Of a stretch of 64,000 nucleotides of DNA, positions 1 through 64,000 are shown one piece after another. The stretch covers positions 1 through 64,000 of the forward strand of contig JAJECP010000018.1 in assembly GCA_022821985.1 (NCBI GenBank). Direction: 5' to 3'. Each line of letters begins with the position of its first letter. The first letter of the stretch is position 1. The position numbers and the translations under genes were made by a program. Origin of the DNA: Acidimicrobiia bacterium (GTDB lineage Bacteria > Actinomycetota > Acidimicrobiia > Acidimicrobiales > Poriferisodalaceae). The notes below the pieces were generated by a model. That model saw nothing but the letters and a program-made list of their open reading frames with translations. It was not told where the DNA came from and ran no database searches.

Positions 1-19
1 TCACATACAGTGCAGTCGC

Positions 20-96
20 GAGGGTGTCCAAGTCCGGGCCCATGCCGAGAACCTCCAAGATCGAAGCGTGACTACACCCCGAGCTTGGACACCCTC
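20..96. repeat. 13-bp perfect inverted repeat pair
   Basis: GAGGGTGTCCAAG at 20-32 is matched by its exact reverse complement CTTGGACACCCTC at 84-96, with 51 bases between the arms. No coding frame covers it. It could be a transcription terminator of a gene to the left, the ends of a small mobile-element remnant, or a binding site. No T-run follows either arm, so a classical Rho-independent terminator is not well supported. Confidence 0.5.
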
Positions 97-283
97 ACCC
101 CACCAACGGCGGACCCCACCCCTTGGAACTAACCATCTAGACGAGACGGCCACGGTGATGGCGCAGCGGTGCTGCTGGCGCTAGGACCGCGCGAACAGCG
201 TGAAGCACTCCGAAGGCTCGGCTACGACACGCCAGCGGCGCTCGAAGCGTTCGGGTTGGCGCAGCCGCAGCGTTGAACATTGT

Positions 284-295
284 TTGATATATCAA
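284..295. promoter_or_regulatory. 12-bp perfect palindrome in AT-rich DNA
   Basis: TTGATATATCAA is a perfect palindrome in an AT-rich island of otherwise GC-rich DNA. It has the form of a dimeric repressor site. No gene starts close by: the nearest gene to the right ends at 490 on the other strand. Its target is therefore unknown. Confidence 0.25.
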
Positions 296-489
296 TTTCG
301 GAAATCCTTATAGTTCTGGGTTTTTTCGCAAACTGCTCGGTTACGCGTCTCCCAGCACGATCCGGCGAGGAAGGCCCGACCCGATGGCCCGTGTCAAGCC
401 ACTTCTCGCCGTCCAAGGCCATCATGAGCGACAGAGTTGCCCACCTACAGATCATTCAGGGCGTCATCAATTGGATCACCCCGGATGAG

Positions 490-1395
490 CTAGCTCTTGA
501 GCTGCTGAGCCAGCGCGTCGAGCGTTTGCCGAACCTCGGCCAGCGTCGCCGATGGGTCGCCGCCAGGATCGACCGGGGCGTGCAGGCGCAACCGACTGCC
601 GCCGGGCACCTGCTCGACGTCGAAACGCCAGCGCTCGGGTGGCGAGTCGAGCGATTCGATGGCGGTCCGAACGCCGTCAGGCTTGGCCTTGAGATCGATC
701 TCATCGACGACGCCCGGTCCGCTGGGTGTCTTGGTCCGGCCGTAGCGATCGAAATAGGCGATGTCGGCGGCTGGATAGCGCCGCGACGTGGGCTTGAAGT
801 CGGTGCCGATCGTGTAGGCCACCGGGAACAGGCAGATCTGCGTCACGTGGTCTGGCAGTTCCAGCAATTCGGCGACCGCGGGCGCCTCGTTGAGGTACAT
901 GGTGGTCCAGACCGTCCCCAGGCCCCTGCTCCGCAGCGCGACCATGAAGCTCCAGGCCGACTGAATCACCGAGTCGAACAGCCCGGGCCGTCCGCTCCCG
1001 TCATGGCGCCCGAGAATCGTCGGGATGACGAGCGCCGGCGTCCTGGCGATGTTCTCGCCGAGATGACGTGCACCAGCCATCAACCGTTCGTTCTGGTGGC
1101 CGCTGCCCTCCAGCCGCTTCGCTGTCTCGATCACCCAATCGACGCCCGCCGACAGGTACAGCTCGGCCATCCGATCCTTGGTCTGCTGATCCCTGATGAT
1201 CATCCAACGACGGCTGCCGTTGTTCCCCCCGGTCGGCGCCTGCTCGGCTACGTCGATGCAGTCGAGGATGGTCTGGTCATCGACCTCCCGGTCGAAGTCG
1301 AGCCGCTGACGGACGCCCCGCGTTGTCATCAGCGCGTGGTCAACGATCGCCTGGTAGCCGGGCGTGCCCGGTGCAAATGCCGGCTCAGCCGTCAT
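490..1395 (-). CDS. Nitroreductase-family flavoprotein
   Basis: This is a 301-residue member of the nitroreductase fold, an FMN enzyme that uses NAD(P)H to reduce nitro groups, quinones, enones or similar acceptors. The arginine-rich N-terminal FMN phosphate contact is visible (R26, R29, R31 in TTRGVRQR). It is followed near residues 53-70 by APTGGNNGSRRW, the usual second flavin and substrate loop. The protein is longer than minimal nitroreductases (about 200-220 residues), with extra C-terminal sequence after about residue 230. There is no signal peptide, so it is cytosolic. It diverges from a phytanoyl-CoA dioxygenase-like gene over a 67-base gap, which may be a shared promoter region. The fold is clear; the substrate cannot be told from the sequence. 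Confidence 0.85.
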   Translation of the reverse strand: MTAEPAFAPGTPGYQAIVDHALMTTRGVRQRLDFDREVDDQTILDCIDVAEQAPTGGNNGSRRWMIIRDQQTKDRMAELYLSAGVDWVIETAKRLEGSGHQNERLMAGARHLGENIARTPALVIPTILGRHDGSGRPGLFDSVIQSAWSFMVALRSRGLGTVWTTMYLNEAPAVAELLELPDHVTQICLFPVAYTIGTDFKPTSRRYPAADIAYFDRYGRTKTPSGPGVVDEIDLKAKPDGVRTAIESLDSPPERWRFDVEQVPGGSRLRLHAPVDPGGDPSATLAEVRQTLDALAQQLKS

Positions 1396-1462
1396 GTCAC
1401 TTCGATCCCTTCGTGATGCGCCCTTCGAGAGTACGGCGACGTGCCGGAACTAGCTTGGGAAG

Positions 1463-2299
1463 ATGCTCACGGCCGGCGATGTGGCATCGTTCGAGGCTGA
1501 CGGCTTCGTCACGGTTGACTCGTTGATCGAACCCAACCTGATCGAGCCGCTCAGGGAGCGGTTCGAGCGGCTGTTCTGCGGCGACTTCGAGACCGGCATC
1601 TCCCCGGATGAGGTCAACTGGCTCTCGGGCCGCGACGATCCGACGCTCACCAGGCAGATCTGCAACGGTTGGAAGGCTGACCGGCTGATCGCCTCAACGG
1701 TGCTCGACACCCGCCTGGGCGAGGCCGTGGCCACGCTGGCCGGATGGACTGGCGCCCGCATCATCCAGGACAACCTACTGTGGAAGCCCCCTGGCGCACG
1801 TTCTGTCGGCTTCCACCGTGACAACGCCTACCTGGCTTGGTACAGGCCGACCGAGATGTTCTCGTGCTGGATTGCACTCGACGACACAGTGGCCGACGGC
1901 GGCACGATGGAGATCGCACGGGGATCGCACCGGTGGCCGACCGGCGGAGACCAGATGGGCGAGTTCCATGCACCGGAGGACTACCGGGCCACCGTCACGG
2001 CTGCCGCCAGTGCCAGCGGTGCGGAAGTCGACCTTGCGCCGGTGGAGGTTCCCGCCGGGGGCGGATCGTTCCATCACGGCTGGACTTGGCACGGGTCGGG
2101 GCCGAATGAGTCCGATCGGCACCGGCGTGCGCTCGTGCTGCACTGCGCCTCCAGCGAGGCCCGGTTCGACCGGGCTGGCTTCGGCGAGGGCAACGGCCCG
2201 ATCTACGCCCGCTATGCGCGCCTCGCCGACGACGAGATGGACGAGAACCACTTCCCCATCCTGTGGCGGCGCGACGGCTACCGCACGCCCGGCATCTAG
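1463..2299 (+). CDS. Phytanoyl-CoA dioxygenase (PhyH)-family oxygenase
   Basis: A 278-residue Fe(II)/2-oxoglutarate oxygenase of the PhyH family. The facial triad can be read directly: H118 and D120 in FHRDNAYL, then H210 in WTWHGSGPN. Arginines at about 221-222 follow and would bind 2-oxoglutarate. SCWIALDDT and GGTMEIARGSHRW are typical core strands of the family. The ATG at 1463 follows a GGGAAG stretch almost directly. It sits just upstream of a Rieske oxygenase pair on the same strand, with a 61-base gap, so the three oxygenase genes may be co-transcribed. PhyH proteins hydroxylate many substrates, so the specific reaction is not inferred. A second, unrelated-looking PhyH gene lies at 29.3 kb. 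Confidence 0.88.
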   Translation: MLTAGDVASFEADGFVTVDSLIEPNLIEPLRERFERLFCGDFETGISPDEVNWLSGRDDPTLTRQICNGWKADRLIASTVLDTRLGEAVATLAGWTGARIIQDNLLWKPPGARSVGFHRDNAYLAWYRPTEMFSCWIALDDTVADGGTMEIARGSHRWPTGGDQMGEFHAPEDYRATVTAAASASGAEVDLAPVEVPAGGGSFHHGWTWHGSGPNESDRHRRALVLHCASSEARFDRAGFGEGNGPIYARYARLADDEMDENHFPILWRRDGYRTPGI

Positions 2300-2360
2300 C
2301 CGGTATCAGCAACAGCGGGGCCTGAGCGCCTAGCGTTCGAAGGCACCGAGGGGGACATCG

Positions 2361-3668
2361 ATGGCACTGACCGTGCAGAGCTCACCGGCATCGAACGACT
2401 ACCGGCACCTCGTGCAGGACGACCGCATCCACGGCAGCCTTTACACCGATCCCGCGGTCTTCGCGGACGAGATGGAGCGCATCTTCACCGACGGCTGGGT
2501 CTTCGTGGGCCACGAATCGGAGGTTCCCGAGGTCGGCGACTGGGTCTCCCGGCGCCTCGGCACTGAGCCGGTGCTCATGGTGCGCAACCGTGACGGTGCG
2601 ATCAGCGTCGTGGCGAATCGCTGCGCGCACCGCGGCACCACGCTCTGCCCGCAGAACGACGGCAACAACCGCAACTTCCGCTGCGCCTACCACGGCTGGA
2701 CCTACGACCTCGACGGCACGCTGCTCGGCGTGCCTGGGCCCAAGGGCTTCCACAAGGACACCGCCGATCTGGGGCTCGACCGGCCCGGCCAGGTCGACGA
2801 CTACCGGGGCTTCGTGTTCGCCAACCGCAGCGGCACCGCCGGGCCGCTCAGCGACCATCTCGGCGCAGGCGGCACAGATCTCATCGATCGCACCTCGAAT
2901 ATGTCGCCCACCGGCAGGGTCCGCCTCTCGGCCGGCTGGATCGGCCAGCGGATCGACTCGAACTGGAAGATGTGGCCCGAGAGCGACCACGACGGCTACC
3001 ACCTCAACTTCACCCACGCCTCGATGGCCCGGGCCGTTCCCGACACCTACTACGACGAGATTGTGATGACCGGCGAGGAGGCCTCAGAGTCGGCCACACG
3101 CGCCTACGACGGCGGTCATCTCGAACTCGACTTCCGCCGCAGCTACACCGCGGAACTGGCGTGGCTCGGCACCACGCGCGAGAAGGTCGCCGACTACTGC
3201 GATGCTCTCGAAGGGTCCTATGGCCCCGAGAAGGCCAAGACGATCATGTGGGACGGCCCGCCGCACGCGCTGGTGTTCCCGAACCTGTTCCTGGCCGAGA
3301 TGAACATCGCCCGGATCGAGCCAGTTGCGCCGGGCGTCACGGTGCACCGTCACACTCCCCTGCTGGTCGAGGGCACCGACGAGAGTGTCAACCGGCGGCT
3401 CGTGCTGCAGTCCGAAGCGGCGATGGGCCCTGCATCGTTCTTCCTCACCGACGATGCCGTGATCGCCGAACGCATGCACCGGGCCTTCGAGGGCGCCGCT
3501 GCCGGCGAGGACGGCTGGGTGGACCTCAGCCGGGGCCTCGAACGAGAGCACATCGAAGACGGCCAGCGCTGGAGCGACATCACCGACGAAACCACCAATC
3601 GCGGCTTCTGGCACCACTACCGCGATGTCATGGCCGGCGCCGCGGGCGGCCGGCACAACGGCACCTGA
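2361..3668 (+). CDS. Rieske non-heme iron oxygenase, alpha subunit
   Basis: The 435-residue catalytic subunit of an aromatic-ring-hydroxylating-type dioxygenase. The Rieske [2Fe-2S] motif is complete: C88-x-H90 (CAHRG) and C108-x2-H111 (CAYHGW). The mononuclear iron site is visible at about residues 209-219 (ESDHDGYHLNFTH), with bridging acidic residues and H214/H219. GAGGGGG lies about 5 bases before the ATG. The beta subunit follows after 9 bases. No ferredoxin or reductase partner is adjacent, so electron transfer must come from elsewhere. Having a beta subunit argues for the ring-hydroxylating class rather than the alpha-only carnitine monooxygenase type. The substrate is unknown. Confidence 0.92.
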   Translation: MALTVQSSPASNDYRHLVQDDRIHGSLYTDPAVFADEMERIFTDGWVFVGHESEVPEVGDWVSRRLGTEPVLMVRNRDGAISVVANRCAHRGTTLCPQNDGNNRNFRCAYHGWTYDLDGTLLGVPGPKGFHKDTADLGLDRPGQVDDYRGFVFANRSGTAGPLSDHLGAGGTDLIDRTSNMSPTGRVRLSAGWIGQRIDSNWKMWPESDHDGYHLNFTHASMARAVPDTYYDEIVMTGEEASESATRAYDGGHLELDFRRSYTAELAWLGTTREKVADYCDALEGSYGPEKAKTIMWDGPPHALVFPNLFLAEMNIARIEPVAPGVTVHRHTPLLVEGTDESVNRRLVLQSEAAMGPASFFLTDDAVIAERMHRAFEGAAAGEDGWVDLSRGLEREHIEDGQRWSDITDETTNRGFWHHYRDVMAGAAGGRHNGT

Positions 3669-3677
3669 GCGACCCCT

Positions 3678-4172
3678 ATGGCGATCGTCGACGAGCCAAC
3701 GCGTCGCGACATCGAGGCGTTCGTGTATCTCGAAGCTCGGCTCGCGGACGAATCCCGCTACGACGAGTGGGAAGCGCTGGTCACCGACGACATGCACTAC
3801 TGGGTGCCGTTCGGCCCGGGTGACTACGAGCCCGGCACCCGGGTCAGCTACATCAACGACAACCGGGCCCGCCTTGGCACCCGTATCCGGCAGCTCGCCA
3901 CCGGCGTTCATCACGCACAGGACCCGCCGTCATCGATGCGCCGGGTGGTGTCGAACATCGAGATCCTGAGCGCGGAAGGCGACGAATTCGAGGTGGGCAG
4001 CAACTTCGTGCTCTACGAGCACGCCGTGCAGGCCACGGGCCACCTGCGCCTCTGGGCGGGCCGGGCGACGCACCGCTTGCGGCGCACAGCCAACGGACTG
4101 CGCATGGCGAACAAGAAGGTGGAGCTGGTGAACTCCACGTCGCCGCTGCCGAACCTGCCCTTCATCATCTGA
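3678..4172 (+). CDS. Ring-hydroxylating dioxygenase beta subunit
   Basis: A 164-residue NTF2-fold protein of the small-subunit type that packs against Rieske alpha subunits in alpha3beta3 oxygenases. It begins with the usual acidic helix (about residues 5-25) and has the family-like stretch DMHYWVPFGPGDYEPG, then SYINDNRARLGTRI. The length fits the family (about 160-180 residues). It starts 9 bases after the alpha subunit stop and is almost certainly translated from the same message. It converges with the enoyl-CoA hydratase gene, whose end lies 16 bases away. Beta subunits are mainly structural, though some affect substrate range. Confidence 0.85.
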   Translation: MAIVDEPTRRDIEAFVYLEARLADESRYDEWEALVTDDMHYWVPFGPGDYEPGTRVSYINDNRARLGTRIRQLATGVHHAQDPPSSMRRVVSNIEILSAEGDEFEVGSNFVLYEHAVQATGHLRLWAGRATHRLRRTANGLRMANKKVELVNSTSPLPNLPFII

Positions 4173-4188
4173 GCAGCGCCACGACTGG

Positions 4189-4965
4189 CTAGTCGAACTT
4201 GGGCGGTCGCTTCTCCACGAACGCCCGCTGGGCTTCCCGGGCGTCGCTGCTGTGGAACGTCTCGCCCTCCAGGCTCAGCGACAACGGCAGGATCTGTGCC
4301 GACATCTGCCGGATCCAGTTGTTGATCGGCACCTTCGAGGCGCTGATGGCCTTCTGCGGGCCAGCGGCGAGCTGGTCTGCTTTCTCGACTGCCGTGTCGA
4401 GAATCGCGTCATCGTCCACCAGGAAGTTGACGAGCCCCATGTCGTAGAGCATCTGGCCGGTGACCCGCTCGCCGGTCATGAGATGCCACTTGGCCCGGTT
4501 GACCCCCATCAGCAACGGCCAGATCACCTGGCCGCCGTCGCCCGCGCCGATGCCCATGTTGACGTGCGTGTCGGCAAACACCGAGCTGTGCCCCGCCACG
4601 ACGACATCGCACAACAGGGCGATGTTGGCACCGAGTCCCATGGCATAGCCCTGCACGGCGGAGATGACCGGCTTGCGCAGCTCGAGCAGGTGATCGACGA
4701 TCTGGCGCCCCTCTTCGAAGCTGACTGCCGGCTCGCCGGTGTCGCTGAAGTCGCCCCCCGCACAGAACGCACGGCCCGAACCGGCCAGCACCACGACCTT
4801 CACGTCGTCGTCGGTCTGGGCGTCACGGGTGAAGCTGGCCATCTCGTGGTGCATCTGGCCGTTCACGGCGTTGAGCCGTTCTGGGCGGTTCAGCGTGACC
4901 ACGGCGACGCCGTTGTCACGCTTGTCGATGAGCATTGCCTGATAGTTCGCTTGATCCAGCGGCAT
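4189..4965 (-). CDS. Enoyl-CoA hydratase/isomerase family protein
   Basis: A 258-residue crotonase-superfamily enzyme. The oxyanion-hole loops are present: AFCAGGDF near residue 67 and the GYAMGLGANIAL stretch near residue 105. The active-site region HVNMGIGAGDGG lies at about 135. The position where hydratases often carry a second catalytic Glu is not obviously occupied, so isomerase, hydratase or hydrolase activity are all possible. It is the last gene of a leftward run (LLM oxidoreductase, amidohydrolase, PLP lyase, then this gene), 39 bases after the lyase stop. With the nearby CoA-ligase and acyl-CoA dehydrogenase genes at 10-13 kb it could hydrate an enoyl-CoA intermediate, but that link is inference. 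Confidence 0.85.
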   Translation of the reverse strand: MPLDQANYQAMLIDKRDNGVAVVTLNRPERLNAVNGQMHHEMASFTRDAQTDDDVKVVVLAGSGRAFCAGGDFSDTGEPAVSFEEGRQIVDHLLELRKPVISAVQGYAMGLGANIALLCDVVVAGHSSVFADTHVNMGIGAGDGGQVIWPLLMGVNRAKWHLMTGERVTGQMLYDMGLVNFLVDDDAILDTAVEKADQLAAGPQKAISASKVPINNWIRQMSAQILPLSLSLEGETFHSSDAREAQRAFVEKRPPKFD

Positions 4966-5004
4966 GACGAGCCTCCCCCGTGTTTCAGGCCACTTGGCTG
5001 GCGC

Positions 5005-6171
5005 TCAACGTACTGCGGATAGCACCCGGCCAACCTGGGTGTGTGGGCGGCCGACGATGCGTTCGTAGTTCGCTGGGTCGGTGGCGCCCTCGGTCACCAT
5101 GACCAGCACGGTGGCGCTTGCGGGGTCGTCCAGCGCCGCTGAGCCCTGCTCATCGGCCAGGAGTGCTCGCACGCCGGCCAGCGAGGCGCTGCCGGTCTCG
5201 CCGGCGACCACCTGCGAATCGGCCAAATCCGCCATGGCCGCACTGGCTGCGCCGCTGTTCACCGACACGCACCAGTCGACGCCGCTCGCCATCATCGGCC
5301 ACGCCAGCGGCGAGGGCACCCCGCAGTTGAGGCCGACCATGATCGACCGGTGCGGACCGGGGGTCTCGGTGATCTCCCCGTTGATTGTCGACATCTGCAC
5401 GCAGTTGGCGTCGTCGGGCTCCACCGACACCAGCACCGGCCGATGCTTCCCGCTGCGGTAGTGGGTGACGGCGGCAGCCATGAAAGCGCCGACACCCACG
5501 GGGACGGCAACCAGATCTGGTTGGTCGATGCCGTTGGCTGCAAGCGCGTCGTCGACCTCGGCAAAGATCGTCGTATACCCCTCAGCGACGTTGGCGGGGA
5601 TCGTCTCGTACCCCGGCCACGAAGTGTCCGACACGACCAGGCAGCGATCACCGGCCATCTCTGCGCTCTGTTCTATGGCGTCGTCGTAGGTGCCGTCCAC
5701 GACGGTCACCGTCGCGCTCTCGCCCTCGATCGCGGCGATGCGAGCCTCCGAGGTGCCGTCGGGTACCAGGATGTGCGCGTCGAAGCCCAGCAGGCGTGCC
5801 ATGAAGGCGACCGCTCGCCCGTGGTTGCCATCGGTGGCAGCCGCCAGCGTCATCGGCCGCAGGTGCGCCAGGCTGGCCGCCAGCTCGTTGATGTTGGCCC
5901 AAAGCGGGGGCTCATCGCCGATGTGCTCGCAGACGGCGCGGTATGAAGCCCACGAAGCACCCAGAATCTTGAATGAGGGCAGGCCCATGCGCTGCGTCTC
6001 GGCTTTCACGAGCACCCGCCCCACGCCCAGGCTGTCGGCCAGCCGGGGAGCATCGATGACCAGTGTCGGCGCATACGCAGGCAGCCGGCGGTGAAACGCC
6101 ATCACCTCAGGCGACACTGCCGGCCAGTCGCGCCCGTCGAACAGCGGGTTCCGGTTCACCATCGCACCCAT
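5005..6171 (-). CDS. PLP-dependent fold-type II lyase, diaminopropionate ammonia-lyase-like
   Basis: A 388-residue tryptophan-synthase-beta-fold enzyme. The PLP lysine is K68 in LPSFKILGASW, and ATDGNHGRAVAFMARLLG gives the typical phosphate and substrate loop. TDPANYERI near the C-terminus also resembles diaminopropionate ammonia-lyases, which split 2,3-diaminopropionate or serine into pyruvate and ammonia. Threonine dehydratase-like activity is the alternative. The start was set at 6171 because GGGAGG lies about 7 bases upstream. The frame stays open further, but that extension runs into the amidohydrolase gene and looks unlike the family. The gene lies 40 bases downstream of the amidohydrolase, so an amine or amino-acid catabolic operon is likely. 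Confidence 0.8.
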   Translation of the reverse strand: MGAMVNRNPLFDGRDWPAVSPEVMAFHRRLPAYAPTLVIDAPRLADSLGVGRVLVKAETQRMGLPSFKILGASWASYRAVCEHIGDEPPLWANINELAASLAHLRPMTLAAATDGNHGRAVAFMARLLGFDAHILVPDGTSEARIAAIEGESATVTVVDGTYDDAIEQSAEMAGDRCLVVSDTSWPGYETIPANVAEGYTTIFAEVDDALAANGIDQPDLVAVPVGVGAFMAAAVTHYRSGKHRPVLVSVEPDDANCVQMSTINGEITETPGPHRSIMVGLNCGVPSPLAWPMMASGVDWCVSVNSGAASAAMADLADSQVVAGETGSASLAGVRALLADEQGSAALDDPASATVLVMVTEGATDPANYERIVGRPHTQVGRVLSAVR

Positions 6172-6211
6172 TGCTGACCTCCCCAATCCAGTGTTTCCGT
6201 CGAGCTCGGCC

Positions 6212-7327
6212 TCAGTCGAGCTCGTCGAGCGCCGCGAACAGCCGCTGGGCCTGCTCGGCTGCCTTGGCCCGCACTTCGGCGGCGTCGACACGCGTCGCGA
6301 TGCCGCCGGCCAGCACCTGCTCACCGTCGATCGTGATGTCGAGCGGATGCACGCCGGGCGTGTAGGCGAGATGCCACGGATCGGCGCTGGGGTACGACCA
6401 GCGCACCGTGTCGCTGCGGGCGTCAGGCATCAGCTCCCAGCCTTCTGCGAGCCACTCCCACGGCGGGTCGGGCGATGCGGTGACGTCGTGCTCTCGTAGC
6501 CGGGCATAGGCCACCCTGAACTCATCGAGCATGTCTGCGCCGATGCCGTCGGTGCCGAGCGCGATGGGGTTCGATTCAGCGAACCGGCTGGGATCGGCGT
6601 AGCCGACTGCGTTGTTCATGTTGGAGCGCGGGTTGTGCACGATCGTCCCCGCGAGGCCGTGGTCGGTGGGCAGGTGCACACCATGGATGAGCAGCCAGCG
6701 TTCGTCACAGAGACCGGCCAGCCGCGCCGCGGCATCCGCATCAGGGGGTCCTTCGGCTACGTGGATGTGCACGCCCACGTCGTACCGGCGAGCCAAGTCG
6801 GCGGCTGCGGCCAGCGTGTCATCGGTGCAGGTGAACGACGCATGGACCCCGACGCACCCCCGGCCGCCAGCGGCCAGGTAGCGCTCGTTCTCTGCGAGGC
6901 CGCGCCTGGCACCGTCGGCGCCGTGGCGGTCGGTGACGCCGTAGCAACAGCTCACCCGCACGCCAACCTCGGCGCAGGCCGTTGCGATGACGTCGAGCGA
7001 GCCGTCAATTGCGTTGGGCGATTCGTGATGATCGACAATGGCCGTGCAGCCCGATTCCAGCGCTTCCAACGCACCCAGCTTCGCCGACCACTCGAGCATC
7101 TCGAGGTCGAGCGCCCGATCCAGCCTCCACCAGACCAACTCGAGGATTTCGGCAAAGCCCCCTGGCGTGCGTGGCGGTGCAGGCATGCCCCTGGCCAGCG
7201 CCGAATAGAGGTGATGATGCGAGCACACCAGTCCCCGCGTCGTCGCACCCCCCTCGCTCACGGCTGCGAGCGTAACCCCAGCCCCAGTACCGATTGAGCA
7301 GCTTCCGCTGAGCCCGAACGGAACCAT
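6212..7327 (-). CDS. Amidohydrolase-superfamily deaminase/hydrolase with a short N-terminus
   Basis: A 371-residue metal-dependent hydrolase related to the SsnA/chlorohydrolase/cytosine-guanine deaminase group. The metal site can be followed: an HxH pair in CSHHHLYSALARG near residue 36, GVHIHVAEG (second His cluster), LLIHGVHL, and the catalytic Asp in ALGTDGIGADM. Family members normally have about 55-65 residues forming a beta-sandwich before the HxH motif and are about 430-450 residues long. Here only about 35 residues precede it, so part of the sandwich domain appears to be missing. The gene starts 23 bases after the LLM gene stop, which leaves no room for a longer N-terminus unless a frameshift hides it. 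It may be a 5'-truncated but still expressed gene. The reaction is probably deamination or C-N hydrolysis of a ring compound. Confidence 0.78.
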   Translation of the reverse strand: MVPFGLSGSCSIGTGAGVTLAAVSEGGATTRGLVCSHHHLYSALARGMPAPPRTPGGFAEILELVWWRLDRALDLEMLEWSAKLGALEALESGCTAIVDHHESPNAIDGSLDVIATACAEVGVRVSCCYGVTDRHGADGARRGLAENERYLAAGGRGCVGVHASFTCTDDTLAAAADLARRYDVGVHIHVAEGPPDADAAARLAGLCDERWLLIHGVHLPTDHGLAGTIVHNPRSNMNNAVGYADPSRFAESNPIALGTDGIGADMLDEFRVAYARLREHDVTASPDPPWEWLAEGWELMPDARSDTVRWSYPSADPWHLAYTPGVHPLDITIDGEQVLAGGIATRVDAAEVRAKAAEQAQRLFAALDELD

Positions 7328-7350
7328 TCAGGCCGAAGAGCGTGGTTCCT

Positions 7351-8286
7351 CTAGTGACGGAGTTCGGGGAGCAGCTCGACGAGGCGGTCGAGCTGGCCGT
7401 CGACATCGGGCGAGGCCAACCGGATGCAGATGTGCTCGCAGCCAGTGTCGATATAGCCCTTTAGCCAGGCAGCGACATCGGCCGGCGAGCCCGAGTAGGT
7501 GCCCATGACCCGCCGCAGCACCTCGATCTCTACGCCGTAGTAGAGCTTCGAATGCTCGGCCACCTCGGCGGCTGCGGTTTCGGGTTCGCCGATGTTGACT
7601 GTCAGGTACGCCGCCGCGGTGATCGACGCCGGGTCACGGCCTGCTTCGGCAGCATGAGCTCGCACGGTGCCGAGCTGTTCAGCGAATGCGTCTACCGAGG
7701 GGGCAGTCGGGAACCAGCCGTCGAAGTGCTGGCCTGCACGCTCGAGCCCGCGCTGGCCTGAGCCTCCCAGCCACAGGCGCGGTCCGCCCTCAGTTGCACA
7801 CAGCGGCTGCAGCCGCTGTTGGGCGGGTGTGCCTTCGGCGCGCCAGAGCTCACGGGCACCGTGGACCACCTCCATCATCCGAGTGCCTCGCCGGGGGTAA
7901 TCGGCGCCGACCAGATCGAAGTCGGCGTTGACCTCCGCCCCGGGCGGGCCTGCGCCGACGCCCAGGATCAGCCTGCCTCCCGACAGCGCATCCACCGTGG
8001 CGGCCTGCTGGGCGAGCTGCGCGGCGTTGCGCATCGAGGCCAGCAGTACCGCCGTGCCGACATCGATGCGCTCGGTGGCCGCGGCCACGCCCGCCAGCAC
8101 CGAGAGCGGCTCCGCTCTCGGTTTGGCAAGCAGGGAGTCGCCGATCCACACGGCGTCGAAACCGAGCTCTTCCGCTCGCACGGCCCACTCGACAAGTCGG
8201 CGGGGATCGCCGTCGTGCGGCGGATACATCGCCAGCTCTCGCGAGGGCAGCAGCAGACCGAAGGTGACTGATCCAGGTGAGGTCAT
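7351..8286 (-). CDS. LLM-class flavin/F420-dependent oxidoreductase
   Basis: A 311-residue bacterial-luciferase-like TIM-barrel enzyme. Family features include AEELGFDAVWIGDSLL, LAGVAAATERIDVGTAVLLA and LSGGRLILGVGAG in the N-terminal half. The C-terminal region around PADVAAWLKGYIDTGCEHI contributes the final barrel segment. The ATG at 8286 was chosen because the conserved first strand (VTFGLLLPSRE) begins right after it; the frame is open 24 codons further upstream without family likeness. It is the first gene of the leftward run ending at 4189 and diverges from the carnitine dehydrogenase-like gene over 134 bases. Whether it uses F420H2 or FMNH2 is not resolvable here. Confidence 0.82.
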   Translation of the reverse strand: MTSPGSVTFGLLLPSRELAMYPPHDGDPRRLVEWAVRAEELGFDAVWIGDSLLAKPRAEPLSVLAGVAAATERIDVGTAVLLASMRNAAQLAQQAATVDALSGGRLILGVGAGPPGAEVNADFDLVGADYPRRGTRMMEVVHGARELWRAEGTPAQQRLQPLCATEGGPRLWLGGSGQRGLERAGQHFDGWFPTAPSVDAFAEQLGTVRAHAAEAGRDPASITAAAYLTVNIGEPETAAAEVAEHSKLYYGVEIEVLRRVMGTYSGSPADVAAWLKGYIDTGCEHICIRLASPDVDGQLDRLVELLPELRH

Positions 8287-8420
8287 GGCGAGCACTCTGC
8301 CACCTCGCGCCACGTACAGCCTCCACCACACGCAGGGACTCCCCAGGGGCCTGCGCAAGAAACAGGGTGACTCGCCAAGGCACGCAACCTAGTTTGGGGT
8401 TGTCGGGGGAGGGCGCTGCT

Positions 8421-9926
8421 GTGGTGAAGAACAGTCGGCGAACCATCGGGCTCGTGGGCACTGGCGTCATCGGCGCCGGCTGGGCGGTGCGCGTCTTGGC
8501 ACGGGGCCATGACGTCGTGGCGTGGGATCCGGGTGACGGTGCTGAGATGCGGCTGCGGTCGGCCATCGAGCGGGCATGGCCGTCAGCGGCTGACCTGGGA
8601 CTGTTTCCCGATGCCGATCCCGACAGGCTGCGTTGGGCCTCGAGCGCGCAAGAGGTGGCCGCCTCAGCCGATTTTGTGCAAGAGAGCGCCCCAGAGATCG
8701 AATCGTTGAAGCAGTCGTTGCTGGCCGAAGTGGACGCTGCGGCTGATCCCGGCACGCCGATCGCAAGCAGCTCGTCGGGGCTGCTGCCCAGCAAGCTGGC
8801 GGAACCGCTCGCTCATCCCGAGCGGCTCGTGATCGGCCACCCGTTCAACCCCGTGTACCTGCTGCCGCTGGTCGAGGTAGTGCGGGGCGAGGCCACCAGC
8901 GACGAGACACTGGCCGCGGCCTTGGAGCACTACGACGATCTGGTGATGCACCCACTGGTCGTGCGCAACGAGATTGAGGGCTACCTCTCTGACCGCCTCC
9001 AAGAAGCCCTGTGGCGCGAGAACCTGCACTTGGTGAACGACGGCGTCGCCACTACTGAGGAGCTCGACGACGCCATCGTCTACGGCCCAGGTCTGCGCTG
9101 GGCTGCCATGGGCACAAATCTCACGTTCCACCTCGCCGGAGGAGACGGCGGCATGCGCCACATGCTGAGCCAGTTCGGCCCGGCACTGGCGTTGCCGTGG
9201 ACACGGCTGGAGGCTCCCGAGCTGACCCCCGAGCTGATCGAGGCGATGGCCGCCGGCTGCGAGGATCAAGCTGGCCCACAGTCGATTGCCGTACTCGAAC
9301 GTCTGCGCGACGACGGCCTGCTGGCAGTGATGAGGGCGCTTCGGCCCAGCGGCTTGGGTGCAGGCCGCCTGATGGCGGAGCGGGAGGCTCGCATTCTGGT
9401 GGCCGCGAATGCACAGCATCGACGGTGGTCGCCGAGCAGCAAAGTGGCTGCTCCCCTGAGCCTCTACTCGACCGTCGTGATGCCCGACTGGGTGGACTAC
9501 AACGGCCACATGACCGAGTGGGCGTTCCTGACCGCGTTCGGCTGGGCGGCTGATGCCCTGTTCCGCTATATCGGGATCGACGAGGCCTACCGCGCCGCCG
9601 GCCACTCGTACTACACAGCCGAGACCCACCTGACTCATCTGCGCGAAGCGTCGGCAGGCGAGCCGCTGCGGATCACCACCCAAGTGCTGGGCAGCGACGC
9701 CAAGCGCCTGCACATCTTCCACGCGATGTACAGGTGCGACGGGCATCAACACGATGAGGTGCTGTGCGTCGGCGAGCAGATGCTGGTTCATGTCGACACG
9801 GCCGCCGGGCGCAGTGCTCCGTTGGCAGACGGCCCAGCAGCGGCGGTTGCGGCCATCACCGCAGCACACGCATCGATGCCGACGCCGTCGCAGGCCGGCA
9901 GCCGCATGGCATTGCTTCCCACGTAG
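8421..9926 (+). CDS. L-carnitine dehydrogenase-like protein fused to a hotdog thioesterase
   Basis: A 501-residue two-domain protein. Residues 1 to about 315 form a 3-hydroxyacyl-CoA-dehydrogenase-type domain, with an NAD motif GLVGTGVIGAGWA and the catalytic His region VIGHPFNPVYLLP. Residues from about 345 to 490 form a thioesterase with the 4-hydroxybenzoyl-CoA-type motif DYNGHMTEWAF. This fusion is known among carnitine degraders, where carnitine is oxidised to 3-dehydrocarnitine and the thioesterase splits betainyl-CoA to betaine. The GTG at 8421 is preceded by GGGGGAGGG with 7 bases of spacing; another GTG at 8424 is possible. Acyl-CoA dehydrogenase and acyl-CoA synthetase genes follow. 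The dehydrocarnitine-cleaving enzyme (BKACE type) is not in the window. Confidence 0.83.
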   Translation: MVKNSRRTIGLVGTGVIGAGWAVRVLARGHDVVAWDPGDGAEMRLRSAIERAWPSAADLGLFPDADPDRLRWASSAQEVAASADFVQESAPEIESLKQSLLAEVDAAADPGTPIASSSSGLLPSKLAEPLAHPERLVIGHPFNPVYLLPLVEVVRGEATSDETLAAALEHYDDLVMHPLVVRNEIEGYLSDRLQEALWRENLHLVNDGVATTEELDDAIVYGPGLRWAAMGTNLTFHLAGGDGGMRHMLSQFGPALALPWTRLEAPELTPELIEAMAAGCEDQAGPQSIAVLERLRDDGLLAVMRALRPSGLGAGRLMAEREARILVAANAQHRRWSPSSKVAAPLSLYSTVVMPDWVDYNGHMTEWAFLTAFGWAADALFRYIGIDEAYRAAGHSYYTAETHLTHLREASAGEPLRITTQVLGSDAKRLHIFHAMYRCDGHQHDEVLCVGEQMLVHVDTAAGRSAPLADGPAAAVAAITAAHASMPTPSQAGSRMALLPT

Positions 9927-9992
9927 CACTGCACTGACCACTCCGCCGACGCGCTTGCCCGTAGCGTCACAACAGCCAGGACAGCAACACCT

Positions 9993-11168
9993 ATGGATTT
10001 CTCGATCGACGACACCCAGCAGATGGTGGTCGACACCGTGCGCACCTTCACCATGCGCGAACTCGTGCCGCATGAGGACGAGGTGGAGCGCTCCGGTCAG
10101 GTTCCGCCCGACCTGGTGGAGCAGATACGCAACAGGGCCGTCGATGCCGGCCTCTACGCCGCCAACATGCCCGTCGAGCTCGGCGGCGGGGGGCTCGACG
10201 ACTTGACGCTGACCATGGCCGAGCGGGCTTTCGGCTGGACGTCCTACGCCCTGCAGTACATCGTGGCCCGCCCCTCCAACATCTTGCGGGCCTGCACCGG
10301 TGATCAGATCTCGGAATACCTCGTGCCCACCGTGCGAGGCGAACGGGTGGAGTGCTTGGCCATGAGCGAGCCCGACGCCGGCTCTGACCTGCGCGGCATG
10401 TCCTGCCGGGCCGAGCGCGACGGAGACGAATTCCTAGTGAACGGCACCAAGCACTTCATCAGCCACGCCGACCTGGCCGACTATGTGATCCTGTTCGCGA
10501 CCACGGGCATCGATGCCCCAGACGCGGAGACCCCAGGCCGCAGTCCGCGCAAGCTGATCTCGGCTCTGCTGGTCGACTTCGACACCCCCGGCGTCGAACG
10601 GGTGCCCGGCTACAACTGCGTGTCAAACCGGGGCTACCACAACCTCATCCTGAACTTTGACAACGCCCGGGTGCCGGCGAGCAAACTGCTCGGCGAGGAA
10701 CATCGAGGCTTCGACGTTGCCAACGAGTGGCTCGGAAGCACCCGCCTGCAGGTGGCCGCTGTGTGCCTGGGGCGCGCCGACCGGGCACTGTCGGTGGCGC
10801 TCGACTGGGCCGCCACGCGTGAGCAGTTCGGTCAACGGATCGGGCGATTCCAAGGCGTGTCGTTCAAGCTGGCCGACATGCGCCTCCGCCTCGCCCAAGC
10901 CGAGATGATGACCTACCGGGCCGCGTGGCTCTCCGAGCGGGCCGAGATGACCGACGCCGACGCCGCCATGGCCAAGCTGTCGGCCACCGAGATGCTGCAG
11001 TTCGTGTCGGATGAGGCCATACAGATCCTCGGCGGCATGGGGCTGATGGACGAGCTTCCGCTGGAGCGAATCTGGCGCGACGCTCGGGTCGATCGCATCT
11101 GGGACGGCACCAGCGAGATCCAGCGCCACATCGTGTCTCGCGACATGCTGCGGCCCATCGGCTGCTGA
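9993..11168 (+). CDS. Acyl-CoA dehydrogenase
   Basis: A 391-residue FAD enzyme of the acyl-CoA dehydrogenase family, full length. Conserved signatures are AMSEPDAGSDLRGM (about residue 120), the FAD/CoA region LDWAATREQFGQRIGRFQ, QILGGMGLMDELPLERIWRDARVD (about residue 350), and the C-terminal GTSEIQRHIV. It lies 66 bases after the carnitine dehydrogenase-thioesterase gene and 6 bases before the acyl-CoA synthetase gene. In this context it could form an alpha,beta-unsaturated acyl-CoA, for example crotonobetainyl-CoA from gamma-butyrobetainyl-CoA. The substrate assignment is inference from the neighbours only. Confidence 0.9.
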   Translation: MDFSIDDTQQMVVDTVRTFTMRELVPHEDEVERSGQVPPDLVEQIRNRAVDAGLYAANMPVELGGGGLDDLTLTMAERAFGWTSYALQYIVARPSNILRACTGDQISEYLVPTVRGERVECLAMSEPDAGSDLRGMSCRAERDGDEFLVNGTKHFISHADLADYVILFATTGIDAPDAETPGRSPRKLISALLVDFDTPGVERVPGYNCVSNRGYHNLILNFDNARVPASKLLGEEHRGFDVANEWLGSTRLQVAAVCLGRADRALSVALDWAATREQFGQRIGRFQGVSFKLADMRLRLAQAEMMTYRAAWLSERAEMTDADAAMAKLSATEMLQFVSDEAIQILGGMGLMDELPLERIWRDARVDRIWDGTSEIQRHIVSRDMLRPIGC

Positions 11169-11174
11169 ACCGCC

Positions 11175-13241
11175 ATGACTGGTCGGTTGGATCGGCTGTT
11201 GCGGCCACGGTCGCTGGCATTCGTCGGAGGCGCCGCCGCCGAATGGTCGATTGACGCCTGCCGGGCATTCGGCTTCGCAGGCGAGATGTGGGGGGTCAAC
11301 CCTCGCCGCACCCTGAGCGACCTGCCCACGGTCGCCTCGGTCGCCGAGCTCCCCGAAGGCATCGACGCCGCTTTCGTCGGCGTCGACCACGACGCCACGA
11401 TCGACACCGTGCGCCAGCTCTCCGAGGCCGGCGTGGGCGTCGCCGTCTGTCACGCCTCGGGGTTTGCCGAGGTCGGCGCGGCCGGCAAGGTCCGCCAAGT
11501 CGAGCTGGTCGAAGCAGCGGGCGCGATGGCCGTGCTGGGCCCCAACTGCTTTGGACTGCTCTCAGCGCCCACCGGTGCCGCCCTGTGGCCGGGCGTCCAC
11601 GGCTTGGTTCGCCACCCCCGAGGAGTGGCGCTGCTGAGCCAGAGCGGGAACATCGCCGTGAATCTGACCATGAGTCGTCGCGGCCTCGACGTGGCCTGGG
11701 TCATCAGCCTGGGAAACCAAGCCGACGTGGGGATCTCAGAAGCGTTCGAGGCAGTGGTCGTCGACGAGGCCACAACCGGCGTGGGCCTGTGCATAGAAGG
11801 GCTGAACGACGTCGAGCGCTTTGTCGAGGCCGCGGCAGTGGCTCGCCGACGACGCCTTCCGGTGGTGGCCCTGAAGGTCGGCGCCTCGCCGTCGTCGAGT
11901 GCGATCGCGGTCACCCACACCGCCTCGTTGGTGGGCGACAACGCTGCCTACGAAGCTTTGTTTCGGAAGGTGGGCATCCACCGTGTCCATGCCGTCGACG
12001 AGTTGGCCGACACTCTGGCCACCCTGTCCGCCGTCGGCCCCCTGCGGGGCAACCGGATGGTGTCATTGAGCTGCTCGGGCGGCGAGGCAGCGCTGGTGGC
12101 CGACCGCAGCCACGGGCGCAACCTGAGCTTTCCGCAGTTCGCACCCGACCACGCCGCCCGCGTGGCATCTGCGCTGGATGGCCGTGTGGCGATCACCAAC
12201 CCGCTCGACTATCACACGTACATCTGGGGCGATCCGGACAGGCTGAGTCGCTGTTTCGAATCTGTCCTGGGCGCCGACGCGACGGGCGGTGGATCTGGCG
12301 AGGCGCCGTTCGACGCCGCCATGCTGGTGCTGGACTTCCCCGCCGAGGGGCTGGATCGCTCGAGCTGGTGGCCGACGATGCAGGCGTTCGCCACGGCCTG
12401 CGCCAACGGCGGCACTCCCGGCGTCGTGGCGGCGTCGCTGGCGGAGAACCTGCCCGACGAGGTGCGCTCCCAAGCCGCCGGATGGGGGCTGGCTGCCTGC
12501 GGCGACATCGACAACGCGCTGTCTGCGTTGGAGGCGGCCGCCGCATGGGGGCGCCATCTCGACCGCACAGAACCCGGGGCGGGCTTGCTGGTGGTGAAGG
12601 CTCGTGAGGCTCCCCTCGGCACATCGGTTCTGCCTGAGCACGAGGCCAAGCCGCGTCTGGCGGCGGCGGGCATCGAGGTGCCGATGGGTCGGCTGGTCGA
12701 GCCCCAGCAGGCTGTGGCTGCCGCGGATGAGATCGGCTACCCAGTCGTTGTCAAGACCGTCGGTGCAGCACACAAGAGCGATGCCGGTGGCGTCGTGGTC
12801 GGGCTCGCCGATGCCGCCTCGGTTGCCGCAGCTGCTGAGCGGGTTGCCGTCGGAGGCAGAGCGGTGATGGTGGAGTCGTGCATCACTGACGTGGTGACCG
12901 AGCTGTTGGTCAGCGTGCGCTCATCACCGCCGGTGGGAATGATGCTGACGGTGGGCGCCGGCGGCACGCTGACCGAGGTGCTTGACGACACAGCCTCCCT
13001 GCTGCTGCCTGCGGCTGGCGACACCCTTGAAACGCTTCGCAGTCTGCGGCTGTGGCCTGTCCTCGCCGGCTACCGGGGTCGTCCGGCCGGGGCCGTCGAT
13101 GCCGTGGTCAACACGGTCAGACTGCTGGAAACGCTGGTGCGCGACGATCACCGCATCATCGAAATCGAAATCAACCCGCTGCTCGTCACCCCGCACACCG
13201 CGGTGGCAGCCGATGCCCTGATGGTGGTCGCAAATGATTGA
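11175..13241 (+). CDS. ADP-forming acyl-CoA synthetase (alpha-beta fusion)
   Basis: A 688-residue single-chain ADP-forming acyl-CoA synthetase (acetyl-CoA synthetase/succinate-CoA ligase type). The N-terminal Rossmann CoA-binding domain (about 1-130) starts LLRPRSLAFVGG and includes GPNCFGLLSAPTG. A ligase-CoA domain follows (ALLSQSGNIAVNL, VISLGNQADVGISE). The C-terminal ATP-grasp domain (about 485-688) has GYPVVVKTVGAAHKSDAGGV and the late strand IIEIEINPLLV. It starts 6 bases after the acyl-CoA dehydrogenase stop, in one operon. It would activate a carboxylic acid to its CoA thioester with ATP. It converges with the molybdenum hydroxylase gene, leaving 101 bases between the ends. Confidence 0.88.
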   Translation: MTGRLDRLLRPRSLAFVGGAAAEWSIDACRAFGFAGEMWGVNPRRTLSDLPTVASVAELPEGIDAAFVGVDHDATIDTVRQLSEAGVGVAVCHASGFAEVGAAGKVRQVELVEAAGAMAVLGPNCFGLLSAPTGAALWPGVHGLVRHPRGVALLSQSGNIAVNLTMSRRGLDVAWVISLGNQADVGISEAFEAVVVDEATTGVGLCIEGLNDVERFVEAAAVARRRRLPVVALKVGASPSSSAIAVTHTASLVGDNAAYEALFRKVGIHRVHAVDELADTLATLSAVGPLRGNRMVSLSCSGGEAALVADRSHGRNLSFPQFAPDHAARVASALDGRVAITNPLDYHTYIWGDPDRLSRCFESVLGADATGGGSGEAPFDAAMLVLDFPAEGLDRSSWWPTMQAFATACANGGTPGVVAASLAENLPDEVRSQAAGWGLAACGDIDNALSALEAAAAWGRHLDRTEPGAGLLVVKAREAPLGTSVLPEHEAKPRLAAAGIEVPMGRLVEPQQAVAAADEIGYPVVVKTVGAAHKSDAGGVVVGLADAASVAAAAERVAVGGRAVMVESCITDVVTELLVSVRSSPPVGMMLTVGAGGTLTEVLDDTASLLLPAAGDTLETLRSLRLWPVLAGYRGRPAGAVDAVVNTVRLLETLVRDDHRIIEIEINPLLVTPHTAVAADALMVVAND

Positions 13242-13342
13242 TCAAACCCCCACGCCAACCCCTGAGCAGACAGAGCAGGCAGCGCGTTGAGGCCAGTGCT
13301 CGCGCGTCCCTGTCCAGGAGCGTCGCCAGCGATCGAAGCTGG

Positions 13343-15934
13343 CTAGATCCAGGCGTCCGCTCGCTCGCGGTTGGACGGGTTGCGCATCGGTAGCTCGTTG
13401 TGCCAGACGCCTTCGTGCTCGCGCAGCGCAGCCGCCACTGCGCCGGCTGTGGGCACGAGACCGATCTCGCCGACGCCCTTGATGCCGTAGGGAGCACCGG
13501 GCTGCGGCGACTCCACCAGGATCACATCGACGTCGGGCATGTCCTTGGGCCGGATGATCGCGAGGCTGCGCAGCGTGGAATTGAGCGGCCGCCCGTCGGC
13601 GTCGGCAGGAAAGCCCTCGCTGAGTGCGTAGCCGAGGCCCATGTGCACACTGCCCTCAATCTGGCCCTCGCAGAGCACCGGGTTCACAGCTCGGCCGACG
13701 TCGTGAGCAGCGATGACTCGCTCCACGTCGCCGGAATCGGGGTCGAGAATGACGACCTGCGCGGCGTAGCCGAACGTCGAATGGATGACCGGGTGCTCCA
13801 AACCCTCCGACAGCGAGTTCGTCCAGTCCACCCGGTACTCACCCTCGTAGTCCGTCTCGGGCCGGCAACCGTCGGCGAGTGCAGCACGGCACGCATCGGC
13901 CACTGCGCCGGCGCCCATGAGCGTGCCTCGGCTGCCAGTGGTCTGGCCGGCGCCGAGTTCGCGTGTGGAATCCACGATCACTCGCACCGCTTCGGGGTCG
14001 ACACCGAGTTCCTCCACGGCGACCTGCAGCGCGACCGTGTGCACGCCCTGGCCCATCTCGGTCCAGCAGTGACGTACCTCGACGGTGCCGTCGGAGCAGA
14101 AGCGCACGATCGCCTTGGCGATCTCCTTGAAGCCGTTGCCGAGACCCGAGTTCTTCAGCCCGAGGCCGATGCCAACAGGCTTTCCGGCGGCGCGGGCGGC
14201 CTCGTAGGGCTCGCGCACCGCATCGAGGCACGCCTGGGCGCCTAGGCAGCCGTCGTCCATGATCTGGCCCGGCCCCCACACTCCCCCGGGCACCACCACG
14301 TTGCGCTGGCGCATCTCGAACCCGCTGATGCCCACCGCTTCGGCCAGGCGGTCCATCACGCCTTCCATGGCGAACTGCGCCTGGTTGGCGCCGAAGCCCC
14401 GGAACGCCCCGCACACCGGGTTGTTGGTGCGCACTGCGACCGACTCGACGTCCACGGCCGGCACCAGGTACGGCCCGGTGGCGTGTCCCGCCGACCGTTC
14501 GAGCACCTTCATGCCCACTGAGGCATAGGGGCCTGAGTCGCCGAACATCCGCGCCCGCACTGCGGTGAGCCTGCCGTCGGCGTCGCAGCCGACCTCGTAG
14601 GTCATGCGGATGGGGTGCCGCTTGGGATGCATGAGCAGCGATTCCTCACGCGACAGCGTGATCCGCACCGGGCGACCCGTCAGCCATGCAGCCAACGCCG
14701 TGTGGGCCTGGTTCGACATGTCCTCCTTGCCGCCGAACGCCCCGCCGTTGGAGACCAGCTCGGTCGTCACCACCGACGGGTCCAGCGCGAGCACCGCCGC
14801 GATGTCGTTGCGGTCGTCCCAGATGCCCTGCCCGCCGGTGTACACGTGCAGCCCGGCGGCGACCCCGTTCGCAGGCGTGGGCACGGCAAGGGTCGACTCG
14901 GGCTCGAGATAGGCATGCTCGATGCGCTGGGTTTGGAACGTCTCGGTCACGACGTGGGCAGATGCAGCCAGTGCCCCGTCGACATCGCCGCGGGAGTAGG
15001 TGGAGCGGGACAGGATGTTGCCGTCGAGTTCCCACACGGCATCGACGTCGCTGTCCTTCACTCGCACCGGGTCGGTCATGGGCTCGAGGACGTCGTAGGA
15101 CACCTCGATCAGCTCAGCGGCACGTCGGGCAGCGGGCCGGTTGTCGGCCACGACGATGGCGAGCACGTCGCCGAGGTAGGACGTGCGCCCCCCGGCCGGG
15201 ATCATCACCGGCCAGTCCTTGTGGATGAGGCCCACCCGCAGCACGCCGGGGATGTCGGCAGCGGTGAATACCGCCTGCACGCCGGGTTCGGCTTCGGCCG
15301 CGCTCGTATCGATTGCCAGCACGTCGGCACGCGCGTGATCGGCGAAGCGCAGTGCGCCGTGCAGCATGCCGTCGGGATACATGTCGTCGATGTAGGGGCG
15401 GCTGCCGAGCGTCAGCTCGCGTGCCTCGTAGCGGACGCCAGAGCTGCCGACGCCCTTGGGCGGCAGCGCCACCGGCACCTCTCCCGCCGCCAGCGATTCC
15501 ACCGCGTCGAGGATCTTGGTGTAGCCCGTGCAGCGGCACAGGTGCCCGCCCAGGTGACGGCTGGCCTCTTCACGGGTCAGCGCTGAGCCTTTGCGGTCGA
15601 GCAGAGCCTTGAGCCGTACGACGATGCCCGGCGTGCAGAAGCCGCACTGCAGGGCTCCGTGTGCGGCAAACGTGTTGGCCATCGCATCCAGCTCGGCTTC
15701 GTCGAAGCCTTCGACCGTGGTGATCTCGGTGCCGGCTGAGCGTTCGAGGCTGGTCTGGCAGGCCACCCGGGCCTTGCCGTCCACCAGCACCGTGCAGCAG
15801 CCGCACTGACCCGACGGAGCGCAACCGTCCTTGGGCGAGATGATCCCCAGTTCATCTCGCAATGCCGCCAGCAGGTGCTCGTGATCGCTCGCGACGGTGA
15901 CCGGCGTGCCGTTCAGCACGAACTCGGTGGTCAT
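13343..15934 (-). CDS. Xanthine dehydrogenase-family hydroxylase, 2Fe-2S and molybdopterin subunits fused
   Basis: An 863-residue fusion. Residues 1 to about 155 carry two [2Fe-2S] clusters: C38, C44, C47 and C59 for the plant-type cluster, and C97, C100, C133 and C135 for the second. From about residue 165 to the end is the molybdopterin subunit, with CGAFRGFGANQ and the catalytic Glu in KGVGEIGLVPTAG near residue 830. The FAD subunit found in full xanthine dehydrogenases is absent here and next to the gene, so electrons must leave by another route. Its downstream neighbours are two carbamoyl/amide hydrolases, which points to hydroxylation of an N-heterocycle such as a purine, pyrimidine or hydantoin precursor. 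It is not a CO dehydrogenase, because the AYxCSFR loop is missing. Confidence 0.88.
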   Translation of the reverse strand: MTTEFVLNGTPVTVASDHEHLLAALRDELGIISPKDGCAPSGQCGCCTVLVDGKARVACQTSLERSAGTEITTVEGFDEAELDAMANTFAAHGALQCGFCTPGIVVRLKALLDRKGSALTREEASRHLGGHLCRCTGYTKILDAVESLAAGEVPVALPPKGVGSSGVRYEARELTLGSRPYIDDMYPDGMLHGALRFADHARADVLAIDTSAAEAEPGVQAVFTAADIPGVLRVGLIHKDWPVMIPAGGRTSYLGDVLAIVVADNRPAARRAAELIEVSYDVLEPMTDPVRVKDSDVDAVWELDGNILSRSTYSRGDVDGALAASAHVVTETFQTQRIEHAYLEPESTLAVPTPANGVAAGLHVYTGGQGIWDDRNDIAAVLALDPSVVTTELVSNGGAFGGKEDMSNQAHTALAAWLTGRPVRITLSREESLLMHPKRHPIRMTYEVGCDADGRLTAVRARMFGDSGPYASVGMKVLERSAGHATGPYLVPAVDVESVAVRTNNPVCGAFRGFGANQAQFAMEGVMDRLAEAVGISGFEMRQRNVVVPGGVWGPGQIMDDGCLGAQACLDAVREPYEAARAAGKPVGIGLGLKNSGLGNGFKEIAKAIVRFCSDGTVEVRHCWTEMGQGVHTVALQVAVEELGVDPEAVRVIVDSTRELGAGQTTGSRGTLMGAGAVADACRAALADGCRPETDYEGEYRVDWTNSLSEGLEHPVIHSTFGYAAQVVILDPDSGDVERVIAAHDVGRAVNPVLCEGQIEGSVHMGLGYALSEGFPADADGRPLNSTLRSLAIIRPKDMPDVDVILVESPQPGAPYGIKGVGEIGLVPTAGAVAAALREHEGVWHNELPMRNPSNRERADAWI

Positions 15935-16019
15935 TGGAATCCTCGTCTCCGGGACCTCGTTGTCCCCTCCCCGCAGGCCATTGTCGCACCACCGCGGGGC
16001 AACTCACACCACCGGGTCG

Positions 16020-16946
16020 CTATGGCGGCGGGATGACGCCCTTCTGCTGGCCGATCAGCTGGTAGGTCTCGGGTCGGCGGTAGCGGTCGAAGTTGAACAG
16101 GGTGTTCTTGTAGTGCGAGCACCAGTCGAGGTCGCACTGGGCAGTGATCAGCTCGTCACCGTCGGTGACCGCCTGGGCCACGATCTGGCCCGACGGGGCG
16201 ATCACCGCCGAGTGCGCGAGCGATTCCACGCCCTCTTCGGTTCCGCCCTTGGCCACGCCGACCACCCAGGTGCCGTTCTGGTAGGCGCCAGCCTGCATGA
16301 CGAGGTGATTGTGAAAGGCCTGCAGCGGATCCTGTGTCGGGTCGGGGGCATAGAACAGCGGCGTGTTGTAGCCGATGAAGATCATCTCCACGCCCTGCAG
16401 ACCCATCACCCGGTAGGTCTCGGGCCAGCGGCGGTCATTGCACAGGGCGATGCCCATCACGCCGCCGAACGCCCGCCACACGCTGAATCCTTCGTCGGAC
16501 TCCTCGAAGTAGCGACGCTCGAGGTGCTGGAAGGGACGCTGGGGCTCGTGCTCTTCATGCCCCGGAATGTGCACCTTGCGGTATTTGGCCACGAGGCAGC
16601 CGTCTCGGTCAACCAAGATCGCCGTGTTGAAGCGACGGCCGTCTGGCGTCAGCTCGGCGTAGCCCAGGTGGAAGCCGATGCCGAGCCGCTTGGCCTCGTC
16701 GAAGAGCGGCTGGGTCTCCGCAGAGGGCATCTCGGTCTCGAAGTACGCGAGCAACTCGGGCGAGTCGTCGGGGAAGTACCAGCGCGGGAAGAACGTGGTG
16801 AGCGCGAGCTCTGGGAACACCACGACATCGCAGCCCCGATCTGCTGCCTGATGCAGCAAGGCGATCAGCCGCTCCACGACCTTGGCGCGGCTTTCGTAGC
16901 GGGCGATGGGCCCGAGCTGCGCTGCTCCCACGTTGATCAGTCTCAC
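16020..16946 (-). CDS. N-carbamoyl-D-amino-acid hydrolase-like nitrilase
   Basis: A 308-residue nitrilase-superfamily amidohydrolase, very close in layout to D-carbamoylases (about 304 residues), which hydrolyse N-carbamoyl-D-amino acids to the D-amino acid, CO2 and ammonia. The catalytic triad is E46 (VFPELALTTFFPRW), K124 (KYRKVHIPG) and C169 (ALCNDRRWPETYRVMG). These match the spacing E47-K127-C172 known for that family. The GTG at 16946 was chosen because it overlaps the upstream gene by 4 bases (GTGA) and gives the family length; an ATG 57 bases upstream would lie inside the neighbour. It is translationally coupled to the M20 carbamoylase-like gene, so both D- and L-type carbamoyl compounds may be handled. 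Confidence 0.9.
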   Translation of the reverse strand: MRLINVGAAQLGPIARYESRAKVVERLIALLHQAADRGCDVVVFPELALTTFFPRWYFPDDSPELLAYFETEMPSAETQPLFDEAKRLGIGFHLGYAELTPDGRRFNTAILVDRDGCLVAKYRKVHIPGHEEHEPQRPFQHLERRYFEESDEGFSVWRAFGGVMGIALCNDRRWPETYRVMGLQGVEMIFIGYNTPLFYAPDPTQDPLQAFHNHLVMQAGAYQNGTWVVGVAKGGTEEGVESLAHSAVIAPSGQIVAQAVTDGDELITAQCDLDWCSHYKNTLFNFDRYRRPETYQLIGQQKGVIPPP

Positions 16947-18229
16947 GCTGGTGCCTCGCCTGCGGTCAGCTGGCTGTCGATGTCGCCGCTGGCCAGTCGC
17001 CACACGACGTCAGCGAGCAGATTCGCACCCGCCTCGATGTCCTCAGGTGCCGTGTATTCGGCCGGGTTGTGGCTGACCCCGTCGAAGCTGGGTACGAAGA
17101 TCATCGCTGTCGGGCAGACACGAGCCAGCATCTGTGCGTCGTGTCCTGCGCCAGACGGCATGCGACGGTGCGTCAGGCCCGCTTCGGTCGCGCAGCGCTC
17201 GACGAGGTCGATGACCGCTGGGTGGAATTCGACCGGTTCGAAGCGGGCGGTGCGCCGCATCGATGCGTCGAGGTGTTCCTCCTCCGCATTGCGACGCACG
17301 ATCTCGTCGAGTCGGGATTCCGCGTGCTGGAGCATCGGTTCGGAGGTGTTGCGCAAGTCGACGGTCATCACCGCCGAGCCGGCGATGACGTTGACCAGGT
17401 TCGGCACCAGCGAGATGGAGCCGACGGTGCCGACCTGCGAGTCGCCGATGTTGTGCGCCATATCGCGCACCTCGCCGGCGATGCGGCATGCAGCGAGCCC
17501 TGCGTCGCGCCGCAGCGGCATCGGCGTGGTGCCGGCGTGGTTCGACTGGCCGCCGAGCGTGACCTCGGTCCACGAGATGCCCTGCACGCCTTCCACCACG
17601 CCGATCTGGGTTTCGTGGAATTCCAGCACCGGGCCCTGCTCGATGTGCAGCTCCATGTAGGCGTAGGGCACTGTGCCAGGCACAGGCGCGGCACCGCGAT
17701 AACCGATGCGATCCAGCTCGTCGCCCACCGCGATGCCGTCGCGGTCGGTGATCTCCAGGGCTTCCTCGAGGGCCATGCCGCCCACGTAGGCGAGGCTGCC
17801 GAGCATGTCGGGCGCGAATCGGCTGCCTTCCTCGTCGGTGAAATAGGCCACCGACAGGGGGCGAGCCGGCATCTGACCGCTCGCCAGCACCGACTCGATG
17901 ACCTCCAGCCCGGCCAGCACGCCGAGATTGCCGTCGTAGCGGCCGCCGGTGGCCACCGTGTCGATGTGGCTGCCCATCATCACCGAGTCGGCAATGCGTC
18001 CCGGCTCCGTGCAGGCCACGACATTGCCCAGGCCGTCGATGGTGACATCGAGCCCCAGGTCTGCCATCCACGTGCCGACCAAGTCACGCCCGGCCCGGTC
18101 CTCGTCGGTGAGCGCAAGGCGGCAGTTGCCTTGCGTTCCCTCGATGGCACCGATCTGAGCGAGCTCGTCCAGGCGACGCATCAAGCGCTCACCGTCAATC
18201 TGCGGTGCCTCCCCGTTCGATTCGCTCAC
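16943..18229 (-). CDS. M20-family Zn hydrolase (carbamoylase/allantoate amidohydrolase type)
   Basis: A 428-residue amidase of the hydantoinase/carbamoylase branch of peptidase family M20. Metal-binding stretches are visible: MMGSHIDTVATGGRYDGNLG (His and Asp, about residue 90) and YFTDEEGSRFAP (Glu pair, about residue 130). ELHIEQGPVLE (about 200) and the late GAGHDAQMLA loop (about 370) are typical of N-carbamoyl-L-amino-acid hydrolase, beta-ureidopropionase or allantoate amidohydrolase. It is the first gene of a leftward operon with the D-carbamoylase-like nitrilase. The molybdenum hydroxylase lies 85 bases further on. Together they suggest breakdown of purine, pyrimidine or hydantoin nitrogen. 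The exact substrate is not decided by sequence. Confidence 0.87.
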   Translation of the reverse strand: MSESNGEAPQIDGERLMRRLDELAQIGAIEGTQGNCRLALTDEDRAGRDLVGTWMADLGLDVTIDGLGNVVACTEPGRIADSVMMGSHIDTVATGGRYDGNLGVLAGLEVIESVLASGQMPARPLSVAYFTDEEGSRFAPDMLGSLAYVGGMALEEALEITDRDGIAVGDELDRIGYRGAAPVPGTVPYAYMELHIEQGPVLEFHETQIGVVEGVQGISWTEVTLGGQSNHAGTTPMPLRRDAGLAACRIAGEVRDMAHNIGDSQVGTVGSISLVPNLVNVIAGSAVMTVDLRNTSEPMLQHAESRLDEIVRRNAEEEHLDASMRRTARFEPVEFHPAVIDLVERCATEAGLTHRRMPSGAGHDAQMLARVCPTAMIFVPSFDGVSHNPAEYTAPEDIEAGANLLADVVWRLASGDIDSQLTAGEAPA

Positions 18230-18435
18230 AGCGCCATTTTCTCACCACGCAACCGGTTTCGGCGGCCAGGTTCGACAGCGCTGCACAACGAGCCAGACCG
18301 ACCCTCGAAGCGCCCCGGGTCCTCATCGCCGGAAACCGGCTCGGTCACCGGTGAGACAGTGCCGTATATGTGCCATCGTCATGAGATGCTGAACGCAGAG
18401 CGGTTATTGTCCCGCTAGTTGCAGTTGCACCGTTT

Positions 18436-21400
18436 GTGCATTGCGATGTGGGAGGGCATGTGTCTCGTTGTCGTCGAGTAGTGCCGCACTGCCGGCTGGG
18501 GCGTGTGGTGCGTGCTGCGGCCTGTGTACTGCTCGCTGCGTCGCTACTCGCGCTGACCCCTTCACCCCAAGCGTCTGCGAACGTAGCGGAGGCCAAGCCC
18601 ACGCTGGCGGTAGCGCTGGGATCGTCGCTGCCCGATGTGGGCGTAGCGGCGTCGCTGGCCGCGGCCGGGGCTGTCGACGCGGTGATCTTCAGCGAGTCGC
18701 CCGGATCGCTCGGCAACGCAGCGGCACGGCTGGTGAGCTCACAGCAACCCGCCAAGGTGCTGATCGTGGGCGGAGCCTCCGCGGTCAGCGACGCTGTGGA
18801 GACCGAACTGCGGCGCATCGCTCAGGGAGTGACCTTCGAGCGGCTCGCAGGCACGAACCGCATTCACACCGCCGCCCTGGCCGCCAGCCGCGTGCTCTCC
18901 GAACTCGACGACGGCCGCGACCTGTCGGTCATCATCGCCAACGGCTGGTCATTGCCCGACGTGGGCGCTGCCGCCTCTGCGGTGGCCGCAGGACTCGCCG
19001 ACGCTGTGCTTTACACCGGCCGCGACTCGCTGGGAGACCACACTGCGCAGGCGCTGCGCCGTTTCGGGCCCTCCGACATCTTGATCTCGGGCGGATCCGC
19101 CGCGGTGAGCGCCACCACACAGACTGCCGCAAAGGTCGCCGCCAACGGCGCCAACGCACGCCGCATCGGCGGCGCCACGCGCACCCACACCGCAGCGCTC
19201 GTCGCCCAGAGCGCCTACCCCGACCCAAGCGCCACGCCCGACGCGATCATTCTCGCTGACGGCTGGTCGCTGCCCGACGTCGGCATCGCCGCATCGCTCG
19301 CAGCAGCGCTCGGCAACGCCGCCGTCATCTACACCACCGGCCGCGGCATCGATACTGCCAGCGCTGACTTCGTGGGCCTGCGACAGCCGACGGACCTGTA
19401 CTTCGTCGGTACCCAAGGCGACACAGCCGCCGCTACCAGCATCGGTCAGATCTTCCCCGCCAACAAGCTCACCGTCGTCACCAGCGCCACCGCATCCGCC
19501 TACATCGCACTCGGCCTGGAGCCGCCCGCCGAACTCGACACCCCATCCCACGACATCGCACGCGCCGAAGCTCAGATGGTGCAACTGGTGAACGGCTTGC
19601 GCACCAGCGTCGGCCTTCACACGCTCCAGCAGCACCCCAGCGTCGCGGCAGTGGCTCGGCGCTGGTCGGCGTCCATGCTGGAACGCGACGACTTCCGGCA
19701 CAACACTGCGTTCGCCTCCCAATACCCCGCCGGCAGTGTCGTGTCTGCGGAGAACATCGCGAAGGTGCCCTACGACGGAGACCTGCCCGCATCCGTCGCG
19801 GAGGCATTCCAAGGATTCTCCGACAGTCCCAGCCACTACGCCAACATGATCCACAGGGGCCTCGGCCACATCGGCGTCGGCATCGCCGTCGGCAACGGCT
19901 ATGTCTGGGTGACGCAGAACTTCGCGTGCTACCCGCCAGCCGGCAGCCCAGCTTGCACTGGCGGCTCAGGCGGCTCTACGGGTCAACCGGTGAGCACGTA
20001 CCCGAGCGGTTACAAATTCTGGAGCGTCACTGCGGGCGACAGGCACACCTGCGCGCTCTACGGGCGGTGGGAAGCCAGCTCGATCATCTGCTGGGGCGAC
20101 AGCAGCGACGGCAAGCTGAACGCCCCCGACGGAGACTTCACCGCCATCGCCGCCGGCTTCGACCACACCTGCGCCACACGCACCGACACGACGATCGCCT
20201 GCTGGGGCGCCGACGACGCTGATCAGTCCGCGGCGCCGAAACAGTCGGGATTCAGCTGGCGGGTGATCGGCGCGGGACACAAGCACGCGTGCGCCTTCGA
20301 TGGGAGTGCACCGACCTGCTGGGGAAGCGGGCGCGCGTCCCGGGCCTTCGAATCGCTTCCACTCACAGATCGAGGCGTCAGCGGCGGCGGTCAGCATTAC
20401 TGCGGGCTCATCCACCAGTATGAGATCGTCTGTGCCGGCGACAACAGCCATGGGCAGCTTGATGCGCCGAACGGCACCTATGACTTCATCGCTGCCGGCT
20501 CGGATCACTCGTGTGCGGTTCGGCACTGGCGGCCCTCCGAGACCGGTGCCGGCGACGGAGTAGACGGCAAGATCGTCTGCTGGGGCGCCAACAGTCACGG
20601 CCAACTCGATGTCCCCAACCCTGTCCCTGGTGCAAATGCTCGTGTGGCGGCCGGCGAGGCGCACTCGTGTGCTACCGGATGGTCCTTGGTGCAAGGCGTC
20701 CATCAGCCGATCACCTGTTGGGGATCGAATACCCACGGTCAGCTTCAGGTTCCGCCGGAAGCCGGCCGTCGCAGCTTCGTAGAGATCGGCGCCGGCTCTC
20801 GCCATACGTGCGCGATCGATGCAGTCGGCCACGGGATCGTGTGCTGGGGCGACAACGCGCACGGCCAGGCCGACGCTCCCGCACTCCCGCCACCGGCAGG
20901 CGGCACCGGCACGCCGGCAGATGGCGCAGTACTGGCTCACTCGGCGGAGTTTGCATCGCTCGTGCAGAACCTGACCCCTGCGGCGCCTCAACTGTCTGAG
21001 TTCGACACGACGATCGACGCGCCCGGCGGACCCTTCACACATGTGGTGCCTGGGCCGGCTTCAGTCTGCGGCCTGAGAGCAGATGGTTCCCTCGACTGCT
21101 GGTGGGACGACGGCGAATTGGTGACATCCGTGCCGTCCGGCAGCTTCTCGTCATTCGACGCCGACGGGCCCAGGGGATGCGCTATACGCCGGCTCGACGG
21201 CTCGCTCGTCTGCTGGGGGAGTGACGAACTCGACGACGCCAGCCCCACCGGCACCTTCCGCGAGGTTTCCGTCTCGCCCCTGCATGGGCGAATCGCATGC
21301 GCGATCCGGACGAACGGCAGGCTGGTGTGCTGGGACGGCAATCCCTGGGGCAGGGTCTCGAAGATCGTCGACCCCGTGAACCATGGCAACGGCGAGTATT

Positions 21401-22860
21401 CCGGCACCGCAACCTATGTCGACGTCAGCGTCGGCAACGAGACCGCATGTGCCGTTCGCGCAGACGGCACGCTCGACTGCTGGGGCTGGCTCATCTGGGG
21501 CAGCCAGCAACGCCCGGAACACCCCGACGAAGTACAAGCCGTCTCGGTGGGCCTCGAAGGCGACATCTGCGCGCTCAAGCGGGACGACTCCGTCGTCTGC
21601 ATCACTCACAACCCGCGTACCCCAGCAAATCCTGCCGCCTGGCGAGCTGAGTGGAAAGAAGCCCCGAAAGGCAGCTATCGCTCGGTGTCGGTGGGCACCG
21701 GTTACGCCTGCGCCGTCACCACTGCCGGTGCCGCTCGCTGCTGGCGTACCGACGAGGAACCCCGCTACGACGACTATCCGCGATCGACCTACGGCCGACA
21801 TCCGGAGAATTTCAGCCCGCCGAGCGGCACTTTCACCAGCGTCACCGCTTCTCGGGCAATCGTCAGGCCTCGAACCTGCGGCATTCGAGCGGACGGGTCC
21901 ATCACCTGCTGGGGCAGCGAGGGATCGGCCTCGGCAAGCTTGGATGCCACGGTCAAGTCATTCGCGTCTGGCGAAGACTTCGGTTGCGCCCTGCGTCACG
22001 ACGGCACGATTTCGTGCTGGGGCGCCAACTGGTTCGGCCAGACCGACGCTCCCGCTGGGAGCTTCACGTCAGTGTCGGCCGGGGAGTACCACGCATGCGC
22101 GATCCGAGCCGACAAGACCGTGGCATGTTGGGGACAAAACGTTGATGGGCGAACCAATGCGCCCAATGGAGCATTCGATCAGGTTGTGGCCGCTGCGTTC
22201 CATTCATGCGGGCTGCGCACTGACGGGACGGTGACGTGCTGGGGCAGCAACAATATCCACGCACTGAACGCGCCTACCGGCACGTTCACCAAGATTGTTG
22301 CAAACCGCTTTGCGGTTGACGGGCGTGGCTTTGACCTCGGGACCACCTGCGGGCTCAGAGCCGACGGGACGGTGACCTGCTGGGGCGGAACGTTCGAGGC
22401 CGGCCGTATCGGATCGGCCGCGTCCGGGTTGCCGGAGGCATCGTCCGCGACGCCGCTTGCCGACTTCGATCTGTCGCCGGGCTACTGGTGCGCAGTCCGC
22501 ACCGACGGCATCGTCCAGTGCGAAGGCTTCAACTGCGGGTCGCAGTTCTTCGCCCCTGCCCCTCAGCACCACTGCTACACCGACGAAAACAGTCGAGTGC
22601 TGTGCGAAGCACCTTCAGGTGATCCATTCGCGCACACAACCATCACTCGTTTCGGCGCCTGCGCCTCTACCGACGACGGCCGATGGACCTGCTTCGGCGA
22701 AGGCGTGCACGAGATCTGGCCGCCCGGCGGTGCACATGACATCTCACCACGCGGCAGCATGGGCTGCGCGAAGCGCCCCGACGGAACCTGGACCTGCAGC
22801 GGAACCCTGCGTCGAGCGGTATGGGATCCCTTCGACCGCGAGACCTACACGCTCCCCTGA
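18436..22860 (+). CDS. Secreted CWB2 - CAP - RCC1-like repeat protein
   Basis: A 1474-residue secreted protein. The N-terminus is basic and then hydrophobic (AACVLLAASLLAL), ending in a likely signal-peptidase site near SANVAEA. Residues about 55-350 hold three cell-wall-binding type 2 repeats, each with SLPDVG and a VGGASAVS- or SGGSAAVS-like turn. Residues about 370-500 form a CAP/SCP-PR1 domain (AENIAK, SPSHYANMIHRGLGHIGVG). From about 515 to the end are roughly 22 RCC1-like blades, most with a CALR...CWG-type pattern. It should sit on the cell wall and display a repeat surface, perhaps for adhesion or host contact. Three GTG codons (18436, 18448, 18460) could serve as start; a GGGAGGG run lies just before the last. 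No C-terminal anchor is seen. Confidence 0.85.
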   Translation: MHCDVGGHVSRCRRVVPHCRLGRVVRAAACVLLAASLLALTPSPQASANVAEAKPTLAVALGSSLPDVGVAASLAAAGAVDAVIFSESPGSLGNAAARLVSSQQPAKVLIVGGASAVSDAVETELRRIAQGVTFERLAGTNRIHTAALAASRVLSELDDGRDLSVIIANGWSLPDVGAAASAVAAGLADAVLYTGRDSLGDHTAQALRRFGPSDILISGGSAAVSATTQTAAKVAANGANARRIGGATRTHTAALVAQSAYPDPSATPDAIILADGWSLPDVGIAASLAAALGNAAVIYTTGRGIDTASADFVGLRQPTDLYFVGTQGDTAAATSIGQIFPANKLTVVTSATASAYIALGLEPPAELDTPSHDIARAEAQMVQLVNGLRTSVGLHTLQQHPSVAAVARRWSASMLERDDFRHNTAFASQYPAGSVVSAENIAKVPYDGDLPASVAEAFQGFSDSPSHYANMIHRGLGHIGVGIAVGNGYVWVTQNFACYPPAGSPACTGGSGGSTGQPVSTYPSGYKFWSVTAGDRHTCALYGRWEASSIICWGDSSDGKLNAPDGDFTAIAAGFDHTCATRTDTTIACWGADDADQSAAPKQSGFSWRVIGAGHKHACAFDGSAPTCWGSGRASRAFESLPLTDRGVSGGGQHYCGLIHQYEIVCAGDNSHGQLDAPNGTYDFIAAGSDHSCAVRHWRPSETGAGDGVDGKIVCWGANSHGQLDVPNPVPGANARVAAGEAHSCATGWSLVQGVHQPITCWGSNTHGQLQVPPEAGRRSFVEIGAGSRHTCAIDAVGHGIVCWGDNAHGQADAPALPPPAGGTGTPADGAVLAHSAEFASLVQNLTPAAPQLSEFDTTIDAPGGPFTHVVPGPASVCGLRADGSLDCWWDDGELVTSVPSGSFSSFDADGPRGCAIRRLDGSLVCWGSDELDDASPTGTFREVSVSPLHGRIACAIRTNGRLVCWDGNPWGRVSKIVDPVNHGNGEYSGTATYVDVSVGNETACAVRADGTLDCWGWLIWGSQQRPEHPDEVQAVSVGLEGDICALKRDDSVVCITHNPRTPANPAAWRAEWKEAPKGSYRSVSVGTGYACAVTTAGAARCWRTDEEPRYDDYPRSTYGRHPENFSPPSGTFTSVTASRAIVRPRTCGIRADGSITCWGSEGSASASLDATVKSFASGEDFGCALRHDGTISCWGANWFGQTDAPAGSFTSVSAGEYHACAIRADKTVACWGQNVDGRTNAPNGAFDQVVAAAFHSCGLRTDGTVTCWGSNNIHALNAPTGTFTKIVANRFAVDGRGFDLGTTCGLRADGTVTCWGGTFEAGRIGSAASGLPEASSATPLADFDLSPGYWCAVRTDGIVQCEGFNCGSQFFAPAPQHHCYTDENSRVLCEAPSGDPFAHTTITRFGACASTDDGRWTCFGEGVHEIWPPGGAHDISPRGSMGCAKRPDGTWTCSGTLRRAVWDPFDRETYTLP

Positions 22861-22990
22861 GTCCGAACGATCTGGCACGCCTTCATAGAACTCGGGTCGC
22901 CACAATCGCCCGAACGGCAATCTGCCCGCTTGTGAGATGCGCGCTGCAGCCAGTGCCGCAGGCGAGCGACTTGCAGAGCACCAAATTTGT

Positions 22991-23011
22991 GACATCTATA
23001 TATCCGATGTC
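22991..23011. promoter_or_regulatory. Candidate operator upstream of the toxin-antitoxin pair
   Basis: GACATC at 22991-22996 and GATGTC at 23006-23011 are exact inverted arms around an AT-rich 9-base centre. The site ends 12 bases before the first start codon of the pair. Toxin-antitoxin operons are commonly autorepressed at such sites, so an operator is the likely role; this is inferred from position and symmetry. Confidence 0.45.
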
Positions 23012-23017
23012 TAAACT

Positions 23018-23032
23018 GTCGGCATGCCCGAC
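23018..23032 (+). promoter_or_regulatory. Small hairpin around the antitoxin start codon
   Basis: GTCGG (23018-23022) and CCGAC (23028-23032) pair exactly, with the ATG at 23024-23026 in the 5-base loop. In the message this would place the start codon in a hairpin loop and could damp translation or favour the second ATG at 23033. It is short, so it may be coincidence. Confidence 0.3.
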
Positions 23033-23563
23033 ATGATCAGACCGAGGCGGGAACTGTGCGCTGCCGATTTCACTGGCGATGCCCATGCCGCCAAGTATCA
23101 CGGCGAGATGGGCCGGCATCCTGAGGCGTACCTGCGTCTGTTCTCGCTTCTCAATGACCCCGCGAACGAGCAGCGGTTGATCGACGCCGAGATGCACGGG
23201 CTGCCTGCGCTCTGCGGCGTGGCGCGCTTCATCGAGGCCGACCCGATCATCAAGGGGCTGATCTCGAACGGCACAACCGCCGTGCGCTCACGTCAGACCA
23301 TCGGTGTCGCTGTCAAACTCAAGATGGCGAAACTCGGGTGGCGCGGCACCGGCCGCAAGGGCGTGGTCAGGGGTGCCCGCCATTTCGCAAAGGCCGAGCA
23401 CTTCGTACGTCGAGAGACAACGAGCGTCGATGCCCCATCGCGGGCGCTCGCCGCGCTCGATGCCATCGCTGCCGTCGGCAGCGACGAGGAGCGCGAGGAG
23501 ACGGCTCAAATTCTGATGGATGCACTCGCCGACAGCCGGCGCGCCGAAGGACGTCCGTTCTGA
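23024..23563 (+). CDS. Hypothetical protein, putative antitoxin of a PIN-domain toxin
   Basis: A 179-residue basic protein without a family I can name. A helical middle (YLRLFSLLNDPANEQRL, about 36-52) precedes a Lys/Arg-rich segment (VKLKMAKLGWRGTGRKGVV, about 96-115). The C-terminal tail is acidic (SDEEREETAQILMDAL). A basic, DNA-binding-like core plus an acidic tail, and a stop one base before a PIN-domain toxin start, are the reasons for calling it an antitoxin. It is much longer than usual VapB-type antitoxins (70-90 residues). The start could be the ATG at 23024 or at 23033. Upstream DNA is AT-rich and carries an inverted repeat. Confidence 0.55.
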   Translation: MPDMIRPRRELCAADFTGDAHAAKYHGEMGRHPEAYLRLFSLLNDPANEQRLIDAEMHGLPALCGVARFIEADPIIKGLISNGTTAVRSRQTIGVAVKLKMAKLGWRGTGRKGVVRGARHFAKAEHFVRRETTSVDAPSRALAALDAIAAVGSDEEREETAQILMDALADSRRAEGRPF

Positions 23564-23564
23564 C

Positions 23565-24014
23565 ATGATCATCGTTCTCGACAGCGGCCCGCTCGGGCTG
23601 CTCAGCAACCCGACGCCACGAGGGTCCGGCCGCGACGCTTGGGAGTGGGTGCGGGCGCACGCGTCCGCCGGCGCCGACGTCGTGCTTCCCGAGATTGCCG
23701 ATTACGAGGTCCGACGTGAGCTGGTCCGTTCAGGACGGGCTGCTGGAGTTACCCGACTCGACGAGCTCTGCGCCGGCTTGAACTACGCGCCGCTGTCGAC
23801 GCCAGTCATGCGCGACGCAGCGTCACTGTGGGCCGAAGCACGTAATCGCGGGTACCCGACTGCACATCAAGCAGCGCTGGATGGCGACGTCCTGCTCGCA
23901 GCCCAAGCCCGCAGTGTGGCCACCGCAGACCCCGCCCGACTGGTCGTCGTCGCAACCACGAACGTCGCACACCTCGAGCGCTTCGTCGACGCCAAACACT
24001 GGACAGACATCTAG
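23565..24014 (+). CDS. PIN-domain protein, VapC-like toxin
   Basis: A 149-residue PIN-fold protein. The acidic site expected for a Mg-dependent RNase is visible: D6 in IIVLDSGPLG, a Glu in LPEIADYEVRREL (about residue 42), an Asp in AALDGDVLLAAQA (about 108), and the closing VATTNVAHLERF. PIN toxins cleave tRNA or rRNA and are held inactive by the partner antitoxin. The gene starts one base after the stop of the preceding gene. The frame is open 15 codons further upstream, but the ATG at 23565 gives the canonical PIN N-terminus. It converges with the PLP enzyme gene (15-base gap). The longer-than-usual partner is the odd feature. Confidence 0.78.
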   Translation: MIIVLDSGPLGLLSNPTPRGSGRDAWEWVRAHASAGADVVLPEIADYEVRRELVRSGRAAGVTRLDELCAGLNYAPLSTPVMRDAASLWAEARNRGYPTAHQAALDGDVLLAAQARSVATADPARLVVVATTNVAHLERFVDAKHWTDI

Positions 24015-24029
24015 TGTCGAACAGGCAAC

Positions 24030-25601
24030 TCACACGAACGTGGCGGCGACTTCGTCGTTGAGTTCGTTGATCATGTCGTCCCAGAGGCGGGGCAGCCCTC
24101 TCAGCGAATCCCAGAAGGCTTGGTCGCGGCGTGCCTCGAAGTCGTTCAAGGGGACACCCTGCTGCTCGACCCAGGTGTAATAGCCGAGATTGAAGATCCG
24201 GTCGCGACCCCGGTCGGACAGCACTTCGATGTGGGGGGCATCGTCGCTGTGGGCTTCGGGCGTCAGGTGACGCTCGATGATGCCGCGGGCGGCGCCGGCG
24301 TCGAAGCTGCCCCCATGGCGTTCTGCAAGGTGGCGTTCCCGCTCGGAGAAGTACATCTCGAAACCGTCGGTCGCCACTGTCATGACCACGTCGTCGGGCC
24401 CGAGACCCAGCTCGTTGGCCGCACGGGCTGCGGCGAGGGAATTGCAGATCGACGAGTAGCCGAAATGCCCGAGTTCGTCGAGCACCCACGATGCTGCACC
24501 CAAGTGTTCGCGCAGGGCGTCCCGGCCCGCTTCGGTGTTGAACACCAGCCCGAGCCCGTCGGTCGCATGGTCGCTGACGCCGACGATCACATCGGTATTC
24601 ATGACGTTGTGGATGAGCGGGATGTGCTTGTCGCCGATGCCCTGAATGTTGTGCTCGCCGTAGCCGTTGTAGAGCATGGTCGGGCATTCGAGTGCCTCGA
24701 CCGCCACGATCTGGGTGCCGTGGGCATCCTTGAGCCGGTCGCCTGCGCCGAGCGTGCCCGCGGAGCCGCTCGCAGCCACGAACGCGGCCAGGTTCAGCTC
24801 ACTGCCTCTGGCCGCTTGCTGTTGCAGGTGCTCGAACACCGCCAGGAGCGCGGCGCCGGTGACCTCGTAGTGCCCGATGTGGTTCGAGAACTCGCTGAAC
24901 TGGTTCAGGATGAAGTTGCCGGGATCCTGGGACAGTTCTGCGCAGGCGTCGTAGATCTCCTTGACGTTGCTCTCCGAGCCGGGGGTGCGGATCACGTCTG
25001 CAGGGTCGGCGATCCAACGCTCCAGCCACTCGAAGCGCTCACGACTCATGTTCTCGGGCAGCACGGCCACCCCGCGGCACGCCATGATCCGGCTGATCGC
25101 CACGCCGCCACGTGCGTAGTTGCCGGTGGACGGCCACACCGCCCGGTGCCGGGTGGGGTCGAATTGGCCAGAGACCACCCTTGGCGCCAGGCAGGAATAC
25201 GCAGCCAGCACCTTGTGCGCGCCGATCATGGGGAACCGGTTGCCGAACAGCACCACGACCTTCGCCGGCGTGCCGGTCAGCTCGCTCGGTAGCACCACAT
25301 GCTCGGGCACGTCGGTCCGCCCGCTGGCTCCGTCGTTGAACCAGTGCACCCGGAACAGGTTCAGCGGATCGGCAAAATCGGGATCGACGTCAGCAAGCGC
25401 GGTGCCCACGTCGGGGTCGATGAGCGTCGGATCGGCCAGCTCGGCGAAGGTCGGCAGCCGGATGCCCTGCTCCCGGAACCGCTCCACCACATGTGCCCGG
25501 CCTTGCGGATCGGTGACCTCTGTGGCGAGCTGGGCCGTGTAGCTGGCGGGAAATGCCTCAGCAACAGCGGGGGCCCGATTGGACGCAGTGTGGTTGGCCA
25601 T
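24030..25601 (-). CDS. PLP-dependent fold-type II enzyme (cysteine synthase/threonine synthase-like)
   Basis: A 523-residue PLP enzyme of the tryptophan-synthase-beta superfamily, longer than cysteine synthases (about 310) because of extended ends. The PLP lysine is likely K130 in [28 protein letters not shown] provides the substrate/phosphate loop, and [14 protein letters not shown] near residue 265 resembles the glycine-rich PLP-phosphate cradle. The C-terminal quarter (from about 430) is rich in acidic and aromatic residues and matches nothing I recognise. It diverges from an LLM oxidoreductase gene over 83 bases. The reaction, whether beta-replacement, elimination or dehydration, cannot be assigned. 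Confidence 0.75.
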
Positions 25602-25684
25602 ACCGAACCGAGGCTATGTTCCGCGAGCGGCGCACTGATGCGCGCGGGGCGACGCCGGCAAAGCGCACGGGAGGACGTGAACCG

Positions 25685-26680
25685 ATGACAACAGCACGAA
25701 ATGCGCTGTACCTGCAGGACGCTCACACCATCACCGAGGCGATGGGCTTCACGCAGTATGCGGAGGAACGCGGCTTCGAGGCCGTCTGGCAAGCCGACTC
25801 ACGGCTCGTGCGCGAGGCCAGCGTGCCTATGGCCGCCTTCGCTGCCACGACGTCGCGCATCAAGGTGGGCGCAGGCGTCATCGACATCTGGTCCCGCAAC
25901 CCGGCTCGCCTGGCATCGATGTTCTCCACGCTCGACGACCTCGCGCCGGGCCGCATCATCTGCGGGCTCGGCGCCTGGTGGGACCCATTGGCCGCCAAAG
26001 TCGGCATCAGCCGTGCCCGGCCGCTGGGAGCAATGCGCGAGATCACCACGGTGGTGCGGGCGTTGCTCGCCAACGAGAACGTCACCTTCCACGGCGACCA
26101 CGTCCACCTCGACGACGTCGAGCTCGACTACGTGTACCAGGAGCGGCGGCCGAAGGACGTGCCGATCTACATCGGTGCGACGGGCATGAAGATGATGGAG
26201 CTGACCGGCGAGATCGCCGACGGCGTCGTGCTCAACTACCTGGTCTCGCCCGACTACAACAGCCGGGCCATGGACGCTCTCGACCGCGGTGCCTCCGCTG
26301 CCGGGCGAAGCGTCGACGACTTGGACCGGCCGCAGCTCGTGGTGTGCTCGGTGCATGAGGACCGGGGCACGGCGCTCGACATGGCCCGCAACATGGTCAC
26401 CCAGTACCTGGGCCAGCAGCCGCACATCATGAAGGCGTCGGGCGTGCCTGATTCGCTGCTGGACGAGGTGGGCAAGGTGCTCACCTGGCCTGCCACCGCC
26501 GAACAGGTCGAGGCCGCATCACGCCTGGTGCCCGACGACATCGTGCAAATGCTCACTGCCTCAGGCACGCCCGCAGAGGCCCGTGAAGCGGTCGAGGGCT
26601 ACCTCGCCACCGGCGCCACCTGCCCGATCCTGTACCCGCTGGGCGACGTACACGCCATGATCGACGCATTCGCTGCCTGA
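25685..26680 (+). CDS. LLM-class oxidoreductase, F420-dependent reductase-like
   Basis: A 331-residue luciferase-like TIM-barrel enzyme resembling 5,10-methylenetetrahydromethanopterin-reductase relatives. Signatures are [54 protein letters not shown] and [21 protein letters not shown]. The ATG at 25685 follows GGGAGGACGTGA; the frame is open upstream but crosses the start of the divergent PLP enzyme gene. The 3' end converges with a phosphotransferase gene (12-base gap). In actinobacteria such enzymes often use F420; the substrate is unknown. Confidence 0.85.
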
Positions 26681-26692
26681 GCCCGGGTCCGT

Positions 26693-27754
26693 CTAGTAGC
26701 CGAGTTCCGTAGCGGCGCGTTCGAGCGCCACGGTGACCGACCAGTGCGTGCGGGCCAGTCGCAGGTCGCTGTTGGAACCGTCGGCGTACAAGCCCGCGGC
26801 GCTCATCCAGAATGCTGCCGAGCGCATGGCATAGAGCAGTTGGTAGTACGCGCAGCGCTCCTCGTCGATGTCAATGCCGGTGGCCTGCTGGTACCGCTCG
26901 AAGAACAGGTCCCGCGGCACCACGTTCGAGAGCAGTTCCGTGCCCTCACGGTTGAGCTCGGTGAGCACGTAAGCCACGTCGTACATCGGATCGCCGATGA
27001 CTTGCAGCTCCCAGTCGAGGACCGCCGACACCCGGTCTTGGTGGATCAGGACATTCCCGGTCCGGTACGCGCCGTGCACGAGCGTGAGCTGCTCCGTGGC
27101 CGGCGCATGGTGTCGCAACCAGCCGATCAAGTCGGCGAGGATCGGGTGGCCCGGATGGCCTGACTCATTGATGAGCGTCTCCCACTTAGCGATCTCGCGC
27201 AACGCGAAGTCGTTGCCCTTCTCGGGGACCCCGAGAAAGTCGAGGCCTGCCGCCCGCCAGTCGACGTTGTGCACAGCAGCCAGCGCATCGGTGAAACTGG
27301 CCGGCAGTACACCCCGCTCAGCCGCCGCGGCGTAGTACTCGCGGCCGGCACGACGCCAGGGGCTCGGGCATTCGCCCAGCACCCGTTCCATCACGATGGC
27401 GGGGGCGCCGAGAGCCTCTGGGTCGGGTTCGTACCAGTAGGCACGCGGCGCAGGCACATCCGTCTGTTCGAGACACTTCAGCACCCGGAACTGCTCGCCG
27501 AGATCGGATTCCTGCCGCAGCAGGGCGTCGCCCGGGTCGCGTCTCAGGCAGAACGCCTGCCGCTGCTCGCAGGCGCTGTCAGACCACACGGCGTCGAACA
27601 GCCAGGTCTCATGTGACCAGCCGACAGCAATGCGTTCGGCGTTCTGGATGTCAACGGAACCGCTAGCGCCGAGGCGTTCACGCAGATAATCGCTGAGCGC
27701 TTCCATCGGTGCGCCTTCGCCTGAGCGCGACTCCGATGTTGCCCCTGCGCTCAC
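26693..27754 (-). CDS. APH-family phosphotransferase lacking the catalytic Asp
   Basis: A 353-residue aminoglycoside-phosphotransferase-fold protein like those near acyl-CoA dehydrogenases (ACAD10/11-type kinases). The Brenner motif normally reads HGDYRxGN; here it is HGAYRTGN, read from the codon GCG, so the catalytic base Asp is Ala. The later metal-binding LDWELQVIGDPMYDVAYVL segment is intact. It may be a pseudokinase or use another base. The start is uncertain: GTG 27754 was chosen, with ATG 27790 (5 bases after the upstream stop) and ATG 27706 as alternatives. It is the last gene of a leftward three-gene run with a small helical protein and a lipocalin-like protein. Confidence 0.75.
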   Translation of the reverse strand: MSAGATSESRSGEGAPMEALSDYLRERLGASGSVDIQNAERIAVGWSHETWLFDAVWSDSACEQRQAFCLRRDPGDALLRQESDLGEQFRVLKCLEQTDVPAPRAYWYEPDPEALGAPAIVMERVLGECPSPWRRAGREYYAAAAERGVLPASFTDALAAVHNVDWRAAGLDFLGVPEKGNDFALREIAKWETLINESGHPGHPILADLIGWLRHHAPATEQLTLVHGAYRTGNVLIHQDRVSAVLDWELQVIGDPMYDVAYVLTELNREGTELLSNVVPRDLFFERYQQATGIDIDEERCAYYQLLYAMRSAAFWMSAAGLYADGSNSDLRLARTHWSVTVALERAATELGY

Positions 27755-27794
27755 GAGGCAACCCCCATGCGCCCGCCGCGCCCTGCCCATGGAC

Positions 27795-28223
27795 TCACCG
27801 TGCGACCTCCATGCGCCGATCGATGTCGCGGCGCAGCACGGCACGGATCTCGTCGAGTGCTGCAACCACCGGCACCCTGTCGGGACCCCAGCGATAGAGC
27901 GCCTCCACCAGCGGCGCCAACGATGTCATGCACGGGTCGCCCCGCAGTCCCGCCAGTGCAGTGCGGAGGTCTCCGGATGCGGCGGGTGACGACGTCTGCT
28001 CGCTTCCGATGAGCTCGTCCAAGCGTGAGATCAGCGCTTCGACATCGGCAGCCTCGGCGGCCCGGTGCCGCTCTCCCAGGGTCGCCTCGCGGGCGAGTCG
28101 CTCCAGGATCACACCGGCCATGTGGGTCTGTGTGCGCTGGTATTCGTCGCCGACAGCCGGCGCTATCTCGCGTCGTAACTGAACGGCCAGGCGCTTCATC
28201 AGCACATGGCTCTCGAAGCTCAT
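27795..28223 (-). CDS. Hypothetical helical protein, 142 residues
   Basis: I do not recognise a family. The protein is predicted to be mostly helical and charged, with patterns such as HVLMKRLAVQLRREIAP and RRDIDRRMEVA at the two ends and a Ser/Ala-rich middle (SSPAASG). There is no signal peptide or membrane segment. Its ATG overlaps the stop of the upstream lipocalin-like gene by 4 bases (ATGA, 28220-28223), and the phosphotransferase gene follows closely. Similar short helical proteins accompany phosphotransferases of this type and may be a partner subunit; this is inference from the coupling alone. Confidence 0.65.
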   Translation of the reverse strand: MSFESHVLMKRLAVQLRREIAPAVGDEYQRTQTHMAGVILERLAREATLGERHRAAEAADVEALISRLDELIGSEQTSSPAASGDLRTALAGLRGDPCMTSLAPLVEALYRWGPDRVPVVAALDEIRAVLRRDIDRRMEVAR

Positions 28224-29191
28224 CTGCCGCCGCCCAACGCCCAGTCGCCGCTGCGCTTGGCTGCAGCGAAGCGATGGGTGGGCCACATGTCCTGGTCCTC
28301 GCCCCACCACTCGCCGATCCCGTCGACCTCCCAGCGAATCAGGCTGTTGATGTCGATGAAGCTGTGGCGGTTGATGATGATCCGGCTGACCGGGTTGCCG
28401 GTCGCCACGAATCGCTCGCCGGCGGAATCGACGGCATCGATGCGAATCTCGCAAATCCAGCCATCGGGGCTCCGGCGGACTGTGCGCTCACCGTCGACGA
28501 GGCTCGCCTGCGCATCGCCCTGCTGCACGAACCCATACGCGACACGGTCGACTCCATCTCGGGTGTTGGTGACCGCCAAGAACCCCGAACCGTCGTCTCC
28601 AGCGCCGGTGACGTAGGCCGCCTGGCGGGGACGGTCCTCGGGTCGTCGACCCCACGTGCGATCGCGCATCGACCAGCAGTCGATGTCGATGTCCTCGCCG
28701 TTGAGCTGGATCTGGCCGGTGACCCGTCCGATCTGGTCGAAGTGCGCCGAGTGGCCGAATGTCGAGCCTCCCGCCGTCAGCGGCCGCGGCGCCAGCACGG
28801 CCTCGAAACGCAGATCGGCGCTGAAGCGTCCAGGGTCGTCGTAGGCGAGCCGGTACGCCATCGTCGGAATCTCGACCTTGACGCTGACACCATTCGGCAG
28901 CGTCGCATTGCGAAGATCGAGCTCGGGCGGCAGGTGCAGCGCCGTGAGATTGGAGCTGTACAGCACCTCCCAGGGCAGGTGTGCGGTGTCGTCCCACACC
29001 CAGGCGCCGCCCGAGATCGTGCCGATGTTGTGGCGAGCCAGCGTGTAGAGCCAGCCTCCGAGCCGCCGTTCCCGGTGATGGAACGAGAACCAAGCCGTCT
29101 CGGTGAACCACCAGTCGTCGCCTCGCAGATCGGCGTGGAAACCGTCGTCTTCGGGAGTGAAGACCGGGATGCTGCCGGATGGCTGGCTCAC
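28220..29191 (-). CDS. Lipocalin/CrtC-like protein (DUF7064/7065-type)
   Basis: A 323-residue beta-rich protein similar to uncharacterised two-lobed lipocalin-type proteins once grouped with hydroxyneurosporene synthase (CrtC). Tryptophan-rich strands are evident near the N-terminus (DDWWFTETAWFSFHH, GGWLYTLARHN, GGAWVWDD). In the second lobe, about residue 175, IDIDCWSMRDRTWGRR fits the conserved 'DHSWG'-like turn of such proteins. The GTG at 29191 is used because the fold begins directly after it; the frame continues upstream through unrelated sequence opposite the PhyH gene. The 3' end overlaps the next gene by 4 bases. The role is unknown; the partner kinase-like gene suggests handling of a hydrophobic or CoA-linked compound. 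Confidence 0.7.
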   Translation of the reverse strand: MSQPSGSIPVFTPEDDGFHADLRGDDWWFTETAWFSFHHRERRLGGWLYTLARHNIGTISGGAWVWDDTAHLPWEVLYSSNLTALHLPPELDLRNATLPNGVSVKVEIPTMAYRLAYDDPGRFSADLRFEAVLAPRPLTAGGSTFGHSAHFDQIGRVTGQIQLNGEDIDIDCWSMRDRTWGRRPEDRPRQAAYVTGAGDDGSGFLAVTNTRDGVDRVAYGFVQQGDAQASLVDGERTVRRSPDGWICEIRIDAVDSAGERFVATGNPVSRIIINRHSFIDINSLIRWEVDGIGEWWGEDQDMWPTHRFAAAKRSGDWALGGGR

Positions 29192-29284
29192 GGGCCGCAG
29201 CGTAGAACGGCCAGCCGGGGCAGGACCGTGTGCGCGACCAACGCCGCACCTGTGCATGATTGCGCCAGCGCGTACTGTTGCGGC

Positions 29285-30157
29285 ATGGCTGAGCTTGCGC
29301 GTTTCAACCTGGACACGCCGGACGAGGAAATCGTCGAGGTCGTGCGAATCGACGGCGGCGCGATCATCGAGGACGCCATCGATGTCGACATGCTGAACCG
29401 GCTCGAGGCCGAGCTGCGGCCGTGGATCGACCGAACCCCAGGCGGGCTCGACAACTTCTCCGGTCACAACACGACCCGCACCGGGGCGCTGGTCGCACGC
29501 TCGCCCGCATGCCGTGAGTTGGTGATGCACCCCAAGGTCATCGACATGGCCAACCGGTTCCTTGGCCCCTACACCAACAAGATCCAGCTGCACCTGACCC
29601 AGGTCATCAACATCAAGCCCGGCCAGGGCACCCAGCCGCTGCACCGCGACCGGGACGCATGGGGCGGCTACGTCCCCAGGGAGATTGATCCGCAGTTCAA
29701 CACCATGTGGGCGCTCAGCGACTTCACACCCGCCAACGGCGGCACTCGCATCGTTCCGGGCAGCCCCGGATGGGATCCCGAGCGCAGGGCCGACGACGAT
29801 GAGAAGACTCAGGCCGCCATGGGGGCCGGATCGGTGCTGCTGTACTCGGGCTCGGTGATCCACGGCGGCGGTGAGAACCGCAGCGATGCCGAACGTACCG
29901 GCATCAACATCACCTACACGCTCGGCTGGCTGCGCACCGAGGAGAACCAGTTCCTCTCGTGCCCGCCGAGCATCGCCAAAGACCTCGATCCCGATCTGGC
30001 AGATCTGATGGGCTACTCGATGGGCAACTATGCGCTCGGCTACTACTCCGACCCCGACGGCATGCCCGGACCGGTTGACCTGCTCACTCCGGAGATAGTG
30101 CTCGGCCGCAAGCCGACCTCGAAGCACGACAACTCCGCATTGATCGTCGGAAACTGA
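29285..30157 (+). CDS. Phytanoyl-CoA dioxygenase (PhyH)-family oxygenase
   Basis: A 290-residue Fe(II)/2-oxoglutarate oxygenase. The iron ligands H120 and D122 are in QPLHRDRDAWGG. The distal His is in SGSVIHGGGENRS (about residue 202), followed by the 2-oxoglutarate-binding arginine region. TMWALSDFTPANGGTRIVPGSPGW is the family's core segment. The ATG at 29285 lies 93 bases from the divergent lipocalin-like gene. An aminotransferase-fold gene follows after 53 bases on the same strand. It differs clearly from the PhyH protein at 1.5 kb, so the two are not recent duplicates. Substrate unknown. Confidence 0.88.
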   Translation: MAELARFNLDTPDEEIVEVVRIDGGAIIEDAIDVDMLNRLEAELRPWIDRTPGGLDNFSGHNTTRTGALVARSPACRELVMHPKVIDMANRFLGPYTNKIQLHLTQVINIKPGQGTQPLHRDRDAWGGYVPREIDPQFNTMWALSDFTPANGGTRIVPGSPGWDPERRADDDEKTQAAMGAGSVLLYSGSVIHGGGENRSDAERTGINITYTLGWLRTEENQFLSCPPSIAKDLDPDLADLMGYSMGNYALGYYSDPDGMPGPVDLLTPEIVLGRKPTSKHDNSALIVGN

Positions 30158-30210
30158 GTCGCCCTGCACCGGCTCAGCCAACTGCCGCATCGACACGCAT
30201 CACCGTTTCG

Positions 30211-31503
30211 ATGAGCGTGCCGGCTGCCAGCAAGCTGCTTGAGCGCCGGGAACAGGCGCTCGGCGCCGGCGCGCAGCTGTTCTATACCGAGCCCCTGCAC
30301 ATCGTGCGGGGCGACGGCGTCGAGCTCTTCGACGCCGACGGCCGCCGTTACATCGACATGTACAACAACGTGCCCTGCGTGGGCCACGGCAACACTCGGG
30401 TGGCCGAGGCGATGGCCGCCCAGCAGGCCACGCTGAACGTACACAGCCGGTACCTGCACGAGGGCATCGTGAGCTTCGCCGAGCGCCTGGTGGCGCTGCA
30501 TCACGACGGCATCGAGAGCGCAGTCATCAGCTGCACAGGCACCGAGGCCGTCGAAGTGGCCATGAACATGGCCCGCATCGCGACCGGGCGCCGGGGGGTC
30601 ATCGCCACCGACGCCACGTACCACGGCAATACCGAGACGGTCATCGCGCTGCGGCTGGCGGCGTCGCAGCCCGAGGAGCATCCCGAGGTGGCGACCTTCC
30701 CGTTTCCGCAGCAATTGCGACCGATCCGGGACGGGCTCGATGGCCCAGCACTGGCCGACGCCTACCTCGACGAGCTGGCCGCCGCCATCGGGCGGCTGAA
30801 GTCCTCCGGTGCGGGCGTGGCAGCCATCATCCTGTGCTCGATCCAGGCCAACGAGGGCCTGCCGGACATCCCCGGCAACTTCATGGCGCAGGCCGCACAG
30901 TTGGTACGCGAGGCCGGAGGCCTCGTGATCGCCGACGAAGTGCAAGCCGGCTACTGCCGCACGGGTCGCTGGTGGGGATATGAGGTCACCGGCTTCGAGC
31001 CCGACATTGCGGTCATGGGCAAACCCATGGGCAACGGGCTGCCGCTGGCGGCGACCGTTGCCAGCCGGCAGCTGGTGGAGCGCTTCCGGGGCGCCACCCG
31101 CTACTTCAACACCTACGGCGCGAGCCCGCTCCAAGCCGCAGTCGGTCACGCCGTCATCGACGAAATCGAAGATCGGGGGCTGGCTGCCAGCGTCGCCGAG
31201 ATCGGCTACGGACTCAAGCAAGCGCTGGTCGAGCGGGCCGAGCACTGCGAGTGGATCGCCGATGTCCGCGGCCATGGGCTGTTCATCGGTGTGGAGATGG
31301 TGGAGCGCGGCGGCAACCTCGTGCCAGACCGGTCCCGAGCAGTCGAGTTCACCGACCGGCTGAACGAGCGTGGCGTCCTCGCTTCGAATGCCGGCGCATT
31401 CGCCAACGTGCTGAAGCTTCGCCCACCGCTGGTGCTGCAGCAGTCCCACGCAGAGGAGTTCCTGTCAGCCTTCGACGCAGTCATCGACGACATCGATGGA
31501 TAG
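30211..31503 (+). CDS. Class III aminotransferase-fold PLP enzyme (possible phospho-lyase)
   Basis: A 430-residue fold-type I PLP enzyme. The Schiff-base lysine is K271 (VMGKPMGNGLPLA), and D242/E243 sit in VIADEVQAGYCRTG. The substring NVHSRYLHEGIVSFAERL (about 77-94) resembles the stretch that marks ethanolamine-phosphate and 5-phosphohydroxylysine phospho-lyases, which are aminotransferase relatives that remove phosphate and ammonia together. The next gene overlaps by 8 bases and encodes an APH-fold kinase, the known partner type for such phospho-lyases. An ordinary omega-aminotransferase is the alternative. There is no transit or signal sequence. Confidence 0.83.
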   Translation: MSVPAASKLLERREQALGAGAQLFYTEPLHIVRGDGVELFDADGRRYIDMYNNVPCVGHGNTRVAEAMAAQQATLNVHSRYLHEGIVSFAERLVALHHDGIESAVISCTGTEAVEVAMNMARIATGRRGVIATDATYHGNTETVIALRLAASQPEEHPEVATFPFPQQLRPIRDGLDGPALADAYLDELAAAIGRLKSSGAGVAAIILCSIQANEGLPDIPGNFMAQAAQLVREAGGLVIADEVQAGYCRTGRWWGYEVTGFEPDIAVMGKPMGNGLPLAATVASRQLVERFRGATRYFNTYGASPLQAAVGHAVIDEIEDRGLAASVAEIGYGLKQALVERAEHCEWIADVRGHGLFIGVEMVERGGNLVPDRSRAVEFTDRLNERGVLASNAGAFANVLKLRPPLVLQQSHAEEFLSAFDAVIDDIDG

Positions 31504-32494
31504 CCGCTGGCTCAGCGCGGCACATCAAGCGCTCGAAGCGTTCGGCGTGGAAGCGAGCCACCTCGAGTTAGTCGGAGTCAGCGAGAACATCACCTTCCGG
31601 GCTGTCGAAGCCGGTTCCCGACAGACCTATGTGCTGCGATTGCACCGGCCCGGCTACCACACAGCAGCTGAGCTCGACTCCGAGCGTGTCTGGCTGGCAG
31701 CGCTGCGCGACTCGGGCATCTACGTGCCCACGCCGATCTGCGCCCCCGACGGTCGCTACTTCGTGCCCGTGGAAACCGGACCCAGCGAGATCCGCAACGC
31801 CGGACTCAATCTGTGGGTTGACGGAGAGATCGTGGGCGTGCTGCTGACCCAGCCCGGAGGCACGAACGAAGCACTCTCGGAGATATCGGAGTCGTTCGGC
31901 CAACTCGGTGGACTGATGGCAGCTATGCACAACCAGGCGACAGCCTGGACGCCCCCCTCGTCGTTCAGCCGTCACCGCTTGGACCGCGATGGCCTGCTCG
32001 GCGATGCCCCCTTCTGGGGGCCGTTCTGGGAACACCCCAGGCTGACTGCCGGCGAGCGCGACCTTCTGATGGCCGCCCGTGACGCCTGCCGGACGACACT
32101 GGACCGGTACGGCGAGCCTGGGCGGACGTTCAGCATGATCCACGCCGACCTGCACCTGGCGAACTTGCTGTTGTCAGACGGTCAGCTCTCGGTCATCGAC
32201 TTCGATGACGCCGGGTTCGGCTGGCACCAGTACGACATCGCCGTGGCAATGTTCCATTCGCGGGCCGCCCCCGACTTCGAGACAGCTGCGACGGAGTTCT
32301 TGAACGGCTACCGAGATGTGCGGGCCATCAGCGACGACGATCTGGCCTTGGTGCCGTTGTTTGAGCTGATTCGAGGCATGGCCATCATTGGCTGGAAAGC
32401 CCAGCGGCCGGAGGTGGAATGGCCCGACGGTCAACTCGAGCAGCTGCTGAGCGGAGTGCTGGGCGGCTGCCGGCGTCTGCTCGACGGGGGCTAG
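31496..32494 (+). CDS. APH-fold small-molecule kinase
   Basis: A 332-residue kinase of the APH/choline kinase/homoserine kinase II fold. The catalytic motif is complete: MIHADLHLANLLL (about residue 215), followed by SVIDFDDAGFGWHQYDIA with the metal-binding Asp. The N-terminal lobe has ENITFRAVEAGSRQTYVLRLHRPG, a nucleotide-binding-type hairpin. It starts 8 bases inside the end of the aminotransferase-fold gene, so the two are translationally coupled. If the partner is a phospho-lyase, this enzyme would phosphorylate an amino alcohol such as ethanolamine or hydroxylysine. That pairing is inferred; the fold and catalytic residues are seen. Confidence 0.82.
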   Translation: MDSRWLSAAHQALEAFGVEASHLELVGVSENITFRAVEAGSRQTYVLRLHRPGYHTAAELDSERVWLAALRDSGIYVPTPICAPDGRYFVPVETGPSEIRNAGLNLWVDGEIVGVLLTQPGGTNEALSEISESFGQLGGLMAAMHNQATAWTPPSSFSRHRLDRDGLLGDAPFWGPFWEHPRLTAGERDLLMAARDACRTTLDRYGEPGRTFSMIHADLHLANLLLSDGQLSVIDFDDAGFGWHQYDIAVAMFHSRAAPDFETAATEFLNGYRDVRAISDDDLALVPLFELIRGMAIIGWKAQRPEVEWPDGQLEQLLSGVLGGCRRLLDGG

Positions 32495-32539
32495 CGTCGG
32501 CGGTTGCTGTGCTGGTGGGCCGGGGGCAGGAGGGGTGCC

Positions 32540-33610
32540 GTGTGGGAGATCACTGAGCCCGATCTCGCACCGATCGCCTTGGGGGCTGCGGTGCTGGGAA
32601 CCGGTGGCGGCGGGAATCCCTATCTCGGCAGGCTGCGGGTGCTGCAGGTGATGCGAACCGGTGGTCGGGTACGGGTCATCGAGCCAAACGAGATTGCCGA
32701 CGACGACCTGCTGGTGGCCGTCGGCGGCATGGGCTCGCCGATGGTCAGCCACGAGAAGCTCGCAGGCGGCGACGAGGAGACCGTGGCCGCCCGGGCGCTC
32801 GAAGGCCACCTGGGCCGGAAGTTCGACGCGATCGCACCGTTCGAGATGGGCGGCAGCAACTCGATGGTGCCGATGGTGGTGGCAGCCGCAATGGACATCC
32901 CCATCGTGAACGGCGACGGCATGGGGCGTGCCTTCCCCGAGTTGCAGATGATCACGTACCTCATCTACGGCGGCAGCCCCTACCCCGCCGCCATTGCCGA
33001 TGAGCGAGGCAACCAGGTGATCATCTCTGACGTCCTCGACGCAAAATGGCTCGAGCGCATCGCCCGGGCTGCGACGGTCGAGATGGGCGCGCACACTGGG
33101 CTGGCGTCCGCGGTGATGGACGGTGCCTACTGCCGCCGCTCGATCATCCCCCAGACGCTGCGGCTCGCCAGCGAAATCGGCCATGCCGTACACCGTGCGC
33201 GCGATGTCAAGGACGATCCCTCTGAAGCGATCCTGGGTGTCGCAGGCGGGATGCGGTACCTGCGCGGCAAGGTGACCGACGTGCACCGGCGCAATGCGGC
33301 CGGGTTTGCGCGCGGCCAGATGACCGTGGCCGGCATCGGCGACGATGCCGGGCGCACCATCCGCATCGACTTCCAGAACGAGAACCTCGCCATCTACGAA
33401 GACGACGTGCCCCAGGTGATGGTGCCCGACCTCATCACGCTGGTCACCACCGACACCGGCGAGCCGATCACCACCGAGCTGCTGCGATTCGGCGTGCGTG
33501 CCGACGTGCTCGTGCTGCCTGCGCCGGAGCTACTGCGCACCCCCGAAGCACTGGCGGTCGTAGGCCCGCACGCGTTCGGCATCGACGCCGAGTACCGGCC
33601 CGCAGTCTGA
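32540..33610 (+). CDS. DUF917-family protein
   Basis: A 356-residue protein of the DUF917 family. Typical features are the N-terminal LGTGGGGNPYLGRL, AVGGMGSPMVSHEKL, and PFEMGGSNSMVPM followed by GDGMGRAFPELQM. The GTG at 32540 was chosen because GGAGGGG precedes it and the family N-terminus begins there. DUF917 proteins often occur beside hydantoinase/oxoprolinase-type proteins. Here it converges with the LLM gene that ends the large leftward operon containing such a protein, though it is on the opposite strand. It lies 45 bases after the kinase gene. Biochemical function is not established. Confidence 0.85.
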   Translation: MWEITEPDLAPIALGAAVLGTGGGGNPYLGRLRVLQVMRTGGRVRVIEPNEIADDDLLVAVGGMGSPMVSHEKLAGGDEETVAARALEGHLGRKFDAIAPFEMGGSNSMVPMVVAAAMDIPIVNGDGMGRAFPELQMITYLIYGGSPYPAAIADERGNQVIISDVLDAKWLERIARAATVEMGAHTGLASAVMDGAYCRRSIIPQTLRLASEIGHAVHRARDVKDDPSEAILGVAGGMRYLRGKVTDVHRRNAAGFARGQMTVAGIGDDAGRTIRIDFQNENLAIYEDDVPQVMVPDLITLVTTDTGEPITTELLRFGVRADVLVLPAPELLRTPEALAVVGPHAFGIDAEYRPAV

Positions 33611-33620
33611 GGGCTCACAT

Positions 33621-33678
33621 GCGAGCGCCGGCGAAGCCTTGGCGCCTTATCGGGTGAGCGCCGACGAAGCGTTGGCGC
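33621..33678. repeat. Imperfect 33-bp tandem duplication at the end of an LLM gene
   Basis: The 25 bases at 33621-33645 and 33654-33678 match at 22 positions with a 33-base period, exactly 11 codons. The right copy encodes the C-terminal end of the leftward LLM gene; the left copy lies just beyond its stop. Each copy contains an inverted AGCGCC/GGCGC core that could form a hairpin between the convergent genes. A past in-frame duplication followed by a stop is one explanation; a hairpin terminator is another. Confidence 0.5.
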
Positions 33679-34669
33679 TCGCAATAGACGGCAGAACCTC
33701 GCGGGCGGTGAGGTCGATGATCTCCGAGAGCCGGTCGGTCGCGATGGGAGCCAGCGCTACCGAGTCGGCACCCCCGGCCAGCAGCGCCCGGATCTTGTCG
33801 GCGCACTCCGCCGGGGTACCCGCCACGGTCAGGTCGGCGACCCACTGGTCGGGCATGCCGTCTCGCACGGCCTCGTAGCCGCCGTGGTCGATCAGTACCT
33901 GTAGCTCGTCGGAGATCCCGTACACGTCGGTGAGGGCATTGGGGCCATGCTGGCGGTAGAAGGCCAGCGATGCCCGTGCCGAGTCACGAGCTGCCTGGCC
34001 GTCTTCGTCCACGGCGTACAGCGCGAACACAGTGATCGGGTGAGGATCGGTGCGGCCGGCGATCTCGCGACCCTCGTCTATGCGCTCGGAGGCCCACTCC
34101 ACGTAGCGCAGGCTCGAGCACACCGACAGGATCGTTCCGTCAGCGATCTCGCCGCCCAGCCGCAGCATGTTCGGCCCTGACACGCCGAGGCGGACAGGCA
34201 TCGGCGGTCCCGTCTCGGGAAAGGTGAGCTTGACGTTGTCGAAGTCGAACAGGCCGCCGTGCCGGTCCAGCGTGTCGCCGCCGAGCAGCGCCTTGACCGC
34301 CGTCACGCACTCCCGGACAGCCTGCAGCGGCGAACGGGGATGCAGGCCCATCTGGCGTACCCATGCCGGCACTCCTAGGCCCACACCTGCGATCAGCCGC
34401 CTGGGCGACGAGCGGCTCAGCGTGGCCAGCTCCATCGCCAGCACCGAGGGATGGCGGGCCACCGCCGACACCACACCCAGGCCCACGGTGATCTCGCTCG
34501 TGGCCCCGAGCACCACGGAGGCACCGGAGATGCCGCCCGTGAAGAAATAGTCCTCCGCAAGCCAGATCTCGTCGAAGCCGCTGTCCTCGGCCTGCGTGGC
34601 AGCCCCAGCGATGTCCTCGGGGGCGATCGCGCTGCCCAAGATGAGGCCGATCTTGCCTTGTGTGCTCAT
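33647..34669 (-). CDS. LLM-class F420/flavin-dependent oxidoreductase
   Basis: A 340-residue luciferase-like enzyme. Recognisable stretches are AEDSGFDEIWLAEDYFFTGG, VGLGVVSAVARHPS, SSPRRLIAGVGLGVPAWV and PVRLGVSGPNMLRLGGEIADG, the last being typical of F420-dependent members. It is the last of six overlapping leftward genes: its ATG overlaps the hydantoinase-like gene's stop by 4 bases (34666-34669). In the inferred pathway it could be a monooxygenase or a hydride-transfer reductase acting on a ring or its opened product. Its last codons lie in a small tandem duplication. Confidence 0.87.
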   Translation of the reverse strand: MSTQGKIGLILGSAIAPEDIAGAATQAEDSGFDEIWLAEDYFFTGGISGASVVLGATSEITVGLGVVSAVARHPSVLAMELATLSRSSPRRLIAGVGLGVPAWVRQMGLHPRSPLQAVRECVTAVKALLGGDTLDRHGGLFDFDNVKLTFPETGPPMPVRLGVSGPNMLRLGGEIADGTILSVCSSLRYVEWASERIDEGREIAGRTDPHPITVFALYAVDEDGQAARDSARASLAFYRQHGPNALTDVYGISDELQVLIDHGGYEAVRDGMPDQWVADLTVAGTPAECADKIRALLAGGADSVALAPIATDRLSEIIDLTAREVLPSIASANASSALTR

Positions 34670-36294
34670 GGGCCACCTCCCCCGCCGGATATGCCGTTGC
34701 CCGCAGCGAGGTCACCGACTGCCTTCACGCGGATCCGTATGGCGTTCGACGGCAGGTATGTGAGGGGGATCTCATCGATGTCGGTGATCTCGACGGTGGC
34801 CGCGTCGGCGCCCGCGTCGACCGCGCGCTGGGACGTGACCGAACGGGCCTCGGCCATTGCCTCGTCGCGGGTCATCGACGCCATCGAGTACACCCGGTCG
34901 GTCTCGGCGCCGACCTGGGCGATGGCTGCGCCGATCGCGCTGGCAACCGAGAAATAGTCGGGTCGTATCGTTTCCGACGCTCCCGCCAAGCCGTCACGCA
35001 CCAGCACTCCCCCGCCGCCCACCACCACGACCGGTACCGGGTCGGCCGACGTCTTCATCTGTTCGACTGCGGTGGCCAGCATGTCCTGCATGCATTCGAC
35101 CGCATCGCCCACCAGCCCAGCGTCGACGTCGCTGACCGTCGCGCGGTCGCCGATGTCGGCCATGCCGGCTGCAGCGGCGATGTCCGTAGCGGTCAGCTCG
35201 TCGCCGCCGAACACCAGCGCCCGGTCGGTGAGCTCGTAGCCGACGCTGTCGGGCCCCACTGTCACGTCGGCGCCATCTCCGTCGGCGCCATTGCCGGAGC
35301 GCACCAGACTCCCGCCGCCGAGTCCCAGCGAGAGCACGTCGGGCATCCGGAAGTTCGTGCGCACTCCCGCGACCGAGACCGCAGTCGAGGCCTCTCGGGG
35401 GAAGCCGTGCACCAGCACGCCCACATCAGACGTCGTGCCCCCCACGTCGATGACCACTCCGTCCCGGATGCCGCTCAGGAATGCCGCTCCCCGCATCGAG
35501 TTGGTGGGGCCCGAGGCGAATGTGGCCACCGGGTAGCGGCGAGCAAAGTCGGCGCTCATCAGGGTGCCGTCGTTCTGGCTGACGTGCAGCGGGCAGTCGA
35601 GGCCAAGCTCGACCAGCGCCCCGATCAGCCCGGACACGGTGCGCTCGGCGAGCGGTCGCAGGCACGCATTCACGACCGCAGCGTTCTCACGCTCGAGCAG
35701 CCCCAGTCGGCCGATCTCGCTGGACAGGCTGATGTCGAGTTCCGGTGCCTCGTCAGCCAGGACATCACGGGTTTCGGCTTCGAAGCTGTCGTCGACGGGC
35801 GAGAAGACCGAGGCCACCGCCACCGAGTTCACGCCCTTCGAGACGATGTCCTGCGCTGCAGCCCGCAGCTCGTCGTGATCGATGGGGCTGATCAGCCGCC
35901 CGTCGAATTCGTGGCCGCCGTGGCAGAGATAGACGTGGTCGCCGAGCACGGCCCGCAGCCGCTCGGGCCAGTCGATGAACGGCGGCAGTCCCCGCGTGGC
36001 GGGGAGCCCGAGCCGCACGACGGCAGTGGGCACGAGGCGGCGTCCCTCCACCAGGGCGTTGGTGAAGTGCGTCGTGCCGATCATGACCGCACCGATCGCT
36101 TCGGGCGACGCGCCGCAGTCGTCGAGCACGGCCCGGACAGCGGTCACGATGCCGTCGGTCACCTCAGGTGTCGTGACAGCCTTGGACCACCCCACCACCT
36201 CGCTGCCGGACATGGCGACCGCGTCGGTGTTGGTGCCGCCCACGTCCACACCGATCCGCAACCTTCCAGGCGCCGCCGGCTGCGGTGAACTCAC
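34666..36294 (-). CDS. Hydantoinase/oxoprolinase-family protein (HyuA-like, short form)
   Basis: A 542-residue actin-fold ATP-dependent amidohydrolase of the HyuA/oxoprolinase family. The phosphate loops are present: GVDVGGTNTDAVAM at the N-terminus and VIDVGGTTSDVGVLV near residue 285. GTTHFTNALVEGRRLVPTAV is a family hallmark. It is shorter than classical HyuA (about 680-700 residues), and no HyuB partner is in the window. This short form is common beside DUF917 genes. Members use ATP to open lactam or imide rings such as oxoproline and hydantoin. It overlaps both neighbours by 4 bases and so belongs to the six-gene operon. Its target may be the ring product of the molybdenum hydroxylase. 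Confidence 0.87.
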   Translation of the reverse strand: MSSPQPAAPGRLRIGVDVGGTNTDAVAMSGSEVVGWSKAVTTPEVTDGIVTAVRAVLDDCGASPEAIGAVMIGTTHFTNALVEGRRLVPTAVVRLGLPATRGLPPFIDWPERLRAVLGDHVYLCHGGHEFDGRLISPIDHDELRAAAQDIVSKGVNSVAVASVFSPVDDSFEAETRDVLADEAPELDISLSSEIGRLGLLERENAAVVNACLRPLAERTVSGLIGALVELGLDCPLHVSQNDGTLMSADFARRYPVATFASGPTNSMRGAAFLSGIRDGVVIDVGGTTSDVGVLVHGFPREASTAVSVAGVRTNFRMPDVLSLGLGGGSLVRSGNGADGDGADVTVGPDSVGYELTDRALVFGGDELTATDIAAAAGMADIGDRATVSDVDAGLVGDAVECMQDMLATAVEQMKTSADPVPVVVVGGGGVLVRDGLAGASETIRPDYFSVASAIGAAIAQVGAETDRVYSMASMTRDEAMAEARSVTSQRAVDAGADAATVEITDIDEIPLTYLPSNAIRIRVKAVGDLAAGNGISGGGGGP

Positions 36295-38567
36295 GATTCA
36301 GCCTCCAGGGCCTCCAGCACCGCTTCGGGAGTGATCGGCAACGTGTCGAACGGCACGCCGATGGCATCGGAGACGGCATTGGCCACCGCCGCGGCCACTG
36401 GGACGATCGGGGGCTCGGCAGCGCCCTTCGCTCCGTACGGCCCGGCAGGGTCAACGTGTTCCATCACGATCATCTCCACCTTCGGCACATCTTCCGCCAG
36501 CGGCAAGCCGTGTGCCTTGAACGTGCGCTGGACATAGCGACCGTGATCGAGATCGACACGCTCGCTCAACGCGAAGCCCAAACCCTGGGCGACTCCGCCC
36601 TGGATCTGCCCAGCGATGGCGTCGGGGTGAATGGCCCGGCCCACCTCCTGGCACACGACGTATCGGTCGACGGTGACCCGGCCGGTGACCACGTCGACGC
36701 TCACCTCGGCCTGGTGCAGGTGGTAGGTGGGCGTCGGCCATCCCTTGATCAGCATGCCGGTGGCGCACGCCGGGTCGTGCGGAGGCGTCGGCGTGACATA
36801 CGAAGCGCCCGCAGTGATTGGCCCGTCAGACCAGGTGGCCGCCTGCGCGACCGCACCGAGCGTCAGGCTGGCAGCGGGCACCCCCGCAACCGCCACGACA
36901 CCGTCGTCGATCGTCAAGTCTTCGGGGGCCGCTTCCAGCATCTGGCTCGCCCGGTCCAGCACTTGGCTGCGAACCTCGGCTGAAGCATCAGCGATGGCCC
37001 GGCCGACAACGTGGGTGGTGCGGCTGCCTTGCGACCCGGCGTCGTAGCCGGTGGCGTCCGTGTCGGGCATGGTGATCGTCACAGCGTCAGCAGCAAGACC
37101 GAGCGTCTCGGCCGCGATCTGCCGCAAACCAGTGGCCACGGCGCCCGAGCCGTTCTCGGTCGCCGAAGTGATCACCGTGGCGGTGCCGTCCTCGTTGAGC
37201 TTCACCGTGGCGTGGCCGGGCATCGGATTGGTCAGCCACACCGCCGCCGCCTGCCCGACGCCTCGCAGCTCGCCTGTGCCCGCGCCCTGCCAGGGCGCTA
37301 GCTCATCGACTCGGTCGAAGGCTTCTCGCAGGATCGAGATCTCTTCGAGCGGCTGGCCGTTGCGCATCAGATCGCCGTCACGGGCTAGCGATGCCAACCG
37401 GAACTCCCGGCGATCCCGATCCAAGGCGTCGGCAACGGCGTCTATGTGCCGCTCGTTGGCGAACACCAGCCACGGCCCATTCACCCCCCGGTAGGCACCG
37501 GTCGGAGCGGTGTTCGTGTAGACGTTGCGGGTGCGGATGCGCGCAGTGCCCACCCTGTAGATCGAGCCGAAGACGAACATCGGGATGGCCGATAGCGCCG
37601 GGCCGTTGTTGGCGTAGGCACCGCTGTCAGAGACGATCTCGACGTCGGTGGCCAGGATCGTGCCGTCGCCGCTCACCGCAGAGCGGATTGAGACCAGCGC
37701 ATTGGCCCGGCAAGGTGCCACGAGGCGCTCTTCGAGTGCAGCGTGCTGCATGCGCACCGGACGCCGGTAGCGGCGAGCCAGCAGCGCGGCAAAGGCCTCA
37801 AGGCTGACATCAAGCTTGGCGCCGAAGCCTCCGCCGATGTGATGGCCGACCACGCGCACTGCCGAAGGCGCCACGCCCAGCATCTGGGCGACACGGTCTC
37901 TCAGCCGGAACGGGTACTGGTGGGACACCTCGATGACGTAGCGGCCCGACTCGTAGGTCGCGAGCGCCATCTTGGGCTCCAGATGCGCCTGGTACTGCCG
38001 GGGCGTGCGGTACGTACCCTCCACGACGACGTCGGCGACCGCGAACGCCTCGTCCAGGTCTCCCGGGTCGTGGACCACTTCGGCTACCACGTTGCCGTCA
38101 CGCCCAATGTCAGCGCCGCCAGTCACGGCAAAGCGGTTCCAATCGGGGTGGACCAGCCGCACACCCGGCGCCAGTGCCTGTTCGGGCGTCGATACGGGCT
38201 CGGTCGGTTCGATGTCGATGTCAACCGCCTGAGCGCCCGCGTCGGCCGCGGCACGGTTGTCCGCCACCACGATCGCCACCGGTTCGCCTTCGTAAGCCAC
38301 ATAGTCGGCCGCCAGGAAGGGAATGTCGTTCACGATGACACCGGTGCGCCCATCGGGAACATCGGCAGCTGTCAGCACATCCAGCACGCCGTCGACCTTG
38401 AGTGCCGGTCCCGAGTCGATCGAGCGGATGCGGCCCGCCGCAACCGGAGACCTCGAGATCGACGCCCACAGCATCCCCGGCCTTGCAAGGTCGGCACCGA
38501 AGACCGCCTCGCCACGAAGCTTCGCGTCGGCATCGCTCCGGGCGGGATTGGACCCGAGCAGACTCAC
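36291..38567 (-). CDS. Molybdopterin subunit of a xanthine oxidase-family hydroxylase
   Basis: The 758-residue catalytic subunit. The core is visible as GHHIGGGFGAKLDVSLEAFA (about residue 240), TAPTGAYRGVNGPW (about 345) and the late YGAKGAAEPPIVPVAAA segment with the catalytic Glu. The AYRGVN loop differs from the AYxCSFR loop of true CO dehydrogenases, so this is a general carbon hydroxylase. The GTG at 38567 was chosen because it overlaps the 2Fe-2S gene by 4 bases (GTGA); the longer open frame upstream lies within that gene. Together with the FAD and 2Fe-2S subunits it makes a complete three-subunit enzyme that hydroxylates a heterocycle or aldehyde using water. Confidence 0.9.
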   Translation of the reverse strand: MSLLGSNPARSDADAKLRGEAVFGADLARPGMLWASISRSPVAAGRIRSIDSGPALKVDGVLDVLTAADVPDGRTGVIVNDIPFLAADYVAYEGEPVAIVVADNRAAADAGAQAVDIDIEPTEPVSTPEQALAPGVRLVHPDWNRFAVTGGADIGRDGNVVAEVVHDPGDLDEAFAVADVVVEGTYRTPRQYQAHLEPKMALATYESGRYVIEVSHQYPFRLRDRVAQMLGVAPSAVRVVGHHIGGGFGAKLDVSLEAFAALLARRYRRPVRMQHAALEERLVAPCRANALVSIRSAVSGDGTILATDVEIVSDSGAYANNGPALSAIPMFVFGSIYRVGTARIRTRNVYTNTAPTGAYRGVNGPWLVFANERHIDAVADALDRDRREFRLASLARDGDLMRNGQPLEEISILREAFDRVDELAPWQGAGTGELRGVGQAAAVWLTNPMPGHATVKLNEDGTATVITSATENGSGAVATGLRQIAAETLGLAADAVTITMPDTDATGYDAGSQGSRTTHVVGRAIADASAEVRSQVLDRASQMLEAAPEDLTIDDGVVAVAGVPAASLTLGAVAQAATWSDGPITAGASYVTPTPPHDPACATGMLIKGWPTPTYHLHQAEVSVDVVTGRVTVDRYVVCQEVGRAIHPDAIAGQIQGGVAQGLGFALSERVDLDHGRYVQRTFKAHGLPLAEDVPKVEMIVMEHVDPAGPYGAKGAAEPPIVPVAAAVANAVSDAIGVPFDTLPITPEAVLEALEAES

Positions 38568-39067
38568 GATGTTGCCGCCCGGATCATCAACTGGGCGGCG
38601 TCGAGCGCCGCTTCCACTATCTGCTGGTACCCGGTGCAGCGGCAGATGGTGCCTGCGAGTGCTCGGCGGACATCGGCCTCGGAAGGGTCCGGAGTGTCCT
38701 CCAGCAAGGCTGTCAGCACCATCAGCACGCCAGGCGTGCAATAGCCGCACTGGACGGCGGCATGGCTGACGAAGGCTTGCTGCAGTGCAGTGAGCTCCCC
38801 CGTCCCGGCGAGCCCTTCGACCGTGAGAACCGTCCGGCCGTTCGTCGAACCGGCGGCCAATATGCACGAAGCCACCGGAGCGCCGTCCATCAGCACGGTG
38901 CAGGCACCGCATTCGCCCTCACAGCATGCTTCCTTCGGTCCGAGGAGCGAGAGGCGCTCCCGCAGCATGCTGAGCAGAGTCTCCCCCGCACCTACGTCGA
39001 GTTGGTGGCGCCGCTCATTCACGATGAGCCGGATGGAGACGGATTGCTCGCCCGCGGCGCCAGGCAT
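38564..39067 (-). CDS. 2Fe-2S subunit of the molybdenum hydroxylase
   Basis: A 167-residue electron-transfer subunit with two [2Fe-2S] clusters. The plant-type cluster uses C48, C53, C56 and C68, and the C-terminal cluster uses C107, C110, C142 and C144 (CGYCTPG and CRCTGY). The ATG at 39067 shares one base with the stop of the FAD-subunit gene (TGATG), which decides the start. Another ATG 11 codons upstream would lie inside that gene. Electrons pass from the molybdenum site through these clusters to the FAD subunit. Confidence 0.93.
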   Translation of the reverse strand: MPGAAGEQSVSIRLIVNERRHQLDVGAGETLLSMLRERLSLLGPKEACCEGECGACTVLMDGAPVASCILAAGSTNGRTVLTVEGLAGTGELTALQQAFVSHAAVQCGYCTPGVLMVLTALLEDTPDPSEADVRRALAGTICRCTGYQQIVEAALDAAQLMIRAATS

Positions 39068-39933
39068 CAGCTTCCCACCCCGGAGATCCCTGCGACACAT
39101 CGCTCCGCCAACCGGCTCAGCAGTCTGGGGAGCACCCGCCGCCTGTACTCAGCCTCTCTTGCCCGTTCGGGCGCTGCGGCACTCGCGAGCTCTGCGCCGG
39201 CGTCGGTGCAATCGAGACGACCGTCGACAAGCTGGGTGCCCACGACTGCAGCTTCTGCGCTCGGCACTCTGTGCGGCGGCCGGGTTCCGCCGCACACAGC
39301 GATTCGAGCATTGTTGACGACGCCGGTCGGCGTCACCGACAGCCGGAGCGCCAAGCCCACCACCGCAAGGTCCATGGCACTGCGGCGGCCCACCTTCACG
39401 TATCCCTCGGCGCTGCGCTCTCCGAGCGGCTCCGCCTCGATGGCCCGCAGCAGTTCGGTCGGCCGCAGGGCCGTCGCGCCGGGCCCCTCGAGGAACTCCT
39501 CCAGCCCGATGCGCCGACGGCCCGATTTCGACACCAGCATCAGCTGCGCATCGGCGACGAGCAGCGCGGGCAACGTGTCGGCTGTTGCCGCCGCTGAGCA
39601 GATGTTGCCGCCCAGCGTGGCCACCGTCTGGGTCTGCCACGCTCCGACCGCCGTAGCCGCCTGCGCCAGCGCCGGGTGCCGCATCGCGACGAGCGACGCT
39701 GTGGCAAGCCTGCGCAAGGTGACCAACGTGCCGATGCTGGTGACGCCGCCGACCTCCGAGACGCCCTGCAATCCGTCGATCCCGCTGATGTCGATCAGCG
39801 CAGCCGGAGGCTGCTCACCTCGCAGGTACTGCGGCATCACGTCGGTTCCGCCCGCCAGGATGCGGCCCTCGGTGCCCCAGCGGCTCAGCTCGTCGACCGC
39901 CTCGGCGACACTGCGAACCCTGCAGAACCTCAC
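39067..39933 (-). CDS. FAD-binding subunit of the molybdenum hydroxylase
   Basis: A 288-residue CoxM/XdhB-like subunit. Both FAD contacts are present: ILAGGTDVMPQYLRG (about 25-40) and VATLGGNICSAAATAD (about 105-120). The C-terminal domain (EGYVKVGRRSAMDLAVVG) matches the family's FR/xR D region. The GTG start at 39933 overlaps the stop of the reductive-dehalogenase-like gene by 4 bases (GTGA). It accepts electrons from the 2Fe-2S subunit and passes them to NAD or another acceptor. The coupling to the upstream Fe-S protein raises the possibility that electrons are shared between the two, which is inference. Confidence 0.92.
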   Translation of the reverse strand: MRFCRVRSVAEAVDELSRWGTEGRILAGGTDVMPQYLRGEQPPAALIDISGIDGLQGVSEVGGVTSIGTLVTLRRLATASLVAMRHPALAQAATAVGAWQTQTVATLGGNICSAAATADTLPALLVADAQLMLVSKSGRRRIGLEEFLEGPGATALRPTELLRAIEAEPLGERSAEGYVKVGRRSAMDLAVVGLALRLSVTPTGVVNNARIAVCGGTRPPHRVPSAEAAVVGTQLVDGRLDCTDAGAELASAAAPERAREAEYRRRVLPRLLSRLAERCVAGISGVGS

Positions 39934-42011
39934 TGGCCGACGCGCTCCCGTGCTGCCCCGGGTGACTCGGCCTCCTGCGACGCTGCAATGCCGGCTTCAC
40001 GATTCAGCGGGAACGGGGCCATCCCGTCCGGGCCGGGCGGGGCCATCTCCGGCGGGAACATCGCGAAGCCCGATTCGTCTCGCGGCTTGCGCTCGAGGTT
40101 AAGGCCCCTCGTGTTCGCACCCTTCGGCGGCTCGACCGGCGTGTCCTCGAGCACCTCGATGTCCACCCACCACTTCTTCGCCGGGTTGATCTCGCCGCGG
40201 CCGAGCTTGTCGTCGAGCCGGGCGATCCACGAGCGGGCGAACGGCAACTTCATCGCCGCCCACTGGAACGGGCGCTCGGCCAGCACTCCTTCGACGTTGT
40301 ACGGGTACGTCTTCATGCAGCGCCCGCAGGCCGAGCCACGCATGTTGGTGATCCGGTAACGGGCGCAACGGTCGACGTCGGGCTTCCACATCTCGTACCC
40401 GTTGAACATCACCTTGTCGCCGAAGCGGATAGCCCCCACCGGGCACTCGCGGGCGCACTTGGTGCACTTGGTGCAGAAGTCCTGCAGCCCGAAGTCGATC
40501 GGTCGGTCCGGGGTGAGCGGCATGTCGGTGGTGATGGCGCCCGACTTGAAGCGCGGTCCCACGAACGGGTTCAGCACCAGCTCACCAATGCGTGACAGCT
40601 CCCCGATGCCGGCCGACAGCAGCAGCGGTATGTGGTTGATCTCGTCGTCGGCGGCGGTGTGCGCCTGCGCGTCGTAGCCGAGCCGGCGGATCTGGGCGGC
40701 GATCGCATTGGCGATGATCGACGCCCGCAGGTAGGCCCGCATCGACTGTGCACCGCTGATCCAATCGTCGCCCGAAGCGCCCTCCATGGTCTCGAAGCCC
40801 TGATCGAGCACGAACACGATCGCGTTGCGGTGCAGCTTCTCGATGGGCGAGCCGTCAAAACGGTGGGAGTACCAGGCATATTCGGGCGCCTCGCACACGC
40901 CGGTCATGTCCGCGCCGATGAAATGACCCAGCGCTTTGACCGCGTCGGCGTTCGCTGCCGGGTTGTCCGCACCCGGGCCGACCTCGGGGGCAGCCTCGCC
41001 CCGCTGCAGCGGAACCAACCGCCGCAACATCTCTTGCGAGGCGATGCCATGCGGCGCCTTGCGGATGAAGCGAGCCACCTCCTTGCGCGGGCGAGGGCCC
41101 AGGTCGCCGGCGCCGGCCCGCACGAAGAAGTTGTGCCGCGCCGCAGGTCGCGTGACCTCTTCGGGTATGACCAGCGTGGTCGGCTCGTCGACCCGCTTCA
41201 CCTTCTCCATCGGGTAGCGGCCGAGGTGCCACGGCCGGTGCCGCCCGTAGAGACGGCTCCACCCCGGCCGGGTGCCACCCCAGCCCAGCCAGTGCCGGAG
41301 GGAGATGCGCAGGTTCTGCACGACATTGCGCGGCGCGAGCGGGCCGTCGGGAGTGAGTTCCAGATTCGTCGTGACCACCGCAATGGCGAACCCCCGCTTC
41401 AGGAAGGGATGTCCGAGCCCGCGGCGATCTGTCTCAAGCACCCCAGCTTCGACGCCGATCCGGAAGCGATCCACATCTGAGGCTGCTGCAGTGTGTGCGG
41501 TGGCCCCATATCCGAGTGTGCCCAGATACCGAGTGAGCACAGTGGCGATTTCCGTGGCACGCAGGTCGGCGTTGTCCTGTTCAGAACCGGCGATCCAGTC
41601 ATATCCCGGCTCGCCTGGCCGGATGGGTCGCCCCAGCCCCACGACGATCGCGATGGCACTGCGGTGCCCTTCGATCGGTTCAGCAGTCCAGCTCTGCCGC
41701 GACGGCTCGCAGATGCCAGCGAGGTCGGCATCGAGGAAGAAGCAATACCCGCGCATGTTGTCCACCGCAGCTTGTGCACTCGGCATCGGTGCCGGCGCCG
41801 CCAGCACATCCGCTGTCCGGCATGCTGTGAAGACGTCAACGATGTCGCCGAAAACGCCAGCCACGCCCCACTCTTCCGGTGAGGCTGGTGCGGGCGGCGG
41901 GTCGGGCACTTCCTTCCTCACGTCGAACGCCCCGGGCGAGAGCCGGGGCAGCAGCTCGGTAGGCAGCGGACCGGCCGCCGCGGCTCGCTTGCGGTGCGAG
42001 AACAGGCGCAT
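39930..42011 (-). CDS. Duplicated reductive-dehalogenase-like 4Fe-4S protein
   Basis: A 693-residue protein related to the catabolic, non-exported reductive dehalogenases and epoxyqueuosine reductase, which are cobalamin Fe-S enzymes. Two copies of the cobalamin-type domain can be aligned by eye. Residues about 82-226 contain DADLAGICEP, LGYGATAHTAAASD and LELTPDGPL. Residues about 355-504 contain GADMTGVCEAP, LGYDAQAHTAADDE and MPLTPDRPI. Only the second copy leads into the ferredoxin part: C513, C516, C519 and C523, then C549, C562 and C565. The final expected Cys before Pro is Y569 (MKTYPYN). No Tat signal is seen, so it is cytosolic. It is the first gene of six coupled genes. Confidence 0.8.
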   Translation of the reverse strand: MRLFSHRKRAAAAGPLPTELLPRLSPGAFDVRKEVPDPPPAPASPEEWGVAGVFGDIVDVFTACRTADVLAAPAPMPSAQAAVDNMRGYCFFLDADLAGICEPSRQSWTAEPIEGHRSAIAIVVGLGRPIRPGEPGYDWIAGSEQDNADLRATEIATVLTRYLGTLGYGATAHTAAASDVDRFRIGVEAGVLETDRRGLGHPFLKRGFAIAVVTTNLELTPDGPLAPRNVVQNLRISLRHWLGWGGTRPGWSRLYGRHRPWHLGRYPMEKVKRVDEPTTLVIPEEVTRPAARHNFFVRAGAGDLGPRPRKEVARFIRKAPHGIASQEMLRRLVPLQRGEAAPEVGPGADNPAANADAVKALGHFIGADMTGVCEAPEYAWYSHRFDGSPIEKLHRNAIVFVLDQGFETMEGASGDDWISGAQSMRAYLRASIIANAIAAQIRRLGYDAQAHTAADDEINHIPLLLSAGIGELSRIGELVLNPFVGPRFKSGAITTDMPLTPDRPIDFGLQDFCTKCTKCARECPVGAIRFGDKVMFNGYEMWKPDVDRCARYRITNMRGSACGRCMKTYPYNVEGVLAERPFQWAAMKLPFARSWIARLDDKLGRGEINPAKKWWVDIEVLEDTPVEPPKGANTRGLNLERKPRDESGFAMFPPEMAPPGPDGMAPFPLNREAGIAASQEAESPGAARERVGQ

Positions 42012-42127
42012 GCGGCAGCCGTCCCTCAGTCAGGCGCGCCCGCACTGGAGCACTCAAAGGCTCCGGCGCTTGCGGCTCGGCTGCGTGTCAGTCATGCCGC
42101 CGACACTCACTCCGCGGCGTGCGGTGC

Positions 42128-42811
42128 TCAGTCGGCGACGACTGGGGGCGTGGTCTCGCTCATCCGGTCCCACACCACCTGATCGGGCAGGCTCATCACC
42201 ATGTCGTAGTGGTCTTCGGGCATCAGCCGCGGCATGCCGGTATCCCCCGACGGCTGAGGCACGGGCTCGACCGGGCGGCTGTATTCCGCCGGGTACTTCA
42301 ACTGCTCCAGTTCGGCCGCAGAGATCCCGCACAGGTCCTGGACTTCAGGGTCCACCCACTGCTCGACGGGGATGGCCGACCCGCATGCCACCTCGAGCGC
42401 CAGTCCCTCTGGACCCGCGAAATAGATCGACTGGATGAAGCCGTGGTCGATCGGGCCGAACACCTGCACGCCGCGATCGCGGATGCGGTCACGCAGTGCC
42501 ATCAGGTCCTCGAAGGTGTCCACGTTGAACGCCACGTGCTGCATCGTGCCGGCAGTCACGGGCTCGCCCGGCCCACCTGCGTGAGTGACACCGAGCTCGA
42601 TGTCCTTGGCGTTGTCCGGGTGCTGGACGAATGCCACGTAGCTGTCGGGCGCCAGCTCCACGAAGCCGTGGTAGGTGCCGTCCACGCCGTGCATCCAGTA
42701 GAGCGCCTTGAGCGGCAGTCCCAGCACATCGCACCAGAACTCCAGCTGGCCCTTCATGTCGCGGGTGGACAGGGCGAGATGGTTCACACCATTGGGATGC
42801 AATGCGGCCAT
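42128..42811 (-). CDS. VOC-superfamily protein (extradiol dioxygenase/glyoxalase type)
   Basis: A 227-residue vicinal-oxygen-chelate protein. Likely metal ligands are H11 (VNHLALSTRD), H91 (MQHVAFNVD) and E140 or so (GLALEVACG), the spacing of extradiol dioxygenases and glyoxalases. The two beta-alpha-beta-beta-beta modules cover about residues 8-75 and 85-145. The tail from about 145 is Pro-rich and specific to this protein. It lies 116 bases upstream of the reductive-dehalogenase-like gene on the same strand. If it cleaves rings it would fit an aromatic pathway, but isomerase or resistance-type functions are possible. Confidence 0.8.
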   Translation of the reverse strand: MAALHPNGVNHLALSTRDMKGQLEFWCDVLGLPLKALYWMHGVDGTYHGFVELAPDSYVAFVQHPDNAKDIELGVTHAGGPGEPVTAGTMQHVAFNVDTFEDLMALRDRIRDRGVQVFGPIDHGFIQSIYFAGPEGLALEVACGSAIPVEQWVDPEVQDLCGISAAELEQLKYPAEYSRPVEPVPQPSGDTGMPRLMPEDHYDMVMSLPDQVVWDRMSETTPPVVAD

Positions 42812-42901
42812 TCGAATGGCTCCCTCTTCGCTTGCGACTATATGCCTCGGCCAGCCCTCACTTCGAACCTGAGTGCGTTCGCAAATCTGGCCGTGCAGCC
42901 G

Positions 42902-43384
42902 TCACGACCCGGGTGAGGAAGCCTGCTCTGCGCCGGCAGCGAGCGCCTCTTTGTGCCGTTCGTAACTCCCCACCATCTCCAAGAACCGCTCTGGGTTGTA
43001 GATGTCCTCTTCGTAGCTCCACAGGCCGTCGCCTGCGTACTTGAGGAGCGAGAAGTTGTACTCCCGATGGTCAGAACCATCGCCGGGGTCGGCCATGCGG
43101 TTCCAGATCTGGCACACCACCCAGCCACGTTCCTCATCGATGATGTACCACTCGATGGGGAACTCGATCATCTCCGATCCCGGCCACTCGCTCATCTGGG
43201 ACTGGATCCACTCGTAGATGGCCTCGCGTCCGACCATCGTGCCGAAGAAGTGCTCGACGTAGGTTGCGTCCTCGGTGAAGCGATCGGCCCAGTCGCGCCA
43301 GTCGCCGGTCTGGCCCGCCTTCTTGCTGGCCGCCTGATAGGTGGCAAGCGCTTCGGTGATCTCGGCTCGGCTCCATTGGCTCAT
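42902..43384 (-). CDS. NTF2/SnoaL-like protein
   Basis: A 160-residue cone-shaped alpha+beta-barrel protein of the NTF2-like superfamily. An N-terminal helix (TEALATYQAASKKAGQTGDW) is followed by the family-typical WADRFTEDATYVEHFFGTMVGREAIYEWI. The later strands are EFPIEWYIIDEERGWVVCQIW and the acidic LWSYEEDIYNPERF. Members include isomerases, hydrolases and small dioxygenase subunits, so only the fold is assigned. It sits between the VOC gene and an LLM gene in the leftward run, with 90- and 56-base gaps. Confidence 0.8.
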   Translation of the reverse strand: MSQWSRAEITEALATYQAASKKAGQTGDWRDWADRFTEDATYVEHFFGTMVGREAIYEWIQSQMSEWPGSEMIEFPIEWYIIDEERGWVVCQIWNRMADPGDGSDHREYNFSLLKYAGDGLWSYEEDIYNPERFLEMVGSYERHKEALAAGAEQASSPGS

Positions 43385-43440
43385 CGTTCGTCATCCTCGG
43401 TTGCTGGTCGGCGCAGAGCGAAATGTAAGTGAGAACGCAG

Positions 43441-44451
43441 TCATGACGTCGCCAGCGGGGCAATCACCTGCTCGGCGAAGAGGTCGAACGAGCGGTCCAC
43501 CTCGTATGCCGAGAGGTCGCCCCAGGCGAAGACGCCGACGAAATAGTCCGTGCCGGCTTCTTCGGCGAACTGCTCGCAGTGTTCACGCACGGTCTCGGGC
43601 GAGCCCACGACCACGGCTTGGAAGTGCTTGGCCTTGTCGTAGTCGCCGCCGAGAGTCGGATCATTCGGCGGGGTCATCTCGTAGCGCCTGAACAACCGGG
43701 TCAGGTGCTCGGTGAACGCAGCCCAGGTACGGCGGCCGATCTCGTCAGCCTCAGCATCGGTGGGCGCCACGATCAGCCGGCGCAGCCCGCCGATCATCGG
43801 CGAATGATGCCTGCCGATGCCGCCGGGGTCGAGAAGCTCGTGGTAACGAGCCGTGCTGGCTGCCACGGCAGCGAGCGGTCCTGCGGCCATGGTGCGCACG
43901 CCCATCTCGGCGGCAGTCTCGAGCTGGCCGGGTCGCCACAGCGGCGGGTAGGGCCGCTGGTAGGGCTCGAATTCGATCGGCACATCACGGAATTCGTAGA
44001 ACTCGCCCTCGAAGCTGAAGTTGCCCGTGGTCTGCATGGCGGCCAGGATCAGCTCCAGCGACTCGTCTGTCTGCGCGACGGCATCGTCAGGGTCCAGACC
44101 CCACAGCAGGTGCTCGGGCACGCTGATGCCCTTGCCGAAGCCGAACTCCAGCCGGCCCTCGGAGAGCTGGTCGAGCATGCACAGCTCCTCGGCCAGCCGG
44201 ATCGGGTGGTAGAAGGGCAGCAGGTGCACCAGCGAGCAGATGCGGATGCTGCTGGTGCGCTCGATGGCGGCGGCCAGGAACACGTTGATGCTGGGCGCAG
44301 CATCCAGCGGGATCAGGTGGTGCTCAGACTTGTGCCATCCCCACACACCGGCTTGCTCGGCCCGTGCCAGCAGGTCCAGGCGGTGCCGGTAGAGCTCATG
44401 CCACGGCACATCGCCCGGCTGTTCGAGCTGGTCGAAGATGCCGAATCGCAT
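43441..44451 (-). CDS. LLM-class flavin-dependent monooxygenase-like protein
   Basis: A 336-residue luciferase-like protein. The family layout is clear: MRFGIFDQLEQPG at the start, then KSEHHLIPLDAAPSINVFLA, RICSLVHLLPFYHPIRLAEE and LDQLSEGRLEFGFGKGISVPE. It resembles alkanal-monooxygenase-type members more than F420 reductases. The ATG at 44451 is favoured because the first barrel strand begins there; the frame continues to 44484 without conserved sequence. The ribosome-binding site is weak. The FAD oxidoreductase gene lies 69 bases upstream on the same strand. Confidence 0.85.
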   Translation of the reverse strand: MRFGIFDQLEQPGDVPWHELYRHRLDLLARAEQAGVWGWHKSEHHLIPLDAAPSINVFLAAAIERTSSIRICSLVHLLPFYHPIRLAEELCMLDQLSEGRLEFGFGKGISVPEHLLWGLDPDDAVAQTDESLELILAAMQTTGNFSFEGEFYEFRDVPIEFEPYQRPYPPLWRPGQLETAAEMGVRTMAAGPLAAVAASTARYHELLDPGGIGRHHSPMIGGLRRLIVAPTDAEADEIGRRTWAAFTEHLTRLFRRYEMTPPNDPTLGGDYDKAKHFQAVVVGSPETVREHCEQFAEEAGTDYFVGVFAWGDLSAYEVDRSFDLFAEQVIAPLATS

Positions 44452-44520
44452 GGGCAGCGAGAGTAGTGGTGGGACCGGATGCACGGCCGAGGCGCCAGCC
44501 AGCCCTGCTCGAACGACAAC

Positions 44521-45711
44521 TCAGATGATGGCGCTCTCGACGAATGGCTCGCCGTCGACGATGCGCTGGTAACCCAGCGGCGTGAGGTCCAGCGTGCGGT
44601 ACTCGCCGTAGGCAATCCACTCCGACACGGCCCGACCGATGGCTGGCGATTGCTGCATGCCGTGTCCCGAGAACCCGTTGGCAAAGATGAAGTTCTCTGT
44701 CTCGTGGTGCGGTCCGACCACCACGTTGTGGTCGAGCGTGTTGTAGGCGTAATGACCGGCCCACTGGCTGGTGACCTTGAGGCGCTCGAAGGCAGGCACG
44801 CGATGGGCCAGCACCGGCCACACCTTGCCCTCGAAGATGTCGTGGTCCATGGCGAAGTCGTCGTAGTCGACGGCGGGGTCCGCGTCGGGCGTGCAGCCGC
44901 ACATGTAGGCATCGCCGTCGCTGCGCATGTGGACACCGGTCGGATCGATGGTCAGCGGCAGGGCGCGATCGAGCGGCTCTGCTGCGTCGAAGATGAACGT
45001 GTAGCGCTTGCGCGGCTCCACCGGCAAGGTCGCGCCTGCCATACGGGCCACTTCGACTGCGCGCGGCCCAGCGGCGTTCACCAAGGTTCCGCAGCCGACT
45101 TCGCGCCCCGATGCCAGCAGTGCCGAGGTCACACGTCCAGCTGAGATGACGAGATCGACAACTTCGTCGGTGATGTAGGTGACGCCGTTCTGGCGCGCCT
45201 TGCGACGCCACCAGTCGAACATCGTGCCCGAGTCGAAGTAGCCCTCGTCCGTCAGGTTGTGGCTGCCGCAGATGATGTCGTCGACGTTGTAGAAGGGGTA
45301 GTCGGCCTTGATCTCGGCCGGGCTCATGATGCGCGTGCCAGAGCCCAGCCCGGCCTGGATGGCATGGTTGCGGCGCAGCGCGTCGGCGAAGCGCTCATCG
45401 GCGGCGAGGTACATGTAGCCGAAGTGGTGGGTGAAGATGTCGGGGATTTCAGGATCGCCGCCGAGACGTTCCCGGAAGTTGCGCACGAAGTCGGCGCTGA
45501 AGCGCGAGATCTGCACGTTGAGCGGGTTTGAGAACTGTTGACGCATGCAGCTGTTGGTGTGGGTGGTGGATGCATTCGCGTAGGTCGGGTCGCGCTCCAC
45601 CACCAGCACCGATCCGTCGAAGCCGTCGCTGGCCGACAGCGCCCAGGCGATCGACGACCCCATCACCGCCCCGCCCACGATCACCACGTCATAACTGTCT
45701 TGCATCGCCAC
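44521..45711 (-). CDS. FAD-dependent amine/amino-acid oxidoreductase (DAO family)
   Basis: A 396-residue flavoprotein of the D-amino-acid oxidase/sarcosine oxidase-beta/glycine oxidase family. The N-terminal dinucleotide motif is VVIVGGAVMGSSIAWAL, and NAAGPRAVEVARMAG is the second FAD contact near residue 215. The C-terminal FANGFSGHGMQQSPAIGRAVSEWI is the family's closing FAD motif. It is expected to oxidise a secondary or primary amine, giving an imine that hydrolyses to a ketone or aldehyde. It lies 13 bases after the MDR dehydrogenase gene, in the same leftward transcript. Confidence 0.88.
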   Translation of the reverse strand: MAMQDSYDVVIVGGAVMGSSIAWALSASDGFDGSVLVVERDPTYANASTTHTNSCMRQQFSNPLNVQISRFSADFVRNFRERLGGDPEIPDIFTHHFGYMYLAADERFADALRRNHAIQAGLGSGTRIMSPAEIKADYPFYNVDDIICGSHNLTDEGYFDSGTMFDWWRRKARQNGVTYITDEVVDLVISAGRVTSALLASGREVGCGTLVNAAGPRAVEVARMAGATLPVEPRKRYTFIFDAAEPLDRALPLTIDPTGVHMRSDGDAYMCGCTPDADPAVDYDDFAMDHDIFEGKVWPVLAHRVPAFERLKVTSQWAGHYAYNTLDHNVVVGPHHETENFIFANGFSGHGMQQSPAIGRAVSEWIAYGEYRTLDLTPLGYQRIVDGEPFVESAII

Positions 45712-45724
45712 GGTGATTGGGGCG

Positions 45725-46843
45725 TCAGGAGTGGGGAGTGATCAGGTACTTCTCGCCAGTGGCCTGGCGGGCGTAAACAGCGGCTTCGGCCGGATTCAGG
45801 GCATTGCGAAGGCTGACCTGCTTGGTGTAGTTGCTCGAGAACGTGGTGGTGAGTTCGTCCGCTACACGCTGCCGTAGCTGCTGACCCCGCTCAGCGCCGA
45901 CCTTGGCCAAGAAGTTGGGCAACAAGAAGCCTCCGACGCCCCAGGCCATGCCGTAGCTGCGCGTCAACTCGGTGGTGGACCGATCGAGGCCGCCGTAGAT
46001 GTACACCTGCTTGTGAATGGTCGAGCCGTAGCGGCTGTAGGGCGCAGACGGGTCTTTGCTGGCAGCGGCTTCCATAGCAATGAGGATCTGGTTCGCCAGC
46101 CGACCGCCGCCTGTCGCGTCGAACGCCACCGTGGCTTTGGTGGCCACCAGTGCCGCCACGAGGTCGTCGTGGAAGCTGTCCTGGCTGGAGTCGCAGACAT
46201 GCTGCGCGCCCAGCGATCTCAACAGATCGGCCTGGGCGGGGCGGCGCACGATGTTGACCAAGCCGACTTGTTCGGCCTGGCAGATCTTCACCAGCATCTG
46301 GCCCAGATTGGATGCCGCGGCGGTATGCACGATGGCCGAGTGGCCGTCGGATCGCATGGTGTCCACCATGGCCAACGCGGTCAGCGGGTTCACGAAGCAC
46401 GATGCCGCTTCGACGGCCGTGGTGCCGTCGTGCAGCACCAGGCAATGCACTGCGGGCATAGCCCGGAACTCGCTGTACATCGCACCGCCGAGCGCTGCCA
46501 CGGTCTTGCCGACCAGTGCCTGCGCTTGGGGATCCGATCCTGCTGCTACCACCACGCCGGCGCCTTCATTGCCGCATGGCAGCGATTGTCCAATGCGACC
46601 GCTGAGCCCGCGCAGGGACGCCGGTGGCACGGTGGCCGTGATGGTCGGCCGGCCGTCGATGGTGGCCCCTTCAATGGTCGAAGCATCCGCACCGGCCAGC
46701 ATCACGCCGAGATCGGAAGGGTTGATCGGCGTGGCCTCGATTCGGATCAGCACGTCGCCGGGGGCCAACGCCGGCACATCCACCTCTACAAGGCCAAGCG
46801 AGACCTGACCGCTACTGGACACCCTGGACTGCATCTGGAGCAT
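45725..46843 (-). CDS. MDR-superfamily (zinc-type/quinone reductase-like) dehydrogenase
   Basis: A 372-residue medium-chain dehydrogenase/reductase. The N-terminal catalytic domain includes IRIEATPINPSDLGVM and LPCGNEGAGVVVAAGSD. The NAD(P) domain has IVHTAAASNLGQMLVKIC, with AAASNLG in place of the classical GxGxxG. The His and Cys ligands of catalytic zinc are not apparent, so a zinc-free enoyl or quinone reductase is more likely than an alcohol dehydrogenase. It starts at ATG 46843 or the fourth-codon ATG 46834. It diverges from an SDR gene over 148 bases that contain a nested inverted repeat. It is the first gene of the leftward run toward the FAD oxidoreductase. Confidence 0.83.
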   Translation of the reverse strand: MLQMQSRVSSSGQVSLGLVEVDVPALAPGDVLIRIEATPINPSDLGVMLAGADASTIEGATIDGRPTITATVPPASLRGLSGRIGQSLPCGNEGAGVVVAAGSDPQAQALVGKTVAALGGAMYSEFRAMPAVHCLVLHDGTTAVEAASCFVNPLTALAMVDTMRSDGHSAIVHTAAASNLGQMLVKICQAEQVGLVNIVRRPAQADLLRSLGAQHVCDSSQDSFHDDLVAALVATKATVAFDATGGGRLANQILIAMEAAASKDPSAPYSRYGSTIHKQVYIYGGLDRSTTELTRSYGMAWGVGGFLLPNFLAKVGAERGQQLRQRVADELTTTFSSNYTKQVSLRNALNPAEAAVYARQATGEKYLITPHS

Positions 46844-46881
46844 GAGCGCAGGCTATGCACACCGCTTCGCTGCCGGTTCTT

Positions 46882-46918
46882 GGTGCAAAAATGTTCGCTC
46901 GGCGAGCTTTCTTGCACC
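46882..46918. promoter_or_regulatory. Nested inverted repeat in a divergent promoter region
   Basis: Outer arms GGTGCAA (46882-46888) and TTGCACC (46912-46918) match exactly, and an inner GCTCGGCGAGC (46897-46907) is a palindrome around one base. It lies between the divergent MDR (start 46843) and SDR (start 46992) genes. This is where a regulator controlling both could bind. Confidence 0.45.
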
Positions 46919-46991
46919 CATTTGCGCCGTGATCGCAAGCGTTGGTGGAGACAGCAGCTACCGGACCTACCGGCGATGGGAGTTCAGGGCC

Positions 46992-47762
46992 ATGAGACTG
47001 CAGGGCAGGGTGGCACTAATTACGGGAGCCGGCAGCGGGATCGGACGCGCCACGGCGCTGCGGTTCGCCGCCGAAGGGGCGCGCATCGTGGCGGTGGACA
47101 TTTCCGACTCGAACGAAGAGACGGTGGCTGAAGTCAAGGCCGGCGGTGGTGAGGCAATTGGCGTCCGCGCCGACGTTGCTGTCGAGTCGGATGTGGCCGC
47201 TGCGTTCAACGAAACCGAGTCGGTCTTCGGCGGACTCGACGTGGCGTTCAACAACGCAGGGATCATGCTCGACGATGACACCGATGCCGTCGCCACCGGC
47301 GAAGAAACCATCGACCGTACCTTCGACGTCAACGTGAAGGGGGTGCTGTACGGCTGCAAGTACGCCGTAGAGGCAATGCGGCGGCGAGGAGGCGGTTCGA
47401 TCATCAACACCGCCTCGTTCGTGGCTTCAGTGGGCGCGGCTACCCCGCAGATCGCCTACACCGCCTCCAAGGGCGCAGTGCTGGCGCTGACGCGCGAGCT
47501 GGCGGTCGTTCATGCCCGGGAGAACATCCGCGTCAATGCACTCTCCCCCGGTCCGCTGCGCACCGAGCTGCTGATGTCGTTTCTCGACACGCCGGAGAAG
47601 CGCCAGCGCCGCCTCGTGCACGTGCCGATGGGACGCTTCGGCGAGGCAGATGAGATGGCGTCGGCGGCCTTGTTCCTCGCTTCGGACGACGCGTCGTATA
47701 TGACCGGCGCCGATCTGCATGTCGACGGAGGCCTCACCGCCGCGTACGTCACGCCCGAGTAG
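46992..47762 (+). CDS. Short-chain dehydrogenase/reductase
   Basis: A 256-residue classical SDR. The NAD(P) motif TGAGSGIG is at about residues 12-19, with D37 after the second strand (VAVDISD), favouring NAD. NNAG follows near residue 88. The catalytic residues are a Ser in INTASFVASVG and the Y-x3-K of AYTASKGAV. The C-terminal MTGADLHVDGG is usual. The ATG at 46992 was chosen because the first strand begins directly after it; open sequence upstream is unrelated. It stands 115 bases before the CoA transferase gene. The substrate is unknown, and it could be part of the same pathway as the divergent MDR gene. Confidence 0.9.
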   Translation: MRLQGRVALITGAGSGIGRATALRFAAEGARIVAVDISDSNEETVAEVKAGGGEAIGVRADVAVESDVAAAFNETESVFGGLDVAFNNAGIMLDDDTDAVATGEETIDRTFDVNVKGVLYGCKYAVEAMRRRGGGSIINTASFVASVGAATPQIAYTASKGAVLALTRELAVVHARENIRVNALSPGPLRTELLMSFLDTPEKRQRRLVHVPMGRFGEADEMASAALFLASDDASYMTGADLHVDGGLTAAYVTPE

Positions 47763-47877
47763 CGCCGGGGCGGGCGACGCTCGCATCTCATCGAGCCGGC
47801 GGGCGTGGCGAAAGTAGTGTCCGGGCCACAGAGCGGCGGAACAGTGGCCGCCGCACGGTCAACAGATCGGGGGCGGG

Positions 47878-50229
47878 ATGCTTGGTCCGTATCGGGTGCT
47901 GGATCTGACAGACGAGCGCTGCTGGTTCGCGGGCAACCTGCTGGCCCAGCTCGGCGCCGATGTGGTGATGGTGGAACCTCCGGGCGGTTGGCCACGGGGA
48001 TACGCGCATGACGCCTACAACCGCGGCAAGCGCTCCGTGGCAGCGGCCGACGCCGATGAGGTGGCCGCTCTGGCAGCCGCCGCGGACGTAGTGCTCCACA
48101 ACGACGCGACGCCATTCGACGTCGATCTGGATGCGCTGCGAGAGGCCAATGCGCAGCTCATCACGGTGCACATCACACCGTGGGGCGAGACCGGCCCGAA
48201 AGTCGGCTGGAGCGCCACGGATCTGACGCTGTTCGCCTCCAGCGGCCAGCTGGCGGTGACCGGCGACAGCGACCGCCCGCCGGTGCGCATCAGCATTCCC
48301 CAAGCCTGGCTGCATGCCAGCGCGCAGGCCGCCGTCGCGGCGACCGTGGCGTTGGAGCATCGTGCCCGCAGCGGCCGCGGCCAGCACGTCGATCTGTCGG
48401 CGCAGCAGGCCGTCTGCGAGACCGCCCTGTCGGCCATCCTCTACGCCCCGGCGGGCCTCGAAGAGGTGCAGCGGGAAGCGGGCGGGGTGCGCTTCGGCAA
48501 CCTGATGCTGCGCACGATCTACCCATGCAAGGACGGTTACATGATCGTCACCGTCGCCTTCGGGCCGATGATCGGGCCGATGGTGCAGCGGTTCCTGGCC
48601 TGGATGCACTCCGAGGGCTTCTGCGACGACGACATGCTGAACAAGGACTGGGTGAACTTCGCCCTGCTCTTGCAGAGTGGCGAGGAGAGTATCGGCGTCA
48701 TCGAGCAGCTGATGGAGAACATCGCCGCCTTCTGCCTGACTAAGACGAAAGCCGAGATGATCGAACGCGGCCTGCAGGATTCGCTGCTGGTGTGCCCGGT
48801 CAACACCTTGGGTGATGTGCTCGACAGCCCGCAGCTCGCGGCTCGTGACTTCTGGGATGAGGTCGACGGCCTCCGGCTTCCGGGGCGCTTCGTGCTCGCC
48901 CAAGGCACGCCGCTTGCCCCGCTCGGCCTGGCCCCGGATGCGGGTGAGCACACTGCCGAGGTGGCGAGCGAGTGGACCGGTGCCCCATCGCAGCTCTCGC
49001 CCACCGAGACGTTGCCCGACGGCGCCTCTGCGGATCGGCCCCTGGCCGGGCTCAAGGTGGCCGACCTGGCGTGGGTCGCCGCTGCCCCACTCGCCACGAA
49101 GATCCTCGCCCACTGGGGCGCCACGGTGGTGCGGGTCGAGACCCAGAACCGGCCCTGCCTGCTGCGGGGCGCATTGGGCCATCGCGATGACGTGCCCGAT
49201 CAGGAGAATGCCATCGCCTGGCATTCCACCAATGCCAACAAGAAGACGATCTCGCTCGACTTGTCCAAGCCCGAGGCTCGTGAGGTTGTGCGTGATCTGG
49301 CCGCCTGGGCAGACGTTGTCGTCGAGTCGTTCACCCCGGGCACGATGGCGGCCTGGGGCTTGGGCTACGACGACCTCCGGGAGCTCAATCCGGATCTCGT
49401 GATGGTTTCGAGCTGCGTGATGGGTCAGACAGGACCCTTCCGGGAGTTCGCGGGCTTCGGAAACATGGCGGCATCGATTGCCGGGTTCTTCGACATCACC
49501 GGCTGGGAAGACCGTGGACCGGCCGGCCCGTATCTGGCCTACACCGACTACTGCTCACCGCGCTTCACCGTGTGCGCGCTGCTCGCTGCGCTCGACCACC
49601 GCCGCAGAACCGGTGAGGGCCAGCACTTGGATTTCTCCCAGATGGAAGCTGCCGTGCACCTGCTGGCACCTGCGATCGCCGAGATGCAGGCCACCGGGGA
49701 AAGGCGCAGTCGCCGCGGCAACGCTGACGACGAGATGGTGCCTCACGGCGTGTACCCGACGATGGGCGACGACGAGTGGATCGCCATCGCCGCCGATGGC
49801 GACGAATCATGGCGTTCGCTGGCCATCGAGATGCGTCGGGAAGATCTCGTCGAACTGGACAACGCTGCCCGGCGAGAGCGTCAGGCAGAGCTGGACGAGA
49901 TCGTGACCGCTTTCACGTCCCGCCAGAACGGGCCTGGCCTCACGCATCGCCTGCAAGCGCACGGCATCGCCGCGCACCACGTGCAGAACTCCGGCGCCTG
50001 CCTCAACGACCCGCAGCTCGCCCATCGCGGCCACTTCCAGTGGGCGCCGCACGGCTACGCACGCCGGACTGTCGTCGACGCGATCCCCTACACGCTCTCT
50101 GCTGCGCACAACGGCTTCTCCTGGGCGGGTCCCACCTATGGCGAGCATGCGATGGAGATCCTGGAGGATCTGCTCGGTTACGACGCCGACCGCATCGCAG
50201 AGCTGGCCGTAGCCGAGGCGCTCGAATGA
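47878..50229 (+). CDS. Tandem class III CoA transferase (CaiB/BaiF family)
   Basis: A 783-residue protein with two CaiB/BaiF CoA-transferase units. The first, about 1-385, begins [20 protein letters not shown]; the second, about 395-783, begins [20 protein letters not shown]. In the second unit the catalytic Asp can be placed in [12 protein letters not shown]. In the first unit the matching segment reads [14 protein letters not shown], with no Asp, so it is probably inactive and may bind CoA or support dimer-like packing. The enzyme would move CoA from a donor thioester to a carboxylic acid. GGGGGCGGG precedes the ATG. The stop overlaps the macrodomain gene by 4 bases. Confidence 0.88.
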
Positions 50230-50741
50230 GCAGCGATCGGCCGGTGCCCCGGCTGGAGCTGGCTGTCGGCGACATCACGGCCGAGCAGGTCGACGCGATT
50301 GTGAACGCAGCCAATGAGACGCTGCTGGGAGGGGGCGGCGTCGACGGTGCCATCCACAGCGCGGCCGGCCCTGAGCTGCTCGCGCACTGCCGGACACTCG
50401 GCGGCTGCCCGACCGGTCAGGCCAAGATCACGCCCGGTTTCAGGCTGCCGACGCGATGGGTCATACACACGGTCGGTCCGATCTGGCACGGCGGTGACCA
50501 GCAAGAACCCGCGCTGCTGGCGTCGTGCTACCGGGCGTCTCTGGCCCGGGCCGATGAGGTCGGCGCCCGCTCGGTCGCCTTTCCGGCAATATCGACCGGC
50601 GTGTACGGCTACCCCATTGAGCCGGCCACACAGATCGCGGTGGGCACGGTCCGCAGCACGCCGACCAACGTCGAGCTGGTCCGATTCGTCTGCTTCAACG
50701 ACGAGGCGCTGAGCGCCTACCAAGCGGCGCTGGCAGGTTGA
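50226..50741 (+). CDS. Macrodomain protein (ADP-ribose/O-acetyl-ADP-ribose binding)
   Basis: A 171-residue stand-alone macrodomain. The signature is complete: [34 protein letters not shown] split over residues 13-47, then [12 protein letters not shown] near residue 120. These residues bind ADP-ribose. Close relatives deacetylate O-acetyl-ADP-ribose or remove ADP-ribose from proteins. The ATG overlaps the CoA transferase stop by 4 bases (50226-50229), so it is translated from the same message, an unusual pairing. No sirtuin or ADP-ribosyltransferase gene is nearby. Confidence 0.92.
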
Positions 50742-50904
50742 CCGCCCATGACATCGCGTCCCGTGAGCCGTCACAAACGATCTCCAGGCAACGCGACACG
50801 GCTTCGCACCTCTGGGCGTGAGGTTGCAGTGCTTGACGGCTCGGCCACGCCGGGTTGCCGCGTCATGCGCTGTGCTCACCGAACTGCCGTCTGCGGCGAC
50901 TGAG

Positions 50905-52524
50905 ATGCGCTTGTACGCAACGGATCGATCCGGTCAGCGGGCTCGCCGACTGGCATTGCGATCCGCAGTCAAGCTCACGCTGGCACTGGCCGTCAGCACC
51001 GTGCTCGCCATTGCGATGCCAGCGCCGGTGGCCGCCCATACCGGCCTGGAGTCTTCGCAACCATCTGACGGGCAGGTCGTCGACGAGCCGGTCGCTCGGA
51101 TCTCGCTCACGTTCAATCGCCCGGTCGAGCCGGCGGGCGACGGGTTCACGGTGTCCGAAGGGCAAGGCCCCCGATACCTGCCCGACTCGCTGAGCTCGGC
51201 CGACGGTCAAGTGTGGCGGTTGCACTTCGATACGCCGCTGGGCAACGGCGTCTATGAGGTCTGGTGGCGAGTTGCGGCGGAGGATGGACACATCGTCGAG
51301 GGCACGTTCGGGTTCACCGTCGATGCTCCTCAGGCCGCACCCCCCACCGAGGCACCTCCGGATTCGACCGCAGAGTCAACAGCGGAATCCTCTGATGGCA
51401 CCGTCGCACCAGCCGACGTCGCCGAGGATTCGCCGGCGGAAACGCTCGGGGCGGGCACCGTCGAGACGGGGCTGTCGGCGCCCGTCACCACACTTCGGGC
51501 AGGCGACGGGACACCGTCGGCGGCTACGACGACGCCTTCGGAGTTGGCGGCATCAGGCGCCACGACCCCTGCGGATTCCGGTGCGTCATCTGGGAGCGAC
51601 CCGTCGCGCCGGGCGCGCAGCGACTCGGGAGCCACAGGAGTCGAACGGATCGCTGACGCCCTGCGAATCTTGAGCCTGCTCGCGACGCTGGCGGTCGTCG
51701 GCGGGCTCGCGTTTGCCTCGTTCATCGTCCGCGATGAGCCATCGGAGCGAACCCGAGTGCACCGCGTGCTGTTCGTCAGCGGAATCGTGCTCGCTGCGTC
51801 GGCCGTCGCATCAGTGCTCACCCAGGCTGTGGTGTTCGAGGACGACTGGGGCGCACTCGCGTCAGCGGATGCGATCACCGACGCTCTCGCCGCGCCCTTC
51901 GGCATCGCCGTCGGCTTGCGCGTGCTCGGCGGCCTCATGGTGCTTGCCCTGGCTCTCTTGGACGCTGCAGATACCAGCCGGATCCGACACCGCTCTCTCG
52001 GCCTTATTGGCGCGGCGCTCGTGATCGTCTCGTACTCCTTCGACGGTCACACGGTCACGGAGGGGCCAAGACTGCTGCACGCTGCTGCCAATGCGACGCA
52101 TGTGTCTGCCGCCGCCGTGTGGAGCGGAGGTCTGGTGCTGCTCGCCGATCTGCTCCGGCGTCGTCGCGGTAGCACCGACGTGATCGGGCCGTTGAGTCGC
52201 TTCTCGCAATTGGCCGCTGCGGCGCTCGTGCTCGCCGGTGTTGCCGGCACCGTCATGGCAGTGCTCGTGATGGATCGATTCGCCGACCTATGGTCAACGG
52301 GGTGGGGTCGTCTGCTGATCGCCAAGGTCGCGCTCGTCGCCGTGGCTGTCGTGCTCGGCGCGCGCAACCGCTGGGTGCACATGCCAGCTTTGGCGCACTC
52401 CCCCGACGAACACGCTCAGAGCCACGCCCACCAGCGCCTGCACAGGGCCGTGAGCATCGAAACCGCCATCCTTGTGTGCGTCGGCGTCGTCACCGCGTTC
52501 CTGGTCGGCGCCTCCGCTCTATGA
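50905..52524 (+). CDS. CopC-CopD fusion, copper handling membrane protein
   Basis: A 539-residue fusion. A signal peptide (LTLALAVSTVLAIAMPAPVAA) is followed by a mature N-terminus HTGLESSQPSDG, whose first His is a copper ligand in CopC proteins; AAEDGHIVEGTFGF supplies the other. CopC covers about residues 45-135. A long Ser/Thr/Ala/Glu linker (about 140-240) joins it to the CopD membrane part, with about eight hydrophobic segments from 255 to 535. It would bind copper outside and move it across the membrane. The ATG at 50905 gives a normal signal peptide. The stop overlaps the cytochrome c gene by 4 bases, hinting at copper supply to respiratory enzymes. Confidence 0.88.
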   Translation: MRLYATDRSGQRARRLALRSAVKLTLALAVSTVLAIAMPAPVAAHTGLESSQPSDGQVVDEPVARISLTFNRPVEPAGDGFTVSEGQGPRYLPDSLSSADGQVWRLHFDTPLGNGVYEVWWRVAAEDGHIVEGTFGFTVDAPQAAPPTEAPPDSTAESTAESSDGTVAPADVAEDSPAETLGAGTVETGLSAPVTTLRAGDGTPSAATTTPSELAASGATTPADSGASSGSDPSRRARSDSGATGVERIADALRILSLLATLAVVGGLAFASFIVRDEPSERTRVHRVLFVSGIVLAASAVASVLTQAVVFEDDWGALASADAITDALAAPFGIAVGLRVLGGLMVLALALLDAADTSRIRHRSLGLIGAALVIVSYSFDGHTVTEGPRLLHAAANATHVSAAAVWSGGLVLLADLLRRRRGSTDVIGPLSRFSQLAAAALVLAGVAGTVMAVLVMDRFADLWSTGWGRLLIAKVALVAVAVVLGARNRWVHMPALAHSPDEHAQSHAHQRLHRAVSIETAILVCVGVVTAFLVGASAL

Positions 52525-52997
52525 CGCTGAGCCGAAACGAGCTCAGGCTCTCAGTGGCCGTCTTCGCTGCATGCGCGATCGTCTTCGCCTGCGGCGCCGA
52601 TGTCGACGATGCGAGTGATGTGTCGGTTGCCCCGCCGACGTCGGCGGAAACCTCCGCCGCACTGGCACCCACGGTCACATCCGACGCACCTGCGCCTCCG
52701 ACAACCGCTGCTGCCCCGGCTGTGCCGGACGGCGCCGCGGTGTACCAGCAGTACTGCGCGGAGTGTCATGGTGCCGACCTGCGCGGAACCGACAAGGGTC
52801 CCTCGCAGCTCTCGATCATCTACGAGCCCAACCACCACGGCGATTACGCATATCGGGTGGCCATCCGCGAAGGAACTCGGGAACACCACTGGTGGTACGG
52901 CGACATGCCGCCCGTGGAGGGCATCACCGATCTTGAGATCGAGAAGGTGATCAGCTACATCCGTGCCGAGCAGGAGCGCCTCGGCTTCGAACAATGA
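52521..52997 (+). CDS. Lipoprotein c-type cytochrome
   Basis: A 158-residue exported cytochrome c. The N-terminal hydrophobic segment ends at a lipobox-like FAC (C24), so it is probably lipid-anchored. A Pro/Ala/Thr-rich linker (30-70) precedes one haem-binding motif, C79-A-E-C82-H83. GDMPPV near residue 128 offers the axial Met. It starts inside the CopC-CopD stop (ATGA, 52521-52524). The pair suggests a link between copper delivery and a respiratory chain, possibly a cytochrome oxidase; that link is inference from gene overlap. Confidence 0.88.
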   Translation: MTLSRNELRLSVAVFAACAIVFACGADVDDASDVSVAPPTSAETSAALAPTVTSDAPAPPTTAAAPAVPDGAAVYQQYCAECHGADLRGTDKGPSQLSIIYEPNHHGDYAYRVAIREGTREHHWWYGDMPPVEGITDLEIEKVISYIRAEQERLGFEQ

Positions 52998-53107
52998 GCC
53001 GACATCACTGCTGCGGGGCCGGGACTCGACAGGCTTCGTGGGCCTAATCTCACGCCACTCGGCCGAGCCGAGTGCTCGCACGTGCGACAACGAACGGAGA
53101 CAACAAC

Positions 53108-53920
53108 ATGTCCAAGCGGATCCTGCTCACCGGAGCGTCGACGGGAATCGGGAATGCAACCCTGCAGCGTCTCGTCGCTGCCGGTCACGAGGTCGTGAAT
53201 CTCGACATCAAGGACGCTCCTGACGGCGCTGCTGAACACCATCACTGCGACCTGTCGGACCCGGCTTCGATCGAGAGCGTGGTAGCCGGTCTTGACGGCA
53301 CATTCGACGGTTTGGGCAACATCGCCGGCGTGGCGGGAAGCATGGGCGCCGAGCTGGTGCTGCGGGTGAATGTGTATGGGTTGCGGCACATCACCGAGAC
53401 GCTGCTGGCTGCGGGCAAGCTCAACGATGGCGCTTCGATCGTGAACATCGCCTCGCTCGCCGGGATGGTGTGGAACCGTCATCTGGATCGCATCGCGGAG
53501 CTCGATGCAGCCGAGGACTTCGCTGCAGGCATCGAGGTTGCGCAGGCATATGACCGGGGAGGGCCGAACGCCTACACGCTGTCGAAGGAATGGGTGGTGT
53601 CGTACACCAAGCATCTGGCGGGACAGGTGCTCGACCGAGGCATCCGGGTGAACTCGGTCAGCCCCGGCCCGGTGGACACTCCCCTGTTCCCGTACTTCGA
53701 ACAGGACGCAGGAGTCGAGCAGATGGCGTGGCTGAACGAACAGGTCGGCAGGGTCGCCACGCCCGAAGACCAGGCCGAGGTGGTGACCTGGCTTCTGGTC
53801 GGCGACTCCGGCTGGGTCAACGGCGTGGACCTGCCGGTGGACAATGGCCTCTCGGCCGGCATGACCGTCGGATGGGCCAACCCCAAGGACTCGCCTGCCT
53901 CACGTTCACGCCGCACCTGA
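53108..53920 (+). CDS. Short-chain dehydrogenase/reductase (3-alpha-hydroxysteroid/NAD type)
   Basis: A 270-residue SDR. The cofactor motif TGASTGIG (about residues 9-16) and D35 in VNLDIKD indicate NAD. The usual NNAG is replaced by NIAGVAG, as in 3-alpha-hydroxysteroid dehydrogenase-like members. The catalytic Ser is in VNIASLAGM and the Y-x3-K in NAYTLSKEW, with an insertion of about 30 residues between them. GGAG lies about 10 bases before the ATG. It stands alone between the cytochrome gene (110 bases) and a convergent NTF2-like gene. The substrate is unknown. Confidence 0.88.
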   Translation: MSKRILLTGASTGIGNATLQRLVAAGHEVVNLDIKDAPDGAAEHHHCDLSDPASIESVVAGLDGTFDGLGNIAGVAGSMGAELVLRVNVYGLRHITETLLAAGKLNDGASIVNIASLAGMVWNRHLDRIAELDAAEDFAAGIEVAQAYDRGGPNAYTLSKEWVVSYTKHLAGQVLDRGIRVNSVSPGPVDTPLFPYFEQDAGVEQMAWLNEQVGRVATPEDQAEVVTWLLVGDSGWVNGVDLPVDNGLSAGMTVGWANPKDSPASRSRRT

Positions 53921-54045
53921 CCGCGCCTCGTCTGGCCTTCGCCCCGAGCGAGGTCGCGAGTCGAGCTGCAAGGTTGCCTCGACAATCGTCCGAGGTGATT
54001 GCCGCAACACACGGGTCGTGAGCAAGCGTGAGCGTTCCGACTTGG

Positions 54046-55089
54046 CTACCTAGCAGCGAGTTCGGACATGCGAGCAAGCACATCGACACCGATCTGGTCG
54101 TAGACGTGCAGCAAGTCGATGAGCACCCAGTTCTCCCGGATCTTGCGCTCGACCGAGCCATCGGGCAACTCGCGGCGCTCGACGCGCCAGAAATCCAAGC
54201 TGCGCATCGTGATCTGCTGGCCAGAAGCTGCGATGCCAAGCCAACCATCGCCCGTCAGCGTCATGGCCATGCCCGGCCATCCGGTGACACCTACATATGC
54301 ACCGTCACCGAAGAAGTGCCCGTCGCCGGCATAGCCGCCACGGCGATCCGGCATCGCCCGAAGGAAGGGGATCTGGTGGAAGCGCCGGAACCCCTCGACA
54401 CCGCGGCCGGTGCCGATGCCGTGCGGCCCGTACCAGTTGAATTTGGGATGCCACCAGTGCTCCAGGCGCATCACCTCAACGGGTTCACGTGGATGGCGAC
54501 CCATGTCGGAGAGCATGCCGACCACATGATCGACACTGGCCTGCGATTCCGCTTCGTCGCGCGGCCCTCCGGTGATCCCGTCCCCGGTCGCTGGGGATGG
54601 CACCAACCAGTCGCGCCCGAGGCTCGGCGTCATCGGCCAGACGCCCGCATGCATCATGACTTCCGGCACGTCCCAAACGGCCTGCATCTCGACAATCTGA
54701 CGACCCTCGAACCGGAAGAACTCGTGGTAGCGCATCGCTGCCGGCCGGCCGGTGGCCGGGATGCCCAGCCACGAACCGCTGAAGGTTCCCATGTATGAGC
54801 CGGCGCAACCAACCCAGTGCTGGCCGCCAGAGTCGGCACCAGCAATGACGATGTAATCCCGCCGTTCGAGATCCGGCCACGCTGCTGCGAGCGGCGCCAA
54901 TGCCACGTTGTAAAGGCCGTCAGGGCCGTCGAGATCTTCGAAGGGATGGGTGAGGTGCACCGCCGCGCCGTCGGCGAACACACCACGCAGGGCCGCCTGC
55001 ACCTTCGTCGCGTCGTAGTCGTAAAGAGCCGCTCGCAGCGGCGACAGCAACACCTGGAGGCTGCGATGCGGATCGTCGGCCGAGTTCAT
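54046..55089 (-). CDS. Double NTF2/SnoaL-like protein, paralogue 1
   Basis: A 347-residue protein made of two NTF2-like halves, about 1-165 and 185-345. Each half ends with a strand reading like MRYHEFFRFEGRQIVEMQAVWD or the C-terminal RENWVLIDLLHVYDQIG. Two other proteins nearby (55229-56293 and 62205-63167) share this plan and the C-terminal (E/D)NWVxIDL motif, so they form a local paralogue set. Its ATG overlaps the stop of a tiny ATPase remnant by 4 bases. Function is not known; the fold often serves small-molecule isomerases or hydrolases, and the placement among ABC-transporter pieces suggests catabolism of an imported compound. Confidence 0.8.
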   Translation of the reverse strand: MNSADDPHRSLQVLLSPLRAALYDYDATKVQAALRGVFADGAAVHLTHPFEDLDGPDGLYNVALAPLAAAWPDLERRDYIVIAGADSGGQHWVGCAGSYMGTFSGSWLGIPATGRPAAMRYHEFFRFEGRQIVEMQAVWDVPEVMMHAGVWPMTPSLGRDWLVPSPATGDGITGGPRDEAESQASVDHVVGMLSDMGRHPREPVEVMRLEHWWHPKFNWYGPHGIGTGRGVEGFRRFHQIPFLRAMPDRRGGYAGDGHFFGDGAYVGVTGWPGMAMTLTGDGWLGIAASGQQITMRSLDFWRVERRELPDGSVERKIRENWVLIDLLHVYDQIGVDVLARMSELAAR

Positions 55090-55226
55090 GAGTTGATGGC
55101 GAGGTGGCTCTGGCGGTCGAAGAAATGCAGATTCTGGACATCCACATTGACCCGTATCCGGTCACCCACCCGTTCGAAGCCATTCGGATAGACCTTGCTC
55201 AGATCATTCAGTGTCACTGTTGCCAT
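55086..55226 (-). pseudogene. In-frame remnant of an ABC-transporter ATPase (UgpC/MalK type)
   Basis: A 46-residue open frame with its own ATG and TGA. The first 17 residues (MATVTLNDLSKVYPNGF) are the canonical start of a sugar-ABC ATPase. The rest (VGDRIRVNVDVQNLHFFD, then RQSHLAI) is the canonical end of the same family, closely like the end of the ATPase at 63341. About 300 residues, including the Walker A, signature and Walker B motifs, are missing from the middle, with the frame kept. The start lies 2 bases after the upstream stop and the end overlaps the downstream start by 4 bases. It cannot be a functional ATPase. An assembly artefact is the main alternative. Confidence 0.78.
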
Positions 55227-55228
55227 GG

Positions 55229-56293
55229 TCAGAACTCCTCGATGCCTAGGAGCTGGCGCATCCGTTCCAGGGGCCGCAGCCCTTGTTGGGCGAGCCAGTG
55301 CAGCAGGTCGATGAAGACCCAGTTGTCGGCCAGCTTGTCGCCCTCGCGCCGGTACACGTCCACCACGCGCATCTCTGCCGGTCCGCTGGCCGGCAGTCCC
55401 AGGTACCCGCCTCGCGGGCGGTTGGTGAGATTCGCCCAGCCGAACCAGGCGGCATAGCGGCCTTCGGCTATGCGGGCCACGTGGCCGTGGAACTCCTTGT
55501 CGCCCAATCCGAACCGGAATGGGTAGGAGTGCTGCTGCTGGTAACGGTCGATGGTGTACGACGATCCGATGCCGTCAGGCCCGATCCACAGCATGTCGGG
55601 GTGCCAGCAGCGTGCGAGCACCTCACGGGGCATTCGGTCTGAGCCCTGGTCGCGTGCGATCCGGTTTGCCTCGCCAAGGTCGCCTGCCATGCGCCCGACA
55701 AGTTCCAGAGTTGCCGCGGTTTCGTCGGGGTCCTGCGGTTCGGTCAGCACACCGTCCGCGGTGCGGGGACCGAAGTAGATGCCGGGCTGCCCGGTGGTCG
55801 GCGGCAGCGGGTACTGGCCTGCTTGGCGCATGACCGCTACCAGATCCAAGAACAGAGCCGACTCAGCGATGAGGTCGCCGTCGACCCGGCTGAACTCGAC
55901 ATAGCGGATCGGCGTCGCGCGGCGGGTCGGGGGGATGTCAAGCCAAGCGGCGTCGAACAGGCCGAGGAAGTGCCCCATGGAGCAGACCCAGGTGGTGGCG
56001 CCCCCGTCGGCATCGTTGTCGCCGGCCAGGAACACGTCCACGCGTCGCTGCAGTGGCGCCATCGCGGCGCGCAGCGGCGCCCAGAACACGTCAGCCACCG
56101 ATTCTGCGCCGTGCTGCTCATAGAAGGGGTGCATCCCCCGCCACAGGAAACCCTCGGTCACGCTCGACGCCAGCACGTCGGTGATGTCACCTGCGGACGC
56201 GCCATCGTGACCGGGCCGACGCGCCAGCACACTGTCGAGACTTCGGTGATACTCCAGGACGACGGACTTTGCGCGCTGCAGGTGCTCGGCCAT
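55229..56293 (-). CDS. Double NTF2/SnoaL-like protein, paralogue 2
   Basis: A 354-residue relative of the proteins at 54046 and 62205. The first half (about 1-165) contains WVCSMGHFLGLFDAAWLDIPPTRR split around residue 110 and IRYVEFSRVDGDLIAES. The second half (about 180-354) ends ADNWVFIDLLHWLAQQG. It begins 3 bases after the stop of a permease remnant and ends 2 bases before an ATPase remnant, so it is embedded in what was probably an ABC-transporter operon. No catalytic residues can be assigned with confidence. Confidence 0.8.
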   Translation of the reverse strand: MAEHLQRAKSVVLEYHRSLDSVLARRPGHDGASAGDITDVLASSVTEGFLWRGMHPFYEQHGAESVADVFWAPLRAAMAPLQRRVDVFLAGDNDADGGATTWVCSMGHFLGLFDAAWLDIPPTRRATPIRYVEFSRVDGDLIAESALFLDLVAVMRQAGQYPLPPTTGQPGIYFGPRTADGVLTEPQDPDETAATLELVGRMAGDLGEANRIARDQGSDRMPREVLARCWHPDMLWIGPDGIGSSYTIDRYQQQHSYPFRFGLGDKEFHGHVARIAEGRYAAWFGWANLTNRPRGGYLGLPASGPAEMRVVDVYRREGDKLADNWVFIDLLHWLAQQGLRPLERMRQLLGIEEF

Positions 56294-56296
56294 CGC

Positions 56297-56551
56297 TCAA
56301 CCCTTCACGGCGCCGGCGCCGAGGCCCTTCACCAGGTGCTTCCGGAACAGGATGATAACGATCACGATCGGCAGCGTGATCGAGACCGCCGCCGCAGTAC
56401 CACCGAGGCGGTCCTGCGTGTGCTGAACACCGAAGAAATGTCCGCCGGGTCCGACCTCGCCGATCGTCTCGACCGCGAGCGTGGCGTCGTCGACGACAAA
56501 TGGCAGGAGCCAGGTGGCGACCATGTTGATCAGGTCGGCATCAAGGACCAT
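56297..56551 (-). pseudogene. Remnant of a carbohydrate ABC-transporter permease (C-terminal end)
   Basis: An 84-residue open frame whose end is the typical finish of MalG/UgpE permeases: one hydrophobic segment (AVSITLPIVIVIILF) followed by RKHLVKGLGAGAVKG. The first part (TWLLPFVVDDATLAVETIGE) can be matched loosely to the region before the last membrane span. Normal permeases have about 275-300 residues and six spans, so roughly the first 200 residues and the EAA loop are missing. It lies 18 bases after the PutA stop and 3 bases before an NTF2-like gene. A functional role on its own is unlikely. Confidence 0.75.
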
Positions 56552-56569
56552 CTTCTCACCCGGCCTTCA

Positions 56570-59500
56570 TCACCTGCGAACCTGGTGGGACAGGAGGTTG
56601 CCGTACCGGTGCGTCGTCTGGCTGACCGACTGTTCCCTCAGGTAGTGGAGCAGCTCGAGACGTCCGTTCGCCAGTACCGGGTCGTCGGCAACCTGGATCC
56701 CGAGGCCGTTGGCCGTGTCGCGGATGATCGGGGCGAGCGTCCCGATCACCCGCACCATGTCGGGCGGGGAACAGTCAAGCTGGGCAGCGAACTCGTCAGT
56801 TGTCTGGTCGGCCACGGTCGAGAGTGTGACGTCGACCCCGCAACGCTCAGCCGCGGCCAGCACCCGTTGGAGCGCGATTTCGCGGCACGGGTCCTCGATG
56901 CGGACCGCGACGCGTTCGAGGGGGCGGTAGCGGAAGCGGTTCGATTCGCAGAACAGGCCGGTCGGGTCGTGCTCCACGCCGAACTCTTCGGCCCAAGCAG
57001 CTGCATCGCTCTCGACTGCACCCCTCAGCCACGCTTGATCCTCCACGGATGGGGCCATGGGAGACCATCGGCCGAGCTGTGCGACGTAGTTCGGCCCGCC
57101 AGCCTTGGCCCCGGGCCCGATGGTCGAGCGCTTCCATCCGCCGAAGGGTTGCCGCTGGACGATCGCACCGGTCGTTCCCCGGTTCACGTAGGCGTTGCCG
57201 ACTTCCACGTTGTCGAGCCAGTAGTCGATCTCGGCTCGGTCCAGGCTGTGGAGACCACCGGTGAGCCCGAATTCGGTGCCGTTTTGGATCCGGACTGCGT
57301 CTTCAAGGCTGTCGGCGTGGATGAGTCCGAGCACGGGGCCGAAGCACTCGGTTTGGTGGAACCACGAGCCGGGCTGCACGTTCTCTCTGACGCCGGGCGT
57401 CCAGAAGCCCTTCGCCGTGCGCCGCGGCTTGACCAGCCACCGCTCACCGGTGTCGAGCTTGGTGAGGGCGCGCAGCAGCTTGCCGGTGGGTTCGACGATG
57501 GTTGGTCCGACGGTGGTGGCGAGGTCGGTGGGAGGGCCGACGCGGAGGCTCGACGTCGCGTCGATCAGTTGGCGGCGGAACCGCTCGGAGTCGTAGACGT
57601 TCCCGACGCAGATGGCCAGGCTGGCCGCCGAGCACTTCTGCCCGGCATGGCCGAATGCCGAGTCGACGAGGTCAGCGACCGCGAGGTCGAGATCGGCGTT
57701 GGGCGTGATCACCATTGCGTTCTTGCCCGAGGTCTCGGCGAAGATCCGCAGGCCGGGCTTCCAGGAGCGGAACAGCTGCGCCGTCTCGTGCGCGCCCGTC
57801 AAGACAACGGCGTCGACGCTGGGGTGGGCGACCAGGTGGCGGCCTGTGTCGTTGTCGGGCACCCGCACAAATCGCAGCACATCCGCCGGGACGCCGGCGA
57901 CCCAACAGCACTCGGCCACCAGCTCTGCGCAGCGGTGGGTCTCGGGTGCCGGTTTGAGGATGACTGCGTTTCCGGCCGCCAGCGACGCCAAGACCCCACC
58001 GGCCGGTATGGCGACGGGGAAGTTCCACGGCGGGGCGACCAGCGCCACCCCGAGGGGCTCGAAGGTGACGTCGTCCTGTATGAGATCGAGGGCGCGGTCG
58101 CCGTAGTAGCGGGCAAAATCGACCGCCTCGGAGACCTCGGGGTCGGCCTGAGCGACGGTCTTGCGGGCCTCGTGCACCATGCACGACACGAGATCGCCTC
58201 GTCTGCGTTCGAGCTCGTGCGCCACCGCGTGGAGCACCGAGCGTCGTTCCTCGACACTTCGTGCGGTCCACCCACGTTGGGCGCCTCGCACGGATTCGAG
58301 GGTCGCGTCTATCTCGCCGACGTCATCGACCAAGGGTGCCCGAGGCGCGACGTCGGACGCCGCCAGTGCCCCGCTCAACCATTGCCGGTTCACGGCCAAG
58401 GCCGGGTCGGTGTCGGGCGCGTTCAGAAAGCCGGCGTCGGGCGCGATGGCTGTGGGCGGCGCGGTCCGGTCCTGACACCGGTTGGGTGTCGCGCTGGCGG
58501 TCCAGCGATCGCGGACAGCCCGGCGAAACCGCTCGGCTTCGGACTGGGCGGCTGCGGACCCCGGCTCCATGGTGAAGAGGTGGTGGATGAAGTTCTCGTC
58601 CGACGCGTTCTCTTCGAGGCGGCGGAACAAGTAGCTGATCGCCACGTCGAGCTCAGCGGCGGCGACGGCCGGCGTGTAGAGCAGCATCCCGAAGGTGTCG
58701 GCCTGCAGTAGGCGGGCATGGGTCGGGGCCATGCCCTCCAACATCTCGAACTCGACTCGGTCGGTCACTGTCCGCTGTTCGGCGAGCAACTTCGCGAAGG
58801 CGACATCGAACAGGTTGTGACTGGCGACACCGACCTTCATTGCACCCAGCCGCTTCGGGTGGAGGAGCCAGTCGAGGCAGCGCTTGTAGTTGGCGTCTGT
58901 CTCGGCTTTGGTCGTGTATGGCGCCTGCTCCCAGCCGTGCATCGCGGCGTCGACCTGCTCCATGGCCAGATTCGCGCCCTTGACAAGCCGGACCTTGACC
59001 TTCCCGCCCCGCTGTCCATCGACATGTCGACCATGCCTTTCGGTGGCCCAGGCGGAGAGCTCCCGCAGCGCGTCGAAGGAGTCCGGCAGGTACGCCTGGA
59101 GCACGACACCCGCGTCGACGCCGTGGAACCGCGGCTCGCTCAAGACCTCCGTGAATGCTCGGAGCGTCAGCTCGAGGTCGTGGTACTCCTCCATGTCGAG
59201 GTTGATGAACGTCGGCGGCGATGTGGCCTGAGCCTGCTCGAACAGCGGAGCGAGCGCCTCCACCACGCGGGCCACACACCCGTCGAAGTCCCACTCGTTG
59301 AGCTGGGAAACGACCGACGAGACCTTTACCGAGACATAGTCGACGTCGGGCTCAGTCAGCAGCCGCATCGCCTCGGCGTGACGGCGGGCCGCCTCCCGGT
59401 CACCGAGCACGGCCTCACCAAGGAGGTTCACGTTGAGTCGGAATCCCTCTCGGCGACGCTGACCCAAGTGGGCCCGCATCGACCCGCTTTCGGCATCGAC

Positions 59501-59905
59501 GATCAGATGTCCGATCAACACCCGCATCCGGCGGCGAGCCAACGGCATCACCAGCGACGGCAGGATCGGGCCGAGCCGTGCGCCAGCCCGCAACAACAGC
59601 CGGTCAAGTCGGGACAAGAAGCCGGGAAGCTCCTCGTCATCCACCAGCTGCGCGAGTTGATTCGCCGCGACCCGATCGTCCTCGGGCCGGATCACTCGGT
59701 CGACGAACCCCATCCCGAAACGCACGCATGCTTTGTCGGCCACCACACCGGCAAGACGTCGAGCGGTGCGGCCCTCGGCTGCGGTCTCCGCGGCAGCAGC
59801 CCGACGGAGCCATTCGTCCACGAGTGCCACAGCGCGATCCGCCAGCGCGGTCAGATCCTCAACCTCCGACGGCACGTATTCTTCGCGCCTGCCCTGCTGC
59901 TCCAT
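56570..59905 (-). CDS. putA: Bifunctional proline dehydrogenase / L-glutamate-gamma-semialdehyde dehydrogenase
   Basis: A 1111-residue PutA. Residues to about 470 form the FAD proline dehydrogenase barrel, ending with the substrate-binding signature YLFRRLEENASDENF at about residue 425. From about 520 to 1030 is the aldehyde dehydrogenase: PPWNFPVAIPAGG (about 625), catalytic Glu near 724 (FAETSGKN) and Cys near 758 (GHAGQKCSAA). It oxidises proline to glutamate via P5C, passing electrons to the quinone pool and NAD. There is no N-terminal ribbon-helix-helix domain, so it does not regulate itself by DNA binding. It lies between a solute-binding protein gene and a permease remnant, where a transporter permease gene would be expected. 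Confidence 0.95.
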   Translation of the reverse strand: MEQQGRREEYVPSEVEDLTALADRAVALVDEWLRRAAAAETAAEGRTARRLAGVVADKACVRFGMGFVDRVIRPEDDRVAANQLAQLVDDEELPGFLSRLDRLLLRAGARLGPILPSLVMPLARRRMRVLIGHLIVDAESGSMRAHLGQRRREGFRLNVNLLGEAVLGDREAARRHAEAMRLLTEPDVDYVSVKVSSVVSQLNEWDFDGCVARVVEALAPLFEQAQATSPPTFINLDMEEYHDLELTLRAFTEVLSEPRFHGVDAGVVLQAYLPDSFDALRELSAWATERHGRHVDGQRGGKVKVRLVKGANLAMEQVDAAMHGWEQAPYTTKAETDANYKRCLDWLLHPKRLGAMKVGVASHNLFDVAFAKLLAEQRTVTDRVEFEMLEGMAPTHARLLQADTFGMLLYTPAVAAAELDVAISYLFRRLEENASDENFIHHLFTMEPGSAAAQSEAERFRRAVRDRWTASATPNRCQDRTAPPTAIAPDAGFLNAPDTDPALAVNRQWLSGALAASDVAPRAPLVDDVGEIDATLESVRGAQRGWTARSVEERRSVLHAVAHELERRRGDLVSCMVHEARKTVAQADPEVSEAVDFARYYGDRALDLIQDDVTFEPLGVALVAPPWNFPVAIPAGGVLASLAAGNAVILKPAPETHRCAELVAECCWVAGVPADVLRFVRVPDNDTGRHLVAHPSVDAVVLTGAHETAQLFRSWKPGLRIFAETSGKNAMVITPNADLDLAVADLVDSAFGHAGQKCSAASLAICVGNVYDSERFRRQLIDATSSLRVGPPTDLATTVGPTIVEPTGKLLRALTKLDTGERWLVKPRRTAKGFWTPGVRENVQPGSWFHQTECFGPVLGLIHADSLEDAVRIQNGTEFGLTGGLHSLDRAEIDYWLDNVEVGNAYVNRGTTGAIVQRQPFGGWKRSTIGPGAKAGGPNYVAQLGRWSPMAPSVEDQAWLRGAVESDAAAWAEEFGVEHDPTGLFCESNRFRYRPLERVAVRIEDPCREIALQRVLAAAERCGVDVTLSTVADQTTDEFAAQLDCSPPDMVRVIGTLAPIIRDTANGLGIQVADDPVLANGRLELLHYLREQSVSQTTHRYGNLLSHQVRR

Positions 59906-59991
59906 GACCTCAACACTCTCGGTGTCATTCGTCAGGGGGTCACACTCCTCCTCAGCCGCTCGCGCCGGGCCAAGGGCGGATGGGGAGGAGT

Positions 59992-60028
59992 GGCCTCCCC
60001 GGGCGGTGCCTACCTGCCCGGGGAGGCC
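59992..60028 (-). terminator. Strong GC hairpin after the solute-binding protein gene
   Basis: GGCCTCCCCGGGC (59992-60004) and GCCCGGGGAGGCC (60016-60028) are perfect 13-base inverted arms with an 11-base loop. The hairpin starts 6 bases beyond the stop of the solute-binding protein gene. No T-run follows on that strand, so it may stabilise the message end or attenuate transcription into putA rather than act as a classical terminator. High expression of the binding protein relative to downstream genes is often set this way. Confidence 0.65.
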
Positions 60029-60034
60029 GGGGGA

Positions 60035-61519
60035 TCAGAGCAGACCCTGCTCGGTGGCCTCCGCGATGTACGCCGCCTGAGCCGCTGCGAGAGCGTCTTC
60101 GGGCGACACGCCGTCGAGGATTGTGAGGAGCGCTTCGCCGATCTTGGCGCGAGCGATGCCAGCCGCCGGGTGCGGCGAGTCGGCACCCCGGCCTTCGACG
60201 AGGCTCGTCGCTGCGGCCAGCGCGTTGCGCGGCGCGTTCGGGTTGGTGGCATCTGCACGGGTGACGAGACCGAACTCGGCCGCAGCGTTCATGCTCTCGA
60301 GATCGGTGGCCGCGAGGATCGCCAGGAAGATCAGCTCCGGATCGACCCGGGTGTTCATCGGGATGGCGTAGCCGTCGATGTATGCCGGAGCGCCCCGGAC
60401 ACCACCAGGGGTCGAGCCGAGGGCCGGGGCGTACGCGATGTCGCCGACCACAGTCGACGCCTCGGGATCGTCCATGGCACCGGCACGCGACGCCCACAGG
60501 TAGCCGAGCGGGATCTCGGCGGTCTGGAGGCCGGCCTGCACGTCATCGACGCTGTACGAACCGTTGAGCGGCGAACACTCCTCGAGGATGCGGACGAGGA
60601 TGTTGACAGCCTCGAGCGCCTCGGGCGTCTCCCAGTTGGTCGTGCCGTCGGGGTTGGTCGACCGGAGTCCGAGCGACGAGATCACGCTGTCGAAGTGGAT
60701 GTACCAGCTCGACGGCGAGCTGAGCCGCATGCCGTAGGCGGTGTCGTAACCGGCGTCCTGCAGGACCGGGCACAGGTCGAACAGTTCGTCGAACGTGTCG
60801 GGGACGTCGACGCCGAGCTCGTCGAAGATCGCCTGGTTGTAGAACGTGTGCAGCGTGTTCGACACCATCGGGATGGTGTAGATGTTGCCGTCGACCGAAC
60901 CCATCTCGAGGAAGGCGGGGTCGACCTGGTCGAGGTCAAACTGATCGCGGTACTTCTCGATGAGATCGTTCAGCGGGTACAGGTAGCCCTGGTTGGCCAG
61001 CTCGCCGATCACGTTGTTCGAGGCCTGGATGATTTCGAAGTTTGGATTGCCGGTAGCGAGATCGAGGTTCATCTGTTCGGTCGCCTGGGCCGAGTCGAGG
61101 AACTGGACGTTGAAGGTGTAGTTGCCTTCAGCGCACTCCTCGAGCTCGTCGGCGTACTGCACGACGATCGGGAACTCCCAACCGATCACGTCGATCTCGA
61201 CGTTCTCCTCGGGGTTCGGAATGGGACACTCGTCGGAGATGAGCGCCGGCGCCGCATCCTCTGCGGGCTCGTCGGCATCACCGTCGTCGGCATCACCGTC
61301 GTCGTCGGCACCCGCCCCGTCGTCGGCACCCGCCCCGTCGTCGGCACCCGCGCCGTCGTCGGCATCACCGTCGTCGTCGGCACCGGCGTCGGAGGCCGGC
61401 TCAGCGTCGCCGGACATACTCGTGTCCTCGCCGTCATCGGAACCACACGCCGCGGCGATCAGCCCCAGGACGAGCAGAAGCGCAACCAGCATTCGCCAGG
61501 TTGCATCCTTGTTCTTCAT
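60035..61519 (-). CDS. ABC-transporter extracellular solute-binding lipoprotein
   Basis: A 494-residue family 1 solute-binding protein (sugar or oligosaccharide class). The signal peptide ends in a lipobox (IAAAC, C25). An unusual linker of about 70 residues made of Asp, Ala and Gly with a few Glu and Ser follows, encoded partly by an 18-base DNA repeat. The binding domain starts near residue 95 (DECPIPNPEENVEIDV). It has the family's TIPMVSNTLHTFYNQAIFDELG (split near residue 215) and a late IDGYAIPMNT hinge segment. It should capture a substrate outside the cell. The matching permease and ATPase are missing or reduced nearby, except an ATPase gene at the right edge. It diverges from a MarR regulator. 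Confidence 0.9.
   Translation of the reverse strand: MKNKDATWRMLVALLLVLGLIAAACGSDDGEDTSMSGDAEPASDAGADDDGDADDGAGADDGAGADDGAGADDDGDADDGDADEPAEDAAPALISDECPIPNPEENVEIDVIGWEFPIVVQYADELEECAEGNYTFNVQFLDSAQATEQMNLDLATGNPNFEIIQASNNVIGELANQGYLYPLNDLIEKYRDQFDLDQVDPAFLEMGSVDGNIYTIPMVSNTLHTFYNQAIFDELGVDVPDTFDELFDLCPVLQDAGYDTAYGMRLSSPSSWYIHFDSVISSLGLRSTNPDGTTNWETPEALEAVNILVRILEECSPLNGSYSVDDVQAGLQTAEIPLGYLWASRAGAMDDPEASTVVGDIAYAPALGSTPGGVRGAPAYIDGYAIPMNTRVDPELIFLAILAATDLESMNAAAEFGLVTRADATNPNAPRNALAAATSLVEGRGADSPHPAAGIARAKIGEALLTILDGVSPEDALAAAQAAYIAEATEQGLL
61301..61354. repeat. Three 18-bp tandem repeats in the lipoprotein linker
   Basis: Three units of GTCGTCGGCACCCGCCCC (third unit with one change) lie at 61301-61318, 61319-61336 and 61337-61354, with related 15-base units on either side. 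On the minus strand each encodes a GADDGA-like hexapeptide. The number is a multiple of three, so gain or loss of units would change linker length without breaking the frame. Confidence 0.8.
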
Positions 61520-61624
61520 CGGATTGCCTCTCCATTTGGCAACGTTTCATCCGGCTCGTTGCAAAGCCACCGAGTCGAAACTCGATCGGCTGAATATACT
61601 ACAACGTTCAAGTAAAACTCAAGT
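61520..61624. promoter_or_regulatory. Divergent promoter region with palindromes (MarR / solute-binding protein)
   Basis: This 105-base gap separates the divergent solute-binding protein and MarR genes. It contains an imperfect palindrome TACTACAACGTTCAAGTA (61597-61614) centred on ACGT, inverted arms GCAACG/CGTTGC (61539-61544 and 61557-61562), and a small hairpin CGAGT/ACTCG (61571-61584). The palindrome nearest the MarR start is a good candidate operator, as MarR proteins commonly repress their own gene and the divergent target. Confidence 0.55.
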
Positions 61625-62134
61625 ATGACTTCCCCGCTTCTGACAAACGATGAAATGCTCGTGTGGCGATCGCTGATGATCCTCACGCGGCAGGGTCTGC
61701 CCCAACTCGAGCCCACCTTTCGACGCCGCGGGCTGATCGCCCTCGACTACAGCATCCTCGTTGCGATCGCCGAGGAACCAGAGGGCCGGATGAGCGCGGG
61801 CGAGCTCGCCGAGATCCTCGGGGTGACGCCGAGCCGGCTGAGCCATCGCCTCCGCAAGCGGGAGGCGGCCGGCGAGGTCACCCGCACGACCGCAGCGGCC
61901 GACGCCCGGAGAGTCACTATCGCGATCACCGACAAGGGCCGCGATATCGTCGCCATGGTCACCGATCAGCACCGCGAGGACATCCGTCGACTGGTGCTCG
62001 ATCCGCTCGACGGACCCGAACAGACCGCAGAACTCGCCCGAGCGCTGGCCAGCATCGCCACCCGCATCACCGACCACCCGTACCTCACCCAGTACGTGCC
62101 GGAGGCAGCGTCGTCACCCGAGCGGGCCGGCTGA
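61625..62134 (+). CDS. MarR-family transcriptional regulator
   Basis: A 169-residue winged-helix regulator. Helices at the N-terminus (EMLVWRSLMILTRQG) form the dimer interface. The DNA-binding core runs from about residue 55 to 100 (SAGELAEILGVTPSRLSHRL), followed by the wing with the family motif TAAADARRVTIAITDKGR (split near 88-105). It diverges from the solute-binding protein gene and probably controls it together with itself through the palindrome in between. The effector is presumably the imported substrate or a derivative, which is inference. Confidence 0.92.
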   Translation: MTSPLLTNDEMLVWRSLMILTRQGLPQLEPTFRRRGLIALDYSILVAIAEEPEGRMSAGELAEILGVTPSRLSHRLRKREAAGEVTRTTAAADARRVTIAITDKGRDIVAMVTDQHREDIRRLVLDPLDGPEQTAELARALASIATRITDHPYLTQYVPEAASSPERAG

Positions 62135-62204
62135 CCTCATTGGAGCCACGCCCGGTGGACGGTCGCGGCGCGAGCAACTCCTTTTGCAGCGGCCGAACCG
62201 TCGG

Positions 62205-63167
62205 TCACGGAAGGTTCTCGAGCAAGTCGACGCCGCACTGGGCGGCGAAGTCGATCAGGTCGATCAGGACCCAGTTCTCGTGGAGCTTGGGCCCACGGCG
62301 GACGTAGAAGTCCATGATGTTCTGGCCGATCGGACCACCAGTAGGCTCGATCCCCCGGAACGGCTCACCGGTGAAGTCGCCCCGCATACTGGGCCACCCG
62401 GTGAAGGCCGCCGTGAGGCCGTCGGCGAATCGAGCCTCGTGGAACCCGCCCCGCCGGTTCGGGAACGAACGCACGGAAGGCCCCTGGGCGAAGCGCTCGA
62501 ACTCGTCGAACCCGTACGCCGAGCCGACCCCGTGCGGCCCGTGCCAGACCATGTCGTCGTGCCAGTACGCGGCCATCCCCATCGACTCGAGATCGCTGCC
62601 GTCGAGGCGGTTGCAGCCACCCAACATGTCCTCGACGAGGCGCAGTGTGAACTCGGACTCGGCCAAGTCGCTCACGCTTCGCGTGAGACCGTTGCCGAGG
62701 ATGGGACCCGGCGGCAGATCGTTGCGCGCCGGAGGCTCGGGCAGCAGATGTATGCCGGCCTGCGCAGCGAACCCCACGATGTCGAACAGGACCCGGATCT
62801 CGACGATCTTGCCGTCCTCGATGCGGGCGAAGTCGCCGTAGCGTAACGACGCCGTGCGGCCCGAGGGTCGGATTCCGAACAGCTGGTGGGAGAACACCCC
62901 GGTGATGTGACCGGTGTGGGCGACCCACACTTCGTCGCCGTTGCAGATGCCACCCAAGAAGAGGTACGGCTCCCACCGTCGGTGGAGCAGCGCTTCGTCC
63001 AACGGCGCATGCACGGTCTCCCGCACCGCGGCGGCGCCGTCGAGTCGCCCGATCGGCGCAGGACCGTGGAACTCGACGTCGGGGTGAAGCGCGGTGCGAT
63101 CGACGCCTGTGAACACATCCCAGATGAGCTGCTTGGCGGCCTGAACGTCCGCAACCCTCGGTGACAC
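62205..63167 (-). CDS. Double NTF2/SnoaL-like protein, paralogue 3
   Basis: A 320-residue member of the same set as the genes at 54046 and 55229. The first half (about 1-150) has FLGGICNGDEVWVAHTGHIT and LRYGDFARIEDGKIVEIRVLFD (each a family strand). The second half has WHDDMVWHGPHGVGSAYGFD and the C-terminal HENWVLIDLIDFAAQCG. The start is uncertain: GTG 63167 was chosen, with GTG 63185 (overlapping the upstream remnant) possible. It converges with the MarR gene (70-base gap). It follows a methionine-synthase-like remnant and an ABC ATPase on the same strand. Confidence 0.78.
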   Translation of the reverse strand: MSPRVADVQAAKQLIWDVFTGVDRTALHPDVEFHGPAPIGRLDGAAAVRETVHAPLDEALLHRRWEPYLFLGGICNGDEVWVAHTGHITGVFSHQLFGIRPSGRTASLRYGDFARIEDGKIVEIRVLFDIVGFAAQAGIHLLPEPPARNDLPPGPILGNGLTRSVSDLAESEFTLRLVEDMLGGCNRLDGSDLESMGMAAYWHDDMVWHGPHGVGSAYGFDEFERFAQGPSVRSFPNRRGGFHEARFADGLTAAFTGWPSMRGDFTGEPFRGIEPTGGPIGQNIMDFYVRRGPKLHENWVLIDLIDFAAQCGVDLLENLP

Positions 63168-63172
63168 GGCGG

Positions 63173-63331
63173 CTACCGAAGCCACTCGTGGGCGTGAGGA
63201 GGGTTGGCCGCGTGAGTGTCGAGATCGACGTCGGCGCCTTGCTCGACCCTGAAGATGCCATCGGCGACGGCCTGATTGCGCGGAAGGGAACCGACGTGGG
63301 CGGTGAGGATCCGCTCGGTGCTCTGCTCCAT
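63173..63331 (-). pseudogene. Short remnant of a methionine synthase II (MetE-like) gene
   Basis: A 52-residue open frame with ATG at 63331 and TAG at 63173-63175. Residues 5-18 (TERILTAHVGSLPR) are the hallmark N-terminus of cobalamin-independent methionine synthase-like proteins, normally about 340-380 residues. What follows (VEQGADVDLDTH, for example) may echo the QVEAGIDVVNDGE region, but the catalytic domain is missing. It starts 9 bases after the ABC ATPase stop and ends just before an NTF2-like gene. As with the ATPase and permease remnants, frame and signals are kept while the body of the gene is gone. Confidence 0.7.
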
Positions 63332-63340
63332 CGTCTCGGT

Positions 63341-64000
63341 CTAGCCGCGTATCGCGAGATGCGTCGCCTTGTCGAAGAAGTGGAACTTCGCGGCGTTGAT
63401 GTTGATCTGGATCGCGTCGCCGACGCGCGCCTCGGTGAGCGGGCTCAAGCGCGCGGTGCACCGCGAACTCGACTCGTCGCCGAGCTCGTCGAGCGCATCG
63501 GGATCGCCGCTGTCGACGTGGGTCGCATCGATGCTGAAGTGCATGAGCGTCTCCGCACCGAGCGCCTCGCGGACGTCGACGGTGGCCGAGATGCGCTGAT
63601 CGGCCGGGTGGTCCGGTTGAACCGCAGCATCCTCGAGATCTTCGGGCCGGATGCCGACGACGATCGGCTGGCCGAGATGCCCGTGGAGCGCCGGGCGGGC
63701 GGCCACCGCCGACTCGGGCACGGCGACGGACTGGCTGCCGAGCTGCACGGTGTAGCCCCCACTGGTGCCGTCCTGGCGCAGGACCCCTTCGTAGAGGTTC
63801 ATCGACGGCGAGCCGATGAAGGCGGCGACAAACACGTTGTCGGGGTCGGCGTAGAGCTCCTCGGGGGCGGCGACCTGCTGGAGGTGACCGTCCTTGATCA
63901 CGGCAACGCGGTCGCCCATCGTCATCGCCTCGACCTGGTCGTGTGTGACGTAGAAGGTCGTGACGCCGAGCTCGCGCTGGATCCCGGCGATGTCGGCTCG
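63341..64000 (-). CDS. ABC-transporter ATPase (UgpC/MalK type), 5' part outside the window
   Basis: The last 219 residues of a sugar-ABC ATPase; the start lies beyond position 64000. The H-loop region FYVTHDQVEAMTMGDRVAV is visible near the edge, so the Walker A, signature and most of the Walker B region lie outside. The C-terminal regulatory OB-fold part follows (FIGSPSMNLYEGVL, IVVGIRPEDLED) and the protein ends VGDAIQININAAKFHFFD then KATHLAIRG. It would energise a multi-component sugar-type importer, possibly with the solute-binding protein at 60035. The methionine-synthase-like remnant follows after 9 bases. Confidence 0.9.
   Translation of the reverse strand, partial: RADIAGIQRELGVTTFYVTHDQVEAMTMGDRVAVIKDGHLQQVAAPEELYADPDNVFVAAFIGSPSMNLYEGVLRQDGTSGGYTVQLGSQSVAVPESAVAARPALHGHLGQPIVVGIRPEDLEDAAVQPDHPADQRISATVDVREALGAETLMHFSIDATHVDSGDPDALDELGDESSSRCTARLSPLTEARVGDAIQININAAKFHFFDKATHLAIRG

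Follow-up and report, generated by a model that had tools for sequence, protein, structure and literature searches.

Six minus-strand genes that overlap end to end, here called A to F, raise the question of whether they encode one catabolic unit or several units that have come to lie side by side. The window, the whole stretch of 64,000 nucleotides that was analysed, belongs to a 3.3-Mb MAG in 41 contigs; the closest named records are Acidimicrobiia MAGs, such as JAJEFK010000025.1, whose RdhA (the product of gene A) is 98% identical, and the relatives compared are mostly MAG assemblies. The initial annotation described A–F as a polycistronic operon whose proteins would form a functional set, probably made in fixed proportion. 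Read from the sequence, its six genes are intact open reading frames and its five overlaps measure 4, 1, 4, 4 and 4 bp, as follows.

39930..42011, minus strand: gene A, catabolic reductive dehalogenase homologue RdhA, 693 aa, NpRdhA type without a reductase domain (phmmer, TIGR02486)
39067..39933, minus strand: gene B, FAD subunit of a molybdenum hydroxylase (PF00941, PF03450; GTGA overlap with A)
38564..39067, minus strand: gene C, 2Fe-2S subunit of the molybdenum hydroxylase (PF00111, PF01799)
36291..38567, minus strand: gene D, molybdopterin subunit (PF01315, PF02738, PF20256; 1rm6, 3.5e-86)
34666..36294, minus strand: gene E, short HyuA-like ASKHA-fold protein, 542 aa (PF05378, partial PF01968; 7hk5)
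33647..34669, minus strand: gene F, LLM-class flavin/F420 oxidoreductase (PF00296, Bac_luciferase; 1z69, 5.5e-38)
39930-39933: overlap A/B, 4 bp, GTGA
39067: overlap B/C, 1 bp, TGATG
38564-38567: overlap C/D, 4 bp, GTGA
36291-36294: overlap D/E, 4 bp, GTGA
34666-34669: overlap E/F, 4 bp, ATGA

Pairwise dN/dS among congeners lies mostly between 0.03 and 0.3 for the genes of the row, indicating purifying selection, and A–F are thus not a chance chain of open reading frames. Gene overlaps of this size are ordinary within operons, and a 4-bp overlap occurs elsewhere in the window too, for example at 28220-28223. The overlaps inside B-C-D are also present in another order of Acidimicrobiia; the A/B overlap is polymorphic, even among congeners. 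Inside the region no sigma-70-type promoters or terminators rose above shuffled sequences, a result that is uninformative in this phylum. As a predicted operon the polycistronic arrangement is supported, and A–F are probably co-transcribed in the genus.

Judged from its sequence, A is certainly a full-length homologue of the catabolic reductive dehalogenase NpRdhA. The phmmer alignment with 4ras (E = 2e-182, about 44% identity) covers query residues 1-691 with both halves collinear, and A lies above the cut-off of the RDH model TIGR02486 (172.6 bits vs 160.35). The NpRdhA residues S422, Y426, K488 and R552, which serve in phenolic hydroxyl binding and proton donation (PMC7565698), correspond to S423, Y427, K489 and R553 of A; the first is invariant across alignment A1 and the other three are kept in all 80 homologues compared, so that the full-length collinearity of a catabolic RdhA is accompanied by its catalytic Tyr/Lys pair and hydroxyl-binding Arg/Ser. 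The N-terminus, MRLFSHRKRAAAAG, bears no twin-arginine signal on inspection, as expected of a cytoplasmic enzyme. The lack of a reductase domain places A in the 'truncated' catabolic subclass (PMC10463259). The earlier label, reductive-dehalogenase-like, was correct and can be narrowed to the catabolic NpRdhA subclass.

In the cluster-binding part of A, one ligand differs from the homologues:

40305..40307, minus strand: codon 569 of A, TAC (Tyr), last ligand of the second iron-sulfur motif (sequence, alignment and residue count)

Position 569 is Cys in 80 of 80 homologues and Tyr in the window copy only, which accordingly retains seven of the eight Cys ligands of two [4Fe-4S] clusters (C569Y), all eight being present in the 80 homologues. 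Since this Cys is otherwise constant, the Tyr may be either a real change, with a possibly impaired window RdhA, or a base miscall in the MAG, a caveat that matters before the window copy is treated as an example of the enzyme. A stronger version of the first case, in which loss of the cluster ligand through C569Y has left the gene non-functional and starting to decay while the operon carries it along, is possible though on the unlikely side. The constancy of Cys at 569 favours it, as do five private changes that A shows at positions where the nine congeners do not vary, its nearest relative having one. However, the reading frame of A is intact, its pairwise dN/dS is low (about 0.1), and a single-base MAG miscall or strain variation could yield the same letter.

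Genes B, C and D provide the FAD, 2Fe-2S and MoCo subunits of a xanthine dehydrogenase-family enzyme according to Pfam, with the active-site Glu and a GAKGAAEPP motif near the D C-terminus recognised by inspection. The top solved relative of D is the alpha subunit of 4-hydroxybenzoyl-CoA reductase (1rm6), followed by aldehyde oxidoreductase (1sij) and quinoline 2-oxidoreductase (1t3q). D reaches no NCBIfam equivalog cut-off for a named molybdenum hydroxylase (XdhABC, 4-HBCR or CODH), scoring 440 vs 780 bits for XdhA and 418 vs 994.55 bits for 4-HBCR. A search for D beyond the class, covering 396 genomes sampled from the phylum, gave no match at E<=1e-170 except the window's own. The source genome holds about 13 molybdenum-hydroxylase large subunits, and the presence of one near any given gene is thus unsurprising.

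E is composed of Hydant_A_N (PF05378) and a partial Hydantoinase_A domain (PF01968, profile positions 1-173 of 291), and matches the N-methylhydantoinase 7hk5 across residues 13-414 (5.8e-23). Inspection locates both phosphate motifs and the GGGG motif; with Hydantoinase_A incomplete and the HyuA C-terminal region absent, E falls short of a complete HyuA/5-oxoprolinase, and no HyuB partner was recognised in the module loci. F is nearest to Mer, the F420-dependent methylene-H4MPT reductase (1z69), and scores 163.8 bits vs the 276 of the Mer equivalog. The closest partner of E is a convergent gene that the initial annotation left out:

32540..33610, plus strand: DUF917 gene, S-methyl-thiohydantoin-desulfurase-like, convergent (PF06032, PF20906)

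This gene has both domains of the S-Me-THD family and reaches 66 vs 450 bits for the S-methyl thiohydantoin desulfurase equivalog. In an order-wide sample of regions around other E homologues, including second copies in the genus, DUF917 directly adjoins the E homologue in 20 of 20 loci (L178-L197); it is therefore counted as the partner of E, and we infer that the two proteins act as a pair.

The co-directional row extends upstream of A by four genes:

42128..42811, minus strand: VOC-superfamily protein (PF00903), linked with RdhA in the genus
42902..43384, minus strand: SnoaL/NTF2-like protein (PF13577)
43441..44484, minus strand: second LLM-class oxidoreductase (PF00296)
44521..45711, minus strand: FAD-dependent (sarcosine-oxidase/DAO-like) oxidoreductase (1y56_B sarcosine oxidase, 2.3e-28)

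The FAD oxidoreductase is the first conserved gene of this row. An extension through the VOC, NTF2, LLM, FAD and MDR genes had been suggested, and the first four do stay linked in congeners: the FAD, LLM and VOC genes are conserved upstream and the SnoaL gene in part of the congeners, two of them yielding no match. The MDR gene, in contrast, was not found in congeners; peculiar to the source genome among those examined, it was rejected as an operon member. The FAD-LLM-NTF2-VOC genes belong on the RdhA side. None of the row's ten genes was recognised as a ferredoxin reductase. Conservation of the upstream set outside the genus was rejected, as VOC orthologs (49-68%) occur there without the FAD, NTF2, LLM and RdhA set nearby; in their surroundings, two loci gave LLM matches, both weak, and a single RdhA-like match, partial and at 33%, lies 5 kb off.

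Within the genus, RdhA is followed by B-C-D, and by E-F and DUF917 where contigs reach, in eight of nine congeners, and the trees of the RdhA side and of B–F with DUF917 are largely similar. The window and four relatives share the same 4-bp A/B overlap. In four of the nine relatives (G018, G016, G024 and G023) the A/B junction is interrupted by an insert of about 1 to 9.3 kb. The inserts of G018, G016 and G024 encode a 345-aa protein that matches no Pfam family and of which G023 keeps a remnant; G023 and G024 share an intradiol dioxygenase, and G023 additionally carries a Liv-type transporter together with thiolase and CoA-transferase fragments. The inserts of G023 and G024 suggest aromatic catabolism. 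Intradiol ring cleavage of the hydroxyquinol/catechol type was rejected as a fixed partner of RdhA, the dioxygenase occurring in only two of 11 genus genomes. G021 keeps RdhA and has lost B–F and DUF917, a remnant of B persisting. The separability of RdhA and the interrupted A/B junctions mean that the fixed proportion claimed for the six proteins is not conserved for RdhA with the rest.

Outside the genus the two sides occur apart. None of the 74 loci fetched from beyond this genus set, with RdhA 43-71% identical, has B–F following RdhA; a few contain another molybdenum-hydroxylase set some kilobases off, as in L060, where opposite-strand genes lie between. A search of 395 class genomes found homologues of D (49-66%) in 16 further genomes and of F (50-65%) in 14, two nearly identical sets lying entirely outside the source genome's order, with D and F on the same contig in eleven genomes at a distance of 1.4 to 9.6 kb. 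In these regions of another order E directly follows D in ten loci and B-C-D-E is complete in seven, an orthologous DUF917 (62-72%) is usually located just upstream of B on the opposite strand, and F is found a few kilobases away with an oligopeptide-type ABC importer. Several of them also hold an M24 creatinase/prolidase-like hydrolase, a threonine-synthase-like enzyme and another LLM, and two genera of one family possess a compact operon DUF917-E-F-B-C-D (L249, L250). No RdhA homologue was detected in the fetched D/F regions of the other order. Because B–F and DUF917 recur there without RdhA, it is these six genes that recur as a unit, and A is not among them. A–F as an ancestral unit was rejected on the congener interruptions, the outside RdhA loci and these RdhA-free clusters, and the same evidence, together with the loss in G021, contradicts the functional set initially drawn from A–F. 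Conservation of the gene order, proposed as a check, stands, as far as contigs reach, for A followed by B–F in the eight congeners, four of them with inserts between A and B, and was not seen for A–F in the loci fetched outside the genus. The open-licence papers searched contained no description of the A–F combination or of a module comprising DUF917, short HyuA, LLM and a three-subunit molybdenum hydroxylase, and yielded nothing useful on DUF917 function.

Gene content, order, conservation and separability are thus best accommodated if A–F are the downstream portion of a composite catabolic operon, about ten genes long and specific to the genus, in which modules for halophenol-type dehalogenation and for N-heterocycle oxidation and ring opening have been joined, and we consider this reading probable. 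The composite operon is confined to a single genus of uncultured Acidimicrobiia, and module 2 is a separate, older set. Module 1 would consist of the FAD oxidoreductase, LLM, SnoaL, VOC and RdhA, and module 2 of the molybdenum hydroxylase B-C-D, the short HyuA E, the Mer-like LLM F and the convergent DUF917, the two independent modules having been joined in the genus into one co-directional gene row. The reactions are assigned from family membership. RdhA, a putative cytoplasmic cobalamin/2x[4Fe-4S] enzyme of the oxygen-tolerant type, would strip halogen from ortho-halogenated phenol-type substrates; B-C-D would hydroxylate an N-containing ring next to the nitrogen, E and DUF917 would use ATP to open the lactam or hydantoin-like ring so formed, and the LLM enzymes may act on the products. 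The logic of N-heterocycle hydroxylation and ATP-dependent ring opening initially put forward for the molybdenum hydroxylase and HyuA is supported at the level of predicted function.

The two modules are kept together in eight of nine relatives, as far as the contigs show, as a joint pathway would also give, and this counts against the two-module reading. In such a joint pathway, which we regard as unlikely, a halogenated natural product, either N-heterocyclic or phenol-bearing, would be dehalogenated by RdhA, then hydroxylated by B-C-D and ring-opened by E/DUF917, and the LLM, VOC and FAD enzymes would complete the degradation. It agrees with the linkage of A to module 2 across the genus and the shared 4-bp A/B overlap, with the similarity of the module trees and with purifying selection on all genes; the interrupted A/B junctions, the RdhA of G021 without B–F and the existence of each module elsewhere without the other speak against it. 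While a joint substrate for both modules is plausible, a single aerobic pathway confined to the genus, itself probably marine and perhaps animal-associated, with a cobalamin dehalogenase followed by a molybdenum hydroxylase and a split HyuA/DUF917 ring-opener acting on a halogenated N-heterocyclic natural product, is a doubtful proposition. Mere compact packing of functionally unrelated neighbours in a high-GC genome is very unlikely: it would draw on the abundance of molybdenum-hydroxylase large subunits in the genome and on overlaps such as 28220-28223, but the joint recurrence of B–F and DUF917 in another order lies far above chance linkage, and packing is thereby already contradicted for B–F and DUF917, though not for A with B–F. 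It is highly improbable that hydroxylation and dehalogenation are coupled, with the flavin and FeS subunits B and C delivering to RdhA the electrons released by substrate oxidation at D, since RdhA is kept without B-C in G021 and in loci outside the genus and B-C-D is complete elsewhere without RdhA, despite the A/B overlap in the window, the missing reductase domain of RdhA and the lack of a recognised ferredoxin reductase in the row.

The composite of two modules divides a misleading operon into two units open to testing: a reductive dehalogenase of the catabolic class that is fixed in a single genus of uncultured actinobacteria, and a six-gene module conserved between this genus and another order of the class. 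Some record labels hint that the genus lives in sponges; were that so, sponge organobromine dehalogenation would not depend on anaerobic Desulfoluna alone.

In comparison with known systems, B-C-D shares the FAD/2Fe-2S/Mo organisation of the xanthine dehydrogenase family (4-hydroxybenzoyl-CoA reductase, aldehyde oxidoreductase, quinoline 2-oxidoreductase, XdhABC), but lies below every NCBIfam equivalog cut-off of its named enzymes. E keeps the N-terminal ASKHA region and ATP motifs of the ATP-dependent hydantoinase/N-methylhydantoinase HyuA and of 5-oxoprolinase, whereas it is some 150 residues shorter for want of the C-terminal part and pairs with DUF917 in a module in which no HyuB homologue was recognised. 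Similarly, the window DUF917 has both Pfam domains of S-methyl thiohydantoin desulfurase and stays far under its equivalog cut-off, its reaction being possibly different. RdhA resembles the Nitratireductor pacificus NpRdhA (PDB 4ras, 6zxu) in full-length collinearity, in the Tyr/Lys/Arg/Ser active-site set and in having no C-terminal reductase domain. In contrast to NpRdhA, the window copy has Tyr at the last cluster ligand, the genus RdhA sits in an operon with a molybdenum hydroxylase/HyuA module, and no ferredoxin oxidoreductase, a component of the NpRdhA cluster (PMC10463259), was recognised adjoining A. The self-sufficient catabolic BhbA and JtRdhA, the latter with brominated phenols among its substrates (PMC10463259), share their catalytic domains with A, but their fused phthalate-dioxygenase-reductase domain is absent from it. 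A6RdhA and T7RdhA, the PFAS-linked reductive dehalogenases of Acidimicrobiaceae, come from the same class as the host of A, but T7RdhA is described as a member of the PceA branch (PMC10008544), not of the NpRdhA branch.

Codon 569 of RdhA (40305-40307), the homologue of NpRdhA-type catabolic reductive dehalogenases, encodes Tyr in the window copy at the position held by a cluster-binding Cys in all 80 of the 80 homologues, and this copy carries more private changes at invariant sites than its nearest relative. Elsewhere in the same genome, locus L002 (1009-2067) encodes a short second double-cluster protein of the RdhA/QueG kind (352 aa), which most congeners match.

In a different order of the same class, DUF917, the HyuA-like E, the LLM gene F and the molybdenum hydroxylase genes B, C and D form a compact operon in the order DUF917-E-F-B-C-D without RdhA (L249:6413-13806), making this locus a good place to study the module in the absence of RdhA. 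The surrounding genes of the window include the following.

2361-4172: Rieske-type ring-hydroxylating oxygenase large subunit, then small SnoaL-like subunit (assigned by eye)
30211-32494: class-III phospholyase-like gene overlapping an APH-family kinase (best solved relative, phospholyase 5g4i)
45725-46783: MDR-family gene, between an SDR gene and the FAD oxidoreductase

The MDR-family gene is present, among the congeners examined, only in the window's genome. A second, single-chain Mo-hydroxylase gene lies at 13343-15934, and the genome encodes approximately 13 Mo-hydroxylase large subunits. In a single congener, at locus L039, an aldehyde dehydrogenase gene (17435-18874) sits between DUF917 and the kinase. 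Together, the kinase and phospholyase-like genes resemble kinase and phospho-lyase pairs such as those for hydroxylysine or phosphoethanolamine.

Follow-up and report, generated by a model that had tools for sequence, protein, structure and literature searches.

Closest described systems

A clade of reductive dehalogenases (RdhA) without a reductase domain has been described, with NpRdhA from Nitratireductor pacificus pht-3B (PDB 4RAS, 6ZXU and 6ZY1) among its members (PMC10463259). According to the same report, NpRdhA is monomeric and dehalogenates ortho-halophenols, and a duplicated cobalamin core that is vestigial in one copy is a hallmark of catabolic RdhAs of this kind; the N-terminal copy (copy 1) of NpRdhA is reported to be unable to bind cobalamin (PMC10463259). 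In the C-terminal copy (copy 2), Tyr426 is believed to donate the proton, and K488 is a critical residue (PMC7565698). The respiratory tetrachloroethene reductive dehalogenase PceA (4UQU, 8Q4H) has one core per chain, and the epoxyqueuosine reductase QueG (5D08, 5D6S) shares with these enzymes the class-III cobalamin fold.

A catabolic-type reductive dehalogenase in an Acidimicrobiia genome

The window, by which we mean the whole 64,000-nucleotide stretch of DNA analyzed, harbors a gene of the NpRdhA type in an Acidimicrobiia host ( Table 1 ). It is a single ORF of 693 aa with an ATG start, read on the minus strand from 42011 to 39930. By sequence, the best solved relatives of its product are the NpRdhA structures 4RAS and 6ZXU, which cover residues 1–691 (E 2e-182) at 44% identity and are co-linear over the full length. 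The full-length AlphaFold2 model (pLDDT 92.2, pTM 0.94) superimposes on NpRdhA with Z 52.9 and an rmsd of 1.9 Å over 685 residues. The next structural matches are PceA-type enzymes (Z 25–28), which span only about residues 251–618; in these, the cobalamin core and the two-cluster Fe-S part match copy 2, and copy 1 is an extra unit of the window protein. The window protein and NpRdhA share the two-copy architecture, the active-site Ser/Tyr/Lys/Arg set, the absence of a fused reductase and the N-terminal start MRL[FY]S. They differ at Gly420, where NpRdhA has Ala419, and at Tyr569, where NpRdhA has the last Fe-S cysteine.

Table 1. Features at and around the rdhA gene of the window.
Feature	Position	Strand	Basis
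Catabolic-type (NpRdhA-like, no fused reductase) reductive dehalogenase, 693 aa	39930..42011	-	ORF; 4RAS full-length match; model superposition; TIGR02486
Repeat unit 1, residues about 1–233: N-terminal extension and vestigial cobalamin-core copy (core about 69–227)	41313..42011	-	hhalign against unit 2; PceA/QueG fold
Repeat unit 2, residues about 251–512: extension and putatively functional cobalamin core (S423, Y427, K489)	40476..41261	-	Residues invariant in 82 sequences; roles from PMC7565698
Two [4Fe-4S] motifs, residues about 509–575: C513, C516, C519, C523 and C549, C562, C565, Y569	40287..40487	-	Eight-position alignment
Codon 569, TAC (Tyr), TGC (Cys) in relatives; middle base 40306	40305..40307	-	Alignment of relatives
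CoxM/CoxS/CoxL-like molybdenum hydroxylase genes	36291..39933	-	Pfam FAD_binding_5, Fer2_2, MoCoBD_1, MoCoBD_2
Upstream genes: glyoxalase/dioxygenase-fold protein, SnoaL-like protein, luciferase-like monooxygenase, DAO-type oxidoreductase	42128..45711	-	Pfam

Membership in the reductive dehalogenase family is also reflected in the NCBIfam model TIGR02486, against which the whole protein scores 172.6 bits, above the cut-off of 160.35; the best stretch alone, searched at the DNA level, scores 148.7 bits and falls under it. Three other assignments were rejected. A respiratory RdhA of the PceA type has a single cobalamin core, and two are present here. QueG is ruled out by the score against its equivalog model TIGR00276 (24.9 bits, cut-off 200), and the genome carries a QueG-like gene of its own (L003). 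The self-sufficient BhbA/JtRdhA type is ruled out by the C-terminus: like the catabolic enzymes with a vestigial duplication (PMC10463259), the window protein has two copies, but it ends at residue 693, and a Pfam search of the ORF found no reductase domain, including the phthalate dioxygenase reductase domain of that type.

It is very probable that this protein is an NpRdhA-type catabolic RdhA without a fused reductase, in which one ancient duplication gave rise to a structural copy 1 and a catalytic copy 2. Its presence adds one more Acidimicrobiia lineage to those with catabolic, oxygen-tolerant reductive dehalogenases, which are useful in pollutant breakdown. The substrate is probably an ortho-halogenated phenolic compound.

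The internal duplication

The original prediction, made from the sequence of the window, was that a cobalamin-type domain is duplicated within this protein, that the two halves carry the same motifs in the same order, and that only the second half leads into the ferredoxin part. All three motif pairs are present in order, the ferredoxin part does follow the second half only, and a comparison of the two half-profiles (hhalign, built from 50 relatives) aligned 164 columns at 30% identity with a probability of 100 and an E-value of 4.7e-44. In a DNA-level search of the genome itself, TIGR02486 matches both halves in the same frame (40200–40832, E 3.5e-43; 41340–41594, E 3.7e-4). The repeat unit is longer than originally predicted and includes the N-terminal extensions, with residues 1–233 aligning to residues 251–512 at E 2.4e-53 (hhalign). 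An RPxHLGxxPxE segment is repeated in both units, and the short segments by themselves align at 3e-10.

The structural models likewise predict a class-III cobalamin fold for both halves, whose pockets were compared by sequence columns. A chance sharing of short motifs by an unrelated N-terminal domain can be given practically no credence: we found nothing in its favor, and the profile alignment, the common fold and the matches of one RDH model to both halves all stand against it. The duplication is thus real. The novelty implied in the original prediction did not hold, as the duplication itself has been described from the NpRdhA structure and the architecture is a published hallmark (PMC10463259).

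Copy 1 as a vestigial core

Modeled alone, copy 1 again gives a confident structure (pLDDT 92.2), whose matches include the NpRdhA N-terminal half (Z 23.9), PceA (Z about 14–15, up to 14.8) and QueG (Z about 13–14, up to 13.8); the copy-1 profile also picks up PceA by sequence. The residues have decayed. In copy 2, 46 of 168 alignment columns are at least 98% conserved, and copy 1 has nine such columns. At only 12 of the 46 near-invariant columns do most copy-1 sequences retain the copy-2 residue, mostly Gly, Thr, Arg, Lys, Pro or Asp. The catalytic Tyr, Ser and Lys are gone: D149, Q145 and A209 stand in for Y427, S423 and K489. Copy 1 also lacks two residues of the copy-2 hairpin. Mean pairwise identity falls from 0.77 in the Fe-S part to 0.65 in copy 2 and 0.42 in copy 1. 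The decay of these conserved columns gives no support to a functional core in copy 1.

Copy 1 is nevertheless under selection, since six of its columns are invariant and its changes at close range are mostly synonymous. This fits a structural role, although copy 1 may have another ligand. Of the three roles originally proposed for the first copy, that of a degenerate scaffold is backed by the sequence decay, the structure and the published account of NpRdhA (PMC10463259). A second was that copy 1 binds another cofactor; a second corrinoid, or a different cofactor, would make it an additional redox site. The retained B12-protein fold, including a weaker resemblance of the copy-1 model to MMACHC and CblD, speaks for such a site. 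However, copy 1 has lost, in part by deletion, loop and hairpin residues that do not vary in copy 2, a second Fe-S domain is absent, and the reported failure of NpRdhA copy 1 to bind cobalamin contradicts it for that enzyme, so that we consider a second redox site highly improbable.

Under the preferred reading, the cobalamin-core unit would have been duplicated once, long ago, and its N-terminal copy would now be free of cofactor. Copy 1 would then act as an internal structural partner and stand in for the second subunit found in dimeric respiratory enzymes; both the absence of cobalamin from copy 1 and the mimicry of a dimer interface are proposed here by analogy with the NpRdhA literature.

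The active site and Fe-S part of copy 2

Residues S423, Y427, K489 and R553 are the equivalents of NpRdhA S422, Y426, K488 and R552 and are invariant in 82 sequences. Copy 2 would bind cobalamin and carry out the chemistry with electrons from the two C-terminal Fe-S clusters, with Tyr427 as the likely proton donor and Lys489 placed in the active site.

All eight Fe-S positions are cysteine in 81 of the 82 sequences, and the window protein has seven of the eight. The exception is residue 569, the last cysteine of the second motif, which is Tyr in this assembly alone and Cys in NpRdhA and every relative examined, including 9/9 orthologues found in the same genus, one of them at 98% identity. The difference is of a single base in one metagenome assembly, and this allele may be altered or misread at the eighth Fe-S cysteine. 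Tyr569 likely results from an assembly or read error or from a private mutation. We consider it unlikely to be a true natural variant, in which one cluster would have three Cys ligands and be altered ([3Fe-4S] or Tyr-ligated), or the gene would be decaying.

Distribution and origin of the duplication

One scan yielded 350 confirmed relatives (stretches), mostly from Acidimicrobiia and Proteobacteria, and 80 of these were kept. In the genus, 10 of 11 genomes have a match, and in the family 23 of 39 do; some of these matches are partial or single-core. The relatives are chiefly of use as a sequence set in which copy 1 can be examined as a case of cofactor loss in a retained domain. Among the literature titles and abstracts listed, nothing to the point connected sponge Acidimicrobiia with enzymes of this type. 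In one genome of the genus there is an additional two-copy RdhA, which shares 54% identity with the window protein (L105, G405:C20:17750-19828).

In the tree, all copy-1 sequences form one clade with 100/100 support, which indicates a single old duplication before this set diverged. In this tree copy 1 lies closer to copy 2 than to the single-core rows, but the support is weak (53/92) and the branches are long, so that copy 1 may derive from copy 2 by duplication or from a different core by fusion. L115 (G186:C80:16400-20300), a relative with one core, shares about 40% identity with copy 2; its likely start corresponds to the segment that lies between the two cores here, and it may be close to the pre-duplication form. 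The genome of the window also carries a second, single-core reductive-dehalogenase-like gene of about 352 aa (L002, G000:C23:196422-196940), which is found in other genomes of the genus as well.

Neighboring genes and the electron donor

The third role originally proposed for copy 1 was to receive electrons from the coupled hydroxylase encoded beside it. The rdhA gene and the first, CoxM-like, of the three Cox genes overlap by 4 bases in the window, and most close relatives have Cox genes in the vicinity of rdhA, directly downstream in L005, L008, L011 and L013. A search for a PF00970-type reductase elsewhere in the genome found none, but the assembly is 90% complete, which makes this absence weak evidence. 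Against copy 1 as a docking site for a molybdenum hydroxylase that feeds the dehalogenase, other genes intervene between rdhA and the Cox genes in L007, L010 and L012, and the Cox genes were not found beside rdhA in L006 and are missing from distant relatives except for a weaker CoxMSL-like match in L017, yet copy 1 is present throughout the relatives, including those beyond the closest group. In addition, copy 1 contains neither an Fe-S domain nor any redox center motif. Docking therefore seems very unlikely, the gene context gives no support for a dedicated transfer of electrons to copy 1, and CoxMSL was rejected as a generally conserved electron partner. In a difference from NpRdhA, no ferredoxin oxidoreductase was found among the neighboring genes examined, and the electron donor would be encoded apart from rdhA.

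Upstream, near relatives keep the order DAO, luciferase-like monooxygenase, (SnoaL), glyoxalase-fold and rdhA, with SnoaL undetected in two. The rdhA neighborhood suggests a role in the breakdown of an aromatic compound. In L010, an intradiol ring-cleavage dioxygenase gene (L010:11228-12070; PF00775/PF04444) is among those that separate rdhA from the Cox genes, itself a hint of aromatic catabolism. A similar protein of ~345 aa is encoded after rdhA in L007 (about 10150-11190), L010 (L010:10145-11191) and L012 (about 10090-11127); no Pfam family matches the L010 copy, and in the window the gene does not adjoin rdhA. Finally, the genome encodes a CobS homologue, in keeping with corrinoid synthesis or salvage.
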